The translations under genes were made by a program, and so were the position numbers. 64,000 nucleotides of DNA from NCBI RefSeq assembly GCF_016801985.1, contig NZ_JAEVLS010000002.1, positions 1,178,001-1,242,000 on the forward strand, read 5' to 3'. Under the pieces are notes generated by a model that searched no databases, was not told the origin of the DNA, and saw nothing but the letters and a program-made list of their open reading frames with translations. The stretch's first letter is position 1. Every line of letters begins with the position of its first letter. The DNA is from Steroidobacter gossypii (lineage in GTDB: Bacteria > Pseudomonadota > Gammaproteobacteria > Steroidobacterales > Steroidobacteraceae). Positions 1-64,000 of this stretch are shown in pieces.

Positions 1-548
<548 letters not shown>

Positions 549-549
<1 letters not shown>

Positions 550-1187
550 TGTCGAACGATCGCATCGCCTTGCGGCGGCTCATCGAAGAGCGGCTGAAGG
601 ACTCGCGCGCGGTTCCCGATCCCACCAACGCCGTTCCCGCGGGCTTCGCTCCCGGGGACTACGAATCGATACGCGCCTACTTTCCCGCTGCACCGATTGC
701 GGCCGCGGTGCTCGTGCCTCTCGTGGAGCACGACACCGGCCTCACCGTGTTACTGACCCAGCGCGCTTCGCATCTGAAAAATCACGGCGGTCAGATCAGC
801 TTCCCGGGCGGGCGCATCGAGCCGACCGATCTCAATCCGTTGGAAGCCGCGCTACGCGAGACCGAGGAGGAGATCGGCATCACGCGTCAGCACATCACAT
901 TCGCCGGCTATCTCGAGCCGCAGCTGGTGCTGTCGGGATATTGGGTGACGCCGGTGGTGGCGTTCGTGCAGCCCGGATTCGAATTGCGCCTCGACTGCCG
1001 TGAGGTGGAGTCGGCGTTCGAGGTGCCGCTGTCGTTCATCCTCGATCCGGTGAATCATCGTTCCCGCCAGCGCGAGCTTGGCGCGGTGACGGTGCAGGTG
1101 TTCGATATTCCTTATCGGGATTACAACATCTGGGGCGCCACTGCCGGCATGTTGATGAGCCTGTATCGTTTGCTACGAACCGAGTAA
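549..1187 (+). CDS. NudL-type CoA pyrophosphatase (Nudix hydrolase)
   Basis: This 212-residue Nudix enzyme is predicted to cleave coenzyme A or its oxidised and acyl forms to 3',5'-ADP and phosphopantetheine. Two features support the NudL/YeaB subfamily. One is the UPF0035-like motif around residues 68-88 (LLTQRASHLKNHGGQISFPG). The other is the overlapping Nudix box at about 88-111 (GGRIEP...ALRETEEEIGI), which keeps the metal-binding REtEEE glutamates. The ATG at 549 is preferred over an in-frame TTG one codon upstream because it overlaps the fumarase stop (TGATG). The assignment rests on motif recognition; exact substrate preference cannot be read from sequence. Confidence 0.85.
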
Positions 1188-1204
1188 GCACCCCGAGTAA
1201 GTAC

Positions 1205-2056
1205 ATGGCCAGCATTCAGCGTCTGCTCGACATCATGGCGCGCTTGCGCGATCCGCAACGCGGCTGTCCGTGGGATCTGCAACAGAGCTTCAAGACCATC
1301 GCGCCCTACACGGTGGAAGAAGCGTATGAAGTGGCGGACGCCATCGAGCGCGACGATCTCGCATCGCTGCGCGATGAGCTGGGCGACCTGCTGTTCCAGG
1401 TGGTGTTTCATTCGCAGATGGCGAAGGAGCAGGGCGCCTTCGACTTCGATGACGTGGTGAACGCAATCTGCGACAAGATGGAACGACGTCATCCGCACGT
1501 GTTCGGCGATGCTTCGATCGATTCGGCCGACGCTCAGACCATCGCCTGGGAAGAGCAGAAGCGTCGCGAGCGTGCGCACAAGAGCGCAGGCGTCGAACAC
1601 GCAAGCGTGCTCGACGACGTGCCGCTCGCGCTGCCCGCGCTCACTCGCGCCAACAAGCTCGGCAAACGCGCCGCGCAGGTCGGCTTCGAATGGTCGGACG
1701 TGCACGGCGCCATCGACAAGCTCGATGAGGAGATCGCGGAATTCAAAGCCGAGGTGCGTCAGCACCTCTGTCTGCAAGCCGATGCGGAAGAAGCCCGGGC
1801 GAAGCACGAGAGCCGCCAGCACGAAAGGCTTGCCGCCGAGCTCGGCGACGTGCTGTTCTGTGTGGTCAACGTGTGTCGCTATCTGAAAATCGATCCGGAG
1901 CTGGCGCTCAAGCGCACCAACGCCAGTTTCGAGCGTCGCTTCCGTTATGTCGAACGCGGCCTTGCGGCTCGGGGCAAGACGCCCCAGCAGGCCACCCTGG
2001 AGGAGATGGATCAGCTCTGGGACGAGGGTAAAAGCCAGGAACGGCGCGATTCTTGA
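1205..2056 (+). CDS. mazG: Nucleoside triphosphate pyrophosphohydrolase MazG
   Basis: This 283-residue cytoplasmic enzyme hydrolyses (d)NTPs to NMPs and pyrophosphate, and is linked to removal of non-canonical nucleotides and to lowering (p)ppGpp. Two MazG domains are visible. The N-terminal one carries CPWDLQQSF, TVEEAYEVADAIE and LRDELGDLLFQVVFHSQMA, that is, the EExxE and ExxD metal-binding helices. The C-terminal one carries WSDVHGAIDKLDEEIAEFKAE and AAELGDVLFCVVNVCRYL. Length is close to the usual ~260-280 residues. The insert between the last two motifs (about residues 185-205) is rich in E, A and H. The gene sits 17 bp after the Nudix gene, giving two nucleotide-housecleaning enzymes in a row. 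Confidence 0.93.
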   Translation: MASIQRLLDIMARLRDPQRGCPWDLQQSFKTIAPYTVEEAYEVADAIERDDLASLRDELGDLLFQVVFHSQMAKEQGAFDFDDVVNAICDKMERRHPHVFGDASIDSADAQTIAWEEQKRRERAHKSAGVEHASVLDDVPLALPALTRANKLGKRAAQVGFEWSDVHGAIDKLDEEIAEFKAEVRQHLCLQADAEEARAKHESRQHERLAAELGDVLFCVVNVCRYLKIDPELALKRTNASFERRFRYVERGLAARGKTPQQATLEEMDQLWDEGKSQERRDS

Positions 2057-2192
2057 GCCGCCGCCACCTGTTGCTCACTGCATACACTTGGTAACAAGTT
2101 GCCTGACGGGGTTCAGGGAGCATTCATGGCTTCGGACCTACCTTGACTTCCACGCTCGGCATGAACCACGCCGGGTTCCTGGAGAGATCAAG

Positions 2193-2750
2193 ATGAAAGT
2201 CGCTCAGGTTTCGATGGCTGTCATGGGTCTGCTGCTCGCGGGTGTTGCCTCGGCGACGCCGCCTCACTATGCCCGCCACGAGCGCAGCGCCTCGGCCGGA
2301 TACGACTACGCGCCCGTCACGCGCGTCGAGCCCATCGTCCGGCAGGTCCGCGTCGAAACCCCCACCCGCGAGTGCTATGACGACGTGCGCTACGTCGAGT
2401 CCCGCCCGCACATTTCCGATCCGGCCGTCGGCGGCCGGACCCTGGTCGGCGCCATCATCGGCGGCGTGGTCGGTCATCAGTTCGGCAGTGGCCGGGGCCG
2501 GGATGCGGCCACCGTGGCCGGCGCCACCATCGGCGCGGCGGTCGGTTACGACGCCGCCGCCCGCCGTTCAGCTTCCGTCCATGAAGAAATAGTTCAGCGT
2601 TGCGAAACCCGATATGAGAAACGGTACGAAGAGCGTGTTGACGGGTACCGGGTGACATACGAGTACCACGGGCGTGAATACACGACCCGCCTGCCGTATG
2701 ACCCCGGTGAACGCATTCGGGTCAGGGTGGCTGTCGCCGTGGCCGAATGA
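2193..2750 (+). CDS. Glycine-zipper 2TM (17-kDa surface antigen-like) envelope protein
   Basis: This is a 185-residue exported protein. The chosen ATG follows a GGAGAG ribosome-binding site at 2181 and begins a clear signal peptide (MKVAQVSMAVMGLLLAGVASA). A longer open frame runs upstream but has no signal sequence at its start. Residues ~75-110 hold a Gly/Ala-rich glycine-zipper hairpin (GGRTLVGAIIGGVVGHQFG ... GATIGAAVGYDAAA) as in Rick_17kDa_Anti proteins. The C-terminal part is charged and Tyr/Arg rich, with a VTYEYHGREYTTRLPYDPG motif common in this family. Such proteins are associated with the outer membrane or periplasm; the precise role is unknown. The gene stands alone between mazG and the PepSY/two-component operon. 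Confidence 0.82.
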   Translation: MKVAQVSMAVMGLLLAGVASATPPHYARHERSASAGYDYAPVTRVEPIVRQVRVETPTRECYDDVRYVESRPHISDPAVGGRTLVGAIIGGVVGHQFGSGRGRDAATVAGATIGAAVGYDAAARRSASVHEEIVQRCETRYEKRYEERVDGYRVTYEYHGREYTTRLPYDPGERIRVRVAVAVAE

Positions 2751-2815
2751 GGTGGGGAGCGGTCACACGATTTCCATCTTCGACAGGAGTTTCTTGAAAG
2801 GTTGTGCGGCGGGAC

Positions 2816-2844
2816 GTGAACAACTGTCTCGCCGTGCGTACACT
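2816..2844 (+). promoter_or_regulatory. Putative sigma70-like promoter for the PepSY/two-component operon
   Basis: A TACACT -10 hexamer at 2839-2844 is preceded at 17 bp by GTGAAC (2816-2821), a weak match to TTGACA. It lies directly upstream of the PepSY gene start at 2853, so the leader would be very short. This is pattern recognition only. Confidence 0.3.
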
Positions 2845-2852
2845 TAGACCCC

Positions 2853-3149
2853 ATGCGCACTTCCTGGCACCTTGCGTTGGTTCTGCTACTGCCGCTCATC
2901 GCGGCGGTGCCGAGCGCCAATGCTCAGGAACTGATCGATCGCCGGCAGCGGCGCGAGTACCGCATCGAGCCCTCGGGCATGTCGCTCGACCAGGCCGTCG
3001 AGATGGTACAGCGTCGTTACCGGGCCAAGGCCGTCAGAGCCGAGACCGTTCGTAACGGCGACAAGCGGGTGCATCGCATTCGTCTGCTGAGCGCCGACGG
3101 CAAGGTGTGGAACGTGAGCGTGGATGCAGAATCGGGAGCAATGAACTGA
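2853..3149 (+). CDS. PepSY-domain periplasmic protein
   Basis: This 98-residue protein has an N-terminal signal peptide (MRTSWHLALVLLLPLIAAVPSANAQ). A single small PepSY-like domain follows: MSLDQAVEMVQRRY near the N-terminal side, then HRIRLLSADGKVWNVSVDAESG, the beta-rich half ending in the typical D-x-x-[ST]G turn. PepSY proteins are secreted or periplasmic, and in several proteobacteria the gene precedes a two-component system. Here the response regulator starts 3 bp after this stop codon, so the three genes look like one operon. A role in modulating the downstream sensor kinase is inferred from position only. Confidence 0.82.
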   Translation: MRTSWHLALVLLLPLIAAVPSANAQELIDRRQRREYRIEPSGMSLDQAVEMVQRRYRAKAVRAETVRNGDKRVHRIRLLSADGKVWNVSVDAESGAMN

Positions 3150-3152
3150 TCC

Positions 3153-3842
3153 ATGCGCGTTCTAATTGTGGAAGACGAACAGACCCTGCGTGAATCCATC
3201 GTCGAACAGCTGCAGCAGCACGGCTTCACGGTCGATGCCGCCGCGGATGGCGAAGAAGGACTCTACTGCGGGCGGGAATATGCCCTGGACCTGGCCATCG
3301 TCGATCTCGGGTTGCCCAAGCTGCCCGGGCTGGAGCTGATCAAGACGCTCCGCGGCGAGGGCAAGAGCTTTCCCATTTTGATCCTGACGGCGCGCGATCG
3401 CTGGCAGGACAAGGTGGAAGGGCTGCAGGCCGGTGCCGACGACTACGTGGCCAAACCGTTTCACTTCGAGGAGCTGCTGGCGCGCGTGCAGGCGCTACTG
3501 CGTCGCTCGGGCGGTTGGGCGCAGCCGGTGCTGCGTTGTGGGCCGGTGTCGCTCGATCCTCGCACCCAGGAAGTCACGGTCAACGGCCGCAAGGTCGACC
3601 TGACCAGCTTCGAGTACCGCATCCTGGATCACCTGATCCACCGGGCGGGCGAAGTGATTTCCAAGAGCGAGCTGACCGAGCGGCTGTACGCCCAGGACTT
3701 CGACCGCGACAGCAACACCATCGAGGTGTTCATCGGTCGTCTGCGCCGCAAGCTCGATCCGGACGAGACCATCAAGCCGATCGAGACGCTGCGTGGCCGG
3801 GGTTATCGTTTCGCGCTCCAGCGGGACACGGCAGCCGCGTGA
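3153..3842 (+). CDS. phoP: PhoP-like OmpR-family response regulator
   Basis: This 229-residue two-domain transcription factor has an N-terminal receiver domain (MRVLIVEDEQTL). The acceptor aspartate is about D51 in IVDLGLP, the conserved Thr lies in LTARD, and the Lys in YVAKPF. The C-terminal winged helix covers ~130-225 and includes LTSFEYRILDHLI and the DNA-binding/wing segment IEVFIGRLRRKLD and TLRGRGYRF. The segment LTARDRWQDKVEGLQAGADD closely resembles enteric PhoP, and the partner kinase is PhoQ-like. In that family the pair responds to Mg2+, acid or antimicrobial peptides; the signal in this organism is not shown. The gene follows the PepSY gene by 3 bp and the kinase by 20 bp. Confidence 0.88.
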   Translation: MRVLIVEDEQTLRESIVEQLQQHGFTVDAAADGEEGLYCGREYALDLAIVDLGLPKLPGLELIKTLRGEGKSFPILILTARDRWQDKVEGLQAGADDYVAKPFHFEELLARVQALLRRSGGWAQPVLRCGPVSLDPRTQEVTVNGRKVDLTSFEYRILDHLIHRAGEVISKSELTERLYAQDFDRDSNTIEVFIGRLRRKLDPDETIKPIETLRGRGYRFALQRDTAAA

Positions 3843-3862
3843 GGAACTGATTCGCGAGGACG

Positions 3863-5227
3863 ATGCAGCCGCGTTCGTTAAGCACACGACTGCTCGTCTC
3901 GGTCAGCATCCTGCTGATCCTGTTCTTTGGCGTCACCATCCTGGCCCTGGACTTCGTGTTCCAGGACCTGGCCCGGCGCGCCATCCAGGATCGGCTGGAG
4001 GTGCAGGTGCTGGCCCTGCTGTCGGCCTCGGAAGAGGACTCGAGCGGCGGGCTGCGGCCCGACCAGCTCGCCGAACCGCGTTTCGACCACCCGGGTTCGG
4101 GGTTGTACGGCGAGATCCTGCGCAATGACGGGCTGCCGAGCTGGCGCTCGAAGTCCGTCATCGGGACGGGCATCGTGTTCCCAGAAGTCGCGGTGGGCGA
4201 ACGGCGCTTCGGCGAGCTGCAACGCGCCGACGGCTCGACCGTGCTGTCGCTCAGCATGGGCATCGAGTGGCAGTTCCGAAACGGCGTGATGCGGCCGTTC
4301 GTCTACAGCGTCGCCGAAAGTCTCGATCCGTATTACGCGCAGCTGAATCGTCTGCGCGGCCGGCTGTTCGGCTGGTTCGGCGCGTTGATGATCTTGCTGC
4401 TGGCCGCGTTCGCGGTGCTGTTGAGACGTTTGCTCGCGCCGCTGCGTCGTGTGGAGCACGAGATCGAGGCGATTGAAGCGGGCGATCTCACCGAGCTGGG
4501 CACGGGCTATCCGCGTGAGCTGCTGGGCATCACCACCAACTTGAACGCGCTGCTTCGAAGCGAGCGCGAGCGTCTGGCGCGCTATCGAAATACCCTCGGC
4601 AATCTCGCGCACAGTTTCAAGACGCCTCTGGCGGTGATGCGCAATCTGCTCAGCGGACAAGGGCGCGAGCTGCCCGTCGCGCGTCAGCTCGACGAACAGG
4701 TCGGGCGCATGGACGACATCGTCAAATATCAATTGCGTCGCGCCGCTGCGTCCGGCGGCACGGGGCTGGGCACCGCGCCGGTCGATGTTCGAGAAGCGCT
4801 CGATGCATTACGCGGCGCGTTGTTGAAGGTGTACGTCGAGCGTCGTCTGACGTGCGAGCTGAGCGTCGGGGATGGCTGCACCTTCAACGGCGATCGCGAA
4901 GATCTCACCGAGATCGCGGGCAACTTGCTCGACAATTCCTTCAAGTGGGCGCGAAGCACCGTGCGTGTCACGGCCGATCGGGTGGTGAGCCCGGCCGCTC
5001 GCCGCGACGGCCTGCGCCTGGTCATTGAAGACGACGGCCCGGGCATCCCGCTCGAATCGCGCGCCAAGGTCCTGGAGCGTGGCGCTCGCCTGGATGAGCG
5101 CGTCTCCGGCCAGGGCATCGGCTTGTCGGTGGTGCGAGAACTGGTCGAACTCAATGGCGGCGTCATCGATATCGACCAGTCGGCGCTCGGCGGCGCGCGC
5201 ATCGAGGTCAAAATCGCGCCCATCTGA
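3863..5227 (+). CDS. phoQ: PhoQ-like sensor histidine kinase
   Basis: This is a 454-residue inner-membrane kinase partnered with the preceding regulator. TM1 is at about residues 8-30 and TM2 at about 168-190 (GALMILLLAAFAVLLRRLL). They bracket a ~135-residue periplasmic sensor region. A HAMP-like segment follows, then the dimerisation box with H250 in NLAHSFKTPLAVMRNLL, which is the PhoQ style 'HS-KTPLAV' rather than the usual HELRTPL. The ATP-binding domain shows the N box (GNLLDNSFKWA), G1 (EDDGPGIP) and G2 (GQGIGLSVVREL). The periplasmic sensor lacks an obvious acidic cluster like that of enteric PhoQ, so the stimulus may differ. Confidence 0.86.
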   Translation: MQPRSLSTRLLVSVSILLILFFGVTILALDFVFQDLARRAIQDRLEVQVLALLSASEEDSSGGLRPDQLAEPRFDHPGSGLYGEILRNDGLPSWRSKSVIGTGIVFPEVAVGERRFGELQRADGSTVLSLSMGIEWQFRNGVMRPFVYSVAESLDPYYAQLNRLRGRLFGWFGALMILLLAAFAVLLRRLLAPLRRVEHEIEAIEAGDLTELGTGYPRELLGITTNLNALLRSERERLARYRNTLGNLAHSFKTPLAVMRNLLSGQGRELPVARQLDEQVGRMDDIVKYQLRRAAASGGTGLGTAPVDVREALDALRGALLKVYVERRLTCELSVGDGCTFNGDREDLTEIAGNLLDNSFKWARSTVRVTADRVVSPAARRDGLRLVIEDDGPGIPLESRAKVLERGARLDERVSGQGIGLSVVRELVELNGGVIDIDQSALGGARIEVKIAPI

Positions 5228-5320
5228 CTCTTCGAAGCGAGGGATTGGACTGCGTGTCACGACCCGCGCGCGATCGCCAAACAGTGTGATTTTTGTCGAT
5301 CGCCGCCACCATCGGCAGCG

Positions 5321-5337
5321 GGGTACATCGTGTACCC
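5321..5337. promoter_or_regulatory. Perfect inverted repeat GGGTACA-TCG-TGTACCC upstream of hrpA
   Basis: Two 7-bp arms are separated by 3 bp, in the 173-bp gap between the kinase gene and hrpA. It could be a dimeric regulator's operator or a short hairpin. It lies 23 bp upstream of the candidate hrpA -35 element and has no T tract, so a terminator role for the phoPQ operon is less likely. Confidence 0.4.
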
Positions 5338-5359
5338 GATTCAATCACGTCGGTGGCTC

Positions 5360-5387
5360 TTGAAAGCGGGCCTGGCAATCGCATAAA
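5360..5387 (+). promoter_or_regulatory. Candidate hrpA promoter
   Basis: TTGAAA (5360-5365) is followed after 16 bp by CATAAA (5382-5387), 13 bp before the hrpA start codon. The -35 is a good match to the sigma70 consensus and the -10 a moderate one. Confidence 0.4.
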
Positions 5388-5400
5388 AGTCGGCTGCCCA

Positions 5401-8400
5401 ATGAGTACCCCGACCAATTCCTACACCGCGGCGCTGCTGGCGTTGCGCGATCAGCTTCCGAACACGCGATTCGCCGACAGGCCGCGTTTGTCGCGGGAGT
5501 TGGATCGCCTGTTCGCGCGTCGTACGCCGCCAGCCGAGCCGGACGGCGCCGTCAACAACCTACATCAGTCGATCGATGCGTCGGTTGCGACTGTCGCGCG
5601 TTTGAAAGCTCTGCCGTTGCGCCTCGAGTACGACCCCGCGCTGCCGATCAGCGCGCATCGCGAAGAGATCGCCAAGGCGTTGCAAGCAAACCAGGTCGTC
5701 GTGGTCTGCGGCGCGACCGGCTCGGGCAAAACCACGCAGCTGCCCAAGATCTGCATGGAAGCGGGCTTCGGCACCTTCGGTGTCATCGGTCATACCCAGC
5801 CTCGTCGTATCGCCGCGCGCGCCATCGCAAATCGCCTCGCCGAAGAGTTACAGACGACGGTAGGTGGCGCAGTGGGCTACCAGGTGCGCTTCAACGATCG
5901 CACCGGCCCGGACTGTCGCATCAAGCTGATGACCGATGGCATCCTGCTCCGTGAGCTCGAGAACGATCGGCTGCTGCGTCGTTACGACACGCTGATCATC
6001 GACGAAGCGCACGAGCGCAGTCTCAACATCGATTTCCTGCTGGGCGTGCTGAAGCGGCTGCTGCCGAAGCGGCCCGAGCTGCGCGTGGTCATCACATCGG
6101 CGACGATCGATCCGCAGCGCTTCGCTGAGTTCTTCGGCGGCGCGCCCATCATCGAAGTGTCTGGCCGCAGCTATCCGGTCGAGGTCCGTTATCGGCCCCT
6201 GACCGGCACGGACGAGGACGATGACGAGCTGTCGCTGGACGAAGGCATCGTCGCCGCCGTTCAAGAGCTGGATAGAGTGGATCGCGGCGACGTGCTCGTA
6301 TTCCTGCCGGGCGAGAAACAAATTCGCGACGCGGCCGATGCGCTGTCCAAAGCTCGCCTGCACAATCTTGAAGTGCTGCCGTTGTATGCGCGGCTCTCGA
6401 CGCGCGATCAGGAGAAGATCTTCGAGAAGCACGGCGCGCGTCGTGTCGTGCTCGCGACCAACGTCGCGGAGACTTCGCTGACGGTGCCGGGTATTCGGCA
6501 TGTAGTCGACTCGGGTCTTGCGCGCATCAGTCGTTACAGCGTGCGCGGCAAAGTGCAGCGCCTGCCCATCGAGCCGATCTCACAAGCCAGCGCCGATCAG
6601 CGTAAAGGTCGTTCCGGTCGCGAGGCGCCCGGCATCTGCATCCGGCTGTACGCGGAGGACGATTTCAATTTGCGGCCGGCGTTCACGCCGCCGGAGATCC
6701 TGCGCACCAATCTGGCCAGCGTCATCCTGCAGATGGCGGCCCTGGAGCTGGGCGAACCGGAAGACTTCCCGTTCGTCGATCCGCCCGATACGCGCCTGAT
6801 CAACGATGGCTACCGACTGCTGCAGGAGTTGAAGGCGGTCGATGACGATCGACGCGTCACGAGCCTCGGGCGGCAGCTGTCCTCGCTGCCTGTCGATCCA
6901 CGTCTTGGGCGCATGCTGCTCGCGGCGAGCCATCACGGCTGTCTCGCCGAGATGCTCATCATCGCCGCGTTCCTGTCGGCGCAGGATCCGCGTGAGCGGC
7001 CATCCGATGCTCAACAGCAGGCCGATCAGAAACATGCGGTGTTTGCCGACCCGCGCTCCGATTTCATCGCCATCCTGAATCTGTGGAATGCCTATACGAC
7101 GCAGGCCACGACGGGTTCCGGCAGCCAGCTGCGCAAGTGGTGTCGTGAGAACTTCATCGCGTTCATGCGCGCTCGCGAATGGCAGGAGCTGCATCGCCAG
7201 CTCAGCGAGACGGTCAAAGAGCTCGATCTGAAGCCCAACACCACGCCCGCCGATTACGCCAATCTGCACCAGGCCATCCTCACGGGCTTCCTTGGAAACA
7301 TCGGTGCGCTCGATGAGAAGCGTGAGTACGATGGTGCTCGCGGCACACGTTTCGTCGTTGCGCCGGGCACGCCTCTGGCGAGCAAGCCGCCAAAGTGGGT
7401 CGTGGCTGCGAACCTGATGGAGACGACGCGGCTGTATGCCCGGACGGTTGCTGCGGTGGAGCCGCAGTGGATCGAATCGGCTGGCGCGCATCTGATCAAG
7501 CGCAGCTACAGCGAGCCGCATTGGGTCGAAGATCGTGGCTTCGTGGCGGCGTTCGAGTCGGTGGCTTTGTACGGACTGACCTTGTCCTCGCGCCGTCGTA
7601 TCAACCTCGGCAATGTTTCCCCCCGCGAGGCTCAGGAGATTTTCGTGCGCGAGGCTCTGGTCGAAGGGCGCTCACGGCTGAAAGCTGATTTTCTGAAGCA
7701 CAATCGCCGGTTGCGCCAGCAGGTCGAGGTCATGGAGGCGAAGGTGCGTCGTCGTGACATTCTTGCCGACGAGCAGGCGCTTTGTGACTTCTATCTGTCG
7801 CGGCTGCCGCAGCAGGTGAACTCCGTGTCGGCGCTGGAGAAGTGGCTGCGCACGCCAGGCCATGCGCAGCAGTTGCACATGACGATGGCCGATATCACCC
7901 GGCGCGACGCCTCCGAGATCACGCCGCAGGAGTTTCCGCCGGTGCTCGAGGTTACGGGCAATGAGCTGCCGCTGGAGTATCGTTTCGAGCCCGGCGCGGC
8001 GAGCGACGGCGTGACGGTCGTTCTGCCGAAGCCGCTGCTGAGTGGGGCCGTCATCGGCGACTTCTCTCGTCCGATTCCTGGCTGGCGCGTCGAGACCATC
8101 ACGCAGATGCTTCGCAGTCTGCCGAAGCAGATTCGTAAATCGTTTGTTCCCGTGCCCGAGCACGCTGCACGCGCAGCGGCCGAGATCGACGAAGCGAAGG
8201 AGTTCAATGCCGCGGTCGCTGAGTGGATCACTCGCGTTGGCGGTACGACGGTGACGGCCGAGGAGGTGGCTTCGCTGCCTTTGCCGGATCACCTCCGGGT
8301 GAATTTTCGGGTCGCGGATCTCGATGGCAAGACATTGGCGGAGGGCCGCGATCTTACCGCGCTCAAACGTGTCGTCCGGGAGAAAGAGGCGCAGAGCCAG

Positions 8401-9315
8401 GGCAGGCCGAGCGATCAAAAGCCAGCTCAGCAGGGCGGGCTGCATCGACGTTGGGATTTCGGCGAGCTTGCTGTCGAGGAGTCGGTGCAGCGGCGCGGCT
8501 TGCGTTTCTCGGTGTATCCCACGTTGCGAGATCGCGGTGACGCCGTCGAGGTCGCCGAGGCGGCCACGTTGGTCGATGCTGAAGGCATGCTTCGAGCGGG
8601 CGTGCTTCGGCTTGCCATTCTCGCGCTGCCTGAGCAGTTCAAATATGCCCGCAAGCGGTGTTCGGAGCGCAGCGAGCTGATGTTGCTGGCGCAGGGCTTG
8701 AACAACTCACGGCCCATTGCCGATGCGTTGGCCGAGAAATGTTTCGTCGAATGTTTCTTGAACGAGGAGGGTGGGTTGCCTCGCTCGGCGGCGCAATTCG
8801 ACGCACTGCTGGACCGCCATCGTTCTCGCTTCGGCGACGTGACGGATCGGGTGATCGAACATACATCCGCGGCGCTTCGTGAGCTGCGAAATGCCCGTCT
8901 GAAACTCGCGGCTCTCGAGGGTCCCGCCTTCCAGGCCCTGCGCTCGGATGTGCAAGCTCAGCTACAAATGCTGGTTCCTGGCGACTTCCCGGCCAGCGTG
9001 CCGACCGCCCTGTGGCCGCACTTGCCCAAATATTTCCGCGCCTTGACTCGCCGCCTCGACAAAGCCCCCGGCAATCAGAAGCGCGATGCTGAACTGATGC
9101 GCCAGGTCACGCCTGCAACCCAGGCCTACCAACGCCTGCTCACCCTGGCCCCTCGCGGCGAAACCCACCCCGAGCTCGATCGCCTGCAATGGATGATCGA
9201 AGAGTTCCGCGTCTCTCTTTTCGCCCAAGATCTCAAAACTTCGCTGCCCGTCTCGGACAAACGCATCGCCGACCAGATCGAACGCGCTCGCGTCGAAGTC
9301 CAGCGCGCCGCCTGA
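5401..9315 (+). CDS. hrpA: ATP-dependent RNA helicase HrpA (DEAH family)
   Basis: This 1,304-residue protein is nearly identical in length to E. coli HrpA (1,300), an RNA helicase that resolves stalled or collided ribosomes. The DEAH helicase core is near the N-terminus: Walker A GATGSGKTTQ (~residue 105), QPRRIAARAIA, DEAHERS (~200), motif III SATID, and motif VI QRKGRSGR (~400). The HA2/OB-fold region and the long HrpA-specific C-terminal extension (DUF3418) follow. The frame is open to an upstream TTG at 5293. The ATG at 5401 is chosen because it gives the family length and follows the candidate promoter. The gene is monocistronic. Confidence 0.95.
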   Translation: MSTPTNSYTAALLALRDQLPNTRFADRPRLSRELDRLFARRTPPAEPDGAVNNLHQSIDASVATVARLKALPLRLEYDPALPISAHREEIAKALQANQVVVVCGATGSGKTTQLPKICMEAGFGTFGVIGHTQPRRIAARAIANRLAEELQTTVGGAVGYQVRFNDRTGPDCRIKLMTDGILLRELENDRLLRRYDTLIIDEAHERSLNIDFLLGVLKRLLPKRPELRVVITSATIDPQRFAEFFGGAPIIEVSGRSYPVEVRYRPLTGTDEDDDELSLDEGIVAAVQELDRVDRGDVLVFLPGEKQIRDAADALSKARLHNLEVLPLYARLSTRDQEKIFEKHGARRVVLATNVAETSLTVPGIRHVVDSGLARISRYSVRGKVQRLPIEPISQASADQRKGRSGREAPGICIRLYAEDDFNLRPAFTPPEILRTNLASVILQMAALELGEPEDFPFVDPPDTRLINDGYRLLQELKAVDDDRRVTSLGRQLSSLPVDPRLGRMLLAASHHGCLAEMLIIAAFLSAQDPRERPSDAQQQADQKHAVFADPRSDFIAILNLWNAYTTQATTGSGSQLRKWCRENFIAFMRAREWQELHRQLSETVKELDLKPNTTPADYANLHQAILTGFLGNIGALDEKREYDGARGTRFVVAPGTPLASKPPKWVVAANLMETTRLYARTVAAVEPQWIESAGAHLIKRSYSEPHWVEDRGFVAAFESVALYGLTLSSRRRINLGNVSPREAQEIFVREALVEGRSRLKADFLKHNRRLRQQVEVMEAKVRRRDILADEQALCDFYLSRLPQQVNSVSALEKWLRTPGHAQQLHMTMADITRRDASEITPQEFPPVLEVTGNELPLEYRFEPGAASDGVTVVLPKPLLSGAVIGDFSRPIPGWRVETITQMLRSLPKQIRKSFVPVPEHAARAAAEIDEAKEFNAAVAEWITRVGGTTVTAEEVASLPLPDHLRVNFRVADLDGKTLAEGRDLTALKRVVREKEAQSQGRPSDQKPAQQGGLHRRWDFGELAVEESVQRRGLRFSVYPTLRDRGDAVEVAEAATLVDAEGMLRAGVLRLAILALPEQFKYARKRCSERSELMLLAQGLNNSRPIADALAEKCFVECFLNEEGGLPRSAAQFDALLDRHRSRFGDVTDRVIEHTSAALRELRNARLKLAALEGPAFQALRSDVQAQLQMLVPGDFPASVPTALWPHLPKYFRALTRRLDKAPGNQKRDAELMRQVTPATQAYQRLLTLAPRGETHPELDRLQWMIEEFRVSLFAQDLKTSLPVSDKRIADQIERARVEVQRAA

Positions 9316-9619
9316 CACGCTCGGTCATGCTGGGCTCTCATTCATAAGTCGGCCTCTCGTGGCCCGCCATGGCGCAAGCGACCTCCAGCAGTTCCTCCGC
9401 GAGCTTTTCAAAGAACCGAAGTCAAGGATTTGAAGATCACGCATGGTGGCTGGTGAGGCCGCGCCGAGTGAAGCATTTTGCGCCGGTCGTCACCCGGGAC
9501 ATAGAAGGTCACGAAGTGACCCAAAATGTTGGCCATGGGCATTCTGCTCAGCATGCAGTCATTTCGGTAATGTGTGGCATCGATGCGCTCATGTTTCATG
9601 TAGCATCGCCGTGCTACGA
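9316..9619. other. 304-bp intergenic stretch, no convincing gene
   Basis: This region lies between hrpA and the beta-lactamase-like gene. Open frames exist on both strands, but none has a ribosome-binding site or a recognisable domain. Base composition is visibly less GC-rich than the neighbours. The minus strand reads as two short frames (roughly 9410-9590 and then 9330-9410 in another frame) that could be a decayed gene. No family could be named. Confidence 0.35.
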
Positions 9620-10990
9620 ATGTCGATCCAGAGAAATGAAAAAGTGAGACGCGCCTTCTCATTCGCAACCACCTGCCTGTTGTGGCTCGCATACTGCGCA
9701 AGTGCAACTGCGGACTCGATCGATGAGTACATCCATGCGGAGATGCGAAACCAGCGGATTCCAGGGCTGGCACTGGCCGTTATCCGAGAGGGGCGGCCTG
9801 TCAAGGTCACAGGCTACGGGCTTGCGAATATCGAGCTGGCCGTGCCTGCAACGCCAGATACTGTGTTCAGGATCGCATCCGTCAGCAAGCAGATCATGGC
9901 CACCGCCGTGATGTTGCTCGCGAGCGAGGGCAAGCTCGATCTGGATGATCCGATCTGCCGATACATAGCAGGTTGCCCCGAGAGCTGGCAGCCGATCCGG
10001 ATCAGACATGTTCTTACGCACACGTCGGGGCTCAGCCGCGAGGCGCCTGGCAACAGCCCGTTCAAGGTCGAGTCGGATATGGACGTGATCCGCAGAGCAT
10101 TCGCGGCGCCAACACTGTCAAAGCCCGGCGACCAATGGTCTTACAGCAATCTCGGCTATTCGGTGCTCGCGCAGATCATCAGTCATACTTCGGGAAAGTC
10201 CTGGTCCGACTTCATTGCCGAGCGCATCTTCGCACCTCTGGGGATGACAGCGACGCGAACCACCGATTTCATCGAGATCGTGCCGAATCGCGCATCTGGC
10301 TATCAATTTCGTGACAACCGGCAAAGGAACGTACCGCCGCTGCTTGCGCTGCGCCCTAGCGGGGCTTTTCTGTCGACACTCCGAGACCTGGTCAAGTGGG
10401 ATGCCGCAGTAACTGCGGGCACGCTGATACCGAATGCCATGCAGGAACAGATGTGGACAGCGGCGCTGCTGACGGACGGCTCGTCAACGAACTACGGGTT
10501 CGGGTGGTGGATCGATCAAGTTGCTGGGCATCGACGGGTGAGGCACGGCGGTACCAATCCCGGCTTTCGCGCCGAGTACGCGCGTTTCGTCGATGAGAAG
10601 CTTGACGTCATCGTTCTGGCCAATGGGGAGAGTGCTCGCACGGACGAAATCGCCGTAGTGGTGGCGGGTCATTTCATTCCCGGCCTCAGCCCCGAACGTG
10701 AAATCATTGCACTCTCGCCGAGTGCGCTCACGGCGTACGCCGGGCAGTATCGGGTAAGCGAAGCCGAGGTTCTCACGATTGCAGTCGACGGACCAGGACT
10801 GAGCATCCAGTCGAGCACGGGATCCAGCCAGTTCCGCATGCTGCCGGAGACCTCATCAGTGTTCTTCATCTCCAAAAGCGAGAGTTATGTATTTATTCGC
10901 GAAGGGAGCACCGTGAAGCAGATGGAGGTCCGTAATGGCACTGCCGGATCGCTCGGGCCCGCGGTATTGACGGCGCAGAAGGTTCAATAG
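9620..10990 (+). CDS. Serine hydrolase, class C beta-lactamase / DD-peptidase fold (family S12)
   Basis: This is a 456-residue exported serine hydrolase. A hydrophobic signal peptide lies at about residues 10-32 (FSFATTCLLWLAYCASATA). The penicillin-recognising motifs are in order: SxxK as S87-V-S-K90, Y-S-N at 175-177 (WSYSNLGYS), and a third motif RHGGTNPGF near residue 310. The C-terminal ~100 residues form an extra domain, as in many S12 esterases and D-aminopeptidases. These proteins may be beta-lactamases, DD-carboxypeptidases or esterases, and sequence does not decide which. Starts at ATG 9620 and GTG 9644 are both possible; either keeps the signal peptide. The gene has no operon partner, and codon use is slightly less GC-biased than its neighbours. 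Confidence 0.82.
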   Translation: MSIQRNEKVRRAFSFATTCLLWLAYCASATADSIDEYIHAEMRNQRIPGLALAVIREGRPVKVTGYGLANIELAVPATPDTVFRIASVSKQIMATAVMLLASEGKLDLDDPICRYIAGCPESWQPIRIRHVLTHTSGLSREAPGNSPFKVESDMDVIRRAFAAPTLSKPGDQWSYSNLGYSVLAQIISHTSGKSWSDFIAERIFAPLGMTATRTTDFIEIVPNRASGYQFRDNRQRNVPPLLALRPSGAFLSTLRDLVKWDAAVTAGTLIPNAMQEQMWTAALLTDGSSTNYGFGWWIDQVAGHRRVRHGGTNPGFRAEYARFVDEKLDVIVLANGESARTDEIAVVVAGHFIPGLSPEREIIALSPSALTAYAGQYRVSEAEVLTIAVDGPGLSIQSSTGSSQFRMLPETSSVFFISKSESYVFIREGSTVKQMEVRNGTAGSLGPAVLTAQKVQ

Positions 10991-11076
10991 TCGATGCAAT
11001 CCCGTGCTGTCGCGTCTCAGGCGGGCGCGCGAAATGAAACCGGCCAGGTGGCGGCGCAACGGAATTTAACACTCGA

Positions 11077-11092
11077 CGTTTCTGCAGAAACG
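11077..11092. promoter_or_regulatory. 16-bp perfect palindrome CGTTTCTGCAGAAACG
   Basis: A fully symmetrical site of form CGTTYC-N4-GRAACG. A second site with the same outer arms lies 70 bp downstream, centre to centre. A lone half-site (CGTTCC) lies just after it at 11096. The likely role is binding of a dimeric regulator; the protein is unknown. Confidence 0.5.
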
Positions 11093-11146
11093 CGCCGTTC
11101 CATCTCTTCTCAATTCCCCTTCGCCAATGCCTGGATTTGTCCTTGA

Positions 11147-11162
11147 CGTTCCAGCTGGAACG
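11147..11162. promoter_or_regulatory. 16-bp perfect palindrome CGTTCCAGCTGGAACG
   Basis: The second member of the pair, with the same CGTTYC/GRAACG arms but a different core. It lies 131 bp upstream of the DUF1772 start. The paired arrangement suggests cooperative operator binding. No T tract follows, so it is not a terminator. Confidence 0.5.
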
Positions 11163-11293
11163 CCACAACGCGGGGGCATCCATCTTGACCAAGAACTCAG
11201 CAATTGTAGCTAACGTTGCTTGATGCGTGAGACCGTGGTCGCGAGGCTGGGATTGCAGTAAGTTCCGGTCAGGATCGCACCGGAGAGAAACCC

Positions 11294-11776
11294 GTGACGG
11301 ATCATGTCTGGATCGCGTTGCTCGTGCTGGCGACGGTGGGGAGCGGGCTCGTGGGTGGGTTGTTTTTTGTTTTCTCAAACACCGTGATGCGAGCGTTCGA
11401 TCGGCTGCCCGCGGCGCATGCGGTGGCGGCCATGAACAGCATCAATCGCGTGATCCTGAATCCAGGGTTCTTCCTGGTGTTCTTTGGGACGGCGTTGTTG
11501 TGCGTGGTGATATTGATCGGCCAGCCGTCACAGACGGGTGGAAGGAGTGGGGCGATGGCGCTCGCGGGCGCGGTCTTGTATCTGGTCGGCTCGATCGGAG
11601 TGACGATGGTCTTCAACGTGCCGCTGAACAACAAGCTGGCGTCATTGACGCCTGCCGCCAGCGATATGGAAACGCAGTGGCCGGCTTACCGAGGACCGTG
11701 GACGCGATGGAATCACGTCCGCGCGGTCGCTTGTTTGCTGGCAGCCGCGGCGTTTGCGCACGCGCTGGTGGGTTAA
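11294..11776 (+). CDS. DUF1772 (anthrone-oxygenase-like) membrane protein
   Basis: This 160-residue integral membrane protein has four hydrophobic segments, at about residues 6-28, 55-75, 87-107 and 138-157. Family markers include GLFFVFSNTVMRAFDRLP near the N-terminus and FNVPLNNKLA in the second half, with a W-x-x-W-N-H-V-R segment (TRWNHVRAV) before the last helix. DUF1772 proteins resemble anthrone oxygenase and noxC-like small membrane proteins; their bacterial function is unknown. The ATG follows a GGAGAG site. The gene is convergent with the next one, and their stop codons overlap. Confidence 0.82.
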   Translation: MTDHVWIALLVLATVGSGLVGGLFFVFSNTVMRAFDRLPAAHAVAAMNSINRVILNPGFFLVFFGTALLCVVILIGQPSQTGGRSGAMALAGAVLYLVGSIGVTMVFNVPLNNKLASLTPAASDMETQWPAYRGPWTRWNHVRAVACLLAAAAFAHALVG

Positions 11777-12747
11777 CGGCCGCGAGTGCGATCGATGGCG
11801 CTGACCAGAGAATAGAAGCTGCCCAGCAGCGGCAGCGACAGATTCAGATCGGAAGCTTTGCGCAGGGCGTAGCCGAGGGTTTCGTGGATCTCCAGAGGGC
11901 GACCGGCAAGGAGATCCTGTAAGGCGGACATGCGGTGCTCCGGCGCCTTGGTCTGATAGTCCACGCCGACTTTACGTACGGCTTCTACGGCCTCGGCATC
12001 CGAGCCGTTGAGGAGGGTGTTGATGGGCAGCAGGGCGCGATCTTCGGTCAAAGGAACGCCGAGAGCGGCGGCGAGCGAACAAACCTCGCGTGTGAGTCTC
12101 ACCATCAGCAGCGCCGAGTCGGGATCGGAGGCGAAGCGCCAGGTCAGCGCTCGCGTCGTGAGCGACAGACTCACGAAACCTACCCAGCAAACAAATTTGC
12201 TCCACTCGCGAGAAACGATGTCAGGCACCAGTGTGGCGCGCACGCCCGCATCGTCGATGGCTTTGACGATGCCGCGAGCCGTCCCGCTCATGGCGCCATC
12301 CAACTCGCCGACGAACAAATTCACATTGCGAGTGAAGAGCACGTCACCGGATGCGAGCAGCTCACCGCTGGTGTCGGCGAGTGCGCCCAGCGTGCGCTCG
12401 CGTCCGTAAGTTTGCGATAGCAACTCGTCCTTCATCACGCCATTCTGAATCGACAGCGCGCGGTCGACCTGTACGTGCTTGAGCGACGCCATCGTCTGCT
12501 CCGAGCCCGGTGTCTTGGTCGCGATGATGAGCGTGCCGGCTTCGCGCAGCTGTGCAGGATCGGTGAGCACGTCGACAGGAGTGGCGATCTCGCTCAGCCC
12601 CTTCACGCGCAGGCCGTGCTCTTGAACGTGCCGCGCACGCTGACCGCGAGCGAGCAGGGTGACGGAACGGCCGTTACGAACCAGATGGGCGGCCAGGATG
12701 GAGCCGAGCGCACCGGCCCCGACAATTGCAAACTCGCTACGTGACAC
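11773..12747 (-). CDS. Ketopantoate reductase (PanE/ApbA) family oxidoreductase
   Basis: This is a 324-residue NADPH-dependent reductase-like protein. The N-terminal Rossmann fold begins FAIVGAGALGSILAAHL (GxGxxG). TKTPGSEQTM, the conserved asparagine region SIQNGV and the C-terminal helical domain follow. The GTG at 12747 is chosen because GGAG lies 7 bp upstream; an in-frame TTG lies five codons further up. Ketopantoate reductase makes pantoate for CoA synthesis, but many paralogues act on other 2-keto acids, and no panB or panC lies nearby. The family is fairly certain; the pantothenate role is not. Confidence 0.8.
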   Translation of the reverse strand: MSRSEFAIVGAGALGSILAAHLVRNGRSVTLLARGQRARHVQEHGLRVKGLSEIATPVDVLTDPAQLREAGTLIIATKTPGSEQTMASLKHVQVDRALSIQNGVMKDELLSQTYGRERTLGALADTSGELLASGDVLFTRNVNLFVGELDGAMSGTARGIVKAIDDAGVRATLVPDIVSREWSKFVCWVGFVSLSLTTRALTWRFASDPDSALLMVRLTREVCSLAAALGVPLTEDRALLPINTLLNGSDAEAVEAVRKVGVDYQTKAPEHRMSALQDLLAGRPLEIHETLGYALRKASDLNLSLPLLGSFYSLVSAIDRTRGR

Positions 12748-12849
12748 TGAAATCTCCGGCAAATCGACGCATCGAACCGGCAGCTTAACGCATCACGTCC
12801 AAAGCGACGCCATCGACATTGAAAGGGCGAGCGCAGCCAAGGGCGCCGT

Positions 12850-14370
12850 TCAACCCATCACCTTGAAATCGATGCCCTGAGCGAGCGGCAACTCGCGACT
12901 CCAGTTGATCGTGTTGGTCTGCCGGCGCATGTACGCCTTCCAGCTATCCGAGCCGGACTCGCGGCCTCCGCCGGTGTCTTTCTCGCCGCCGAACGCGCCG
13001 CCGATCTCGGCGCCAGATGTGCCGATGTTGACGTTGGCGATGCCACAGTCGCTGCCCATCGCCGACAGGAATCTCTCGGCATGCCGCAAGTTGTCGGTGA
13101 AGATCGCCGAGGAGAGCCCGTGATGCGACGAGTTATGCATGGCGATGGCATCGTCCAGCGATCGATACTCGATGAGATACAGGATGGGCGCGAACGTTTC
13201 AGTCTGCACGATCTCCCAATCGTGCCGCGCGCGAATGATGGTGGGCTCGACGAAATTGCCGGGAGGGCGGGCCTTGCCGCCACAGAGCACCGTGCCGCCC
13301 GCACGCTGCGCTTTCTCGACCGCTTGCAGATAGCGCTGCACTGACGCCTCGTCGATGAGCGGCCCCATCAACGTCTCGGGCTTCAAAGGATCGCCGATCC
13401 GCACCTGCGAATAGGCGCGCAACAAGCGCTGTTCCAACTCCTTGGAGCGCGACTCGTGCACGAAGACGCGGCGCGTGCTGGTGCAACGTTGACCTGCCGT
13501 TCCCACCGCGCCGAACACGATGGACGGCACGGCAAGATCGAGATTGGCGAACTCATCGACGATGATGCCGTTGTTGCCACCGAGCTCGAGCAGACTCTTG
13601 CCGAGGCGAGCTGCCACGCGCTCACCCACTTTGCGCCCCACCGGCGTGGAACCGGTGAACGAAATCAGATCGGCGCGACGATCGTCGACCAGCTTCTCGG
13701 CGAGCTCATTGCCGCCGATCAGCAGCTGAAAAATCGCCGGGAACCCGTGCCGCTCCAACACTCGATTGACCAGCTTCTGAACTGCGATTGCGCACAGCGG
13801 CGCTTTGAGCGACGGCTTCCAGATACTCACATCGCCGCAGATCGCCGCCAGAAACGAATTCCACGACCACACCGCGACCGGAAAGTTGAAAGCGCTGATG
13901 ATCCCGACCACGCCGAGCGGATGCCACTGCTCATACATGCGATGCAAGGGCCGCTCCGAATGCATGGTCTGCCCGTAGAGCATGCGGGACTGACCGACGG
14001 CGAAGTCGCCGATATCGATCATCTCCTGCACCTCGCCGTCGCCCTCGGGCTTGATCTTGCCGACCTCCAGCGTGACCAGGCTGCCGAGCGCATCTTTGTG
14101 TTTGCGCAGCTCATCGGCGACCAATCGAACGGCTTCGCCACGCTTGGGCGCGGGCACGATCTTCCATTGATCGAACACGCGGCGCGAGGACACGAGAATG
14201 CGCTCGTAATCCGCCGCGGTCGCGCTGTGCACGCGGGCCAGCAACTCGCCGGTGGTGGGATTCACGGATTCGATCACGGGACCGGAGGTGTCGTTGGACC
14301 AGCCGCCGTCGCCGGACCAGGCGCCGGAGTTGCTGTCCTTCAGATCCAGAGCGGTAAATAGTTCGCGCAT
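12850..14370 (-). CDS. amaB: ALDH7-type alpha-aminoadipate semialdehyde / piperideine-6-carboxylate dehydrogenase
   Basis: This ~506-residue aldehyde dehydrogenase is predicted to oxidise aminoadipate semialdehyde (piperideine-6-carboxylate) to 2-aminoadipate with NAD+. Visible elements are [12 protein letters not shown] and [11 protein letters not shown] in the cofactor domain, the general-base Glu in LELGGNN (about residue 261) and the nucleophile Cys in GQRCTSTRR (about 295). The latter is the antiquitin/ALDH7 form. The conserved ETFAPILYL follows. The upstream gene encodes a saccharopine/lysine-6-dehydrogenase-like enzyme that would supply its substrate. The start at ATG 14370 is close to a GTG at 14379 that abuts the upstream stop, so the two genes are coupled. 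Confidence 0.87.
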
Positions 14371-14379
14371 GATGTTCAC

Positions 14380-15540
14380 TCAAGAGTTGCGGCGTTGATG
14401 TCCGCCCTGACCGCTCACCACGATGTGCGCGGAGACTTCCTTGCCGCCGGTGGCGGCGTAGTGCTTGCCGAATCGATTCTGCAGCACGTCCTGCAGACGG
14501 AAATCTTCCTGGCGAACGAAACCGTGATGCTGGCCGCGGCCATTGATGACCAGATCGACCACGGCGCAAATGCCCGATGCGGTGGTGACTTGAATCGCCG
14601 ACCACAGCCGGCCCGCGATCACCTGAGGATAAACCTTGTTGACGTAGTTTTCTTCGCGCAGCTCGCCATCCTGCTTGCCTGTGACCGCGACGTAGATCAC
14701 CACCACGTCCTGCAGCGTCTGCGGCACGGCGTTTTCGAGAATGCGTTTGAGCGTGCCACGATCGTGATTGAGCTTCAGATCGTTCATCAGTAGCCGCATC
14801 TGCTCGCAATGGCCCGGATAGCGCATGGTCTTGTAGTCCATGCTCTGCACCCGCGCACCGTAGGTCTCGGCGAGCGAGCCCAGGCCGCCGGAAGTGTTGA
14901 ACGCCTCGTACAGCGTGCCGTCGATCTCGATCTCTTCGAGGCCCTCAAGGGGCGCCGCTTCGATGCGTCGTCCGTCGACGATGGCTTCGCACGGATTGCC
15001 GTATTCGTTGATCAGTCCTTCGGTGGACCAGGTCAGGGAATATTTCAGGACGTTGTTGGGATGCTGGGGCAGGGCGCCCACGCGCAGCTTCACCGCGCGC
15101 AGCTCATCGAAGTGGCCGATCAGCTCGTTGGCCGCGATCGAAATGAAGCCGGGCGCGAGGCCACACTGTGGCACGAACGCCTGAGTGGCGCCCTGGGAGA
15201 TCCGGCGAACCTCCCGGGTGACTTCAACGTCTTCGGTGAGATCGAAGTAGTGTGCCCCGGCCGCGCGCGCCGCTTCGGCGACGCCCGGATTGCAGTAGTA
15301 GGGCAGGCTCGAGATCACCGCATCCACCGGCTGCTTCTGTAGCTGCGCCCGGAGCGCGCCGGCATCGGTCGCATCGACCTGGTGCGCATGCAGATTGCCA
15401 AAACGATGTGCACCGACCACCGCGTTGGCCGCCTCGGCGCTGACATCGCCGAGATGCACCTCATACGAACCGGACTCCGCCAGCAGCCCGGAAATCAGTG
15501 CGCCGATCTTGCCGGCGCCGAGGATCAGAACCTTCGGCAT
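14380..15540 (-). CDS. Saccharopine dehydrogenase / lysine-6-dehydrogenase family enzyme
   Basis: This is a 386-residue NAD(P)-dependent enzyme. It has an N-terminal Rossmann motif (KVLILGAGKIGALISGLL) and the family's SSLPYYCNPGVAEAARAAG and DLTEDVEVT segments. QCGLAPGFISIAANEL leads into the catalytic domain, and TMRYPGHCEQM is typical of the saccharopine dehydrogenase fold. Its length fits lysine-6-dehydrogenase as well as Lys9-type saccharopine dehydrogenase. Either would yield aminoadipate semialdehyde/piperideine-6-carboxylate, the substrate of the next gene product. No bifunctional lysine-ketoglutarate reductase is present here. The gene is first in a two-gene operon, divergent from the DAHP synthase gene with ~200 bp between them. 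Confidence 0.82.
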   Translation of the reverse strand: MPKVLILGAGKIGALISGLLAESGSYEVHLGDVSAEAANAVVGAHRFGNLHAHQVDATDAGALRAQLQKQPVDAVISSLPYYCNPGVAEAARAAGAHYFDLTEDVEVTREVRRISQGATQAFVPQCGLAPGFISIAANELIGHFDELRAVKLRVGALPQHPNNVLKYSLTWSTEGLINEYGNPCEAIVDGRRIEAAPLEGLEEIEIDGTLYEAFNTSGGLGSLAETYGARVQSMDYKTMRYPGHCEQMRLLMNDLKLNHDRGTLKRILENAVPQTLQDVVVIYVAVTGKQDGELREENYVNKVYPQVIAGRLWSAIQVTTASGICAVVDLVINGRGQHHGFVRQEDFRLQDVLQNRFGKHYAATGGKEVSAHIVVSGQGGHQRRNS

Positions 15541-15742
15541 GCTCGCTCCTGTGGCAAAACACCGCGAACCTGGCCGAACGCACCAGTGGGCCGCGATGGT
15601 GCAAACAGGCTCATTAATAGGCCGCAGGCCTCAAACTGTAAACTTCAGCGGCGCTCGACGCCGCGATTCCGCCCCGACTGTATGCAATTTGCTCCCAAGT
15701 CCGTTTGCTTCGCACCGATCGAGTGCTAGTCTCCGTGCCGCT

Positions 15743-17128
15743 ATGACGCGAAATCCCGACCTTCTGCAGTGGCATCCCTCGAGCTGGCAGTCCAAGCAGG
15801 CGCAGCAGCAGGCCACCTATCCCGATCAGGCGGCCCTGGAGCAGGTGGTGGCGGAGCTGTCGCGGCTGCCGCCGCTGGTGGTTTCCTGGGAAATCGAAGC
15901 CTTGAAAGAGCAGATCGCCTCGGCCCAGCGTGGCGAGCGCTTCCTGCTCCAGGGCGGCGATTGCGCCGAGACCTTCGAGGACTGCGAGTCCGACAAGATC
16001 GCCAAGAAGCTCAAGATCCTACTGCAGATGAGCCTGGTGCTGGTCTATGGCTTGAAGAAGCCGGTGATCCGCGTCGGCCGCATGGCAGGACAGTATGCAA
16101 AACCCCGTTCGGCGGACACCGAAACCCGCGACGGCGTGACGCTGCCGAGCTACCGGGGGGCGAACGTCAATCGTCCCGGCTTCACCGCCGCGGAGCGTGT
16201 GCCCGATCCCCAGCTCCTGCTGCGTGGCTATGAGCGCTCGGCGCTGACGTTGAACTTCGTGCGCTCGCTGATCGACGGCGGCTTCGCCGATCTGCATCAC
16301 CCCGAATACTGGGATCTGGACTTCGTGCGGCACTCGCCGTTGAAAGAAACGTACGAGAAGGTCGTGCAGTCGATCTCCGAATCGCTCGATTTCTTCGAGG
16401 CGACCTCCGGTCAACCGATTCACGAAAGCACCACCACGCGTTTCTATACCAGCCACGAAGCGCTGCATCTGATGCTCGAACAGGCGCAGACGCGGTTCAT
16501 CCCGCGCTCGCAGCGCTGGTACAACCTGTCGACGCACATGCCCTGGATCGGCATGCGCACCGCCGCGCTCGACGGCGCGCACGTGGAATTCTTCCGTGGC
16601 ATTTCCAATCCGATGGGCATCAAAGTCGGCCCGTCGATGAGTGCGGAGTGGGTGCAGGGCTTGATCGCCGCGCTCAATCCCAACAACGAGCCTGGCCGGA
16701 TCGTGCTGATCCATCGCATGGGCGCGAAGGACATCGACAAGCGTCTGCCGCCGCTGATTCAGGCGGTGCGCGCCACCGGCAGCCCGGTGCTGTGGATCTG
16801 CGATCCCATGCACGGCAATACCGAGACCGCGACTTCAGGGCTGAAGACGCGACGCTTCGAAAACATCTTGAGCGAGACGGAGGCGGCGTTCCGCATCCAT
16901 CGCGAACTGGGTTCTTGGCTCGGGGGAGTGCATTTCGAGCTGACGGGCGAAGACGTCACCGAATGCACCGGCGGCGCACGGGGTCTTACGGATGCGGACC
17001 TCGCGCGTGCTTATAAATCGCAGGTCGATCCACGCCTGAATTACGAGCAGGCGCTGGAGCTGGCCATGCGTATCGCCGGTTTGCACGCGAAAAAAGGCGC
17101 GCAGAAGAGCGCTGTTATCAATATATAA
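15743..17128 (+). CDS. Class II 3-deoxy-7-phosphoheptulonate synthase (DAHP synthase)
   Basis: This 461-residue enzyme condenses phosphoenolpyruvate and erythrose-4-phosphate, the first step of the shikimate pathway. Class II (plant/AroAII) markers are LLQGGDCAETFEDC near residue 75, with the metal-binding Cys, and RVGRMAGQYAKPRS at about 115. THMPWIGMRT, GPSMSAEWVQGL, HRMGAKDIDKRLPP and WICDPMHGNT follow in the second half. The ATG at 15743 begins MTRNPDLLQWHPSSW, the usual class II N-terminus. The frame is open ~115 codons further upstream, but that stretch overlaps the divergent promoter region. Class I (AroF/G/H) enzymes are unrelated in sequence at these motifs. Confidence 0.93.
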   Translation: MTRNPDLLQWHPSSWQSKQAQQQATYPDQAALEQVVAELSRLPPLVVSWEIEALKEQIASAQRGERFLLQGGDCAETFEDCESDKIAKKLKILLQMSLVLVYGLKKPVIRVGRMAGQYAKPRSADTETRDGVTLPSYRGANVNRPGFTAAERVPDPQLLLRGYERSALTLNFVRSLIDGGFADLHHPEYWDLDFVRHSPLKETYEKVVQSISESLDFFEATSGQPIHESTTTRFYTSHEALHLMLEQAQTRFIPRSQRWYNLSTHMPWIGMRTAALDGAHVEFFRGISNPMGIKVGPSMSAEWVQGLIAALNPNNEPGRIVLIHRMGAKDIDKRLPPLIQAVRATGSPVLWICDPMHGNTETATSGLKTRRFENILSETEAAFRIHRELGSWLGGVHFELTGEDVTECTGGARGLTDADLARAYKSQVDPRLNYEQALELAMRIAGLHAKKGAQKSAVINI

Positions 17129-17155
17129 AATTGCCTCGCATTCGGCGGCGGCCTC

Positions 17156-17161
17156 TACAAT
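17156..17161 (+). promoter_or_regulatory. Putative -10 element of ilvD
   Basis: TACAAT 49 bp upstream of the ilvD start, followed by a GC-rich run (GGGGCCGTCGC). TTGCCT at 17131-17136 could be the -35, with a long 19-bp spacer. Similar 'T-A-x-A-A-T then GC run' sites precede several other genes in this window (prx, acpP, the TIR-like gene). Confidence 0.35.
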
Positions 17162-17209
17162 AGGGGCCGTCGCTTTCATCTTGTTGCCACGTTCATCGCA
17201 GCTCAATCC

Positions 17210-18934
17210 ATGGCCACCAGGAAAAAGTCAGCCTCCAACGGCAAGACTGCCGTCAATTTCCGTCGCTACTCCAGCGAAGTCGTCGATGGTCTGAAGCAGG
17301 CGCCCAGCCGCGCCATGCTGCGGGCGGTCGGCTACAAAGACGCGGATTTCAAGAAGCCGGCGATCGGCATTGCCTCCACCTGGAGCAATCTCACGCCGTG
17401 CAATATGCACATCGACAAGCTCGCCAAAGCCGCCGCGGCCGCGGTCGACGCCTCTGGCGGCAAGAGCACCACGTTCGGCACGATCACCGTGTCCGACGGC
17501 ATTTCCAACGGTGCGCCCGGCATGCGCTATTCGCTCGTGTCCCGCGAAGTGATCGCCGACTCGATCGAGACGGTATCCGGCGCGCAGGGCTTCGACGGCG
17601 TGGTCGCGATCGGCGGCTGCGACAAGAACATGCCCGGCTGCATGATTGCGCTGGCGCGCCTGGATCGCCCATCGGTGTTCGTCTATGGCGGCACCATCCG
17701 GCCGGGCCCGGGCCATCTCGATGTGATTTCGGTGTTCGAAGCGCGCGGTGCGTTCACCAGCGGCAAGATCACCAAGAAGCAAATGGACGAGATCGAGCGC
17801 AAAGCCATTCCGGGCCCGGGCAGCTGCGCAGGCATGTACACCGCGAACACCATGGCCTCGGCCATCGAAGCGATGGGCATGAGCCTGCCGAACAGCTCGG
17901 CGCAGGACGCCGTGTCGAGGCAAAAGATTCTCGATTGCCAGAACGCCGGCAAAGCGGTGGTGAAGCTCGCCAAGCAGGGCATCACGCCGTCCATGATCAT
18001 GACGCGTGAAGCATTCGAGAATGCGATCACCACGGTGATCGCGCTCGGCGGCTCGACCAATGCGGTTTTGCATCTGCTCGCGATCGCGCACGCCGCCAAT
18101 GTGCCGCTCGAGCTCGATGATTTCACTCGCATCGGCAAGAAGGTGCCGGTGCTCGCGGACCTGCGTCCGAGCGGCAAATACATGATGTCGGAGCTGGTGC
18201 GCATCGGCGGCATCCAGCCGTTGATGAAGATCCTGCTGAAGGAAGGCCTGCTGCACGGAGACTGTCTGACCGTCACCGGCAAGACGCTCGCGCAGAATCT
18301 GAAGAGCGTGAAGCCCTATCCCAAGAATCAGGACATCATTTACGCCTTCAACAACCCTATCAAGCCGGACAGCCACCTAGTGGTGCTCTATGGCAACCTC
18401 GCGCCGGAAGGCTCGGTGGCCAAGATCACCGGCAAGGAAGGCTTGTCGTTCACCGGTCGCGCGCGCGTGTTCGATGGCGAGGAAGCGTCCGTGCAGGCCA
18501 TTCTCGACGGCAAGGTTCAGGCGGGCGACGTGGTTGTGATTCGCTACGAAGGCCCCAAGGGTGGGCCTGGTATGCGCGAGATGTTGAGCCCGACCAGCGC
18601 CATCGCTGGCGCGGGGCTGGCCGATAAAGTCGCATTGATCACCGACGGTCGCTTCTCTGGCGGCAGCCGCGGCTTCGTGGTCGGTCACATTGCGCCGGAG
18701 GCTGCGGTGGGCGGCCCGATCGGCCTGATTCGCGATGGCGACTCGATCACCATCGATGCGGAGTCGCGCGAGATTCAGGTCGCGCTGAGTGAAGATGAGT
18801 TGTCGAAGCGTCGCGCGCAGTGGCAGGCTCCAGAGCCTTACACCCGTCGCGGCGTGCTCGCGAAATATGCTCGCTCGGTCAGCAGCGCGTCATTGGGCGC
18901 GATCACCGACGGCGATGCCTGCGAGAGTCATTGA
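17210..18934 (+). CDS. ilvD: Dihydroxy-acid dehydratase
   Basis: This 574-residue iron-sulfur enzyme converts 2,3-dihydroxy-isovalerate and 2,3-dihydroxy-methylvalerate to the 2-keto acids for valine/leucine/isoleucine synthesis. The three conserved cluster-ligand cysteines are visible in [21 protein letters not shown] and [14 protein letters not shown]. The C-terminal signature [21 protein letters not shown] is intact. The N-terminal ~15 residues are Lys/Ser-rich, a short extension before the conserved domain. HMG-CoA lyase follows 11 bp after the stop, so the two could be co-transcribed, although leucine breakdown and branched-chain synthesis are opposite pathways. Confidence 0.96.
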
Positions 18935-18945
18935 GGTAGCGGGAC

Positions 18946-19866
18946 ATGGCGCGAGCGATCGAAATCGTTGAAGTGGGGCCGCGCGACGGATTGCAGAGTG
19001 AGCCCGAAGTTCTGCCCACGGCGACCAAGCTGGAGTTGATCGGCCGCCTGGTCGCGGCAGGTCTGCGACGCATTGAAGTTGCAAGCTTCGTCAATCCCAA
19101 GCGCGTGCCGCAGATGGCCGATGCGGAGGCGGTCATGGCGGGCCTGCCCAAGGTGCCGGGGGTGCAATACGTCGGCCTGGTGCTCAACAAGAAAGGTTTC
19201 GATCGGGCGCTCGCCGCTGGCTGCACCGAGATGGGTCTGGTCACTGCCGCGACTGACAGTTTCAGCGAGCGTAACCAGGGCGCGACCACGGAGGAGCTCA
19301 TTCGCACCGTCGAAGAAATCGCGCCGCTCGCGCGCGAGGCGGGTGTGCGAATGCAGGTGACGGTGTCGACGGCGTTCGGGTGTCCGTTTGAAGGTGAAGT
19401 GCCGGTCTCTCGAGTTGTAGATATTTGCCGACGCCTGGCCGCGACTCATCCGCTCGAGATTGCACTGGCCGACACCATCGGTGTTGCGGTTCCGAGTCAG
19501 GTCACATCGCTGGTGGAACAGGTGCGTGCGGTCGTCGGCGATGTCGCCATCCGCTGTCATTTCCACAACACACGGAATACAGCGGTGGCAAATGCATACG
19601 CTGCCGTGCTCGCCGGTGTGAACACGCTCGATGCGAGTGTCGGCGGCGTCGGCGGCTGTCCGTTCGCTCCGAACGCGACCGGCAACGTCGGCACCGAGGA
19701 TTTGGTGTACATGTTGGCCCGGGCGGGGTACGACACCGGCATCGATCTGGACCGCCTGATCGAGACCGCCAAGTGGCTCGGAGAGCAGCGCGGCAAGGTG
19801 GTGCCGAGCATGGTCTCCAAAGCCGGCGGCTTCCCGGTCGGAACTTCAAGAGCATCAGCCGGATAG
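18946..19866 (+). CDS. mvaB: Hydroxymethylglutaryl-CoA lyase
   Basis: This 306-residue TIM-barrel enzyme of the HMGL-like family splits HMG-CoA into acetyl-CoA and acetoacetate, the last step of leucine catabolism. The N-terminal motif VEVGPRDGLQSE holds the catalytic Arg and metal-binding Asp. VTVSTAFGCPFEGEV, ALADTIGVAVP, the metal-binding HFHNTRNTA, and the active-site Cys loop GGVGGCPFAPNATGN follow in order. Isopropylmalate and homocitrate synthases share the fold but lack this Cys loop. No liuABCD genes are in the window. The gene lies 11 bp downstream of ilvD and is followed by a GC-rich hairpin. Confidence 0.93.
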   Translation: MARAIEIVEVGPRDGLQSEPEVLPTATKLELIGRLVAAGLRRIEVASFVNPKRVPQMADAEAVMAGLPKVPGVQYVGLVLNKKGFDRALAAGCTEMGLVTAATDSFSERNQGATTEELIRTVEEIAPLAREAGVRMQVTVSTAFGCPFEGEVPVSRVVDICRRLAATHPLEIALADTIGVAVPSQVTSLVEQVRAVVGDVAIRCHFHNTRNTAVANAYAAVLAGVNTLDASVGGVGGCPFAPNATGNVGTEDLVYMLARAGYDTGIDLDRLIETAKWLGEQRGKVVPSMVSKAGGFPVGTSRASAG

Positions 19867-19945
19867 CGCTGCTTTCTAGCCCAGCGAGCGAAAGGTTCCG
19901 ACGCTCCTGTCGGACGTTAGCTAGCCCTCCCTAACCTAAGTTAGT

Positions 19946-19968
19946 CCCCCGGAAATTTGCCTCGGGGG
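19946..19968 (+). terminator. Possible terminator after HMG-CoA lyase
   Basis: A 6-bp GC stem (CCCCCG/CGGGGG) with an 11-nt loop lies 80 bp past the HMG-CoA lyase stop. The following sequence (CTTGCTCATATT) is only weakly T-rich. A smaller CTAAC-CTAA-GTTAG hairpin lies immediately before it. A weak intrinsic terminator is possible. Confidence 0.35.
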
Positions 19969-20002
19969 CTTGCTCATATTGCTGTGTTCACACCCTGGGG
20001 CG

Positions 20003-20023
20003 CGTATACACTGGCGTTATACG
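20003..20023. promoter_or_regulatory. Candidate operator upstream of the GntR gene
   Basis: The arms CGTATA and TATACG are separated by 9 bp, 73 bp upstream of the GntR-family start codon. The site overlaps a possible -10 (TTATAC). The symmetry and position fit autoregulation by the GntR/FCD protein. This is inferred, not shown. Confidence 0.35.
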
Positions 20024-20095
20024 AGGCCCGTTCATCCCCATTTTCATGCAGCGGCGCAGGCGGGCCTCCATCACCGAATTGTATGAAGGAGCACC

Positions 20096-20728
20096 ATGGC
20101 CAAAGCAGTGGACAAGGCGTATCACACCGTACGTGAACGCATCGTGCGCGGCGTGTATCCAGCTTCCTCTCGCATCACCGAACAGGAAGTGGCAGCCGTC
20201 GCGGGGGTGAGTCGCACCCCGGTACGGGAGGCGTTGCGAAAACTCCACGCCGAAGGACTGCTGGAATTCATCCCCCACCAGGGCGCCATCGTCACCGAGT
20301 GGACGGTCGAGGATCGCGACGACGTTTATGAGTTGCGCGCCATGCTCGAGTCGTATGGAGCGGGTCGGGCGGCGCGTCGGATCACCGCGGAGGGCATCGC
20401 CGAGTTGCGGCAGCTCGCCGAGGATCAATATCACGAAACGCTGGCGAAGCCGGAGGGCTATCTCGAACGAGTCGGCGTCCTGAACAGTCAGTTTCACCGA
20501 CGCATTCACGAGTTCGCGGGCAGCCCGCGACTGGTGACGGCGCTGGCGTCGCTGATCGAGGCGCCGATGATGTTGCGAACGTTCGCGACCTATCAGGACG
20601 AGGACTTGATCCGTAGCGCGTCGCACCACCTCGAAATCGTGCGTGCGCTCGAAGCGCGCGATGGCGACTGGAGCTCCGCGCTGATGCGATCCCACATTCT
20701 CGGGGCTCGCGGCACATTGCAGATCTGA
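20096..20728 (+). CDS. GntR-family transcriptional regulator (FadR/FCD subfamily)
   Basis: This is a 210-residue DNA-binding regulator. The N-terminal winged helix (residues ~8-75) includes VRERIVRGVYPASSRITEQEVAAVAG, then the recognition helix VSRTPVREALRKL. The C-terminal all-helical FCD ligand-binding domain (~85-200) has VYELRAMLESYGAGRAARR, an NSQFHRRIHEFAGSPRL stretch with metal-binding histidine candidates, and HLEIVRALEARD near the end. FCD regulators usually sense organic acids and control neighbouring catabolic genes. Adjacent candidates are HMG-CoA lyase upstream and the peroxiredoxin downstream, but no target can be assigned. Confidence 0.9.
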   Translation: MAKAVDKAYHTVRERIVRGVYPASSRITEQEVAAVAGVSRTPVREALRKLHAEGLLEFIPHQGAIVTEWTVEDRDDVYELRAMLESYGAGRAARRITAEGIAELRQLAEDQYHETLAKPEGYLERVGVLNSQFHRRIHEFAGSPRLVTALASLIEAPMMLRTFATYQDEDLIRSASHHLEIVRALEARDGDWSSALMRSHILGARGTLQI

Positions 20729-20803
20729 CTTGAGCTGTACCGGACCGGCGCCCGCTGTCTAGAATGGCGGGCTCCAGTTCAAGTCACAAGCGAGGGGATG
20801 GTC

Positions 20804-21283
20804 ATGATCAAAGTCGGCGACAAGATGCCTGCGGGCACACTCACGCAGATCACCGCGGAAGGGCCGCAAAAGATCAGCGCCGAGGAGTTCTTCAAAGGCC
20901 GCAAGGTCGTGCTGTTCTCGGTGCCCGGCGCGTTCACTCCCACCTGCGACGCCAAACATCTGCCGGGCTTCGTGGAAAGGGCCGGAGAGATCAAAGGCAA
21001 GGGCATCGACACCATCGCCTGCATGGCGGTGAACGATGCGTTCGTCATGAAAGCCTGGGGCAAATCCCAGAACACCGATGGCAAGGTGGAGATGCTTGCC
21101 GACGGCAACGCCGAGTACACCAAGGCGCTGGGCCTCGACATGGACGCGAGCGGCTACGGCATGGGCACTCGCGGTCAGCGCTTCTCGCTGGTCGTGGACA
21201 ACGGCGTCGTCAAACAAGTGAACGTCGAACAGAAGGGCGAGTTCAAGGTGTCCAGCGCGGAGCACGTGCTGACGCAGCTGTAA
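20804..21283 (+). CDS. Prx5-type peroxiredoxin
   Basis: This 159-residue thiol peroxidase reduces H2O2 and organic hydroperoxides. The peroxidatic cysteine is about C48 in SVPGAFTPTCDAKHLPGF, the characteristic Prx5 (atypical 2-Cys) motif. A second Cys at about 73 (IDTIACMAVND) may act in resolution. GTRGQRFSLVVDNGVVK is the conserved C-terminal Arg motif. The ATG at 20804 is preferred over the one at 20798 because the GAGGGG ribosome-binding site (20792-20797) is then 6 bp away. A TAGAAT -10-like site lies at 20760. The reductant is probably glutathione/glutaredoxin or thioredoxin; none is encoded nearby. Confidence 0.9.
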   Translation: MIKVGDKMPAGTLTQITAEGPQKISAEEFFKGRKVVLFSVPGAFTPTCDAKHLPGFVERAGEIKGKGIDTIACMAVNDAFVMKAWGKSQNTDGKVEMLADGNAEYTKALGLDMDASGYGMGTRGQRFSLVVDNGVVKQVNVEQKGEFKVSSAEHVLTQL

Positions 21284-21304
21284 GACGGGCAAAATAAAGA
21301 TAAA

Positions 21305-21333
21305 GGCCGCCGCGATTCGGTATCGCGGCGGCC
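21305..21333. terminator. Strong hairpin between peroxiredoxin and the Wadjet operon
   Basis: A 12-bp perfect stem (GGCCGCCGCGAT and its complement) with a 5-nt TCGGT loop. A-rich sequence lies on the left side and there is no T tract on the right. Read on the minus strand it is a textbook intrinsic terminator (hairpin then T-rich), while for plus-strand transcription it is a stem without a U tail. It separates prx from jetA by 22-34 bp on either side. Confidence 0.6.
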
Positions 21334-21366
21334 ATCGATGCAGGCGCTGAACCTGCAGGACTGAAC

Positions 21367-22875
21367 GTGACGGCACTCACTGCAGCCGCGGCCGAACTCT
21401 TCAACCACATCACCGCCGACAAGGCGGCAATCTACCGCGCCGTGATGGACGTCTTTTCGGCGGCGAAGCGGCAGTTCCGTCTGCACCTGCGGCCCGATGA
21501 GGTGCTTGCGGAAGTCCGATGGCCTGGCGAGAGGCCGACGCTGGACGACGTGCAAGCCGTGCTTGCACAGCTGACCGCGTGGGGCAATCTGCAGGCCCAG
21601 CCCGATACGGCGCGCGTCGCCAGCATCGAAGACTTTTATCGCAAGCGCCTGCTGTACCGGATCACGGCCGGCGGGGAGGCCGTCGAGGCGAGCCTCGAAG
21701 TGTTCGCGCAAACGCTGGCTCGACGAGGGGAGTTGCAATCCGTTGCCCTCGACGATATTCACGCTCGCCTCACCTCGCTCGGGCAGCTGATGGCTGAAAC
21801 CCCGCACGACGCGGCCAAGATTCACGAGGCCCTGCGTGATCTCATGCACGTCTTCCAGGGGCTTTCGGATAACGCGCAGGCATTCATGGTCTCGCTGGCG
21901 CGCACCATCGAGCTGCAGCGGGGCGAGCCGGCGGCGGTCATGACCTTCAAGACCCGGCTGATCGACTATCTACAACGGTTCATCGGCGATCTGGTCACTC
22001 GTTCCACCCAGATCGGCTCGCGACTCGAGGAACTCGAGCCCAACGTTGAGCAACTGCTCCTGATTGCCTCCGAGCGCGAGGCGCATGACGCGGCCCCGGG
22101 GCACGAGGAGGAGATGGCGCAGGCACGAACGTTGCGACTGAGCGCCTGGCGCGAACGTTGGCGAGGTCTTCGTGAATGGTTTATTGCGAACCACGGCAAG
22201 AGCTCTCAATCGGAGCTGCTGCGGGCCAGTGCCCTTTCTGCCATCCCGCGGCTGTTGCAAGCGATCGCGACGCTCAACGAACGCCGCGCTGGACGCAGCG
22301 ATCGCGCGGCGGATTTCCGGAGGCTAGCGTTGTGGTTCACTGAATGCGGGACGGACCGCGATGCACATCGCCTCTGGCGAGCGGCGTTCGGCTTGTCGCC
22401 GGCGAGGCACCTGGCGCTCGTGCCGCCGGAGGCTGAAGCGAGTAGTGGCGCATCGTGGATGGTGGCCCCCGCCGTCGGCGTCATGCCGCTCTTGCGCGAG
22501 CGCGGCCAGCTGCCCACGCGGGGCGCCGCGCCCCGAATCAAAGATCGGTCGAAGGAGCGTGAATGGCTCGCGTCCCAAATCGCACACGAGGCCGCGCAGA
22601 CGGACGCTGCCCGTCAACGCCTGGCGACCGGCCGGGAAATGCGACTCTCCGATTTGGGAACATTGGACGCACCGTCATTCAAGCTGTTCCTGGCACTGCT
22701 CGGCGACGCGCTTGCCGCTCAACATCATCCCGATCAAGCCGTGGAGCGATTCACCGCGGATGGCTCCCTGCAGATTCGGCTCGAGCCGCTGGAGCCCACG
22801 AGCCAAGCTCATATTCAGACGCCTTCAGGTATGTTTTCCGGGCGCGACCATCGCCTGTTGATCCGACGGGTTTAG
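21367..22875 (+). CDS. jetA: Wadjet defence protein JetA, DUF2397 type (TIGR02677-like)
   Basis: This 502-residue protein is first in a four-gene operon. It reads as the DUF2397/TIGR02677 family, the JetA of type II Wadjet: FNHITADKAAIYRAVMDVFSAAKR and FRLHLRPDEVLAEV at the N-terminus, then EDFYRKRLLYRITAGGEAVE (winged-helix/kleisin-like). Wadjet is a condensin-like SMC complex that recognises and cleaves closed-circular plasmids. JetA is the kleisin-like subunit bridging the SMC heads. The start is GTG at 21367, just after AGGACTG; the next in-frame ATG (21444) would cut conserved residues. JetB follows 3 bp after the stop. Confidence 0.85.
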   Translation: MTALTAAAAELFNHITADKAAIYRAVMDVFSAAKRQFRLHLRPDEVLAEVRWPGERPTLDDVQAVLAQLTAWGNLQAQPDTARVASIEDFYRKRLLYRITAGGEAVEASLEVFAQTLARRGELQSVALDDIHARLTSLGQLMAETPHDAAKIHEALRDLMHVFQGLSDNAQAFMVSLARTIELQRGEPAAVMTFKTRLIDYLQRFIGDLVTRSTQIGSRLEELEPNVEQLLLIASEREAHDAAPGHEEEMAQARTLRLSAWRERWRGLREWFIANHGKSSQSELLRASALSAIPRLLQAIATLNERRAGRSDRAADFRRLALWFTECGTDRDAHRLWRAAFGLSPARHLALVPPEAEASSGASWMVAPAVGVMPLLRERGQLPTRGAAPRIKDRSKEREWLASQIAHEAAQTDAARQRLATGREMRLSDLGTLDAPSFKLFLALLGDALAAQHHPDQAVERFTADGSLQIRLEPLEPTSQAHIQTPSGMFSGRDHRLLIRRV

Positions 22876-22878
22876 TCG

Positions 22879-24099
22879 ATGAGCCATGCCGACCGCCGAC
22901 TCGCCGATGTCCTGGCGCACCAGATCGAGGAAGAGCGCGAACAAGCCATCCGCGCGCTGCTGATGCGGCCGTTGCTGACCGAAGGCAACCCCGAAATGCC
23001 GCTGGTTCGCCGGCACGGCGAATATTTACGGGAGTGGTTCCAGCGTGAGACCGGCTGGGTACTCCACGTGGAGCGCGAATGCGCGCGACTCTACAAGCGA
23101 CCGGCATCGCATGAGGATGCAACCCGAGGTTTACGGAAGTTCGACCGTGAGCACTACGTCCTGCTGTGTCTGACGTGCGCGGTGCTCGAGCGCGCCGACA
23201 CGCAAATCACGTTGAGAGCGTTAGGGGAGCGGTTGTTGGAGGCCGTCCTCGACACGGAGCTTGCAGCGCGAAACTTCAGTTTCACATTGGAGACGACGCG
23301 GGAGCGACGGGTGTTGGTCAATGTGTGCCGATTCTTGCTCGAGTTCGGCGTCATCACGCGCGTGGCCGGAGATGAAGAGGGTTACGTCACGCAAGCAGGT
23401 GACGCGCTGTACGACATCCATCGCCGCGTTCTTGCGTCGCTGCCTGCGAGCACGCGCGGTGCGAGCTTGATCGCCGCAGGTGAGAACGCTCCTGGCACGC
23501 TGGAGGAGCGCATCCGTGCGCTCACCGAAGAGTTCGTTGCGGACAGTCCAGAGGCGCGTCGCACGGCCGCGAGGCACCGGATTGCGCGTCGGTTGTTGGA
23601 TGATCCGGTGACTTACTACGATGAGCTGGTCGAGGAAGAACGGGCCTATCTGGCCACTCAGCGTGGACCCATGTCGGCGCGTCTGGCGCAGGGCGCTGGC
23701 CTGACGCCGGAGTTGCGCGCCGAAGGTCTCGCTCTGATCGACCCCGAAGGCGAGCTGTCGGACGAGCGCATGCCCGCCGTCGGGACCGAAGCTCACATCA
23801 CATTGATCATCGCCGAGCGTCTGGCGGCAGCTGCGCGCATCGATGCAGAGCGCATTCATTCGATGCACGAGCTCGAGACATTCCTGCGCGAGGCAGTGGA
23901 CCAATATGGCAAGTACTGGCGCAAGGACGCGCGTGAACACGGCGCGGTGCGCGGCCTCGTGGAGCAGGCGATCGACCGGCTCGAAGCGTTGAAACTCGTG
24001 TGGCGCGTATCCGGCGAGGGCGTGAAGGTTCGTGCTGCTTTGTTGCGCTTCGCGGTGGGTCCGCCTGAGGTGCGAGTAGCGCCGGAGGTGGCGCGGTGA
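22879..24099 (+). CDS. jetB: Wadjet defence protein JetB, DUF2398 type (TIGR02678-like)
   Basis: This 406-residue protein is the second Wadjet component, the KITE-like winged-helix subunit that binds the JetA kleisin. Family features of DUF2398/TIGR02678 visible here are EYLREWFQRETGWVLHVERE and ARLYKRP. The segments HYVLLCLTCAVLERADTQIT and LVNVCRFLLEFGVITRVAGD are also present, and MPAVGTEAHITLI lies in the C-terminal half. The start ATG is 3 bp after jetA. The stop overlaps the GTG start of jetC in a GTGA, so translation is probably coupled through the operon. No signal peptide or membrane segment is present. Confidence 0.85.
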   Translation: MSHADRRLADVLAHQIEEEREQAIRALLMRPLLTEGNPEMPLVRRHGEYLREWFQRETGWVLHVERECARLYKRPASHEDATRGLRKFDREHYVLLCLTCAVLERADTQITLRALGERLLEAVLDTELAARNFSFTLETTRERRVLVNVCRFLLEFGVITRVAGDEEGYVTQAGDALYDIHRRVLASLPASTRGASLIAAGENAPGTLEERIRALTEEFVADSPEARRTAARHRIARRLLDDPVTYYDELVEEERAYLATQRGPMSARLAQGAGLTPELRAEGLALIDPEGELSDERMPAVGTEAHITLIIAERLAAAARIDAERIHSMHELETFLREAVDQYGKYWRKDAREHGAVRGLVEQAIDRLEALKLVWRVSGEGVKVRAALLRFAVGPPEVRVAPEVAR

Positions 24100-27000
24100 A
24101 GGATACGCCCTCGAAGATTCCGTTGCCGGAGCCCACGCGCGAGCGTTGGCAACCACTTCGCCTCGGCTTGGTGGAGATGTACCACTACGATGTCGAAGAG
24201 TTCTGGTTTCGCGACGGACATCTGCTGCTACGCGGCAACAACGGCACTGGCAAATCCAAGGTGCTGTCGCTCACGCTGCCATTTCTGCTCGATGCGAATC
24301 TGAGCTCTTCGCGCGTCGAGCCGGATGGCGACCGCACCAAGCGGATGGACTGGAATCTGCTGATGAACGGCCGGCATCAGCGTCGCATCGGTTACACGTG
24401 GCTCGAGTTCGGGCGCAAGACGTCCCATGACGAGACGCAGATACTGACGCTCGGCTGCGGCATGAAGGCGATTGCCGGCCGATCGACGGTCGACACATGG
24501 TTCTTCATCACTCAGCAGCGCATAGGCATGGACCTGTGGCTGACCACGCATGAACGCATGGCGCTGTCGCGTGAGCGGCTGGAGGAAGCGCTCGGCTCAC
24601 ACGGCCAGATCTTTCCCACCGCATCCGCCTACCGTAGAGCCGTGGATGAACGGTTGTTCCGCATGGGCCAGCAGCGCTATGGCGCGCTGGTGGACACATT
24701 GATCCAACTGCGACAGCCGCAGCTTTCCAAACAACCGGACGAACGGCGTTTGTCGGAAGCGTTGACCGAGGCACTGCCGCCCCTCGACCGCGCGGCGTTG
24801 GAAGATGTCGCGGAGGCGATGAGTCAGCTCGAAGACATGCGTCGTGAGCTGCAGGAGCTCGAGGCAATGCGGGCAGCGATCGCCTCGTTCACCGGGCGTT
24901 ATCGCCGCTATGCGCAGATCGCCACACGTCGGCGGGCGCGGCTCGTCCGGCAGTCTCAGACCGAGTTCGATCAAACCAGCCGCGAGCTGAACGATGCCAA
25001 AGCGGCGCTGGAGCGAGCGCGTGAGCTGGTGTCGAGGTCACAGGAGCGGCAACGCGAATCGGAGGATCTGGTCGCGATGGCCACGGCGCGCCTGGCGGCG
25101 CTGAACCAGGATCCATTGATGCGAGATGCATTCCGCATCGAGGAGGCGAGACGCGATGCTGATCGCTGTCGTCGCAGCGTCGCCGACGCCGACCAGCGAG
25201 CTCACGGCGCGCGTGCTCGCGCCGATCGGGAATCACGGCTGGCCGCCGAGCGGCGATCGGTCTGCGAAACGACTCGCGAGAAGCTGGTCCGCACCTTTCG
25301 CAGTGTGACGGAGCTTGCAACGACCAGCGGTGTGGTCACGGCAATGGACCGCGTACTCGAACCCGCTCTGCTGCCCGATGGCCTCCAGCACGCGCCCAAC
25401 GACCTCGCCGACAAAGTGCTTCAAGTCAGTCGGGATGCCGAGAGGCGGCGTCGGGAGCAAATCGCCATTGTTCGCAGACGCAGGGTGGAGCTGGAAGAAG
25501 CACGGCAGTTGCTGGTCCGGGCCAAGGATTCGCGCGCCGTGCATGCAGAGGCTTTCGATCGCGCCGAGCAGGCATTGCAGTCATCGATTGCGGAGTTGCG
25601 TGCCGCCTCGGCGGAGTTGTTGCAGCAGTGGCGCGATCATTGCGCGAGGCTGCACGAGTTGGATCTCGCCGGCAGCGACGAATTGCTGGGTGAGTTGGAA
25701 ACATGGGTCGAGAACCAGGCAGGACCCAATCCGCTACGCGTCGCCCTGGAGCGCGCGTGGGAGAGTCAGCAAACACAGTTCGCCGCGCGCGAGGCCGAAC
25801 TCGGCGAACAGCGCAAGAAGCTTCAGGCTGAGCAGTCGTCTTTGAAGGATGAGCAGAGTCTGTTACTGCGCGGTGAGGATAAGACGCCGCCGGCGCCTTA
25901 CACTCGTGCCGTGGACGTGCGAATGCAAAAGTCCGGTGCGCCGCTATGGCAGGTCGTGGATTTCGCCGATCACGTTGCCTCAGAGCAGCGTGCGGTGCTC
26001 GAGGCTGCGCTCGAAGCCTCGGGGTTGCTCGATGCATGGGTGTCGTCCGAAGGAGTTCTGACGAATCGCCGCACGCAGGATGTGATGCTCACACCGCGGC
26101 GCGCGTGCGTTGGGCCATCGTTGCGCGAGTGGTTGAAGCCGACGATTCCACAGTCCGGCCCAGGAGCTTCGCTGAGCGAGGCGATGCTGTTGAAGATCAT
26201 GGATGCCATTGCATGCTCTGATGACGAACCCATCGAAGCGGAAGCTTGGATCTCGCCAGCAGGCGAGTTTCGTGTGGGCGCGCTGCGTGGCTTCTGGGAA
26301 AAACCGAGCGCGGAGTACATCGGACACGCGGCGCGTGAGGCGGCAAGACAGGCGCGGCTTGCGGCAATCAAGCAACAGTTGGCGCAGTTGGACCTGGCGT
26401 TCGCAGACATCGCCGCTGCACTCGACGAACTTTCTGAAAGGCGGCGCTTCGCTCGCGGAGAAGTCGACGAAGCGCCTTCCGACGATCGTCTGCTGCGAGC
26501 TCACTCGCATCGCATAACAGCGGAAGAACAGCGACGAGGAGCGCAAGCACGCCTTGGCCATGCGGACGCTCGTGTGTTGCAGGTCGAAGAAAACATGTCG
26601 CTAGCCAACAGCAGACTTGAAGCCGACGCGCGCGACTTGTCGCTTCCCGTCGTGGAAGATCAGATCCTATCGGTAGAGCTTGCGCTCTCCGATTTTCGAG
26701 CGGGAGCCACGGAGCTGAGCGGCGCGATCCAAGCGCATCGTAACTCGCTGCGGGAATGGAATGCGCAACAAGAGCGCGAGCAGACGGCGCTGGCCGATGT
26801 TGAGGCGGCCGTTCTGGAGGAGGCGGAAAATCGGCGCGCTCAGCGAGTGGCGGATGAATTGCTTGCAACGCTCGAGGCAACCGTCGGCAAGCAGGTGAGC
26901 GAGCTTCTGCAGGAGATCCGCGCGACCGAGACGTCCAAGCGTGAGCACGAGACATCGCTGCAGCGGGCACGTGCCGAATTGATCGTGGCCAGCAGCAACC

Positions 27001-28232
27001 GAGGTACCGCCGAGGCAAAGTGCAGCGCTCTCACCGAGCGCTTGACCGAGAGAGTCGAGCATCGCCGTCGTGCCATCGATGAGTTGCAGACTTTCGCAGC
27101 ACGCACCGGGCTGCTCGAAGTCGCCGTACCGGGCGTGCAGTTGCCGAGCGCTGATGCGGAGTGGGGCATCGAAGCGGCGCTGATTGTCGCCAGGCGCGCG
27201 GAACAGATATTGGTCGAGGTGGCTGCGGAGGATGCGGATTGGAGCCGTATTCAAGCTACGATCAGTCGGGATCTCACTGAATTGCAATCGGCCATGTCCG
27301 CGCAGGCGCACGCGGTTGAAGCCGAGCTCAGCGACTTCGGTCTGATTGTGCGCATCACCTATCAACAGCAATTGCAGCGCCCCGATACTCTCGAGCTGCG
27401 CATCGATGCCGATCTGCAGGAGCGGCGCATGCTGCTGTCCGCACAAGAGCGAGCGGTTCTGGAGCAGCACCTGGAGAAGGAGATCGCCGCGAACCTGCAG
27501 CGCATGATTCAAGATACAGAGCAACGCGTCGCGGCCATCAACGCGGAGCTCTACCGGCGGCCCACTTCGACGGGCGTGCGATACAAGCTCGACTGGCAGG
27601 TGGTTCCGGATGAAGACCCCAATGCCGTCGCTGGGCTTGCCGAAGCTCGCAAGCGGCTCTTGCGCACTCGCGCGGACGCTTGGTCGGCCGAAGATCGCCA
27701 GCAGGTGGGCGAATTCCTGCGCGCAAGAATTGATGCCGAGCGTTTGCGTGACGAACAAGCCTCGCTTTCGGACAACCTGGCGCGAGCACTCGATTACCGA
27801 CGTTGGCACCGGTTCCGCGTGCAGCGTTTGCAGGACGGTGCATGGAAGCCGCTCTCCGGTCCGGCCTCGAGCGGTGAGCGAGCGCTCGGGCTCACAGTGC
27901 CCTTGTTCGCGGCGGCGAGCAGCCATTACGAAAGCGCGCATGCGCACGCTCCGCGGCTGGTCTTGATGGACGAAGCGTTCGCTGGCATCGACGATGAAGC
28001 CCGAGCGAATTGCATGGCGCTGATCCGCGAGTTCGACCTCGATTTCGTCATGACCAGCGAACGTGAATGGGGCTGCTATCCTGCGCTGCCTGGCCTATCG
28101 ATCTGTCAGCTGATTCGTCGCGAGGGAATGGATGCCGTCTATGTCACGCGATGGGCGTGGGATGGACGCGAGCGGCGCGAGCAGCCTGATCCAGAGCGGC
28201 GTTTTCCGGAAGCCCTCAGCAGTGAGGGATGA
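24096..28232 (+). CDS. jetC: Wadjet SMC-like ATPase JetC (TIGR02680-like)
   Basis: This is the 1,378-residue SMC-family motor of the Wadjet complex. The N-terminal ATPase half has the family opening RWQPLRLGLVEMYHYD and a Walker A GNNGTGKS at residues ~47-54. Two long charged coiled-coil stretches (about 230-520 and 750-1100) flank a hinge-like region near 560-720. The C-terminal half carries the ABC signature-like SGERALGL (~1258) and Walker B LVLMDEAFAGIDDE (~1288). ATP-driven loop extrusion positions circular DNA for cleavage by JetD. The start is GTG, with GGAGG 7 bp upstream and a 4-bp overlap with jetB. The ATPase motifs are intact, so the protein should be functional. Confidence 0.9.
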   Translation: MKDTPSKIPLPEPTRERWQPLRLGLVEMYHYDVEEFWFRDGHLLLRGNNGTGKSKVLSLTLPFLLDANLSSSRVEPDGDRTKRMDWNLLMNGRHQRRIGYTWLEFGRKTSHDETQILTLGCGMKAIAGRSTVDTWFFITQQRIGMDLWLTTHERMALSRERLEEALGSHGQIFPTASAYRRAVDERLFRMGQQRYGALVDTLIQLRQPQLSKQPDERRLSEALTEALPPLDRAALEDVAEAMSQLEDMRRELQELEAMRAAIASFTGRYRRYAQIATRRRARLVRQSQTEFDQTSRELNDAKAALERARELVSRSQERQRESEDLVAMATARLAALNQDPLMRDAFRIEEARRDADRCRRSVADADQRAHGARARADRESRLAAERRSVCETTREKLVRTFRSVTELATTSGVVTAMDRVLEPALLPDGLQHAPNDLADKVLQVSRDAERRRREQIAIVRRRRVELEEARQLLVRAKDSRAVHAEAFDRAEQALQSSIAELRAASAELLQQWRDHCARLHELDLAGSDELLGELETWVENQAGPNPLRVALERAWESQQTQFAAREAELGEQRKKLQAEQSSLKDEQSLLLRGEDKTPPAPYTRAVDVRMQKSGAPLWQVVDFADHVASEQRAVLEAALEASGLLDAWVSSEGVLTNRRTQDVMLTPRRACVGPSLREWLKPTIPQSGPGASLSEAMLLKIMDAIACSDDEPIEAEAWISPAGEFRVGALRGFWEKPSAEYIGHAAREAARQARLAAIKQQLAQLDLAFADIAAALDELSERRRFARGEVDEAPSDDRLLRAHSHRITAEEQRRGAQARLGHADARVLQVEENMSLANSRLEADARDLSLPVVEDQILSVELALSDFRAGATELSGAIQAHRNSLREWNAQQEREQTALADVEAAVLEEAENRRAQRVADELLATLEATVGKQVSELLQEIRATETSKREHETSLQRARAELIVASSNRGTAEAKCSALTERLTERVEHRRRAIDELQTFAARTGLLEVAVPGVQLPSADAEWGIEAALIVARRAEQILVEVAAEDADWSRIQATISRDLTELQSAMSAQAHAVEAELSDFGLIVRITYQQQLQRPDTLELRIDADLQERRMLLSAQERAVLEQHLEKEIAANLQRMIQDTEQRVAAINAELYRRPTSTGVRYKLDWQVVPDEDPNAVAGLAEARKRLLRTRADAWSAEDRQQVGEFLRARIDAERLRDEQASLSDNLARALDYRRWHRFRVQRLQDGAWKPLSGPASSGERALGLTVPLFAAASSHYESAHAHAPRLVLMDEAFAGIDDEARANCMALIREFDLDFVMTSEREWGCYPALPGLSICQLIRREGMDAVYVTRWAWDGRERREQPDPERRFPEALSSEG

Positions 28233-29508
28233 GCGTCTGCTTCGTTTACTCGGAGGGCCGGACCTTGCGGCCCTTCGCGGGCGACTGCGCGCTCGCTTCG
28301 AGCGCAGTGAGCTTCGCGATGAGTTCACACTGCACGACGTGTCTCCAGCAGAGCGTCAGGCGCTCGAGGGTTTGCTGGGACGCCCACCGAAGCTGGCCAG
28401 GTCGATTCAGCTCAGCCATACCGAATTGGATCGCGCCGTTGCACGCGCAGGTCTTGCGACGGATCTGCGTTCGGCATTGGAAACTCTCGACGGACCGATT
28501 GTCGACCGTCGCAGCGAGCAGATCCGCATGCAGGAGGCGTGGCGAGCGGTGCTCGCCAACGTAAACGACCAAAGGTTGATCGCGTCATTTTCGGACAGTG
28601 CGGGTGTCGCGTTGCTGAAGCGATGTGCTGGCGGCGATCCAGCCCATGCGGTGAGCTTGATTGTCCAGGCGGAGCGGGTTCTCGCATTGCTGCCGGCATC
28701 TGGAACTTCGCGCGCTCAGCTCGCCGCTCACGCTCTTGGCGATTCGCATGCTCTTGATGTCGGGCAGCCTGTTGCATCGCTGGTGTTGCGAGCGTGCCGA
28801 GTCAGCAAACATCCGCTGCGGATCGGAACTGAGGATGCGGAAGCCGATGACATTGCAGAGGGCAGCGCAGCCCGCGGTGATTCTTCAGCCGAAGCGCGCG
28901 GATTGTCGGTTCGCGATCAGTGGGCGCGCGTGGGCGTCGTTGTCAGTGAGCTCGCAGCACCCGCCCTATGCCTGAATCTTTCAGCGCTGGGCGCTTCTGC
29001 TGGCGCACAGTTGGTGCGCGCGGCTAAAGAGACGGCCGAACCCTTCCATTTGAGCTTACGAGCCCTGCTGCGCGACCCGCCTATATGGGATGTCGCCGGC
29101 GTCGTTGTTTCTATTTGCGAGAACGCGTCCATCGTTGCGGCCGCCGCAGACCGGTTGCAACACCGCTGTGCGCCGCTGGTCTGCACTGACGGAATGCCGG
29201 GCGCCGCCCAGCAGGTTTTGCTACAGCAGCTCGCGGCAGCCGGCGCGCGGCTGCTTTATCACGGCGATTTCGATTGGCCAGGAATTCGCATCGGCAACTT
29301 CGTGATGCGTGAATTCTCTGCGCAGCCCTGGCGATTTGGCGTCACTGACTACCTCGCGGCCGCGGCCAGCGGACTTCCCCTGCCAGCCGAGGGGCAGGTC
29401 CTCGCCGACTGGGACGCGCAACTTGCTCCGACCATGACGTCGCGGGGCTTTGTCCTGCACGAGGAGCGAGTGATCGAGCTGCTGTTGGGTGATCTGAAAT
29501 GTAGCTAA
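28222..29508 (+). CDS. jetD: Wadjet nuclease subunit JetD, DUF2399 type (TIGR02679-like, Toprim)
   Basis: This ~428-residue protein is the DNA-cleaving subunit. The C-terminal DUF2399/Toprim-like region carries the acidic residues expected for metal-dependent cleavage: a Glu in VVSICENASIV, and the D-x-D-like pair in YHGDFDWPGIRIGN. The N-terminal part starts RLLRLLGGPDLAALRGRL and includes LEGLLGRPPKLARSIQLSH, typical of the family. The frame is open upstream to an ATG at 28132, which would overlap jetC by 101 bp. The GTG at 28222 (11-bp overlap) is chosen because the family homology begins there. The catalytic residues are present, so the system looks complete. Confidence 0.83.
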   Translation: MRDERLLRLLGGPDLAALRGRLRARFERSELRDEFTLHDVSPAERQALEGLLGRPPKLARSIQLSHTELDRAVARAGLATDLRSALETLDGPIVDRRSEQIRMQEAWRAVLANVNDQRLIASFSDSAGVALLKRCAGGDPAHAVSLIVQAERVLALLPASGTSRAQLAAHALGDSHALDVGQPVASLVLRACRVSKHPLRIGTEDAEADDIAEGSAARGDSSAEARGLSVRDQWARVGVVVSELAAPALCLNLSALGASAGAQLVRAAKETAEPFHLSLRALLRDPPIWDVAGVVVSICENASIVAAAADRLQHRCAPLVCTDGMPGAAQQVLLQQLAAAGARLLYHGDFDWPGIRIGNFVMREFSAQPWRFGVTDYLAAAASGLPLPAEGQVLADWDAQLAPTMTSRGFVLHEERVIELLLGDLKCS

Positions 29509-29523
29509 AATCAATGTCTTATA

Positions 29524-29565
29524 TCATCGGGGACATCTAAAAGATAGATATACTATACTTTTGGA
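29524..29565 (+). promoter_or_regulatory. AT-rich promoter region of the HTH/toxin pair
   Basis: A markedly AT-rich 40-bp stretch between jetD and the HTH gene. It holds two overlapping TATACT hexamers (29549-29554 and 29554-29559), 6-11 bp before the start codon. The mRNA would be leaderless or nearly so. This fits an autoregulated antitoxin promoter; no clean operator symmetry was identified. Confidence 0.45.
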
Positions 29566-30069
29566 ATGATGCGAATCGCTGCGTTCGGCCAAATGATCCG
29601 TCAGGCGCGCCGGGCCCGCCGGCTGACTCAACGCGAGTTGGCGCTGCGAACCGGCTTGTCCCGGCTGACACTCAATCAGCTCGAAAATGGCGTCATCCCG
29701 GATTTGGGCGTTCGCAAGGTCGGCGCCGTGCTGGATGCGTTGGGGCTGGAGTTGCAAGTGCAGCCGGCCGAACCTCGCGCAGGAACGAAGGATTTCCTGA
29801 GCATGGCGGCCAGCTCCGCCAGCGTCAGCTTGAAAGAGCCGCTGCATCCCGATGAGCTCGAGTACGCGCTGCTTTCGGGAAAGATCCCCGCGAATAGACG
29901 CGCGCACTTGATCACGCTGTTGGAAGAAGCACCCGGCTGGTTGTTGGAAGGATTGGTGAGGCAGATCGGCTCCTTGAGCAAGGCGGGCAGGGTGCAAAGA
30001 AACATTCGCAAGCTGGCCGAGCAACTGGGCGTCAGCCCCGAGGTGGGTCAGTGGCAGCGCTTCGTCTAG
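29566..30069 (+). CDS. XRE-type helix-turn-helix protein, likely antitoxin of the AbiEii-like toxin
   Basis: This is a 167-residue protein. The N-terminal XRE/Cro HTH (residues ~8-60) reads FGQMIRQARRARRLTQRELALRTGLSRL with LNQLENG closing the fold. The C-terminal ~100 residues are helical, ending SPEVGQWQRF, and are not a domain I recognise. HTH proteins of this layout commonly precede a nucleotidyltransferase toxin of the AbiEii/AbiGii kind, which is exactly the next gene. The stop at 30069 overlaps the candidate GTG (30051) of that toxin. It probably represses its own AT-rich promoter. The start is ATG 29566 or 29569. Confidence 0.75.
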   Translation: MMRIAAFGQMIRQARRARRLTQRELALRTGLSRLTLNQLENGVIPDLGVRKVGAVLDALGLELQVQPAEPRAGTKDFLSMAASSASVSLKEPLHPDELEYALLSGKIPANRRAHLITLLEEAPGWLLEGLVRQIGSLSKAGRVQRNIRKLAEQLGVSPEVGQWQRFV

Positions 30070-30104
30070 ATCTCTGGGAAGCGCTATTTCGCAAGGCGCG
30101 CTGA
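30051..30104 (+). pseudogene. Out-of-frame 5' piece of the nucleotidyltransferase toxin gene
   Basis: A GTG at 30051, inside the end of the HTH gene, opens a short frame reading VAALRLDLWEALFRKAR and then TGA. Its amphipathic LDLWEALFRKA segment would join smoothly to LTIIDSAGES in the next frame if two bases were removed from the GCGCGC run at 30096-30101. This looks like the true N-terminus of the toxin, separated by a 2-bp insertion (or a sequencing error). Confidence 0.5.
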
Positions 30105-30133
30105 CGATCATCGACTCAGCGGGCGAGTCGGCA

Positions 30134-30700
30134 TTGCCACCGGACCGATGGACGTTTGGCGGCGGTACGGTGCTGATGCGACGTTATCGTCATCGCTTCA
30201 GCAAAGACATCGACATCTTCGTACCGGATCCTCAGTACCTGGGGCATCTCAGTCCGCGGCTGAATGACATCGCCGACGGTCTGACGATGCATTTCAACGA
30301 GCAGGCGAATTTTCTCAAGCTGTACCTGCCCGAAGGGGAGATCGACTTCGTCGTGGCCAGTCCGCTGACGCAACCTGCTGCGCGCATGGAACACATATTG
30401 GGTCGGCAGGTGCAGGTCGAGACTTCCGTGGAGATCATCGCCAAGAAGATCTATCACCGCGGGAAGGATTTCACCGCACGCGACATACTGGATTTAGCGT
30501 TGCTGATTGAAAAGCTGCCTGAAGCCTTGGTCGGCATTCGCACAATTCTGCGCGAACGGCGTGAGGCGATGCTCGCGCGAATCGACGCCGACCACGCGCG
30601 TCTGCGAGCGGTATTCTCGCAGCTGGCGATCCTTGAGTATCGGCGAAGTTACGATGAGTGCGTTGACATCGTCCGGACGGCCTTGATCAACGCAGGGTGA
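30134..30700 (+). CDS. AbiEii/AbiGii-type nucleotidyltransferase toxin (5' end probably frameshifted)
   Basis: A 188-residue open frame from a TTG. The conserved nucleotidyltransferase motif is [20 protein letters not shown]: the glycine-rich GG turn, and the D-I-D metal-binding pair at about residues 25-27. EIDFVVA supplies a third acidic position, and the helical [22 protein letters not shown] motif is typical of AbiEii/MenT-like proteins. Such toxins transfer nucleotides to tRNA or other targets and are neutralised by the adjacent HTH protein. The frame is open upstream to about 30041, but the likely natural start (30051) is in another frame, separated by a GC-repeat change. The gene may be inactive or use an internal start. 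Confidence 0.72.
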
Positions 30701-30714
30701 CTGTCTCGAATGTC

Positions 30715-30750
30715 GGCGAGCGCTGCAAAGCTTGCAGCGCTCGCCTTTCT
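30715..30750. terminator. Strong intrinsic terminator between the toxin and etfA
   Basis: A 14-bp perfect stem (GGCGAGCGCTGCAA with its complement) and a 3-nt AGC loop, followed by TTTCT. It sits in the 71-bp gap between two convergent genes. It can end the plus-strand Wadjet/toxin transcript, and the stem can also act on the minus-strand etf transcript. Confidence 0.8.
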
Positions 30751-30771
30751 CGATGTGGTTGGAAGGGGCGC

Positions 30772-31713
30772 TCAGCCGAGCGCTTTTTCCAGTTCCGGCA
30801 GGATGGTGAACAGATCGCCCACCAGGCCGATGTCGGCGACCTCGAAGATCGGCGCTTCGGCGTCCTTGTTGATCGCCACGATGGTGCGCGCGTCCTTGAT
30901 GCCGGTCAGGTGCTGGATGGCGCCTGAGATGCCGACCGCGACGTACAGTTCCGGTGCGATGATCTTGCCGGTCTGGCCGACCTGCAGGTCGTTCGCGGCG
31001 TAGCCTGCGTCCACCGCGGCGCGCGATGCGCCCACGGCGGCGCCGAGCTTGTCGGCGAGGCTGAAGATGATTTTGAAGTTGTCGGCGCTGCCGAGCGCAC
31101 GGCCGCCAGAGACGACGCGAGGCGCGGTCTGCAGATCCGGACGGCCGGTTGCAGCAGCGGAGCGTTCGACGAAGCGAGTGTGAGAGGGCAGTGAAGCAGA
31201 AACATTCGCCGCTTCCACACCGGCGTTGCCGCCTTCAGGCGCAGCCTGGAACGAAGCGGTGCGCACGGTCGCGACCAGCTTCTTATCCTGCGGCGCTTCG
31301 ACGGTGATGATCGCGTTGCCCGCGTACACGGGGCGCCGGAACTTATAAGCGCCTTCGGCCGCCATGATGTCGCTCAACTGACCGACGCCGAGCAGCGCAG
31401 CGACTCGCGGCATCAAGTCCTTCCCGAAGGTCGTGGAAGGACCAAACACGTGCGTGTAGTTGGCGGCGACCGCGGCAACCTGCGGAGCGAGCACGGCCGC
31501 GATCGGCTCGGCGTTGGCGGCGTTGTCGACCTTCAGCACGGTTTTCACGCCCTGGATCTTCGCAGCTTCGGCGGCGACGGCAGCGCCGTCGGTCGCAAAC
31601 ACGGCGATGTCGATTTCAGCGCCTTCGATGGTCCTGGCGCAGGCCACGCACTTGGCAGTGGACGGATTGAGCTTGCCGCCAGAGTGTTCGGCAACGATAA
31701 GAATCTTGGCCAT
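30772..31713 (-). CDS. etfA: Electron transfer flavoprotein alpha subunit
   Basis: This 313-residue subunit binds FAD and passes electrons from acyl-CoA dehydrogenases to ETF-ubiquinone oxidoreductase. The N-terminal domain begins [13 protein letters not shown]. The C-terminal FAD domain has [46 protein letters not shown] and [21 protein letters not shown], the standard ETF-alpha signature. Length matches the family. The ATG overlaps the etfB stop by one base, so the two subunits are translated together. The window also encodes a FadJ-type protein at ~58-60 kb that would feed the same pathway. Confidence 0.96.
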
Positions 31714-32462
31714 CAGACGAGCCCCTTGTTCTTCAGAGCGGCGACCAGCTCGCCCACATCCTTCACCATCACGCCCCTGGAACGGGCCGCGGGCGGCTCG
31801 TACCTGGTGACCTTGAACTGCGGCGCGATGTCCACGCCCAGCGAAGCGATGGCGATGGTGTCGAGCGGCTTCTTTTTGGCCTTCATGATGTCCGGCAGCT
31901 TCACGTAGCGCGGCTCGTTCAGGCGCAGGTCGGTGGTGAGCACGGCGGGCAGGTCGACTTCGATGGTCTCGAGGCCCGCGTCGACTTCACGGGTGACCTT
32001 GGCCTTGCCGCCATCGAGCTCGACCTTGGAGGCGAAGGTCGCCTGCGGACGGTCCCACAACGCGGCCAGCATCTGGCCGGTCTGGTTGTTGTCGTCGTCG
32101 ATGCCTTGTTTGCCGAGCAGAACGATCTGCGGGCTTTCCTTCTCGATCAGCTTGAGAAAAATTTTCGCGGCGGCCAGCGGCTCGACCGGCGCGTCGGCCT
32201 GCACGAGGATGGCGCGGTCGGCGCCCATGGCGAGGCCGGTGCGAAGCTGCTGTTGAGTGTCGGCAGGACCGATGCTCACCACGACGATCTCGGTGGCGCC
32301 ACCTTTCTCCTTGATGCGCAGCGCTTCTTCCAGCGCGATCTCATCGAAGGGATTGATGCTCATTTTGACGCCGTCGGTCACGACACCCGTGCCGTCGGGT
32401 TTGACGCGAACGCGGACGTTGTAGTCCACCACGCGCTTTAATCCCACCAGAATCTTGCTCAA
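31713..32462 (-). CDS. etfB: Electron transfer flavoprotein beta subunit
   Basis: A 249-residue partner of EtfA that binds AMP. Recognisable features are [22 protein letters not shown] at the N-terminus and [19 protein letters not shown]. The central DRAILVQAD and [24 protein letters not shown] segments are followed by the [30 protein letters not shown] region with the ETF-beta signature. It is the first gene of the etfBA operon. The ~270 bp upstream to the divergent racemase-family gene presumably hold both promoters; no clear elements were picked out there. Confidence 0.96.
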
Positions 32463-32734
32463 CGTCGACTCCGATTTAATTGATCGCTTAATTCACCGCC
32501 GCAGGCCGCAGCAGCGGCCGGGCACGCTACTGTATGCAAGCCTGCGAGTCAATCGACATGGTGTTGCGTTCGGCCGCGTTCTGCAGGGGAAAAACATGGA
32601 TTGTCGGACATCGGGGCGCGAGCGGTGCGGTTCGTGTCGTCAGAAGTGGAATAGGGTCACCGCAGCCATCGGGCGCGACCGGCTAAACTCCGCCTCCATT
32701 CGATATCGATCCCCGACGACATCCCCAATACACC

Positions 32735-33481
32735 ATGCCTGATGCCCTTGCCCCGCGCCTGAAGTTCGGTGTGATTGCCCCGGCCACCAACACAATCGTG
32801 CAGCCGGAGTACGACGCCATGCGTCCGCGCGGCATCACGAACCAGATGGCCCGCGTTGTCATTCCCGACTCGCCGGTCGGCACCGACAGCGAGTTTGCGG
32901 CCATGATGGGGCAGGTGCGCAGCTCCATCGAAGGCGCGCTGGATGCGGTCATGGCTTGTTCACCGTCGGCCGTGATCTTCGGCATGTCGGCCGAGACCTT
33001 CTGGGAGGGCGTGCTCGACACCAACGCGCTGCAGGCCCACCTCGAGGCACGCGCCGGCGTGAAGGTGATTCTCGGCGTCCAGGCCTGTCTGGCCGCGATC
33101 CAGCGTTATGGCGGCATCCGACGCATCAGCGTCATCACACCGTACATGCCTTCGGGCGACGCCCAGGTGCGCCGATCGTTCACCGACAGCGGCTTCGAAG
33201 TGATCAACCTGCTGGGCTTGAAGTCGAACAGCCCATTGCTCATGGCGCACGAGCCGCCCGAACGTCTGCGCCGCGCCGTGCGGGAGGTCGATGACAGCAG
33301 CGTCGAGCTGATCCTGCAGGTGGGCACCAACCTGGCGTTCACGCAGGTGGCGGCGGAGGCCGAGCGCTGGCTCGGCAAGCCGGTGCTGGCGGTGAATACC
33401 TGCACCTACTGGCACGCGCTGCGCAGCGCGGGCATCGAGGACAAGATTGAGGGGTTCGGGTCGCTGCTGGCGGAGCATTGA
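32735..33481 (+). CDS. Asp/Glu racemase superfamily protein (arylmalonate decarboxylase / maleate isomerase-like)
   Basis: This 248-residue protein has the two-domain Asp/Glu-racemase fold. The N-terminus LKFGVIAPATNTIVQPEYDAM resembles arylmalonate decarboxylase and maleate cis-trans isomerase. The first active-site loop reads FGMSAETFWEG, as in the decarboxylase, and not the Cys-containing loop of maleate isomerase. The second loop, where both families carry a catalytic Cys, reads ILQVGTNLAFTQ with Val in that position. A Cys is present further on, in AVNTCTYWHAL. The function is therefore uncertain and may not be classical isomerase or decarboxylase chemistry. It is divergent from etfBA. 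Confidence 0.7.
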   Translation: MPDALAPRLKFGVIAPATNTIVQPEYDAMRPRGITNQMARVVIPDSPVGTDSEFAAMMGQVRSSIEGALDAVMACSPSAVIFGMSAETFWEGVLDTNALQAHLEARAGVKVILGVQACLAAIQRYGGIRRISVITPYMPSGDAQVRRSFTDSGFEVINLLGLKSNSPLLMAHEPPERLRRAVREVDDSSVELILQVGTNLAFTQVAAEAERWLGKPVLAVNTCTYWHALRSAGIEDKIEGFGSLLAEH

Positions 33482-33587
33482 GCGGCGCTGTGATGCCGGC
33501 GGTGCTTTGAACCTGTACGCACTTCTGCCGCCGGTATTCTGTTATCTTTCTGACCAGTCAGTAGTCACCCGTCAGCAGTCACTTCGT

Positions 33588-34859
33588 ATGCGCACCATCC
33601 GTCCCAGCGCCGGCCTCGCCAACGTGAAATATGAGATTCGCGGCGATCTGGCGCGGCGCGCCCACGAGATGGAGCGGCGGGGCTACGACATCATTCCGCT
33701 GAACATCGGCAATCCCGGGGTGTTCGGGTTTCGCACGCCCGAGACCATGCGGCTGGCGATGATCGAGAACTTGAAGTCCAGCGAAGCCTACAGCCATCAG
33801 AAGGGCATCTTCCCGGCGCGCGAAGCGGTGGTGATGCAACAGCAGAGCCGCGGCGTGCGGGGCGTGAGCGCCGATGAAGTGTTCATGGGCAATGGCGTCA
33901 GCGAGCTGATCGATCTGGTGCTGCGGGCGCTGCTGTCCACCGACGACGAAGTGCTGGTGCCGATGCCGAATTATCCGCTGTGGACGGCGGCGGTGAATCT
34001 CAATCGCGGTCGCGCCGTGCACTATCCCTGTCACGCCGAGAACGGCTTCGAGCCCGATCCGAAAGAGATCGAGGCGCTGATCACCAGCCGGACGCGCGCG
34101 ATCGTGGTCATCAATCCAAACAATCCCACCGGCGCGGTGTATTCGCACGCCACGCTGGAGGCCATCGCTCGCATCGCAGAGCGACACCACCTGGTGGTGT
34201 TCTCCGACGAGATCTACGACCAGATCGTTTATGACGACGCCAAGTTCGTGCCAATGGCCACGCTCGTGCACGGCACGCTGTGCGCCACCATGTCGGGCTT
34301 GTCGAAGGTGTATCGCGCGTGCGGCTATCGTGTCGGCTGGGTGTCGTTCTCGGGCGATGTCGACAGCGCCCGCGAATATCTGAGCGCGCTGGACAAGCTG
34401 TCGTCGCTGCGTTTGTGCAGCAACGTGCCGGGTCAGTGGGCCGTGCAGACCGCGCTCGGTGGCTATCAGAGCATTCAGGAGCTGGTGCGCCCCGGCGGTC
34501 GTTTGTATGAATCGCGTCAGGCCATCCTCGATGGCGTGGCGAAGAGCAAATATCTGCAGGTCCATGCGCCGCGCGGCGCGATCTATGCTTTCATCGGCGT
34601 GAAGGACGGCGTGCTGCCGGGCTTCGACGATCAGCGTTTCGCCATGGATCTGCTGGAGCACAAGCACGTGCTGCTGGCGCCGGGCACCAGCTTCAACACG
34701 CCCTACAAGACGCACTTCCGCATCACCAATCTGCCGCGCCCCGAAGTGCTGGCCGACGTGTTCCGCCGCATGGAGGAACTGCTGGACAGCTATGCCGTCG
34801 GGGCCGAACCTGTGTCACGCGCGGCGCCGGATCTGAAGGTCGTCCGCACGACTTCATGA
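33588..34859 (+). CDS. alaA: AlaA-type pyridoxal-phosphate aminotransferase
   Basis: This 423-residue class I aminotransferase is predicted to interconvert alanine and pyruvate with glutamate/2-oxoglutarate. Features are IPLNIGNPGVFGFRTPETM, the substrate-side NGVSELIDLVLRALLS, and VPMPNYPLWTAAV. INPNNPTGAVYS, DEIYDQIVYD and the PLP-lysine in MSGLSKVYRACGYRVGW (about K240) follow, and FRITNLPRPEVL ends the domain. The NIGNPGVFGF start is typical of AlaA rather than AspC. The ATG at 33588 is chosen; the open frame upstream overlaps the previous gene and has no homology. It stands ~100 bp from its neighbour. Confidence 0.88.
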   Translation: MRTIRPSAGLANVKYEIRGDLARRAHEMERRGYDIIPLNIGNPGVFGFRTPETMRLAMIENLKSSEAYSHQKGIFPAREAVVMQQQSRGVRGVSADEVFMGNGVSELIDLVLRALLSTDDEVLVPMPNYPLWTAAVNLNRGRAVHYPCHAENGFEPDPKEIEALITSRTRAIVVINPNNPTGAVYSHATLEAIARIAERHHLVVFSDEIYDQIVYDDAKFVPMATLVHGTLCATMSGLSKVYRACGYRVGWVSFSGDVDSAREYLSALDKLSSLRLCSNVPGQWAVQTALGGYQSIQELVRPGGRLYESRQAILDGVAKSKYLQVHAPRGAIYAFIGVKDGVLPGFDDQRFAMDLLEHKHVLLAPGTSFNTPYKTHFRITNLPRPEVLADVFRRMEELLDSYAVGAEPVSRAAPDLKVVRTTS

Positions 34860-34870
34860 GTTAAGGGGCA

Positions 34871-37537
34871 TTGCGGCTCCATTCCCTTTTAGACCAGGGC
34901 GTCACAGTGCTCACCGCGAGCCGCAGGCTCGCGCATGCGCTGCGGCTGGGCTATGCCCAGCATGCGCAGAGCCGGGGACAAACCGTCTGGCGCACACCAC
35001 GCATCCTGCCCTGGTCGACCTGGCTCGCCCAGCAATGGCTGGAAGCGCGCGCCATCGGCGCTCATTCGCATCACGCTCGTTTGCTGACCAACGCGCAGGC
35101 GAGAGTTCTCTGGGACGCTCTGGTGAACGACAGCGAGTGGGGCGAGCACTTGCTGAATCCCTCCAACGCCGCGCGTCTGGCCGCTCGCAGTTGGCGAAGG
35201 ATGCAGGAATATCTGATTCCGCTCCCGGCCCTGCAAAATAGCGACAGCAGCGAGGGCCATGCGCTGCATGCCTGGTGCAGTGACTTCCTCAAACGCTGCG
35301 AGAAACTGCAGGCGATCGACGAGACACGGTTGCCGCACTGGGCGCATGACGCGAACTTCGTTCCTGAGGATACATTGGCCCTCGCGGGCTTCGACACGAT
35401 CCCGCCGTCGATCGCTCGCTTGATCGAGCGCTGGCGCGCGCTGGGCAAAGTCGTTGACATCGAGGCCGAGGAACGAACATCGCGCTCCGTGGTAGTCGTC
35501 ACTGCGCGCGACGCCGATGATGAGCTGGAGCTGGCCGCTCGGTGGGCAAGAGCGCAGATCGCGACCGGCAAGAGCACGGTCGGCGTCGTGGTCGCCGCGC
35601 TGCAGACGCGCCGTGCCGAAGTGCAGCGCGTGTTCGAAGACGTGTTCGCGCCAGGCCAGAGAAACATTCATGCCGAAGCGACCCGGATCCCTGTGGTGAT
35701 CGCGGCGCCATCTCCATTGGCGTCCTATCCCATCGTCGATGCGGCGTTGCTGGTGCTGCAGTTCGCCTTGCATGATCGTCCGGCAACGCATGCGGGCCGT
35801 TTGTTACGCACGCCATTCATCGCCGGTGGCGAGTCGGAAAAGGATCGCCGCGCCATGGCGGATTTCCGTTTGCGTGAGGAGCAGCGCGATCGTTGGGATT
35901 GGTTCGAGCTTGAGCGCTGGGCGAGCGCGACGGGTTGCGATCAACTGGCGCTTGCAGCCCGACGCATCAGCGAACAGCTTCGCGGTCAGACGAGCGCCAC
36001 TGGCGCCAGCGTCTGGGCCGAACGCTTTCATGCCTGGCTGCGCGCGATCGGCTGGCCGGGCGAGCGTTCGCTGAGCAGCGTCGAACATCAGACCGTGCTC
36101 AAGTTCCACGCCGCGCTCTCGGAGTTCGGCACGCTCGATGCGGTGACGCCGCCGCTGTCTGCGTCCGCTGCTTTGTCACGATTGCAGGAACTGCTTCGAG
36201 AGACGCCGTTCGAGCCCGAGACGCAGGCGACATCAATCACCGTCATCGATCCGGCCACCGTCGCCGGAATGACATTCGATGCGACGTGGGTGACCGGTCT
36301 GGATGCCGCGCGCTTGCCCGAGCCGGTGAATCCCGATCCTTTGTTGCCCGTCGCCTTGCAACGTGCCGCGAAGATTCCGGAAGCGACGGCGGAAGGCGTG
36401 ATGCAATTGTCGCGTGCGAGGCTCGCGCGCTGGACCAGCAGCGCACCTGAAGTCGTGCTGAGCTGGCCGCGCCAGGAAGGCGAGGCGGAGTTGCAGCCCA
36501 GCCCCATGCTGGCGACGTGGCCGACGATCAAAGGCAGTGACATTGCCATGGCGGCCGTGCGGCCGTTACGGCGAACGCTGTTCGAGCACCGTCCGCTGCT
36601 CGAGCAGATGAGAGATGAGCTCGCGCCTCGACTGAAGGTGCGAAGCGCACGCGGTGGCGCGATGACACTGGAGTTGCAATCGCGATGTCCATTCCGCGCT
36701 CAAGCGCAGATCCGCCTGGGAGCGGAGGACTTGCCCACGGTGAGTCTGGGCGTCGAGCCCATCGATCGCGGCATCATCCTGCATCGGGTGCTCGAAGAAA
36801 TCTGGGGCGGTTTGCGCACGCATGCCGCGCTGGTCGCGCTTGATGAGCAAACATTGGCCCAGCGCGTCCGCGATAGCGCTGAGCGTCACACGCTGCAGGC
36901 GTTGCAGCCGACCGTTCGATATCGCGAGCGACTCGCGGCGCTCGAAGCAAGCAATATCGCGAAGCTGGTCTTGCTACTGCTCGCGGTGGAGAAGCAGCGG
37001 CCGCCATTCTCGCTGCGTTTCACCGAAACTTCCGAGCCGTACGCAATCGGTGGACTGTCGATCACGTTGCAGCCGGATCGCATCGACGCGCTGAGCAACG
37101 GCGGGCACCTGTTGATCGATTACAAGCTCGGCGACTCACATACGCCGAGGCAATGGCTCGACACTCTGCCGGGACGGCCGCGCCGTCCACAGCTTCCGTT
37201 GTATGGACTCGCGCACGCAGAAACGCTGCGCGGCCTGGCCTACGTCGTGTTGGCAGCCGGCACGGTGGAATATCGCGGCTGGACCGATGGAACATTCGTG
37301 GGGGAGGGTGTGCTGCAATATCCGGCAGGCGTGCGTCTGAGAGTGGACCATCCCGCCGATTGGCCGTCGCTCGTCGAACATTGGCGCAAGACGCTGACGA
37401 ATCTCGCAGAGAGTTTCGTGACAGGTCAGGCCATGGTGGATCCATTGCCGGGTGAATGCGCGAACTGTCACCTGAGCGCGTTCTGCCGGATCAGGGAGCA
37501 GACCCAGGAAGAAGAGCTGGAGCATCACGATGAGTGA
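34871..37537 (+). CDS. AddB/RexB-like PD-(D/E)XK nuclease subunit (TIGR03623-like DNA repair protein)
   Basis: This 888-residue protein pairs with the UvrD-type helicase that overlaps it by 8 bp. The N-terminal part (RLAHALRLGYAQ, PRILPWSTWLAQQW) is a degenerate helicase-like region. The C-terminal nuclease has the catalytic core LLIDYKLGD (about D750-K752). An AddB-style [4Fe-4S] cluster is suggested by one Cys before the nuclease (LQSRCPFRAQA, ~606) and three at the end (GECANCHLSAFC, ~863-873). The two subunits should process double-strand breaks for recombination. The start is TTG with AAGGGG 5 bp upstream; a stop three codons above it excludes any longer form. Confidence 0.83.
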   Translation: MRLHSLLDQGVTVLTASRRLAHALRLGYAQHAQSRGQTVWRTPRILPWSTWLAQQWLEARAIGAHSHHARLLTNAQARVLWDALVNDSEWGEHLLNPSNAARLAARSWRRMQEYLIPLPALQNSDSSEGHALHAWCSDFLKRCEKLQAIDETRLPHWAHDANFVPEDTLALAGFDTIPPSIARLIERWRALGKVVDIEAEERTSRSVVVVTARDADDELELAARWARAQIATGKSTVGVVVAALQTRRAEVQRVFEDVFAPGQRNIHAEATRIPVVIAAPSPLASYPIVDAALLVLQFALHDRPATHAGRLLRTPFIAGGESEKDRRAMADFRLREEQRDRWDWFELERWASATGCDQLALAARRISEQLRGQTSATGASVWAERFHAWLRAIGWPGERSLSSVEHQTVLKFHAALSEFGTLDAVTPPLSASAALSRLQELLRETPFEPETQATSITVIDPATVAGMTFDATWVTGLDAARLPEPVNPDPLLPVALQRAAKIPEATAEGVMQLSRARLARWTSSAPEVVLSWPRQEGEAELQPSPMLATWPTIKGSDIAMAAVRPLRRTLFEHRPLLEQMRDELAPRLKVRSARGGAMTLELQSRCPFRAQAQIRLGAEDLPTVSLGVEPIDRGIILHRVLEEIWGGLRTHAALVALDEQTLAQRVRDSAERHTLQALQPTVRYRERLAALEASNIAKLVLLLLAVEKQRPPFSLRFTETSEPYAIGGLSITLQPDRIDALSNGGHLLIDYKLGDSHTPRQWLDTLPGRPRRPQLPLYGLAHAETLRGLAYVVLAAGTVEYRGWTDGTFVGEGVLQYPAGVRLRVDHPADWPSLVEHWRKTLTNLAESFVTGQAMVDPLPGECANCHLSAFCRIREQTQEEELEHHDE

Positions 37538-40500
37538 CGCGGCAGCCCGCAAACGCGCGCTCGACCCCACGCGCTCGTTCATCGTTCAGGCGCCGGCCGG
37601 CTCGGGCAAGACCGAGCTGCTCACGCAGCGCTATCTGCGATTGCTGGCGACGGTGGAGCATCCGGAACAGATCCTGGCGATCACGTTCACCCGCAAGGCC
37701 GCGGCCGAAATGCGCAATCGCATCCTGCTCTCGATCGAGGCCGCGGCGGCGCCACCGCCGGATTCGCCGCATAAGCTCACCACGTGGGAGCTTGCTCGCG
37801 CCGTCAGAGCGGCCGACGTCGAGCGCAACTGGAGACTCTCCGAGCATCCATCGCGTCTTCGCATCCAGACCATCGATGCGCTCAATTCGACGTTGGCGCG
37901 TCGTCTGCCGATTCTCGCCGGCACGGGTTCTGCCCTGGAGCCGTCTGAAGACCCATGGCCTTTGTATGGAACGGCGGTGCGCCGTCTGATCGAGCGGCTC
38001 GGCGAAGGCTCGAAGGTCGCGCAACAGTTGGAATCCTTGATCGTCCATCTGGGCAATCGCACCGACATGCTGGCGGAGTTGATCTGCGAGTTGCTCGCCA
38101 AGCGCGATCAGTGGCTGCATCAGATCGTCAGTGCGGGCGCGCACCAGAATCTGCGAGCCGTGCTCGAACAAACATTGCAGGGCGTGATCAAGCGTCATCT
38201 CGAAACACTGTGCGGGCTGCTCGACCACGTGCGCCGGCGTGACCTTTGGGAGCTCACGGTGTTCGCGGCATCGAATCTGCGCGAGGCGGGCGGGCTCAAC
38301 GAGGAGCGGCGCCTGCTGCTCGATGCCTGCACCGACGCCGCGGCTGTGCCTGGCCCGGACAGCGGCAGCCTGGACGCATGGCTCGCGCTCGCCAGCGTGT
38401 TCCTGAAGAAGGATGGATCGCCGTATCAGACCGTCACCAAGAAGAGCGGCTTTCCCACCACGCATCCTGAACAGAAACAGCAAATGCTGGCGGTGCTGGC
38501 CGATCTGGCGCAGCAGACCGATCTGATCGCGCAGCTCGGGGCGCTTCGCACATTGCCGCGCGCCGCGTACTCGCAGGAACAATGGGCGATTCTGGATGCG
38601 CTGCTGGGTGTGCTGCCCGTCGCGGTGGCCGAATTGCAACTGGTGTTCCAGGCGCAAGGGCAGGCTGACTACATCGAGGCGGCGTTGCGCGCGCTGCAGG
38701 CGTTGGGCACGAGTGAAGAGCCCACCGATCTGGCGTTGGCTTTTGACTATCGCCTGCAGCATCTGCTGGTGGATGAGTTCCAGGACACCTCTTTCGGACA
38801 GCTCGATCTGCTGGAGCGTCTGACGGCCGGCTGGACCGAAGGCGACGGACGCACGTTGTTCTGCGTGGGCGATCCCATGCAGTCGATCTATCGATTCCGT
38901 CAGGCCGAGGTCGGATTGTTCCTGCAACTGCAGCGGCAGGGGCTGCGCAACGTGCGGCTCGAACCGTTGCAGCTCACCAGCAACTTCCGTTCGACGCGAC
39001 CCATCATCGAATGGGTCAACCGTGTGTTTCCCAACGTGCTGTCACCCACCGACAACGCCGAGCACGGCGCGGTTCGTTACAGCCCGAGCGTCGCCGCGCT
39101 GCCAAGCACTCGAGGCGGAGTGAAGGTGCATGCGTCCTTCGACAACGACGAGATGGCGGAGGCGCGCCAGGTCGTGAAATTGGTGCGCAAGAGTCTCGCC
39201 GAAGATCCACAGGCGACGGTCGCGGTGCTCGTGACGGCCCGTTCGCATGTCGGTTTGATTGCGACCGAGTTGCATGCGGCCTCCATCGATTTCCAGGCGA
39301 TCGAGATCGAGGCGCTGTTGGATCGACCGGTCGTGCAGGATCTCACTGCGTTGACGCGCGCACTGGTGCATCTGGCGGATCGCACGGCGTGGCTCGCCGT
39401 ATTGCGCGCCCCCTGGTGTGGTCTGACGCTGAACGATCTGCATGCGATCGTAGATAACAATCGCGCCTCGACCATCAACGAACTGCTGACCAAGGCATTG
39501 GAGTCGGGTGAGAACTTGAGCCCCGAGGGGCGCGAGCGAGTGGGGCGCGTGCGCTCGATCCTGCAGGCAGCCTTGGCGCAACGAGGGCGATTGTCACTGC
39601 GCGATTGGGTGGAGCGCACTTGGAATGCGTTGGGCGGCCCGGCCACGCTGCACAGACCGCAGGATCTGGACGATGCCGACGCTTACTTGCGCCGGCTGGA
39701 TCAGATCGAAAGCGCCGGCGATCTCGAGGATGTGGCGCGCCTGGAGGAGCAACTCGATCGGTTGTTTGCTCGCCCGCGGCCGGAGAATCGGGCGCGCGTG
39801 GAAGTGATGACCATTCACAAGGCCAAGGGCCTGGAGTTCGATGTCGTCATCCTGCCCGCCTTGAATCGGTGGATCCGTGGCGAAGGTCGCGAGCTGATGC
39901 GCTGGACGCGTATTCCCGGCGATGACGGCGGCATCGTATTTGCGCCCATCAAAGCCGAAGGCGCCGATCCCGATCCGATGTATCGATGGATCGAGTTGCT
40001 GGAGCGTGAGCGCAGCGCTCGCGAGCGCGGCCGGTTGTTGTATGTGGCTGCCACGCGAGCCAAGCGCGTCCTGCACCTGCTCGGCACGGTGCGAGTCAAG
40101 GAAACGGACGCAGGCACGGTGGTGCAGGAGCCACGCCACGGTTCGATGCTGCGTCTGTTGTGGCCCGAAGTGAAGACGCATTTCGAGTCCGTCGTGCAGT
40201 CGAAGCCACAGCAGGATTTGTTTGCAGCCGCGCCGGCGCCTCATTTGCGCGTGCGTCGATTGCCGCTGCAATGGCAGCCGCCGGCGGCGGACGTAGCCGT
40301 GACGGCCAAGGCGGTCAACGTCAGCGATCTGGAAGCGAAGCTCGAATTCGACTGGGCGTCGCAGACGGCTCGTCACATCGGTACCCTGGTGCATCGCGAG
40401 CTCGATCGCCTGGTTCGAGCAGGTCGTGCGCAGGTATCGACCGATCGCGCGCGCCTGTGCACCGAGCTGGCCGAGTTGGGCGTGCCGCCGGATCGATGTG

Positions 40501-40883
40501 ACGCCGCGGCCGAGCGCGTGGTCTCGGCGATCGCCCAGACGCTCGCGGACGAGCGTGGTCGATGGTTGCTCGGCTTGTCCTCGCCATTGAGCGAAGCGGA
40601 GTCGGAACTGGCATTGAGCGGCGTCTTCCAGGGCGAGATCGTTTCGGGTGTAATCGACCGCACGTTCGTGGATGAGCGCGGCGTCCGCTGGATCGTCGAT
40701 TTCAAAACCGGCACGCACGAAGGCGGTGGACTCGAGCAGTTCCTCGCCGAGGAAGTGCATCGTTATCGCGATCAGCTGCAGCGCTACGCCCGGCTGATGC
40801 GGCTGTTCCGCCCGGACCAGCCGGTGCGTGCGGCACTGTACTTCCCGCTGATGAAGCAGTGGCGTGAAGTGCCGGTGAGCTGA
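37530..40883 (+). CDS. AddA-like UvrD-family helicase-nuclease
   Basis: This 1,117-residue subunit has the full superfamily 1 helicase set and a C-terminal nuclease. Walker A is APAGSGKTEL (21-30), motif Ia FTRKAAAEMRNRI, Walker B LLVDEFQDTS (~412), motif III GDPMQSIYRFRQ (~446), and motif V MTIHKAKGLEFDVV (~760). Motif VI is VAATRAKRVLHL. The PD-(D/E)XK core is WIVDFKTGTHEGG (~1055). Together with the upstream gene it forms an AddAB-like exonuclease. recBCD genes are not seen in the window, so this may be the main break-processing enzyme or an extra one. The 8-bp gene overlap implies fixed stoichiometry. Confidence 0.9.
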   Translation: MSDAAARKRALDPTRSFIVQAPAGSGKTELLTQRYLRLLATVEHPEQILAITFTRKAAAEMRNRILLSIEAAAAPPPDSPHKLTTWELARAVRAADVERNWRLSEHPSRLRIQTIDALNSTLARRLPILAGTGSALEPSEDPWPLYGTAVRRLIERLGEGSKVAQQLESLIVHLGNRTDMLAELICELLAKRDQWLHQIVSAGAHQNLRAVLEQTLQGVIKRHLETLCGLLDHVRRRDLWELTVFAASNLREAGGLNEERRLLLDACTDAAAVPGPDSGSLDAWLALASVFLKKDGSPYQTVTKKSGFPTTHPEQKQQMLAVLADLAQQTDLIAQLGALRTLPRAAYSQEQWAILDALLGVLPVAVAELQLVFQAQGQADYIEAALRALQALGTSEEPTDLALAFDYRLQHLLVDEFQDTSFGQLDLLERLTAGWTEGDGRTLFCVGDPMQSIYRFRQAEVGLFLQLQRQGLRNVRLEPLQLTSNFRSTRPIIEWVNRVFPNVLSPTDNAEHGAVRYSPSVAALPSTRGGVKVHASFDNDEMAEARQVVKLVRKSLAEDPQATVAVLVTARSHVGLIATELHAASIDFQAIEIEALLDRPVVQDLTALTRALVHLADRTAWLAVLRAPWCGLTLNDLHAIVDNNRASTINELLTKALESGENLSPEGRERVGRVRSILQAALAQRGRLSLRDWVERTWNALGGPATLHRPQDLDDADAYLRRLDQIESAGDLEDVARLEEQLDRLFARPRPENRARVEVMTIHKAKGLEFDVVILPALNRWIRGEGRELMRWTRIPGDDGGIVFAPIKAEGADPDPMYRWIELLERERSARERGRLLYVAATRAKRVLHLLGTVRVKETDAGTVVQEPRHGSMLRLLWPEVKTHFESVVQSKPQQDLFAAAPAPHLRVRRLPLQWQPPAADVAVTAKAVNVSDLEAKLEFDWASQTARHIGTLVHRELDRLVRAGRAQVSTDRARLCTELAELGVPPDRCDAAAERVVSAIAQTLADERGRWLLGLSSPLSEAESELALSGVFQGEIVSGVIDRTFVDERGVRWIVDFKTGTHEGGGLEQFLAEEVHRYRDQLQRYARLMRLFRPDQPVRAALYFPLMKQWREVPVS

Positions 40884-41003
40884 GCCCCCAGCGCGTCGAG
40901 TCGCGACCTGGCTCACATTTGGCCGTAGCAAACATCGCTTCCACGCTGCGCGGCTGGCTATATTAGCGGCCTTTCATCAGGACTCGCACCGGCAGGAGCA
41001 CTC

Positions 41004-41543
41004 GTGCACATCATCATCGCCGCGATTACCGCGCTCGCCGGCTTGATCTGGGCGCTCAATTCGCTGCAGCGTTCCGGGTTCGATCTGAACTCGCTGAACC
41101 CGTTCCTGGCCTACCGTCGCTGGAAATGGCGCAGCACCTATGGCGGCAAACCCATCTATCGACTGGAGCGGCCCATGGATGTCGCGGCCGTGCTGTTGCT
41201 GGGCATCGCCAAGGCCGACGGCGACATCACCTCGGATCAGAAGCGTGAGCTGCAGGCGATGTTTCAGAGCGAGTTCGAGCTGTCGCGCGACGAGGCGGCC
41301 GATCTGTTGCTGGCGAGCGCCCATCTGATCCGCGATCAGATCTATATCGTCGATCATCTCGACAAGATTCTGGAGCGGAGCGCCGAGCGTTTCGAGCCCG
41401 CCGCGGTCGGCTCGTTGCTCGGGATGATGCGCAAGATCGCGGCGCTCGACGGTTCGATCAACACCGAGCAACAGAAACTGATCGACGCCACCGAAAGCTA
41501 CTTCGCGGCCCGCCACAAGGTGGCGGGCGGCAAGTGGGCCTGA
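41004..41543 (+). CDS. TerB-domain membrane-anchored protein
   Basis: This 179-residue protein has one N-terminal membrane helix (HIIIAAITALAGLIWALNSL, residues ~2-21). A cytoplasmic TerB/tellurite-resistance-like helical domain covers ~55-175. Acidic helix motifs are visible in LLLGIAKADGDITSDQKREL and IAALDGSINTEQQKLID, which match the repeated D-G metal-binding pattern of TerB. Tellurite resistance is only the family name; such proteins are usually of unknown function. The start is GTG with AGGAG upstream. It is convergent with gspN, 7 bp apart. Confidence 0.78.
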   Translation: MHIIIAAITALAGLIWALNSLQRSGFDLNSLNPFLAYRRWKWRSTYGGKPIYRLERPMDVAAVLLLGIAKADGDITSDQKRELQAMFQSEFELSRDEAADLLLASAHLIRDQIYIVDHLDKILERSAERFEPAAVGSLLGMMRKIAALDGSINTEQQKLIDATESYFAARHKVAGGKWA

Positions 41544-41550
41544 AACAGCG

Positions 41551-42300
41551 CTACAGCGTGCCCGCCATCGAGAAGTTGCGTCGGCCCTGCTCGTCGGGCG
41601 GGCCGAGGAATTCAAGCGTGGTAACGAGGTTGCGAGGCGCATTCGGCCGCGCCGCCACCAGCGCATCGACGGCGTAACTGCGGTCGGCTTTCAGCTCGAC
41701 GGTGCCATTGATTTGCAGTGGCCCGTCGCCGCCATCGGCCAGCATGCCCTTGAGTCCTTCCGCATCGGCCGAGGCCGGATCGAAGCTCACACGGTAGCCG
41801 CCCAGCTTGTCCGGACGCCGGGCGGGACCGGTGAGATCGACCACATCCAACGTGCCGTCCACCTCGACCGGCCAGCCGTCTTTCAAGGTGAGCAGAGCGA
41901 ACTTGCCGTTGAGCGTGCCGGCCCAGCCACCCGGCACCACGCCGGGCGGCAGCGCGCTGAGCGGTAGTGAAGCCGTGAGATCCGTCAGGCTCACGGTGCC
42001 GGTGGGTGTGGCGCTCACCTTCGTGGTCGCAAAGCCGTCGATGCGCGTCACTTTTACATCGGCGCTGATGCGCGCGGCGAGCAGGGGAAGGGCGTGCAGC
42101 TTCCATTCGACGCCACCGATGTTGGCGCCCTGAATTTGCAGCACCTGCGCGCGGCCGTTCCAGATGGTGCCGGAAACGCCGCCGGCTGAGATGCCGGATG
42201 AACCGAGCCATGACACCACCACGGCGGCAGGCAGCGTGGTCACGGCGAAGATGAGGAATGCGCATACGCCGAGCGCAATCAGCGGCCAGAGTCGCTTCAT
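41551..42300 (-). CDS. gspN: Type II secretion system protein N
   Basis: This 249-residue protein has a single N-terminal membrane anchor (LWPLIALGVCAFLIFAVTTLPAAVV). A periplasmic beta-rich GspN domain follows: GVSGTIWNGRAQVLQIQG and WKLHALPLLAARISADV near the start, and LNGKFALLTLKDGWPVEVDGT in the middle. GspN is an optional inner-membrane component of the T2SS assembly. It is the last gene of the gspHIJKLMN run transcribed leftwards, 7 bp after gspM. Position and domain agree, so confidence is high despite the family's low sequence conservation. Confidence 0.86.
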   Translation of the reverse strand: MKRLWPLIALGVCAFLIFAVTTLPAAVVVSWLGSSGISAGGVSGTIWNGRAQVLQIQGANIGGVEWKLHALPLLAARISADVKVTRIDGFATTKVSATPTGTVSLTDLTASLPLSALPPGVVPGGWAGTLNGKFALLTLKDGWPVEVDGTLDVVDLTGPARRPDKLGGYRVSFDPASADAEGLKGMLADGGDGPLQINGTVELKADRSYAVDALVAARPNAPRNLVTTLEFLGPPDEQGRRNFSMAGTL

Positions 42301-42307
42301 AGGTGAC

Positions 42308-42805
42308 TTATGCGCCGACCCGGGTCAGCACCAGGTTCGCGTTCACGAGGCCGGGCTTGGCGGTGCGATCGATGGTGGCGGATTCGACATCGATCGAATG
42401 CACCTGCTGGAGCGTGCCCAGGCACACCATCAGCTTGTCGAATTCGGCCGACTCCAGTCGCACGCGAATGCCGCGCTCGCCATTGGGCGTCTGGCCGGTG
42501 AGCGAGTTGCTCAGGCCGCATTCGCGAGCGGCGCGATCGATCAACACCACCAGCGACTCGTTGCTCGGACCGGGACGGCTGGGCGCCGCCGCGCTCAGCA
42601 CCGCGACTTCGCCGGCGACACTGCGCATCCAGGCGAGATCGCCTTCCTTCTGCGCGACGCGCTTGGCTTGCGCGTCGACGGCGCCGTAGAGTGGTGCGAG
42701 CGCCAGAAAATAGATGGCAGTCACCAGCACCAGGATGGCGCCGCCGATGACAACGATGCGCTCGCGTGGCTGCAGCGTATTGAATCGATCTTTGAGTGCT
42801 TGCAT
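42308..42805 (-). CDS. gspM: Type II secretion system protein M
   Basis: This 165-residue bitopic inner-membrane protein has the usual layout. There is a short cytoplasmic N-terminus (MQALKDRFNTLQPRERIVV), one membrane helix (IGGAILVLVTAIYFLALAPLY), and a small periplasmic ferredoxin-like domain ending with the LVVLIDRAARECGLS region. GspM binds GspL and the GspE ATPase platform. The ATG shares one base with the gspL stop. Length matches the family (~160). Confidence 0.88.
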   Translation of the reverse strand: MQALKDRFNTLQPRERIVVIGGAILVLVTAIYFLALAPLYGAVDAQAKRVAQKEGDLAWMRSVAGEVAVLSAAAPSRPGPSNESLVVLIDRAARECGLSNSLTGQTPNGERGIRVRLESAEFDKLMVCLGTLQQVHSIDVESATIDRTAKPGLVNANLVLTRVGA

Positions 42806-44079
42806 CAGGCGCCCGCCTTCTTGAACTGCAGCCGACCTTCGACCTTGGAGTCGCGCGGATTGGTGGACTGGATTTCCGCGTTGACGCCGCGCTCGCCAGC
42901 GACCTGCCGGATGCGATCGAGCGCATCCACCGATGGGCTGAGCACGCGCAGATCGGTGACGTTGTCACGATAGGAGAGCGCTTCGATATCGGTGTTCGGC
43001 GCCTGCGCCATCGCCTCACTCAGCATCGCAAGCGTGGTCAACATGCCGCTGGTGGGACCGGTGCCCCGCAGCTGACCCAGGACCATCTCGACCTGGCGTC
43101 GCGCCTCCAGTGGATCGGGCACGGGCGCGCCGGGCAACGCTTGCTGGAACGTCTCGGCGATCTGCGCATCGAGCTGACTTTCGACTTTCTTGTAATGAAC
43201 GTACTGCCAGCTCTTCACGCCGACGTGCGCAGCCACGAACACCGCGGCGAGCACGGCGGCGTAGCGCCACGGCGCAAAAGAAACATTCAACTTGGTCTTG
43301 GCCGCATATGGGCCTTGCAACAAGTTGACCGCGCTGCCCTTCATGCCGAAAGGAATGTTCGCGGCCAGCAAGGGCAGGGGACCGTCGGGCAACAGCTTCA
43401 GCTGCAGGCTGGCGGTGAATTCGCGCAGCTCTTCGAGCATCTCACGCTCGCGTTCGTAGTCCTCTTCGGAAACGAAGATCGTGACATGCTCGCGCGACTC
43501 ATCGCCGCTTGCCAGCGCGAGCTGCAAGGCTTCCAGCAACGGCTCGACTTCGATCACCGTGCCCGGCTGATTCTCACGGTGCACGAACAGACGTTTGCCA
43601 TCGATCAGCACCGCGACCGCGCCGGTGACGGTTGGCAGCACGCTGGTTTCGGCGTACATCGTATCGGTGGACAAGCCAGCTGCGCGCAGCGTGGCGATCC
43701 AATCTTCCATGCGCTCTCGGGCGACCGCGGCCACGGGCGTGCCGGCGCTCGAGCCTCGCTTGCCGACAGCAAAGTGCAGATCTTCCACATCCGCCGCCAG
43801 TTGTTCTTCGAGCGCGAACGGGACGACCTGCGCGAGCTTGGCGCCGCTCTTGAGCGGCAGCACCGGCTTCGCCAGCAGCACATCGGTGCCGGGCACGAGC
43901 ACGATCGTCTTGCGGCCGCCAGCCTGTGCGGCGGCATCGCTGAGCGAGCCCCACGACACATTGCCCCGGCGCGCGCCCGTGCCATCGACGATGAGCCATT
44001 CGGCTTGCGGCGCAGGCTGAGCGCCGGCGTTGGGGGCAGCCGACACAGGATGCAATCGGACGACGAGGAGTTCCGGCAT
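42805..44079 (-). CDS. gspL: Type II secretion system protein L
   Basis: This is a 424-residue platform protein. The N-terminal ~250 residues form the cytoplasmic actin-like domain that docks the GspE ATPase (LVPGTDVLLAKPVLPLKSG and AQVVPFALEEQLAADVEDLHFAVG are typical). A membrane helix lies at about 272-290 (YAAVLAAVFVAAHVGVKSW). A periplasmic ferredoxin-like domain (~330-424) pairs with GspM. Both gene junctions overlap by one base. No residues of the GspE contact region look missing. gspE itself is outside the window. Confidence 0.9.
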   Translation of the reverse strand: MPELLVVRLHPVSAAPNAGAQPAPQAEWLIVDGTGARRGNVSWGSLSDAAAQAGGRKTIVLVPGTDVLLAKPVLPLKSGAKLAQVVPFALEEQLAADVEDLHFAVGKRGSSAGTPVAAVARERMEDWIATLRAAGLSTDTMYAETSVLPTVTGAVAVLIDGKRLFVHRENQPGTVIEVEPLLEALQLALASGDESREHVTIFVSEEDYEREREMLEELREFTASLQLKLLPDGPLPLLAANIPFGMKGSAVNLLQGPYAAKTKLNVSFAPWRYAAVLAAVFVAAHVGVKSWQYVHYKKVESQLDAQIAETFQQALPGAPVPDPLEARRQVEMVLGQLRGTGPTSGMLTTLAMLSEAMAQAPNTDIEALSYRDNVTDLRVLSPSVDALDRIRQVAGERGVNAEIQSTNPRDSKVEGRLQFKKAGA

Positions 44080-45104
44080 CAGAGCGTTCCGTAGCTTCTT
44101 AGAATGGGACGGACCTGGTTGGCGCCGTCGCTGCGATACAACAGACTGTACAGCGTGAACCGTTGAGTGCCAAGCGTGACCCAGATGGTGGCCAGAAAGT
44201 AATCGCTGCTTTCATCGATGATGTCCTGCACGGCTTGTCTCTGGTCGGGCGGCAGTCCGCTCAGGCTGGGTTCGAAGTCTTGTTTGTTCGGAAAGCAGCG
44301 TTGCATGCGGGATTGTTTGGTGCTCTCGCGCGCGAGTGTGAATTGTCTGCTGCCGCCCACCAGCGCATCCAGCAATTCAGGCGAGGCGGTACACAGATTG
44401 ATCTTGGCGTCCGAGGGCAGCGCGGTGACATACGGCGCCAGCCTGCGATAACGCTCGATGCCGAATTCCGGCAACGCGAGCAGCTCGCTGGCGCGAGTGA
44501 TCGGCATGTTCGCGGTGCGATACGCCGGCTGCAGATTGGTGTAAACCGGATCCTCGGCGCCATCGGGAAAGCCGGGATTGTTGTCCGAGTCGATCCAGTC
44601 GGCGATCAGGCTGGCCCATTTCGGCTCCAGCTCCAGGATCTCCAGCAGCCGCTGAAAGCGCTCCACCGCCGGCTGATTCACCTGGCCGATGCCGGCATTG
44701 TCGAAGCTCACCAGGCTGTTGAGATTGAACCGACCCTGCAGGTCTTCCAGCTGGCCTTCGAATTCGCCGCCGACGTCTTCGAGCGGAATCGGCGGAATGG
44801 GCGTGGCCCATTCTTCGGTGAAATCGTCCTGCTTGGAGCTTTGCATCTTGTCGCGGCGGAGCGCATCGGACGCCCAGGCTTCGCCGCCGAGCGCGATCTC
44901 GAAGGACTGATCCAGCGAGAACATGTTCGCGGTGCGACGCTGATCGAGATAGCCCCGAAAGCCCACCTCGGCGGCTAGCATCGTGGCCAGCGCCACGATC
45001 AGCACGGCCATGATCAGCGCGACGCCGCGTTGTTTGCCGGGCGGACGCCTGCTGCGCAGGCCGCCCGAACGTCGCGAGCGCATGGATGCGCAGGAGCGGC
45101 TCAT
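44079..45104 (-). CDS. gspK: Type II secretion system minor pseudopilin K
   Basis: This 341-residue protein is the large tip pseudopilin. The prepilin peptidase site is in GKQRGVALIMAVLIVALATML, where Gly precedes the hydrophobic helix. As usual for GspK, the +5 Glu is absent. The globular part carries LQGRFNLNSLV and a SAM-like/Ca-binding region (WIDSDNNPGFPDGAEDPVY). The ATG at 45104 is chosen because it overlaps the gspJ stop as ATGA; the longer frame upstream runs into gspJ in another frame. GspK with I and J caps the pseudopilus. Confidence 0.92.
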   Translation of the reverse strand: MSRSCASMRSRRSGGLRSRRPPGKQRGVALIMAVLIVALATMLAAEVGFRGYLDQRRTANMFSLDQSFEIALGGEAWASDALRRDKMQSSKQDDFTEEWATPIPPIPLEDVGGEFEGQLEDLQGRFNLNSLVSFDNAGIGQVNQPAVERFQRLLEILELEPKWASLIADWIDSDNNPGFPDGAEDPVYTNLQPAYRTANMPITRASELLALPEFGIERYRRLAPYVTALPSDAKINLCTASPELLDALVGGSRQFTLARESTKQSRMQRCFPNKQDFEPSLSGLPPDQRQAVQDIIDESSDYFLATIWVTLGTQRFTLYSLLYRSDGANQVRPILRSYGTL

Positions 45105-45709
45105 CCCGACACCTCCATCAGACGTTTGATCTCGCCCCAGTCCTCCAGCTCGAGCGTGACCTCGACGGCGATGGGACGCAGTCGCGGCGCATCCGGCGCC
45201 GAGTAGCCGAGCGGCGGCCACTGCTCGTGCCAGGCCCGATTGGAATCCATGAAGCGCATCTCCACACGCTTGACGCGTTCGAGCAGCACGGCGCTTTCAG
45301 GCTCGCTGTCCATGGTGCGATCGAGCGCCAGCCAGTATTCGCGGATCAGTCGGGTGTCTTCGAGTCGGTACGCCACACGCTGCAAAGTGGAGCGGGGCAT
45401 GCCGATCGGATTGCTCCAGCTCGAATGAGTGAGCTCTGCAATCGTCTCCCGGCGCGTATCGGCGCGCAGCGCCGGCTGCAGCGAGTCTCCCAGCGGCTCG
45501 CGCACCGGTCGCGGCTCGAGCGATGTGAAATCGAGATTCAGACGTTGCATCGCCGCTTGGATCTCGCGCGTGCGCCCCGCGCCCGCGTTGACGATGTCGC
45601 TTTGTTTCATCATCTCGTTGTAGCCGCCCATGGCAATGGCGGCCACGATGGCGAAAATGAATATCGCCACGAGCAGTTCGACCAATGTGATGCCGCGCGC
45701 CCGGTTCAT
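45101..45709 (-). CDS. gspJ: Type II secretion system minor pseudopilin J
   Basis: This 202-residue minor pseudopilin begins MNRARG-ITLVELLVAIFIFAIVAAIAM: a short basic leader, Gly at the cleavage site and Glu at +5. The conserved MMKQSDIV and the LNLDFTSLEPRPVR stretch are typical of GspJ. The stop overlaps gspK (ATGA) and the start overlaps the gspI stop by 4 bp. It forms the tip complex with GspI and GspK. Confidence 0.92.
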   Translation of the reverse strand: MNRARGITLVELLVAIFIFAIVAAIAMGGYNEMMKQSDIVNAGAGRTREIQAAMQRLNLDFTSLEPRPVREPLGDSLQPALRADTRRETIAELTHSSWSNPIGMPRSTLQRVAYRLEDTRLIREYWLALDRTMDSEPESAVLLERVKRVEMRFMDSNRAWHEQWPPLGYSAPDAPRLRPIAVEVTLELEDWGEIKRLMEVSG

Positions 45710-46260
45710 GTTTCGGGGTTCTCCGGCTCCGGAGGCACCACTTCGCCCGGCTCGAGGTCGGGCTGCGGCTCATTGTTATCCGAGTCCTGCCGATCGCCGC
45801 CGCGCTGATCCTGACCACCGGGGCCCGGGCCTTGGTCCTGGGCCGCCGACCAGTTCAAGCTCACCGTCCCGGCCGGAGCCACGGCCGTGCCATAGAAGCC
45901 GCTGACGAATGCGAGCGAGCTGTTCTCCGGCGCCTCCGACGGCCGCACCCGCACTTCGATGCGGCGGATCGATTCCACTGGCGTCTGCGTCACGACCATG
46001 GTCCAGCGCCAGTCGCGCCCGGCCATTTCCACTTCATCGGAGCTCTTGTCGATGGGTGGAGCGCTGGGCTGCAGCCGCACCTGCGTGAGCTGATTCATCG
46101 CGATCCAGTGCGCGATGGTCTTCTCTCGCATATAGGAGCTGTTGTTGGCCGTCTGACTCACCGTCTGGATGACGGCCAGCATTCCGAGGCCGACGACGAC
46201 CAGCGCCACCAGCACTTCGATCAGCGTGAAACCTTTTTTGCGATTGCTATGGACGCGCAC
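45706..46260 (-). CDS. gspI: Type II secretion system minor pseudopilin I
   Basis: This 184-residue protein carries a prepilin leader (MRVHSNRKKG) and FTLIEVLVALVVVGLGMLAVI, with Glu at +5. It has the GspI hallmark segments TANNSSYMREKTIAHWIAMN and RDWRWTM. Most GspI proteins end near residue 125-130. This one has a Pro/Gly/Asp/Gln-rich tail (about 140-184, rich in PGPGG, RGGD and EPQPDLEPG) that is unusual. It overlaps gspH by 14 bp and gspJ by 4 bp. Confidence 0.9.
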   Translation of the reverse strand: MRVHSNRKKGFTLIEVLVALVVVGLGMLAVIQTVSQTANNSSYMREKTIAHWIAMNQLTQVRLQPSAPPIDKSSDEVEMAGRDWRWTMVVTQTPVESIRRIEVRVRPSEAPENSSLAFVSGFYGTAVAPAGTVSLNWSAAQDQGPGPGGQDQRGGDRQDSDNNEPQPDLEPGEVVPPEPENPET

Positions 46261-46996
46261 TGGACACCCGCGTCGGTCGGTCTCGTTCGTTGTCCGGCGG
46301 CGGCTTGGTTTGCAGCAGCGGGCCCCACTGATTGCGCTCGTCGCGATTCTCGACGCGCAGATCGTTGTTGGCGAGCGCGGTCACGCGCCACAACGCCGGC
46401 TGATTGTCGCGTTCGATCTCCAGCTCGAACGGCATCACTTCACCGCTGGAGAGAACCATGATGTGGGGTGGGAACTTCTGACTCTCATCGTCGTCCTGCT
46501 TGCGCTCGCGCAGCGCGGCCGGAATGTCTTCGTCGTCCTCATCGTCGATCTTGTCTTTGGGCGGAATGCGCTCGGGCAGGCCGGGCTTCAGCACGATCTC
46601 GCGCGACTCCAGGCGCAGCCGGAAACGCAGCCCTTCGGGCAATTCGCGTTGCGCGAACAGCTCGTCGTACTCGATCAGCTCCCAGCGGTTCATGCGCGAG
46701 TCGAGGCGAAGGAATTCATAAGCGTCCTGCCCGATGTAGATGCCGAAGTCCTCGACCTGCAGCTCCGCTTCCTCGCGAGCCTGCTGCAACACCACCCAGA
46801 AGCGCCGCGCCTCTTCCTCGGCCTGCCGGTCGCGGCCAAGCACGCCGAACGACAGCATGGCCATGGATATCATCACGCCGACCACCACGATCACCACGAG
46901 CACTTCCAGCAGCGTAAAGCCGCGGTGGTTCCGGCCGGAGGGGGGGCAGGTGTGGATAATAAGAGAACTACCGATATGCGTAAGGCGCCGGATCAT
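46247..46996 (-). CDS. gspH: Type II secretion system minor pseudopilin H
   Basis: This 249-residue protein has a long prepilin leader of 26 residues ending RNHRG, then FTLLEVLVVIVVVGVMISMAML with Glu at +5. The globular domain has the GspH motif FGIYIGQDAYEFLRLD. A strongly acidic, Arg/Asp/Glu-rich insertion at about 147-172 (DDEDDED and a KQDDDES-like segment) is larger than usual. No closer start codon exists in frame. Only 19 bp separate it from the divergent rhombosortase gene, so promoters must overlap. gspG, the major pseudopilin that normally precedes gspH, is not here. Confidence 0.88.
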   Translation of the reverse strand: MIRRLTHIGSSLIIHTCPPSGRNHRGFTLLEVLVVIVVVGVMISMAMLSFGVLGRDRQAEEEARRFWVVLQQAREEAELQVEDFGIYIGQDAYEFLRLDSRMNRWELIEYDELFAQRELPEGLRFRLRLESREIVLKPGLPERIPPKDKIDDEDDEDIPAALRERKQDDDESQKFPPHIMVLSSGEVMPFELEIERDNQPALWRVTALANNDLRVENRDERNQWGPLLQTKPPPDNERDRPTRVSSARP

Positions 46997-47015
46997 AACA
47001 AAGCAGATCGTACCA

Positions 47016-47663
47016 ATGAGTGACGGCTTGTCCCGGCCCGCACCCGCGAGTTCGCGCCGCTTTCGTCAATGGATGCCGGATCGCCGACCAGGGTCGTGGC
47101 TGCTTGGACTCGCCTGGCTCACGCTGGTTCTGTTGTCGCTGACTGGCGAAGGCGGGCAACTCGCTCTGCGCTACCAGCGCGACGCCGTGCTGCAGGGAGA
47201 ATACTGGCGGTTGATCACCGGGCACCTCGTGCACGGCACGCCAATGCACATGGTGCTGAACGCCGCGGGGCTGGGGCTGATCGCGGCGCTGTTCAGCGGC
47301 GATTACTCCTGGCGCGCCTGGCTGCTGATCGCGCTGTTCAGCATGGTCGCCATCGATGTGGCTTTTGTCTCCTGGGAGCCACAACTGCACTGGTACGTGG
47401 GCTTGTCGGGCGTTCTGCATGGTGCGTTGGCGGCCGGCGCGGTGGCCTGGTGGCGCCACGAATCGACGCGGCTGGCGCTGGTGTTGAGCGCCATTTTCGT
47501 GGGCAAACTGGCCTGGGAGCAGTGGCAGGGCGCGCTGCCCCTGTCGGGCGATCTGCCGGTCGTTGTAGATGCGCACCTCTATGGCGCGTTGGGCGGCGCG
47601 GTGGCCGCGGCGCTGCTGTGGGTCGTTGCCCACACGCAAGTTGCCGATAAGTCAAGGAGCTAG
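47016..47663 (+). CDS. rrtA: Rhombosortase (rhomboid-family protease, GlyGly-CTERM processing)
   Basis: This 215-residue integral membrane serine protease of the rhomboid superfamily has about six hydrophobic segments. The catalytic Ser is S131 in YVGLSGVLHG (GxSGxxHG) and the catalytic His H187 in DAHLYGALGG. WRLITGHLVHGTPMHMVLNAAGL carries the usual TGH/HxxxN motif. These features and the length match the rhombosortase family, which removes the GlyGly-CTERM anchor of exoproteins destined for type II secretion. It is divergent from the gsp cluster. No GlyGly-CTERM substrate gene was recognised in the window. The ATG at 47016 is preferred over the longer open frame because of homology. Confidence 0.87.
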   Translation: MSDGLSRPAPASSRRFRQWMPDRRPGSWLLGLAWLTLVLLSLTGEGGQLALRYQRDAVLQGEYWRLITGHLVHGTPMHMVLNAAGLGLIAALFSGDYSWRAWLLIALFSMVAIDVAFVSWEPQLHWYVGLSGVLHGALAAGAVAWWRHESTRLALVLSAIFVGKLAWEQWQGALPLSGDLPVVVDAHLYGALGGAVAAALLWVVAHTQVADKSRS

Positions 47664-47682
47664 CCGTCCCGAGGCGGATGGA

Positions 47683-47688
47683 TATAAT
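47683..47688 (+). promoter_or_regulatory. Consensus -10 element upstream of fabD
   Basis: TATAAT exactly, 72 bp upstream of the fabD TTG start and 20 bp past the rhombosortase stop, followed by a GC-rich run. A convincing -35 was not found at 16-18 bp. Confidence 0.45.
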
Positions 47689-47759
47689 CGCGCGCCGCAT
47701 GAACTTGGGCATGCAGGTATCGGGACCGTCAACGGTCTGAAGGTCAATCAGGAGCGCAT

Positions 47760-48719
47760 TTGAGTTTTGCTTTTGTATTCCCCGGGCAGGGATCCCAGTC
47801 GGTGGGCATGCTGGCGGCCTTGGCCAGCGCCGAGCCGCTGGTTCAGGAGACCTTCGCCGAAGCGTCGTCCGTGCTGGGCTACGACCTGTGGCAGCTGTGC
47901 CAGCAGGGCCCGGAAGATCAATTGGGCGCCACCGAGCGCACGCAGCCGGCGATGTTGACGGCCGGCGTCGCCACCTGGCGCGTCTGGCGCAAGCATGGCG
48001 GTCCGTTGCCGTCGGCGATGGCGGGGCACAGCCTCGGTGAGTACTCCGCGCTGGTGTGCTCCGGCGCATTGGATTTCAAGACCGCGGTCGCGCTCGTACA
48101 GTTTCGCGGTCAGGCCATGCAGGCGGCTGTCCCAGCCGGCCGAGGCGCGATGGCCGCCATCCTCGGCGTCGAAGATGCCGAAGTGGAAGCTGCGTGCTCC
48201 GAAGCCACCCAGGCAGGGCCCGCTGGCGAGATCGTGCAGGCCGCCAACTTCAATTCTCCCGGCCAGGTGGTGATCGCAGGCAGCGCGGACGCCGTCGATC
48301 GCGCCATCGAGCTGTTGAAGGCCAAGGGCGCCAAGCGCGCCATCAAGCTGCCAGTGAGCGTACCTTCGCATACTGCGTTGATGCAGCCTGCGGCCGATCG
48401 ACTTGCGGAGAAGTTACAAAGCATCAGCTTCGCGCAGCCCGAAGTGCGCGATATCTACACCGTCGATGTGAAGACCCATCAAGGTCCGGACAGCATCCGT
48501 CAGGCCCTGGTGCAGCAGTTGGTGAAGCCGGTGCGCTGGACTGAAACAGTGCGCGCCATGCTCGCCGGCGGCGCCAGGACGCTGGTGGAGTGCGGTCCCG
48601 GTAAAGTGCTGACGGGCCTGAATCGTCGCATCGACAAGAACAAGGACATCGGGATGCTGGCCATCGAGGATCCCGAGTCGTTGCAACAGGCGCTTGCCGC
48701 CTGTCGGAGTCAGTCATGA
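47760..48719 (+). CDS. fabD: Malonyl-CoA:ACP transacylase
   Basis: This 319-residue enzyme transfers malonyl from CoA to ACP. It opens FAFVFPGQGSQSVGML and has the catalytic Ser S91 in GHSLGEYSALV. The active-site Arg segment lies in VQFRGQAMQ, and the His in VPSHTALM (~201). The start is TTG at 47760, preceded by AGGAG 6 bp upstream, and aligns with the family N-terminus. The stop overlaps fabG (ATGA). plsX and fabH, which often precede fabD, are not here; the rhombosortase gene occupies that place. Confidence 0.95.
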   Translation: MSFAFVFPGQGSQSVGMLAALASAEPLVQETFAEASSVLGYDLWQLCQQGPEDQLGATERTQPAMLTAGVATWRVWRKHGGPLPSAMAGHSLGEYSALVCSGALDFKTAVALVQFRGQAMQAAVPAGRGAMAAILGVEDAEVEAACSEATQAGPAGEIVQAANFNSPGQVVIAGSADAVDRAIELLKAKGAKRAIKLPVSVPSHTALMQPAADRLAEKLQSISFAQPEVRDIYTVDVKTHQGPDSIRQALVQQLVKPVRWTETVRAMLAGGARTLVECGPGKVLTGLNRRIDKNKDIGMLAIEDPESLQQALAACRSQS

Positions 48720-49468
48720 GTGAGTCGGTGTTGGCTCAGGAACTCGCGCTGGTCACTGGCGCTTCGCGCGGCATCGGGCGAGCAATCGCTGAACAGCTGG
48801 CGCGCAACGGCGCAACAGTGATCGGCACGGCGACCACGGAAGCGGGTGCTCAAGGCATTACCGAATGGCTCGCCGCCGGCAACTTCAAAGGCCGCGGCGT
48901 GGTGCTGAACGTGGCCGACGCAGCCTCGACGGAAGCCGCGTTAAAGGACATCGAAGCGAACGAAGGCGCGCTCACCATCCTGGTGAACAACGCCGGAATC
49001 ACCCGCGACAACCTGCTGCTACGAATGAAGCAGGAGGAGTGGGACGACATCATGAACACCAACCTGGCTTCGGTGTTTCGGCTCTCCAAAGCGGTCTTGC
49101 GCGGCATGATGAAAGCGCGCCGGGGCCGCATCATCAACATCGCCTCGGTGGTCGGTGTGATGGGCAACGCCGGGCAGACCAACTATGCCGCCGCCAAGGC
49201 CGGCATCATCGGTTTCTCCAAATCTCTGGCACGCGAAGTCGGTTCGCGCGGCATCACCGTAAACGTGGTGGCGCCCGGCTTCATCGCCACTGACATGACC
49301 GCCAAGCTGCCCGCCGAACAGCAACAAGCGCTGAGCGCTCACGTTGCGTTGGGACGACTGGGTTCTGTCGAGGATATTGCCCATGCTGTGGCGTTTCTTG
49401 CGTCGCCACAGGCCGGCTATATCACCGGCGAAACGCTGCACGTCAACGGTGGCATGTACATGGTCTGA
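48716..49468 (+). CDS. fabG: 3-oxoacyl-ACP reductase
   Basis: This 250-residue NADPH-dependent short-chain dehydrogenase reduces beta-ketoacyl-ACP. It has TGASRGIGRAIAE as the cofactor motif, NNAGITRDNLLLRM (FabG-specific), the catalytic triad S144, Y157 and K161 in NYAAAKAG, and the PGFIATDMT motif. The C-terminus ITGETLHVNGGMYM is the FabG signature. It overlaps fabD and is followed by acpP with a strong promoter in the 159-bp gap. Confidence 0.96.
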   Translation: MSESVLAQELALVTGASRGIGRAIAEQLARNGATVIGTATTEAGAQGITEWLAAGNFKGRGVVLNVADAASTEAALKDIEANEGALTILVNNAGITRDNLLLRMKQEEWDDIMNTNLASVFRLSKAVLRGMMKARRGRIINIASVVGVMGNAGQTNYAAAKAGIIGFSKSLAREVGSRGITVNVVAPGFIATDMTAKLPAEQQQALSAHVALGRLGSVEDIAHAVAFLASPQAGYITGETLHVNGGMYMV

Positions 49469-49512
49469 CCGTGCCAGGTCAGTCGCAATTGTCAGTCAAA
49501 GTTTCGCAAATG

Positions 49513-49541
49513 TTGGCCCCACCGGGCCTTTAACTTAGAAT
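49513..49541 (+). promoter_or_regulatory. acpP promoter
   Basis: TTGGCC (49513-49518), 17-bp spacer, TAGAAT (49536-49541), then a run of C/G. It lies about 87 bp before acpP. An independent promoter would let acyl carrier protein be made in excess over the operon's enzymes. A small GGCCC/GGGCC hairpin lies within the spacer. Confidence 0.6.
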
Positions 49542-49627
49542 ACGCCCCCCGTGCGACCCCACCCATGAACAAAAAGGGTCGGTCTCGAGCGAAGGGTTTA
49601 AGCACCTCATAGAGGACTCGTAATCAA

Positions 49628-49870
49628 ATGAGCAGTATTGAACAGCAGGTCAAAGCCATCGTCGCCGAACAACTGGGGGTGAAAGAGGAAGAAGTCACCA
49701 ACGACGCTTCCTTCGTCGACGACCTGGGCGCCGACTCGCTCGATACGGTCGAGCTGGTGATGGCGCTGGAAGAGGAGTTCGAGACCGAGATCCCGGACGA
49801 GGACGCGGAGAAGATCACCACCGTGCAGCAGGCGATCGATTACATCACCGAGCGCCGCAACCAGGCCTGA
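49628..49870 (+). CDS. acpP: Acyl carrier protein
   Basis: This 80-residue acidic helical carrier of acyl chains has the phosphopantetheine site at S37 in [19 protein letters not shown]. Length and acidity match bacterial AcpP. It has its own upstream promoter, and AGAGGA precedes the start by ~11 bp. A stem-loop follows it before fabF. It is the partner of FabD, FabG and FabF encoded around it. Confidence 0.98.
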
Positions 49871-49929
49871 GGCCACGCGAGCTGCCGGCGCTTCCCGATA
49901 TAGACGTGAGCGCCACCGCTGAAGCATAA

Positions 49930-49955
49930 GGAAGGCCGCACATCCACGGTCTTCC
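49930..49955 (+). terminator. Hairpin between acpP and fabF (possible attenuator)
   Basis: A 9-bp stem with one G-U pair (GGAAGGCCG with CGGTCTTCC) and an 8-nt loop in the 157-bp acpP-fabF gap. No T tract follows, so it may be a partial terminator or an RNA stabiliser that raises acpP mRNA over downstream genes. Confidence 0.35.
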
Positions 49956-50027
49956 GCCAATTGCCCCTCGCCAATCCGCCCCCAATGTCCCGTCTACCGT
50001 TCGAAGTCACGCTTGTGAGGTAACCGC

Positions 50028-51272
50028 TTGTCCAAGCGACGCGTCGTCATCACTGGTCTGGGCATCGTTTCTCCCGTCGGCTCAACAATCGATTCGGCGT
50101 GGCGCAACGTGCTCGAAGGCAAGAGCGGCATCGTGCCGATCACCCGTTTCGATGCGAGCGCATTTCCCGTGCGCTTCCACGGCGCGGTGGCGGAGTTCGA
50201 TGCTGAGAAATATCTGCCGGCGAAACGGCTGCGGAACATGGATCCGTTCATGCACTATGGCTACGCCGCGGCGGCCGACGCCATCAAGGACGCCGGCCTG
50301 CAAGTCACACCGGAGAACGAGCAGCGCATCGGCGTGGCGATGGGTGCGGGCATCGGCGGCCTCGACACCATCGAGGAGAATCACACCAAGTGGATGGAGA
50401 CCAAGAGCCCCAAGCGCATCTCTCCATTCTTCGTGCCCGGCAGCATCATCAACATGATCTCCGGCCACGTTTCCATCGATTTCAAACTCAAGGGACCGAA
50501 CATCGCGACGGTCACCGCGTGCACGACCTCAACGCACTCGATCGGTCTTGCCATGCGTTTGATTCAATACGGCGACGCCGATGTGATGATCGCCGGCGCC
50601 GGTGAAATGGCAACCACGCCGCTCGGCCTCGGCAGCTTCTGCCAGGCGCGTGCGTTGTCGACTCGCAATGACGATCCGCAGGCGGCCAGCCGCCCGTGGG
50701 ACAAAGATCGCGACGGCTTCGTGCTGTCCGACGGCGCAGGCTCCGTCGTGCTCGAAGAGTACGAGCATGCCAAGAAGCGCGGCGCTCGCATCTATGCAGA
50801 GCTGGTCGGCTTCGGCATGAGCGGCGATGCGCATCACATGACGGCGCCGCCGGAAGACGGCGAGGGCGCGCGCCTGGCGATGGCCAATGCGCTGAACGAT
50901 GCGCAGTTGAATCCGAGCGACGTGCAGTACATCAACGCGCACGCCACCTCCACTGAATTGGGCGATCTTGCGGAGACGTTCGCGTTGAAGCGCGCCTTCG
51001 GCGAGCACGCGAGCAAGCTGGCCGTCAGCTCCACCAAGTCGATGACGGGTCATCTGCTCGGCGCGGCCGGTGCGGTCGAGGCCATCTTCTCGATCCTCGC
51101 AATCCGCGATCAGGTGGCCCCGCCGACCATCAACCTCGACAATCCCGGCGAGGGCTGCGATCTCGATTACGTGCCGAACGTCGCACGCCAGATGCCGATC
51201 AAGGTGGCGTTGTCGAATTCGTTCGGCTTCGGCGGCACCAATGGCAGCCTGATTTTCAAGAAGCTCGACTGA
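50028..51272 (+). CDS. fabF: 3-oxoacyl-ACP synthase II
   Basis: This 414-residue condensing enzyme elongates acyl chains with malonyl-ACP. The nucleophile is C165 in [13 protein letters not shown]. The two histidines lie in [11 protein letters not shown] (~305) and [15 protein letters not shown] (~342), giving the Cys-His-His triad of [16 protein letters not shown] is the C-terminal glycine loop. The start is TTG at 50028, with GAGG upstream. It aligns with the usual N-terminus [15 protein letters not shown]. The next gene begins 2 bp after the stop. Confidence 0.95.
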
Positions 51273-51273
51273 C

Positions 51274-52704
51274 TTGCAAGTGCGCGGCCAGGAGTCGCCC
51301 ACGTCTTTATCGATCGATCGAACGCCGTTACTGCAACCCTTGAGCGCCGATTCGTCGGCGCTTCTGGCGTTGCACGCCGCGTTTCCGGATCGCTATCCCG
51401 CCCTGTTCGAAAGCGCCGCGGCCGGTGCGTCGGCGACGCGCTTCGACATTCTGTTCGCGTACCCGCAGGCCCGACTGTCGCTGCTTCGTGATGGCAGGCT
51501 GAGTGGTCACGCCGTCGCATCGGACGAACGTTTCCTTTCTGGCCTGGACCGCTGGTGGCGCAGCGAGCGCCGCTCGCCCATTGCGGACTATGAGCTGCCC
51601 TTCAGCGGCGGCTGGCTGCTCTATCTGGGTTACGAGCTGGCCGGGCAGGTCGAGCCTCGCTTGAAGCTGCCAGGGCCCGCCGCGGGGCCGATCGCTTCAG
51701 CCATTCGCATTCCCGCCGCCATCATCCACGAGCGTAACAGCGGCAAGTCATGGGCGATGGCCGAGGCGGGCTTCGAATTGCTGCTGCCTCGGATGGCAAG
51801 TGACATCGCACATGCGCCGGCACTGACTGCGCCAGGCGTGCCGCTCGTGATGGGCGGCGTCAAGGAAGAGGAGCCTGCGAGATTTCTGACAAGCGTCGAG
51901 CGCGCGTTGACGTACATCGCCGCGGGCGATATCTACCAGGCGAATCTATCGCGAGCCTGGCAGGCGCGATTGTCGGCAGGGATTGCTCCCCAACACCTGT
52001 ACCAACGATTGCGCGAGACCAATCCCGCTCCCTTCAGCGGCATGGTGCGGCTGGATGGCATCACGGTGGTCAGCTCCTCGCCCGAGCGCCTGGTGTCCGT
52101 GCGCGACGGCCGGGTGTCGACGCGACCCATTGCAGGGACGCGGCCGCGAGGCCAGACTGCCGCGGCAGATGACGATCTTGCGCGCGAGCTGCACGCTCAT
52201 CCGAAGGAACGGGCCGAGCATGTGATGCTCATCGATCTGGAGCGCAATGACCTCGGACGAATCTGCGAAGCGGGCACCGTGAAGGTCGACGAGTTCATGA
52301 CTATTGAGTCGTACGCGCACGTCCATCACATCGTCTCCAACGTGAGCGGACAGCTGCGCGCCGATGCGACGCCGGGCGACGTGCTGGCCGCAGTCTTTCC
52401 CGGCGGCACGATCACGGGCTGTCCGAAGGTCCGCTGCATGGAAATCATCGCCGAGCTCGAAGGCGTGGCGCGCGGCGCATACACGGGCTCGTTCGGATAT
52501 CTCAATCGTGACGGCAGCATGGATTTGAACATCCTGATCCGCTCGCTCGAGATCGCTGGAGATCAACTGACGTTGCGAGCCGGGGCGGGCATTGTCGCCG
52601 ACTCCGTGCCCGAGCGGGAATTAGCGGAGACGCGCGCGAAGGCTCGCGGCGTATTGCGCGCCCTGGGTGATGTCACGGGCACTGACGCCGGTACAAGCTC
52701 ATGA
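51274..52704 (+). CDS. pabB: Aminodeoxychorismate synthase component I
   Basis: This 476-residue chorismate-utilising enzyme makes 4-amino-4-deoxychorismate for folate. GGWLLYLGYELAGQ is in the N-terminal domain. The chorismate-binding domain has YIAAGDIYQANLSRAW, PERLVSV, PIAGTRPRG and HVMLIDLERNDLGRIC. HHIVSNVSG, FPGGTITGCPKVRCMEIIAELE and the C-terminal GAGIVADSVPE motif follow. Anthranilate synthase TrpE is related, but linkage to pabC decides. The glutamine amidotransferase partner (pabA) is elsewhere. The start is probably TTG at 51274, 2 bp after fabF; a GTG at 51280 is an alternative. Confidence 0.92.
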   Translation: MQVRGQESPTSLSIDRTPLLQPLSADSSALLALHAAFPDRYPALFESAAAGASATRFDILFAYPQARLSLLRDGRLSGHAVASDERFLSGLDRWWRSERRSPIADYELPFSGGWLLYLGYELAGQVEPRLKLPGPAAGPIASAIRIPAAIIHERNSGKSWAMAEAGFELLLPRMASDIAHAPALTAPGVPLVMGGVKEEEPARFLTSVERALTYIAAGDIYQANLSRAWQARLSAGIAPQHLYQRLRETNPAPFSGMVRLDGITVVSSSPERLVSVRDGRVSTRPIAGTRPRGQTAAADDDLARELHAHPKERAEHVMLIDLERNDLGRICEAGTVKVDEFMTIESYAHVHHIVSNVSGQLRADATPGDVLAAVFPGGTITGCPKVRCMEIIAELEGVARGAYTGSFGYLNRDGSMDLNILIRSLEIAGDQLTLRAGAGIVADSVPERELAETRAKARGVLRALGDVTGTDAGTSS

Positions 52705-53510
52705 GCGTCGCAATGCTCGTCAATGGCGAGAGCTCGCCGCTCGTCCGTGCCGATGATCGCGGCCTGCAATACGGCGACGGACTGTTCGAAACGGCGCTGC
52801 TGGTCGGCGGCCGCGTGCGATATTTCGACGATCATCTGAATCGTTTGTTCAGCGGCTGTGAGCGCCTTGGCATCGCGCCGCCTGAAGAGCAGACGTTGAG
52901 GACGGAAGTCGCGAAGGTCACGGCCGGCGCCGAGCGTGGCGTGCTCAAGATCACCGTGACGCGCGGTGCCGGCGGTCGCGGCTATCGACCGAGCGGTTCG
53001 ATGCAGAGCACGCGCGTGGTGGGGCTTCATCCGTTCAATCCCGCGCCCAAAACACCGCTGCGTTTGCGATGGTGTGATATCCGTCTCGGTCGCAACCCGC
53101 GTCTGGCAGGTATCAAGCATCTGAATCGTCTCGAGCAGGTGCTGGCCCAGAGCGAGTGGCGCGAAGGCGAGGCCGACGAAGGCGTGATGCTGGACACGGA
53201 AGGCGAAGTGGTCTGCGCGACTTCCGCCAATCTGTTCGCCGTGCGTGATGGCGCGTTGATCACGCCCGATCTGCGCTTCTGCGGAGTGCGTGGCGTGATG
53301 CGCGCCCAGGTCTTGAAAGCCGCCGCCACGCTGCGACTCACGGTGAGTGAAGAGCCGCTGTGGCCGCATGACCTCGAGACTGCAAGCGAAGTGTTCATCA
53401 CCAACGCCGTGCGTGGCATCCGATCGGTCGCCTCGCTCGATTCGTTGCAATGGAGCGAGACCCGCGTGGCGACACGCCTCGCGAATGCTCTGTCGCTGAG
53501 CGACACGTAA
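52701..53510 (+). CDS. pabC: Aminodeoxychorismate lyase
   Basis: This 269-residue PLP enzyme of fold type IV releases pyruvate from aminodeoxychorismate to give 4-aminobenzoate. It has GLQYGDGLFETALL near the N-terminus and the PLP lysine K139 in RLAGIKHLNRLEQVLAQ. The cofactor-binding EGEVVCATSANLFAV and the C-terminal EVFITNAVRGIRSVASL are present. D-amino acid and branched-chain aminotransferases share the fold, but the context between pabB and mltG is diagnostic. It overlaps pabB by 4 bp. Confidence 0.93.
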   Translation: MSVAMLVNGESSPLVRADDRGLQYGDGLFETALLVGGRVRYFDDHLNRLFSGCERLGIAPPEEQTLRTEVAKVTAGAERGVLKITVTRGAGGRGYRPSGSMQSTRVVGLHPFNPAPKTPLRLRWCDIRLGRNPRLAGIKHLNRLEQVLAQSEWREGEADEGVMLDTEGEVVCATSANLFAVRDGALITPDLRFCGVRGVMRAQVLKAAATLRLTVSEEPLWPHDLETASEVFITNAVRGIRSVASLDSLQWSETRVATRLANALSLSDT

Positions 53511-53525
53511 AGGATCTGCCCGGGA

Positions 53526-55200
<1,675 letters not shown>

Positions 55201-55203
55201 TCC

Positions 55204-56268
55204 ATGGCAAAGAAAGACGAACAACCCGCACCGCAGCCGTTGCCAAGTCCGCGCTTGCTGCCGTGGCACTCGGCGGCGATCTCACAACTGCGCCAGGCGT
55301 GGTCGGCGAATCGTTTGCCGCACGCCATTCTCGTGCAGGGCGCGGAAGGTTTAGGGAAGAGCTCGTTTGCTGCCTGGCTGGCCGCAGCCGTGCTGTGCGA
55401 GCGATCGACGCCCGAGTCGCTCGATGTGTGTGGCTCGTGCGCGAGTTGCGCGCTCATCAAAGCCGGCTCGCATCCCGACCTGCTATGGGTGGCGCCCGAA
55501 GAAGACAAGACGCAGCTGTCCGTCGATCAGGTGCGAGCGGCATGCGAGAAGCTGTCCAAGACCAGTTTCCGCCAAGGCTACAAAGTCGCGATCATCGAGC
55601 CGGCGCATCAGATGACGCCGGGCGCCGCCAACAGCGTGCTCAAGACGCTGGAAGAGCCGACGCCCGGCAGCTTGTTGGTGCTGCTCACTTCGCGCCCGTC
55701 GAGCTTGCTGCCCACCGTGCGCAGCCGGTGCCAGAAGTTGACCATCGCGCGGCCCTCGGAATCCGAAGCGATGGCATGGCTCCAGCAGCTGTCAGGCAAA
55801 ACCGTGTCGCCCGCGCTGCTGACTTTCAGTGGCGGGGCGCCGCTGCGAGCGCTGGCGTACGCCGACGGCCAGTTCGAGGCGTTGAATCAACACATGCTGA
55901 AATCCCTACGGGATTTGCTGAGCGGGGAGGCGGATGTGACGCAAGTCGCCGCCGAGTGGGAAAAAGACGCGCTCATCGATCGGCTGGTGTGGCTCGATCT
56001 GTGGCTGAGCTCGCTCGCCCGGGCAGCGATTGCCGGAACTGACGAACGGGTCACGTTCCCAGGGGGACCTGCGCACTTGCCAAGCCCGTCGCGGCCGTTG
56101 AACATAAGCGCGCTGTACAGCATGGTGGATCGCACGCGGGCCCTGAAGGCGCAACTGGCTCGCACGGCGCTCCAGCGCGAGCTGGCCGTAGAATCCTGGC
56201 TGATCGCGTTACTGGAAGCGCTCGCTCCGTCCTACCGGGGCGGGGCGCCCGTGGCACGCGCCGGATGA
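55204..56268 (+). CDS. holB: DNA polymerase III delta-prime subunit
   Basis: This 354-residue clamp-loader subunit has a modified P-loop region AILVQGAEGLGKSSF. A zinc-binding cysteine cluster lies at about 76-90 (CERSTPESLDVCGSCASC). The sensor-region ANSVLKTLEEPTPGSLLVLLTS and the SRC-type RSRCQKLTI follow. It matches the family in length and sits between tmk and a PilZ gene, the usual gammaproteobacterial order. Confidence 0.94.
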   Translation: MAKKDEQPAPQPLPSPRLLPWHSAAISQLRQAWSANRLPHAILVQGAEGLGKSSFAAWLAAAVLCERSTPESLDVCGSCASCALIKAGSHPDLLWVAPEEDKTQLSVDQVRAACEKLSKTSFRQGYKVAIIEPAHQMTPGAANSVLKTLEEPTPGSLLVLLTSRPSSLLPTVRSRCQKLTIARPSESEAMAWLQQLSGKTVSPALLTFSGGAPLRALAYADGQFEALNQHMLKSLRDLLSGEADVTQVAAEWEKDALIDRLVWLDLWLSSLARAAIAGTDERVTFPGGPAHLPSPSRPLNISALYSMVDRTRALKAQLARTALQRELAVESWLIALLEALAPSYRGGAPVARAG

Positions 56269-56308
56269 AAAACCCCAAGTCCTCCGCAAAGAGTCGTCGG
56301 AACATCGC

Positions 56309-56665
56309 ATGGTAATGCGTCAACCCAGCAGCAAGCCCGGCTTGCTGACGCTGACAATCAAGGACAAGAGCGCCTTGTACCTGGCGTACATGCCGTTCGT
56401 GAAGAACGGCGGCCTGTTCATTCCGACCAACAGCAACTATCGGCTCGGCGACGAAGTGTTCATGCTGCTGAACCTGATGGGCGAGGACGAGAAGCTGCCG
56501 GTCGCCGGCCGCGTGATCTGGATGACGCCCAAGGGCGCGCAGGGCAAACGCACCGCCGGTATCGGCGTGCAGTTCAGCGAACAGGATCGTGGCAACACCC
56601 AGCGCAAGATCGAAAGCTATCTGGCCGGCGCGCTAGGCGGCGATAAACCGACGCACACGATGTAG
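56309..56665 (+). CDS. pilZ: PilZ-domain protein (type IV pilus assembly/c-di-GMP family)
   Basis: This 118-residue single-domain protein has LTIKDKSALYLAYMPFVKNGGLFIPT, YRLGDEVFMLLNLM, VAGRVIWMTPKGAQG and RTAGIGVQF. It lacks the RxxxR and D/NxSxxG c-di-GMP-binding motifs; GGLFIPT replaces the latter. That is the PilZ type that acts in pilus biogenesis without binding c-di-GMP. The tmk-holB-pilZ order supports this. Confidence 0.9.
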   Translation: MVMRQPSSKPGLLTLTIKDKSALYLAYMPFVKNGGLFIPTNSNYRLGDEVFMLLNLMGEDEKLPVAGRVIWMTPKGAQGKRTAGIGVQFSEQDRGNTQRKIESYLAGALGGDKPTHTM

Positions 56666-56705
56666 TCGAAGATCGGCGCGGCCCTGACGTTTCACATTCG
56701 CAGCG

Positions 56706-57770
56706 CTAACGTTTGATATCCGCGGCGCTGAGGCCGCCCTTCAATACAGACGCATTCAAATCCCGCTCGGCGAGAATGTAAGCCGCGGCGGAGCTGCGAC
56801 GTCCCGTGTCGCAGACCACCACGTAGTGCAAGCTCGGATCCAGCGATTTCAACTTCAGCCGAATGAAATACAGCGGCAGATTGATCGCGCCTTGCATGTG
56901 GTAGTTGTCGAACTCGCTCGGCAGCCGCACGTCCAGCCATTTGCCGCCCTGGACGATGATCTTCTGTGCCTGCTCGAACGTCACCCACTGCAGCATCGGC
57001 TCGTTGAGCAGTTTGCGGAAATCGTCTTTCGCAAGGCGCATCAGCGCGCCGTCGGTGAGCATGGTGATGGTGGCGTTGCGCTTGGCGTCCGCGATCAGCG
57101 CTTCTTCGCCGAAGGTGTCGCCCATGCCGAGCTCGGCGAGCTTGATGCCGGCTTTGTTCAACGGCGTCTCGCGCGTCACCAGGCATTTGCCCTTGACGAT
57201 CACATAGAAATAATCGCCGTCGTCGCCTTGTTTGATGATGATGTCGCCGGCCTTGGCGTCGAGGCGCTGCATGCGCATGAAGATGGCCTGGATGTTGGCC
57301 GGCGGAATGCGATGGAACGCCTTGGTCTGCAGCAACGTGGTCATCCAGTCGTCGTTGTCGGCGGCTGGCTGATCGCCGCTCGAGCTCAGCTCGCTCACTT
57401 CGTACGAGCCGGTCTGATCCCAGGTGAGCATCATGTCCAGCATGTCGCTGTCCATGGCCATGAACTCGACACGATCGGAGACGGCGCGGGCGCTGTAGCG
57501 GCGGGGGGTGAAAGGGGCGATGGGATTGCGGGCTTCAGGAGAGCCGCCCCGCACAATGGTGACAGAGCGATCTTCGTGCAGCAGCTCCAGGGCGCCGCTC
57601 ACCAGATAATACGTACGTTTGTCGCTATCGCCTTCCTTGAATAAATAGCGCCCCCCGGGCAGCTCGCGCAGTACCGTCTTGCGCGCCAACGACTGCAGAT
57701 TCTCGGACTTTAATCCGTCGAGGGGGGAAAATGACCGAAGCAGGCCAATGTCGAGCGGCTTGCTCTCCAT
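56706..57770 (-). CDS. Two cyclic-nucleotide-binding domains fused to a rhodanese domain
   Basis: This 354-residue cytoplasmic protein has no DNA-binding domain. The first cNMP-binding-like domain is at ~10-115 (LPGGRYLFKEGDSDKRTYYLVSG). The second is at ~145-262 (KAGDIIIKQGDDGDYFYVIVKG, with a cNMP pocket-like FGEEALIADAKRNATI). A rhodanese domain covers ~265-354, with an active-site-like C320 in VVVCDTGRRSSAAA. The ATG at 57770 is chosen because it begins the conserved region. It may couple cyclic-nucleotide or redox sensing to persulfide/sulfur transfer. The phosphate-binding Glu and Arg are kept only in the second domain. Confidence 0.85.
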   Translation of the reverse strand: MESKPLDIGLLRSFSPLDGLKSENLQSLARKTVLRELPGGRYLFKEGDSDKRTYYLVSGALELLHEDRSVTIVRGGSPEARNPIAPFTPRRYSARAVSDRVEFMAMDSDMLDMMLTWDQTGSYEVSELSSSGDQPAADNDDWMTTLLQTKAFHRIPPANIQAIFMRMQRLDAKAGDIIIKQGDDGDYFYVIVKGKCLVTRETPLNKAGIKLAELGMGDTFGEEALIADAKRNATITMLTDGALMRLAKDDFRKLLNEPMLQWVTFEQAQKIIVQGGKWLDVRLPSEFDNYHMQGAINLPLYFIRLKLKSLDPSLHYVVVCDTGRRSSAAAYILAERDLNASVLKGGLSAADIKR

Positions 57771-57873
57771 GTGTCTCCAGTGTCGAGGGGTACCAGTTGC
57801 GCCGACAACGTTCGGAGCTGCCAGGAATGGTAGCACAGCCGATCTGGCGTCACGGCGGCGCTACCAGGGGCGA

Positions 57874-59913
57874 TCAGCGCAATAATTCCCAACCTTCGTC
57901 CGGAGCAAAGCGGTCACCATGGACGCTTTGTAACTCTTGTAAGCGTGCGATGACGGCGTCGATGCCGCGATCGCGGGCGTATTGCAGAGGGCCGCCGCGG
58001 AACGGCGCGAAACCTGCGCCAAAGATCACGCCGGCATCGATCAGATCCGGATCTTCTACGATGCGTTGCCGCAGCACGGCCACGGCTTCGTTGATGAGCG
58101 GCAGCAGCAGCCGATCCTGCAGATCATCCGGCGCGCTCTGGCCCGTGTACGGCGGCTTCACCGGCTTGTCGTTCTGCCAGACGTAGAAACCTTCACCGGT
58201 CTTCTTGCCAAATTTTTTCTGTGAGAAGGGCGTGGCCAGCACTGGCGGCACGTCGGTTCCGGTTGCGAAGAAAACTTTTCCTACACTCATGACCACATCG
58301 AGACCGACCACATCGGCCAGCTCGATCGGCCCCATCGGCATGCCGAACTCCTCTGCCGCGCGATCGATCAGCGCCAGCGGAATGCCTTCCTGCGCGGCGC
58401 GCACGGCCTCGCTCAGGTAGGGCATCAGCACCCGGTTCACGAGGAACCCCGGCGCGCTCCGGCACGGAATCGCCAGCTTGTCGATCTGTCGCGCGAAGCC
58501 CAAGCCCGCCTGCACCTGTTTGGGATCGGTGTTCTGCGCCTGAATCACTTCGACCAACGGCATGCGCGCAACGGGATTGAAGAAGTGCAAGCCGACCAGC
58601 CGCTCGGGTTGCGCGAGTTTCTCGGCCAATTGTTCCAGCACGATGCTGGAGGTGTTGGTGGCGAGCACCGCATTCGGTTTCAGTTGCGGCTCGATGCGGG
58701 CGTACAGCTCGCGCTTGGCCTCGAGGTTTTCAAAGATGGCTTCGATCACCAGATCCGCGCGCGGGACGCCTTCGCCTGCAACGTCCGCTTTCAGACGGCC
58801 GAGCACTTCATCGCGCTTGGCTTGATCCGGATAACGTTTCTCGAAGAACTTGCGAGCCCGCTCCAGCGCGGGCGCGACGAATTTTTCTTCGCGATCCTGC
58901 AATGTCACGCTCAGGCCGCGGGCCGCACACCAACTCGCAATGTCTCCGCCCATCACCCCTGCGCCGATGACGTGCACATGTTTGATCGGCTCGCCGGCGC
59001 CTTTGCCGGTGGATTTGAGCCGCTCCTGCAAAAAGAACACACGCACCAGATTGCGCGAGGTCGGCGTGCACAGCAGGTGCGCCATCGAGCGTGCCTCGGC
59101 TTCATACGCGCGCTCGCCGGAGGCGCCGTATTCCTGCCACAGCTCGATCAGTTTGTATGGAGCGGGGTAGTGATCCGGGCGCACGCGACGCGCGACCTGT
59201 GAGCGCATCTGGCCTGCGAGAATCGGCCGGACGAGGCCCAGGTTGAGCAGGCGATCCTTCAGCGACGGTGTCTTCAAAGCCGGCGGATTCAACGCCACCT
59301 GTCGTGCCACCGCATGCAACTCGGCGGCAGGCGCGAGCCTGTCGACCAGGTTCATCTGCAGTGCCTGCTTGGGTCGTACGTTGCGGCCCGTGAGCATCAG
59401 ATCCATCGCGGCGATGGGGCCGGCAAGCTGCACGGCGCGCACGGTTCCGCCCAGCCCCGGATGTACGCCGAGCTGGACTTCGGGAAAGCCGAGCGTCACC
59501 GACGGATCGTCGGCGGCGACGCGGTAGCGGCAGGCGAGCGCGACTTCCAATCCACCGCCGAGCGCGAAGCCGTTGATGGCCGCGACGGTGACGCAGCGGA
59601 GCGCGGCGAGCTTGTCGATCACGTGCTGGCCCTGGCGAATCATCTGATACGCCTGGTCCGGCGAGGCGAGCCCGACGAAGCCCTTGATGTCGGCGCCAGC
59701 GATGAATCCGTTCTTGGCCGAGGTCACGATCAGCGCCTTGGGCGGCGTGCGCGTGAGCGTGGTGAGGATGGCGTCGAGCTCCTCCATCACCTCGCGCGAC
59801 AGGCTGTTCACCGCCGCGTTGGCTTTGTCGATGATCAGCCAGGCGACGCCATCGGCTTCGGTCTGCAAACGCCAGTGCAGGGCGCCGTGATCGGCGACAG
59901 AAGGAGTATCCAT
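57874..59913 (-). CDS. fadJ: FadJ-type 3-hydroxyacyl-CoA dehydrogenase / enoyl-CoA hydratase
   Basis: This 679-residue bifunctional beta-oxidation enzyme has a crotonase domain at residues ~10-190. That domain has the oxyanion/active-site segments FIAGADIKGF, FALGGGLEVALACR (E123) and FPEVQLGVHPGLGGT (E145). The HAD domain begins at about 315 with the NAD-binding IGAGVMGGDIASWCA, and carries LATNTSSIVLEQLA and GLHFFNPVARMPLVEVI. The C-terminal NRVLMPYLSEAVRAAQEG and PMGPIELADVVGLDV are typical. No thiolase gene is adjacent. It overlaps none of its neighbours; the EEP gene ends 8 bp upstream of its start. Confidence 0.92.
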   Translation of the reverse strand: MDTPSVADHGALHWRLQTEADGVAWLIIDKANAAVNSLSREVMEELDAILTTLTRTPPKALIVTSAKNGFIAGADIKGFVGLASPDQAYQMIRQGQHVIDKLAALRCVTVAAINGFALGGGLEVALACRYRVAADDPSVTLGFPEVQLGVHPGLGGTVRAVQLAGPIAAMDLMLTGRNVRPKQALQMNLVDRLAPAAELHAVARQVALNPPALKTPSLKDRLLNLGLVRPILAGQMRSQVARRVRPDHYPAPYKLIELWQEYGASGERAYEAEARSMAHLLCTPTSRNLVRVFFLQERLKSTGKGAGEPIKHVHVIGAGVMGGDIASWCAARGLSVTLQDREEKFVAPALERARKFFEKRYPDQAKRDEVLGRLKADVAGEGVPRADLVIEAIFENLEAKRELYARIEPQLKPNAVLATNTSSIVLEQLAEKLAQPERLVGLHFFNPVARMPLVEVIQAQNTDPKQVQAGLGFARQIDKLAIPCRSAPGFLVNRVLMPYLSEAVRAAQEGIPLALIDRAAEEFGMPMGPIELADVVGLDVVMSVGKVFFATGTDVPPVLATPFSQKKFGKKTGEGFYVWQNDKPVKPPYTGQSAPDDLQDRLLLPLINEAVAVLRQRIVEDPDLIDAGVIFGAGFAPFRGGPLQYARDRGIDAVIARLQELQSVHGDRFAPDEGWELLR

Positions 59914-59921
59914 ATTGTTCT

Positions 59922-60665
59922 TCAGGTTCGCGGTCGGATGTTGAAATCGCAGATCAGCGGCCGGTGGTCGGAGAACCGCACGTCCGGCACATCGAATTGA
60001 GTGACCTCGATGCCGTTGGAGTACAGCACGAAATCCAGCTCCTTGCGGGGCCGGTGGCTCGGGTAGGAGGGCAGGCCGAGCCGATTGGCGCTCTTCAGGC
60101 CCGAAGCTTCCATGAACAGATAGATCTCATGATCGCCCCAAAAGGTGTTGAAGTCGCCGGCCACGATCACCGGCTTGCTGGCCCGCTTCACCAGTTCGTG
60201 CAGGTGTCGCAGCTGGTCGTGGCGATGGCGGAACTTCAGCGACAGGTGCACCAGAAAGATGGCGCACTCCTCTAGCTCCAGCTCGATGATCAGCCGCTTG
60301 ATGCCGGTCTCGAAATAGTGGAAGCGCTCGCCCTCGACGCGCGGGGCGGCGAGGAACGCGTTGCCCTGTTTGCGCACGATGGGCATCAGCTGGTTGATCG
60401 AGGCCGTCCCGTATTTGCACTGGTAGGTGGAGTAGTGGCCGAGCGAGTCGGCGATCTGCTTGGCCTGGTTGACCAGTCCCGAGCGGATCGAGCCGGTGTC
60501 GATCTCGATCAGCCCGACCAGGTCGGGATCGAGCGATTTGAGCCACTGAGTGATGCCGTTCAGGACCTTGGAGTTGCTCCGGAGGTAGCCCGCGCCTGGC
60601 ACCGGCAGGTGGAAGGCCGGGCCGAAACCGGTGGCGTACCGGATGTTGTACAGGACGAAGCGCAT
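59922..60665 (-). CDS. Endonuclease/exonuclease/phosphatase (EEP) family protein
   Basis: A 247-residue metal-dependent phosphodiesterase-like protein. The EEP motifs are MRFVLYNIRYATG (Asn), DLVGLIEIDTGS (catalytic Glu), VIVAGDFNTFWGDHE (Asp/Asn) and the C-terminal FSDHRPLICDF (Asp-His). The substrate could be DNA, phospholipid or phosphoinositide; none can be chosen from sequence. No signal peptide is seen. ATG 60665 is taken; GTG 60680 is possible. It is upstream of fadJ on the same strand and divergent from the TIR-like gene. Confidence 0.84.
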   Translation of the reverse strand: MRFVLYNIRYATGFGPAFHLPVPGAGYLRSNSKVLNGITQWLKSLDPDLVGLIEIDTGSIRSGLVNQAKQIADSLGHYSTYQCKYGTASINQLMPIVRKQGNAFLAAPRVEGERFHYFETGIKRLIIELELEECAIFLVHLSLKFRHRHDQLRHLHELVKRASKPVIVAGDFNTFWGDHEIYLFMEASGLKSANRLGLPSYPSHRPRKELDFVLYSNGIEVTQFDVPDVRFSDHRPLICDFNIRPRT

Positions 60666-60798
60666 CTTGTTCGCGGGCACTCAACTCGTCAGCTTAGATC
60701 ATGGACATGGGGGCGTCATGATCGAAAGGCAGGGGCCGCATTCTACAGCAGCATTATGGATTAGAATGGCCCCTCCAACGCGGCGGGAGCCAGCAAGA

Positions 60799-61257
60799 GT
60801 GGGCAGCATTTCTCAACACGATCCGGTGCGGCTGTTCGTCAGCCATGCGTTCGAGCCCTCGGACGATTATCACCGGGTGTTCGAGTACCTGGAGAGTTCG
60901 CACAACTTCTACTACCGCAACTGTAGCAACCCGGAGTTCGCCACCAGTTCGCGCGAAGCCATGAAGGAAGAATTGCGCAAGCAGATCAACCTGGCCGAGG
61001 TGGTGATCGTGCCGGCCGCCCTGTACGTGCGGCATCGGGAGCTGATCGATTTTCAGCTCAATTGCGCCAAGGGGCTGGAGAAGCCGGTGATCGTGCTGGA
61101 GAAGTTCGGGGTCAAGGAGAAGGTGCCGGTGCAGCTGGAGGCGCTCGGCGATGAGATCATCGAATGGAACGAGCGCTCCATCGCGGACGCCATCCGGCGT
61201 CAGGCCCGTCACGAGGACACGGCCCGCTGGGACGTGATCGACTTCAAGCTCGACTGA
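60799..61257 (+). CDS. TIR-like (MTH538/DUF1863, ThsB-related) domain protein
   Basis: A 152-residue protein consisting almost wholly of a TIR-like domain. It opens PVRLFVSHAFEPSDDYHRVFEYL (betaA and following helix). The middle stretch NFYYRNCSNPE and the EELRKQINLAEVVIVPAAL region follow, then KGLEKPVIVLEKFG, the typical MTH538/ThsB ending. Proteins of this family act in nucleotide signalling in Thoeris-type defence, but no ThsA-type effector is nearby. GTG 60799 has a GGGAG site 10 bp upstream. ATG 60766 is an alternative, though TAGAAT there looks like a -10 element. Confidence 0.72.
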   Translation: MGSISQHDPVRLFVSHAFEPSDDYHRVFEYLESSHNFYYRNCSNPEFATSSREAMKEELRKQINLAEVVIVPAALYVRHRELIDFQLNCAKGLEKPVIVLEKFGVKEKVPVQLEALGDEIIEWNERSIADAIRRQARHEDTARWDVIDFKLD

Positions 61258-61282
61258 GGCGCGTCCGTGCGGTCGCGCCGGG

Positions 61283-61621
61283 CTAGTCCTCGCCGACCGC
61301 GCGCAATTTCGGTGCACGCTGGGCCGCCTGCAGGCGCGCCAGCACCCCAAGCATGCCGACGATGCGCACCGCGCAGCCCCCAGCTTCCGAATCGGACATC
61401 TTGCGCACCGTGGCCTGAATGGCCGTCTCGCCCTTCATGGGGCGGACACAACACATACTGCTGGACAGGGAATTGAATTCGTCGCGGATCTCCCGCGGCA
61501 GCTCGTCTTCTTCCAGATCCGCCAGGTGCTCCCGGAAGGCCTCGGCCAGGCGATGCTTGATCGGCCCGGCGGAGGCGAGCACCAGTGTCGCCGCGAAAAA
61601 ATGCTCCCAGGCGCTGCTCAT
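61283..61621 (-). CDS. Conserved-looking hypothetical protein
   Basis: This 112-residue soluble protein begins MSSAWEHFFAATLVLASAGPIKHRL, mostly helical with acidic stretches (FREHLADLEEDELP). A notable Cys pair lies in SSSMCCVRPMKGETAIQATV, and a further Cys in GGCAVRIVGML. No family was recognised. The ATG is well placed and codon use is like the neighbours. It is convergent with the TIR-like gene (25 bp apart). A transcription-related or metal role is possible but not shown. Confidence 0.6.
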   Translation of the reverse strand: MSSAWEHFFAATLVLASAGPIKHRLAEAFREHLADLEEDELPREIRDEFNSLSSSMCCVRPMKGETAIQATVRKMSDSEAGGCAVRIVGMLGVLARLQAAQRAPKLRAVGED

Positions 61622-61969
61622 TCAACTGACTCCGCAATGGGTTAGCCGCTGATGGCGCCAAGGATCACGTCGATCGTTCGTGCAACAACAACGGCGAGCG
61701 ATAGCTGAGAAATACGTGGGTCGCCGCGCCGGCATTTCTCCCGTCCGCTCAAGCGACTAGAGCCGGAATATACTCCAGCGACTTCGAAAGGCAACGGCCC
61801 GGCGACGGTTTTTTGGCGATGCGATTGATATTGCCGGCAAATGTGGTCGCATTGCTTAGGTAGTGCTCGCCAGCAGCTCAGCACGATGCGCAACCGGACC
61901 GCTTGAGCGGTTTAGACTATGCCCTCATATCAGTGCATCGGAAGTGGTGGGCCAGCCAACGAGGTGACC
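61622..61969. other. 348-bp intergenic stretch, nothing recognised
   Basis: Between the hypothetical gene and the DksA-like gene. A minus-strand open frame of 83 codons (61642-61893) lacks a good start site and is not believed. No tRNA-like fold, repeat or clear hairpin was found. Confidence 0.4.
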
Positions 61970-62236
61970 ATGGCGACGGGTTGGGCCGGCGACGGCGCCG
62001 TGCAGGATCAGATCGATGCGACCGTCAAAGACGCGGTGGAACGCGCCAAGAGCCAGCTGTCCGCTGGCCCCGGGCTGACTCATTGCGCGCATTGTGGCGC
62101 CGGGATTCCTGAAGCCCGGCGCAGGGCGCTGCCCGGCGTGCGCCTGTGCGTTCCCTGCCAGGAAGCCGAAGACAAAGACAACGCAGCCTTCACCGGCTAC
62201 AACCGGCGCGGCAGTAAGGACAGTCAGCTGCGCTGA
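61970..62236 (+). CDS. Short DksA/TraR-type C4 zinc-finger protein (YbiI-like)
   Basis: This 88-residue protein has an N-terminal helical stretch and a C-terminal C4 zinc finger. The ligands are C39 and C42 (HCAHCG) and C60 and C63 (RLCVPCQ), separated by the conserved IPEARRRALPG. It lacks the long coiled coil of true DksA, which fits the YbiI-type short family. The ATG at 61970, with GAGG 5 bp upstream, gives exactly 88 residues, the family length. A role at RNA polymerase or elsewhere is unproven. Confidence 0.85.
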   Translation: MATGWAGDGAVQDQIDATVKDAVERAKSQLSAGPGLTHCAHCGAGIPEARRRALPGVRLCVPCQEAEDKDNAAFTGYNRRGSKDSQLR

Positions 62237-62268
62237 TCGGAAACATCGAAGTCATAAGGGCGCTTGGG

Positions 62269-63624
62269 TCAGGCGCTGTGCAAAGCCAGGATCTCGTCGA
62301 ACTGCGTGCGCACCTGGGTGAGCGCGATATGCTCGACTTCCGCATTCGCCACGCCTGAAGGCAGCGCCACCCACAACACGCCGTCGGGATGATGTTTGGC
62401 GCTGGTGGTGGTCGGCATGAGCAGAAAATGATCGTGGAAGTTCGCAGTCAGGCCGTTCACGGACGTGAAGCGCGTATGCGGCCTGACTTCGCCGGAGAAC
62501 ACGCCACAGCCGATGATGAACGCCCGGCCATCGAAGCCGCGGAGCTTGAACAGCGTGTGACCTTCGCTGGTCCTCACCTCTCTGAGCACCGCCTGCGCGA
62601 GCTCCGCATCCGCCGGATCGTTGTAATGAAGGCGCGCTTCCTCGGCCATGATCTGTTCGACGCGCGCGTTGGCCGGCGCGCCGATCGCGTCCAGCAGCCG
62701 CTTGAAGTCTTTCGGCAGGAACATGGCTTTGCCACCGCGTTCCTCGTAGTCGAGCATGGGCTGCTGGCTCAGCGCCGTGCATAGCACGATGGCGGTGTCG
62801 GAGCCGGCGATGGCGAGCGCCTTGCCGATCAACTCGTCCAGTCCTTGATAGCCGTAACGGATCGCCTTGCTGTAATTGCGCAGCTCGGTCGCATCCGGTC
62901 GCAGTGAAAACGCGTCCGGATCGTGGTGTCGCCAATATTTGTGTTGATAGTGAGCCGTGGCGTTGGAAAAGAACACGCCGATGCGCGGCCGACGCTCGCT
63001 GCGCCAGAAGTGTGCAAAGACATCCCAACACAGTTTGTCCAGCAGGCTGGCGCGGCGCCATTTCACATCGTGGCTGCCGATGCGTTCGGAGATCAGTTGC
63101 CGCGCCAGCGCGATGCAGGTGCCGGCGCTCATCCCGTGTCCCACGAGATAACGCAACGCGTCCAGCGCGACTTTTCTATCAAACCCCGATGAGCGGGCAT
63201 GTGTGTTCACCGCGCTGCGGACGAATCGATAGAACGGCTCGATCTCGGAGGAAGGCGTTTGTGAGGCAGCCCAGGGATCCGGCATGAAAATGGAGCCGTC
63301 AGTGCGATTGAACCGCACATTCATGGGGCACATCAGCAGTACGTTGTCCGATGACATGCGGTCCCAGAACGCCTCGTGCTGCAGCTTGCCTGCTTCGTCG
63401 AGATCGAGAATGCCGTGCTGATCCAGTGGCACGCCGGTGTGCACCGTGACCCACTGGATCCACGGCTCGAGCACCGATTCGTTGGTGTGCGTGATGTAAG
63501 CGCGGGAGCGTTGGCGTAGACGTTTGAAGTTGGGCAGGGCGCCTTCGGCCATGAATCGATCGATGAGACTCGGGCACAGCTCGTTCAGCTCGAGCAACAG
63601 CAAACGTTGAGCGGGCGCTGCCAT
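62269..63624 (-). CDS. Alkaline-phosphatase-fold (AP superfamily) protein of unknown substrate
   Basis: A 451-residue protein beginning MAAPAQRLLLLELNELCPSLIDRFMAEGALPNF, the LNELxP... type opening with an expected metal-site Asp/Glu and Asn. Further features are THTNESVLEPWIQWVTVHTGV (a Thr/Ser nucleophile-like position), HQHGILD and HYQHKYWRHH, a His-rich metal-like motif. GYQGLDELIGKAL and LLYDYEE-like segments also occur. It looks related to sulfatase/phosphodiesterase-type hydrolases. The start ATG 63624 is preferred over the upstream open frame. There is no signal peptide. The family fold is fairly likely; the function is unknown. Confidence 0.55.
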   Translation of the reverse strand: MAAPAQRLLLLELNELCPSLIDRFMAEGALPNFKRLRQRSRAYITHTNESVLEPWIQWVTVHTGVPLDQHGILDLDEAGKLQHEAFWDRMSSDNVLLMCPMNVRFNRTDGSIFMPDPWAASQTPSSEIEPFYRFVRSAVNTHARSSGFDRKVALDALRYLVGHGMSAGTCIALARQLISERIGSHDVKWRRASLLDKLCWDVFAHFWRSERRPRIGVFFSNATAHYQHKYWRHHDPDAFSLRPDATELRNYSKAIRYGYQGLDELIGKALAIAGSDTAIVLCTALSQQPMLDYEERGGKAMFLPKDFKRLLDAIGAPANARVEQIMAEEARLHYNDPADAELAQAVLREVRTSEGHTLFKLRGFDGRAFIIGCGVFSGEVRPHTRFTSVNGLTANFHDHFLLMPTTTSAKHHPDGVLWVALPSGVANAEVEHIALTQVRTQFDEILALHSA

Positions 63625-63794
63625 GAAGATCCTCCAGGCCAGTGGATGGAATCGAATGTTTGCTCGTGCCCGTTCGGGCGCGGCATACATACTACGATGC
63701 GTCCTCGACCGCAACGTCAGTAAACCGCTATGTCACTCCATGTCACTCAGGAGAGACATTGTAGGACCTACACGCGAGGGCTCGTTCGTAACTT
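63625..63794. other. Intergenic stretch with a tandem 9-bp repeat
   Basis: ATGTCACTC occurs at 63730-63738 and again at 63740-63748. The second copy is the left arm of an imperfect symmetry (ATGTC...GACAT, 63740-63759). It may contain a regulator site for the minus-strand gene at 63624. No gene is seen. Confidence 0.35.
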
Positions 63795-64000
63795 TTATTG
63801 GAACAGTGCGAGCGACTTGCTCAACGTGATCCACACGCCCCAGCCGAGAGGAATCGCCACCGCCGTCCAGGCGATGACGAGCAACACGGGATGACTCGTT
63901 GCCATCGCCGCGCCACCGGGAATGGCGCTGTGCGGCTGCGCCGGGGTGGGTTGGTGCGTGGGGGTTTGCTCGTGGGCCTGGGCTCGCTCGGCCGCGAGTT
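63795..64000 (-). CDS. MFS-transporter-associated small membrane protein (5' end beyond or at 63905)
   Basis: The minus-strand frame ends TAA at 63795-63797. It encodes one membrane helix, HPVLLVIAWTAVAIPLGWGV, followed by WITLSKSLALFQ. This closely matches the ~35-40-residue 'small subunit' found next to OFA/oxalate-formate-type MFS transporters. An ATG at 63905 gives MATSHPVLL..., of exactly that size. The frame also stays open to the window edge (LAAERAQAHEQTPTHQPTP... rich in P, H, Q), so it may instead be fused to a larger MFS protein. Confidence 0.55.
   Translation of the reverse strand, partial: LAAERAQAHEQTPTHQPTPAQPHSAIPGGAAMATSHPVLLVIAWTAVAIPLGWGVWITLSKSLALFQ

Follow-up and report, generated by a model that had tools for sequence, protein, structure and literature searches.

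The window analyzed here, a 64,000-nt stretch of the Steroidobacter gossypii genome, carries what we read from its sequence and from structural modeling as a type II Wadjet (JetABCD) operon that is complete, apparently functional and acquired by horizontal transfer, with a probability of about 0.93.

Gene content and organization of the operon

ORF calling placed four ORFs on one strand at window positions 21367-29508, in the order jetA-jetB-jetC-jetD:

21367-22875, + strand: jetA, 502 aa; DUF2397, TIGR02677; kleisin-type subunit according to the literature
22879-24099, + strand: jetB, 406 aa; DUF2398, TIGR02678; KITE-type subunit according to the literature, C-terminal part MksE-like
24096-28232, + strand: jetC, 1378 aa; SMC-like ATPase, TIGR02680; matches PDB JetC 9qe0 (E 4.7e-76)
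28222-29508, + strand: jetD, GTG start, 428 aa; DUF3323 and DUF2399, Toprim nuclease, TIGR02679

The longest jetD ORF begins at 28132; because the JetD2 profile match begins at residue 32, beside the in-frame GTG at 28222, this GTG is most likely the true start. With that start, jetC and jetD overlap by 11 nt and jetB and jetC by 4 nt, whereas jetA and jetB are 3 nt apart, so that a first-pass annotation describing the genes as overlapping was right for two of the junctions but not for the first.

All four products scored far above the curated NCBIfam cut-offs: JetA reached 528.4 bits against TIGR02677 (cut-off 165.85), JetB 351.8 bits against TIGR02678 (124.65), JetC 1275.5 bits against TIGR02680 (462.85) and JetD 359.5 bits against TIGR02679 (196). 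The top PADLOC models were JetA2 (611.8 bits), JetB2 (429.8), JetC2 (1389) and JetD2 (406), and the Pfam matches were DUF2397, DUF2398, SbcC_Walker_B, and DUF3323 with DUF2399. The first-pass annotation had proposed four co-directional genes encoding a DUF2397 protein, a DUF2398 protein, a TIGR02680-type SMC and a DUF2399/Toprim nuclease in type II order, and had named these profile searches as a check; the ORF calls and both profile collections agree with it throughout, the A-B-C-D order, single strand and tight packing being those of type II Wadjet. A non-Wadjet SMC operon (MukBEF, MksBEF) is ruled out by the four TIGR families, which include JetD. A whole-genome profile search found no TIGR02680 match in the host other than the window JetC, and Rfam and tRNA scans returned no matches.

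The nearest JetC relatives (L002, L016, L017, L022 and L028), from gammaproteobacterial and unplaced metagenome-assembled genomes (MAGs), are 56-58% identical to the window JetC, 58% being the closest found, and form one clade with it (support 100). A single solved chain, 9qe0, named JetC, matched the window JetC by sequence, in three stretches (best E 4.7e-76); from the accessible text of PMC12647877 and its reference list, we infer that it is the Neobacillus vireti JetC. The type II Wadjet of N. vireti LMG 21834 is thus a system of the same kind, the window operon differing in that it is known from sequence and adjoins a helix-turn-helix (HTH)/AbiEii-like gene pair. Type I Wadjet (MksBEFG) shares the layout of kleisin, KITE, SMC and Toprim nuclease, as laid out in the portion of PMC10586767 available to us, and its JetD fold (7til) is matched by the window JetD model; by contrast, the best JetC1 profile gave the window JetC 32 bits, versus 1389 for JetC2.

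Catalytic residues and the JetD model

Residues G47, N49, G52, K53, S54, S1258, G1260, D1292 and E1293 of JetC belong to the columns that show no variation across 46 sequences, and alignment with relatives showed the Walker A, signature and Walker B residues all present in the window protein. In JetD, E300, D349 and D351 (the E/DxD Toprim residues), invariant in 51 sequences, are likewise present. The motifs and acidic residues that the first-pass annotation had called intact are therefore in place. Structure prediction, also suggested there as a check, gave a JetD model (mean pLDDT 88.9) resembling topoisomerase VI-A and type I JetD at E-values of about 1e-3: the best Foldseek matches were 1d3y (topoisomerase VI-A; E 1.1e-3, probability 1.00) and 7til (JetD; 1.2e-3, probability 0.99), followed by other topoisomerase VI chains and Spo11, these E-values being marginal, with none at 0.001 or better.

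The window JetD deviates at three otherwise near-invariant positions (L73V, G272A and P302A, the last close to the catalytic E300), and JetB also deviates at three near-invariant columns. These counts are exceeded only by those of L036, L035 and L037, which are divergent or partial; they could mean weakened function, and a lone branch is also able to explain them. Together with the adjoining AbiEii-like gene, which looks frameshifted, and the lack of a promoter-like match ahead of jetA, they are what a degenerating or inactive relic would be expected to display, its genes still open but drift begun as in the neighboring toxin-like gene. However, the four genes run for 8.1 kb without a single internal stop, near-invariant columns are altered at 0 of 60 in JetA and 2 of 99 in JetC, and the catalytic residues are all intact, and we regard a relic as highly improbable.

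Expected activity

Plasmid cleavage by the window operon is inferred from characterized relatives, whose mechanism is described in the consulted portion of PMC10586767. By analogy, the JetABC SMC complex would load on DNA and use ATP to extrude loops; once extrusion had reached completion, as it would on a small closed circle, the JetD Toprim nuclease would be activated and the DNA would be cut. Because it is complete extrusion on a small circle that would activate JetD, the system would destroy small plasmids and spare the chromosome and very large replicons. The N. vireti type II complex cuts naked circular DNA, according to the available text of PMC12647877. JetC had matches at E <= 1e-20 in 18 plasmid records, none of them shorter than 149 kb, as would be predicted for a system that targets small circles. 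In Cupriavidus necator, deletion of a predicted type III Wadjet had no plasmid phenotype, as stated in the part of PMC12645576 consulted, and the presence of the genes is therefore no proof of activity.

The operon lies in an insert with empty sites in relatives

The surroundings of the operon comprise the following features:

20798-21283, + strand: peroxiredoxin gene (Redoxin family; Pfam Redoxin 1.6e-35), left flank, outside the insert
21334-30769, no strand: acquired insert, approximate ends; left homology stops at 21333, right homology resumes at 30767-30774
29566-30069, + strand: XRE-type HTH protein, probable antitoxin or regulator (HTH_3 3.5e-12)
30134-30700, + strand: AbiEii-like nucleotidyltransferase, toxin-like (PF08843 1.6e-15); 188 aa in the open frame

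On the left, homology to L044 and L045 stops at 21333; on the right, homology to L042-L045 restarts at 30767-30774. The insert so delimited, of about 9.4 kb, consists of jetABCD, the HTH gene and the AbiEii-like gene and lies between the peroxiredoxin gene and etfA; as the first-pass annotation had it, Pfam places a redoxin-family gene upstream of the operon and the HTH and AbiEii-like genes downstream. The comparison with close relatives that it recommended revealed empty sites in 10 of the 13 other genomes of the genus, where the peroxiredoxin-etfA spacing is about 90-210 bp. Two other JetC copies occur in the genus, in a sporadic distribution, and group apart from the window JetC in the tree. 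Since the site is empty in these 10 genomes and the other two copies group elsewhere, the comparison indicates that the jet operon is horizontally acquired. Composition gave no signal of transfer, the GC content of the insert being similar to that of its surroundings. With its clear boundaries and the vacant sites in close relatives, this acquired type II Wadjet is a useful case for studying how operons of this kind spread in the absence of a visible integrase.

The downstream HTH/AbiEii-like pair

The AbiEii-like protein scored 58.2 bits against PF08843 (cut-off 22.5) but only weakly against the PADLOC AbiEii models (19.6 bits at best). Its frame is open from a TTG at 30134, and the N-terminal stretch expected from the homologue at L074 appears to be encoded in a different frame; the reading frame is probably disturbed at its 5′ end. 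Like AbiE (type IV) systems, the window has a protein matching PF08843 AbiEii; unlike them, its gene is paired with an XRE-type HTH gene, encodes 188 aa and looks disturbed at the 5′ end. No AbiEi-type antitoxin was found beside the toxin-like gene, the neighbor matching HTH_3 and other HTH models only. The earlier designation of the two genes as a toxin-antitoxin (TA) pair therefore stands by family, but the toxin-like frame is apparently damaged and the pair may therefore not be a working one. It is probably a decaying TA module that arrived either together with the operon, in one insert, or independently at the same site.

Could the pair instead be a functional partner of Wadjet, guarding the operon from loss or serving as a backup once Wadjet has been overcome? 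It follows jetD on the same strand after a gap of 57 nt, the empty sites lack both it and Wadjet, and TA genes recur within other type II Wadjet operons (8 of 9 junction inserts, see below). Toxin modules tied to defense operons have precedents in CreTA, which guards CRISPR-Cas (PMC9458426), and in auxiliary effectors of BREX loci (PMC12839542), going by the accessible portions of both sources; these, however, are either under RNA control or part of other systems, whereas Wadjet relatives hold ordinary protein TA pairs between jet genes. Against such a combined module, a promoter-like match precedes the pair itself, its toxin-like frame appears damaged, and the homologous pair in genome G003 (at L074) lies apart from that genome's Wadjet. 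Moreover, within the flanks examined, the pair was absent from all 51 other Wadjet loci searched, including the five nearest relatives (for L028, 747 nt past jetD only), which also rejects it as a conserved extra Wadjet component. We therefore consider a partnership unlikely and retain the decaying module as our reading.

Toxin-antitoxin genes in and around other Wadjet operons

Across 75 type II loci, all four jet genes being present in 69, extra genes were found in 9 of 216 junctions, none of them in the window, and eight of the nine carry TA genes, representing about seven separate insertions, all co-directional. ORFs in this survey were called by simple rules, many loci come from MAGs, and some contigs break off within or close to the operon. 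The insert count leaves out three junction gaps of 124-139 nt (L143, L210 and L030; the first two inspected), and a 472-nt C|D gap in L034 was an artefact of JetC frame tracking. The families are mutually unrelated (BrnTA, VapBC-like, Phd-PIN, ParE-RHH, HipBA and HepT-MntA), the BrnT, CopG and one RHH match being below Pfam cut-offs. The pattern was first noticed in 38 loci, before the other 36 were added. Our literature searches found no report of TA genes inside type II Wadjet junctions, and the pattern may be new. A speculative reading, which we think rather doubtful, is that type II operons are a preferred home for protein TA modules, which enter junctions co-directionally and make survival of the cell depend on retention of the anti-plasmid operon, the window pair being a decaying example at the 3′ end. 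If selection were behind the pattern, genomes could be retaining an anti-plasmid system through the same kind of addiction by which plasmids maintain themselves. Insertion special to type II was not supported, the difference between 7 of 75 type II and 0 of 22 type I-like loci being non-significant (p 0.34); the 22 (13 + 9) were judged by ORF layout only, several have no JetD-size ORF after jetC, and the upstream part of L233 is ambiguous.

Nor do we claim enrichment in the flanks, where, of 71 sides in each case, at least 7 had TA genes within 0.9 kb and at least 1 had them at 3-3.9 kb (p 0.06). The near-flank tally comprises the window, L012 (by eye), L036, L142, L146, L147 and L223 (by record annotation), or 6 of 71 without the window, which was the source of the question; one further AbiEii match in the near set is not included in it. 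In the far set, at least one AbiEii match occurred in 56 ORFs, among the 25 of 54 families listed, and the 28 smallest ORFs had no TA family; the aggregated Pfam scans of flank ORFs give the best 25 families each, too few to count from.

Putative expression signals

Three features may bear on transcription of the insert:

21305-21333, + strand: ancestral peroxiredoxin terminator hairpin, 12-bp stem; T-run of the + strand lost; last shared bases before the insert
29530-29559, + strand: sigma-70-like promoter match in the 57-nt jetD-HTH gap; 9/12 matches; 0.4 expected by chance in 1.6 kb
30715-30745, + strand: 14-bp perfect hairpin (inverted repeat) followed by TTTCTC; fold -28.9 kcal/mol

In L042, L044 and L045 the first hairpin is followed by a T-run, which is absent in the window; the 21297-21345 segment folds at -27.5 kcal/mol, and the terminator scan flagged the hairpin as terminator-like on the minus strand. 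We tentatively propose that jetABCD might be expressed by read-through from the peroxiredoxin promoter, insertion right behind the hairpin having deprived the peroxiredoxin terminator of its T-run. The hairpin is retained with the T-run replaced at the junction, the jetA start is 34 nt away, and a scan of 20700-21500 gave no promoter-like match before jetA. That scan, however, covers sigma-70-like sites only, and transcription can still stall or terminate at a strong GC hairpin. At the right end, the hairpin at 30715-30745, which the terminator scan did not flag, is a possible terminator of the insert's transcript.

Identity of the jetABCD operon

The four co-directional genes at 21367-29508 form a complete type II Wadjet operon, as the first-pass annotation had proposed, and one of the ordinary kind. 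Profile searches placed their products in the four families named there, with NCBIfam scores (bits/cut-off) of 528/166 for TIGR02677, 352/125 for TIGR02678, 1276/463 for TIGR02680 and 360/196 for TIGR02679, each some 1.8 to 3.2 times its curated cut-off. The top PADLOC matches were the type II models JetA2, JetB2, JetC2 and JetD2, type I models were much weaker (JetC1 at most 32 bits versus 1389 for JetC2), and the Pfam result was consistent with both assignments. All four frames are open over their whole length, and the genome has no TIGR02680 match besides jetC. The genes had been described as co-directional and overlapping, which holds for their direction and for the jetB/jetC (4 nt) and jetC/jetD overlaps, whereas a 3-nt gap lies between jetA and jetB. 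The longest jetD ORF begins at 28132; because the JetD2 profile match starts at residue 32, beside an in-frame GTG at 28222, we placed the start at this GTG, from which jetD overlaps jetC by 11 nt.

Subunit alignments comprised the window and the type II loci numbered below L200 (44 JetA, 46 JetB, 46 JetC and 51 JetD sequences). The JetC motifs and JetD acidic residues previously called intact are all present in the window and invariant: in JetC, G47, N49, G52, K53 and S54 (Walker A), S1258 and G1260 (signature) and D1292 and E1293 (Walker B); in JetD, a C-E-N motif containing E300, and D349-x-D351, also in a 38-sequence set. Departures at near-invariant positions numbered 0 of 60 in JetA and 2 of 99 in JetC; three such differences in JetB and three in JetD (L73V, G272A and P302A) count against reading the system as intact. 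The AlphaFold2 model of JetD (25 sequences) had a mean pLDDT of 88.9 and a pTM of 0.55, with residues 198-226 poorly predicted. Foldseek against the PDB gave no match at E ≤0.001; the closest folds, at marginal E, were topoisomerase VI-A 1d3y (E 1.1e-3, probability 1.00) and Pseudomonas aeruginosa JetD 7til (E 1.2e-3, 0.99), followed by more topoisomerase VI chains and Spo11. All others among the best 50 of 252 matches had E 0.5 or worse. The model agrees with the resemblance of JetD to topoisomerase VI-A given in an excerpt of PMC10586767. Sequence searches of solved chains matched JetC to one chain sequence, 9qe0, named JetC, and gave no convincing match for JetD.

By analogy with characterised relatives (PMC10586767 and PMC12647877, in excerpt), JetABC would extrude DNA loops on closed circles, and the end of extrusion would activate the JetD nuclease; the Neobacillus vireti type II complex cuts naked circular DNA (PMC12647877, same excerpt). 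JetC matched 18 plasmid records at E ≤1e-20, linear and circular plasmids pooled and 80% query coverage reached in only 2 of them; all 18 are at least 149 kb, in keeping with a sparing of large replicons. Removing a predicted type III Wadjet from Cupriavidus necator left transformation and plasmid stability unchanged (PMC12645576, in excerpt), which calls for caution in inferring activity from jet genes.

Acquisition of the locus

The peroxiredoxin and etfA genes lie 9.5 kb apart in the window. Among the 14 genomes of the genus compared, the window's included, they adjoin without an insert in 10 of the 13 others, matching on one contig about 90-210 bp apart. The spacing is equally short in an eleventh genome, G006, which has a run of N there and etfA matched only in part; the search of these 13 genomes gave no peroxiredoxin match in G005 and G010. 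Homology to two insert-free loci of the genus, L044 and L045, spans the peroxiredoxin gene together with the hairpin of its terminator and stops at 21333, and right-side homology to the insert-free loci L042-L045 picks up again at 30767-30774. Judged by these ends of homology, jetABCD and two further genes make up a single insert of about 9.4 kb or arrived as successive inserts at one place. The hairpin (21305-21333) is retained and the T-run following it in L042, L044 and L045 is lost; since the insert starts right after the hairpin, in place of the T-run, read-through from the peroxiredoxin gene into jetA is possible.

The neighbours first reported, peroxiredoxin on one side and a toxin-antitoxin (TA)-like pair on the other, were recovered by gene family, and none of the six genes filling the insert is an integrase or transposase, bearing out the remark that no integrase was visible. 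The repeat search listed no direct repeat bracketing the insert ends, and the GC content of the insert is unremarkable, giving no composition signal. The acquisition history of the locus is clean. The pair consists of:

29566-30069, gene for an XRE-type HTH protein (HTH_3, 3.5e-12)
30134-30700, AbiEii-like gene (AbiEii match, 1.6e-15)

The 57-nt gap after jetD holds a promoter-like match, and a strong hairpin lies 3′ of the AbiEii-like gene. A homologous pair in G003, L074, is located away from that genome's Wadjet and includes an open-frame homologue of the AbiEii-like gene, which the alignment program matched to the window only from residue 30 of the homologue's frame onward. Because the N-terminal stretch of the L074 toxin seems to lie in another frame than the rest in the window (three frames read by eye), the window gene probably carries a frameshift close to its 5′ end, or a sequencing error there. 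No standard start precedes the TTG in 30134-30700.

JetC matches occurred in 3 of 60 genomes of relatives, namely the window's own, G003 and G010, the latter two of the same genus and 46 and 48% identical to the window JetC. A JetC tree of 46 rows, built by a quick method and with the very long branch of L036 flagged, placed the window sequence in a clade of six rows together with L002, L016, L017, L022 and L028 (support 100), and both same-genus copies grouped with Pseudomonas libanensis in a different part of the tree. These separate positions suggest that type II Wadjet was probably gained more than once in the genus; G003 has its copy elsewhere in the genome and an empty peroxiredoxin-etfA site.

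Toxin-antitoxin pairs inside type II Wadjet operons of relatives

The pattern of TA genes in relatives of the window locus is what deserves pursuit. Our survey took in 75 loci where type II JetC was matched: the window itself, a first 38, 13 further distinct, 20 actinobacterial and 3 plasmid loci, leaving out 12 repeat stretches of included loci. Junctions between successive jet genes numbered 71 for A|B, 72 for B|C and 73 for C|D, the window's three included. They contained nine inserts of >400 nt with an ORF, in eight loci and none in the window. A tenth gap, in L034, was rejected as an artefact. TA genes were found in eight of the nine inserts.

Inserts at junctions between jet genes
L003, B|C: NTase_sub_bind + Polbeta/NTP_transf_2 (HepT-MntA-like)
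L007 and L014, A|B: BrnT + CopG_antitoxin, both below Pfam cut-offs
L012, A|B: MazE + PIN
L140, B|C: Phd + PIN
L140, C|D: HTH_3 + HipA
L141, B|C: ParE + weak RHH match; also Phd + PIN resembling the L140 pair
L206, B|C: VapB + PIN
L147, A|B, 5679-6008: 109-aa ORF with hydrophobic stretches, no Pfam match

The L147 ORF occupies the junction where the Salinisphaera loci L007, L014 and L012 have BrnTA or MazE/PIN. Merging shared inserts left about seven separate TA insertions and one other. The TA share was 4/4 in the first 38 loci, where the pattern was noticed, and 4/5 in the next 36, and each of the nine TA pairs runs in the direction of its operon. For a rough gauge we took 56 ORFs located 3-3.9 kb outside the operons, of which at least one matched a TA family (for larger ORFs, among the 25 of 54 families listed); the comparison of 7/8 inserts with 1/56 ORFs among the matches listed gives p ~1e-7, subject to differing units and non-independent ORFs.

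Across the operon, L140 and L141 align piecewise at 89-96% identity, yet the HipBA-like pair occurs only in L140 (C|D) and the ParE/RHH-like pair only in L141 (B|C), so that TA turnover between these sequences looks recent. The probable jetD start of L140 lies inside the end of the HipA gene. TA genes also adjoin operons from outside: in L142, for instance, Phd + PIN stop some 8 nt short of the estimated start of jetA, and toxin or TA genes border L004, L146, L147, L201, L216 and L223, some partners being recognised by eye.

Judged by ORF layout, none of 22 type I-like loci has a TA pair between jet genes. This difference from type II is non-significant (p 0.34), and we rejected the idea that TA insertion is special to type II. 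TA pairs frequently co-localise with immune systems (PMC8649781, in excerpt), and TA genes occur between plasmid backbone genes (PMC12375680, likewise). The pattern may reflect guarding of the operon, or it may be mere tolerance of small self-promoted gene pairs between co-transcribed genes. A full-text search gave, judged by title and start of abstract among the papers listed, no report of TA modules inside Wadjet operons, a weak result since subscription papers and preprints lay outside its scope.

Other loci and window genes

L204 and L214 have JetA, JetB and JetC, and tblastn for JetD downstream found none; the gene after jetC in L204 is PIN-like and lies on the opposite strand. The type I-like Wadjet operon of L233 has its jetD interrupted by a pair of transposase-like ORFs, IS3-like by eye. 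The 149 kb circular plasmid of Alicyclobacillus dauci (L223) carries a type II Wadjet beside an annotated PemK/MazF toxin with a small neighbour, alongside two adjoining frames annotated as Cas12b. In the window, Pfam identified at 34871-40883 an 888-aa PDDEXK protein and a 1117-aa UvrD-type helicase that also has a PDDEXK domain; the two resemble AddB and AddA, respectively.
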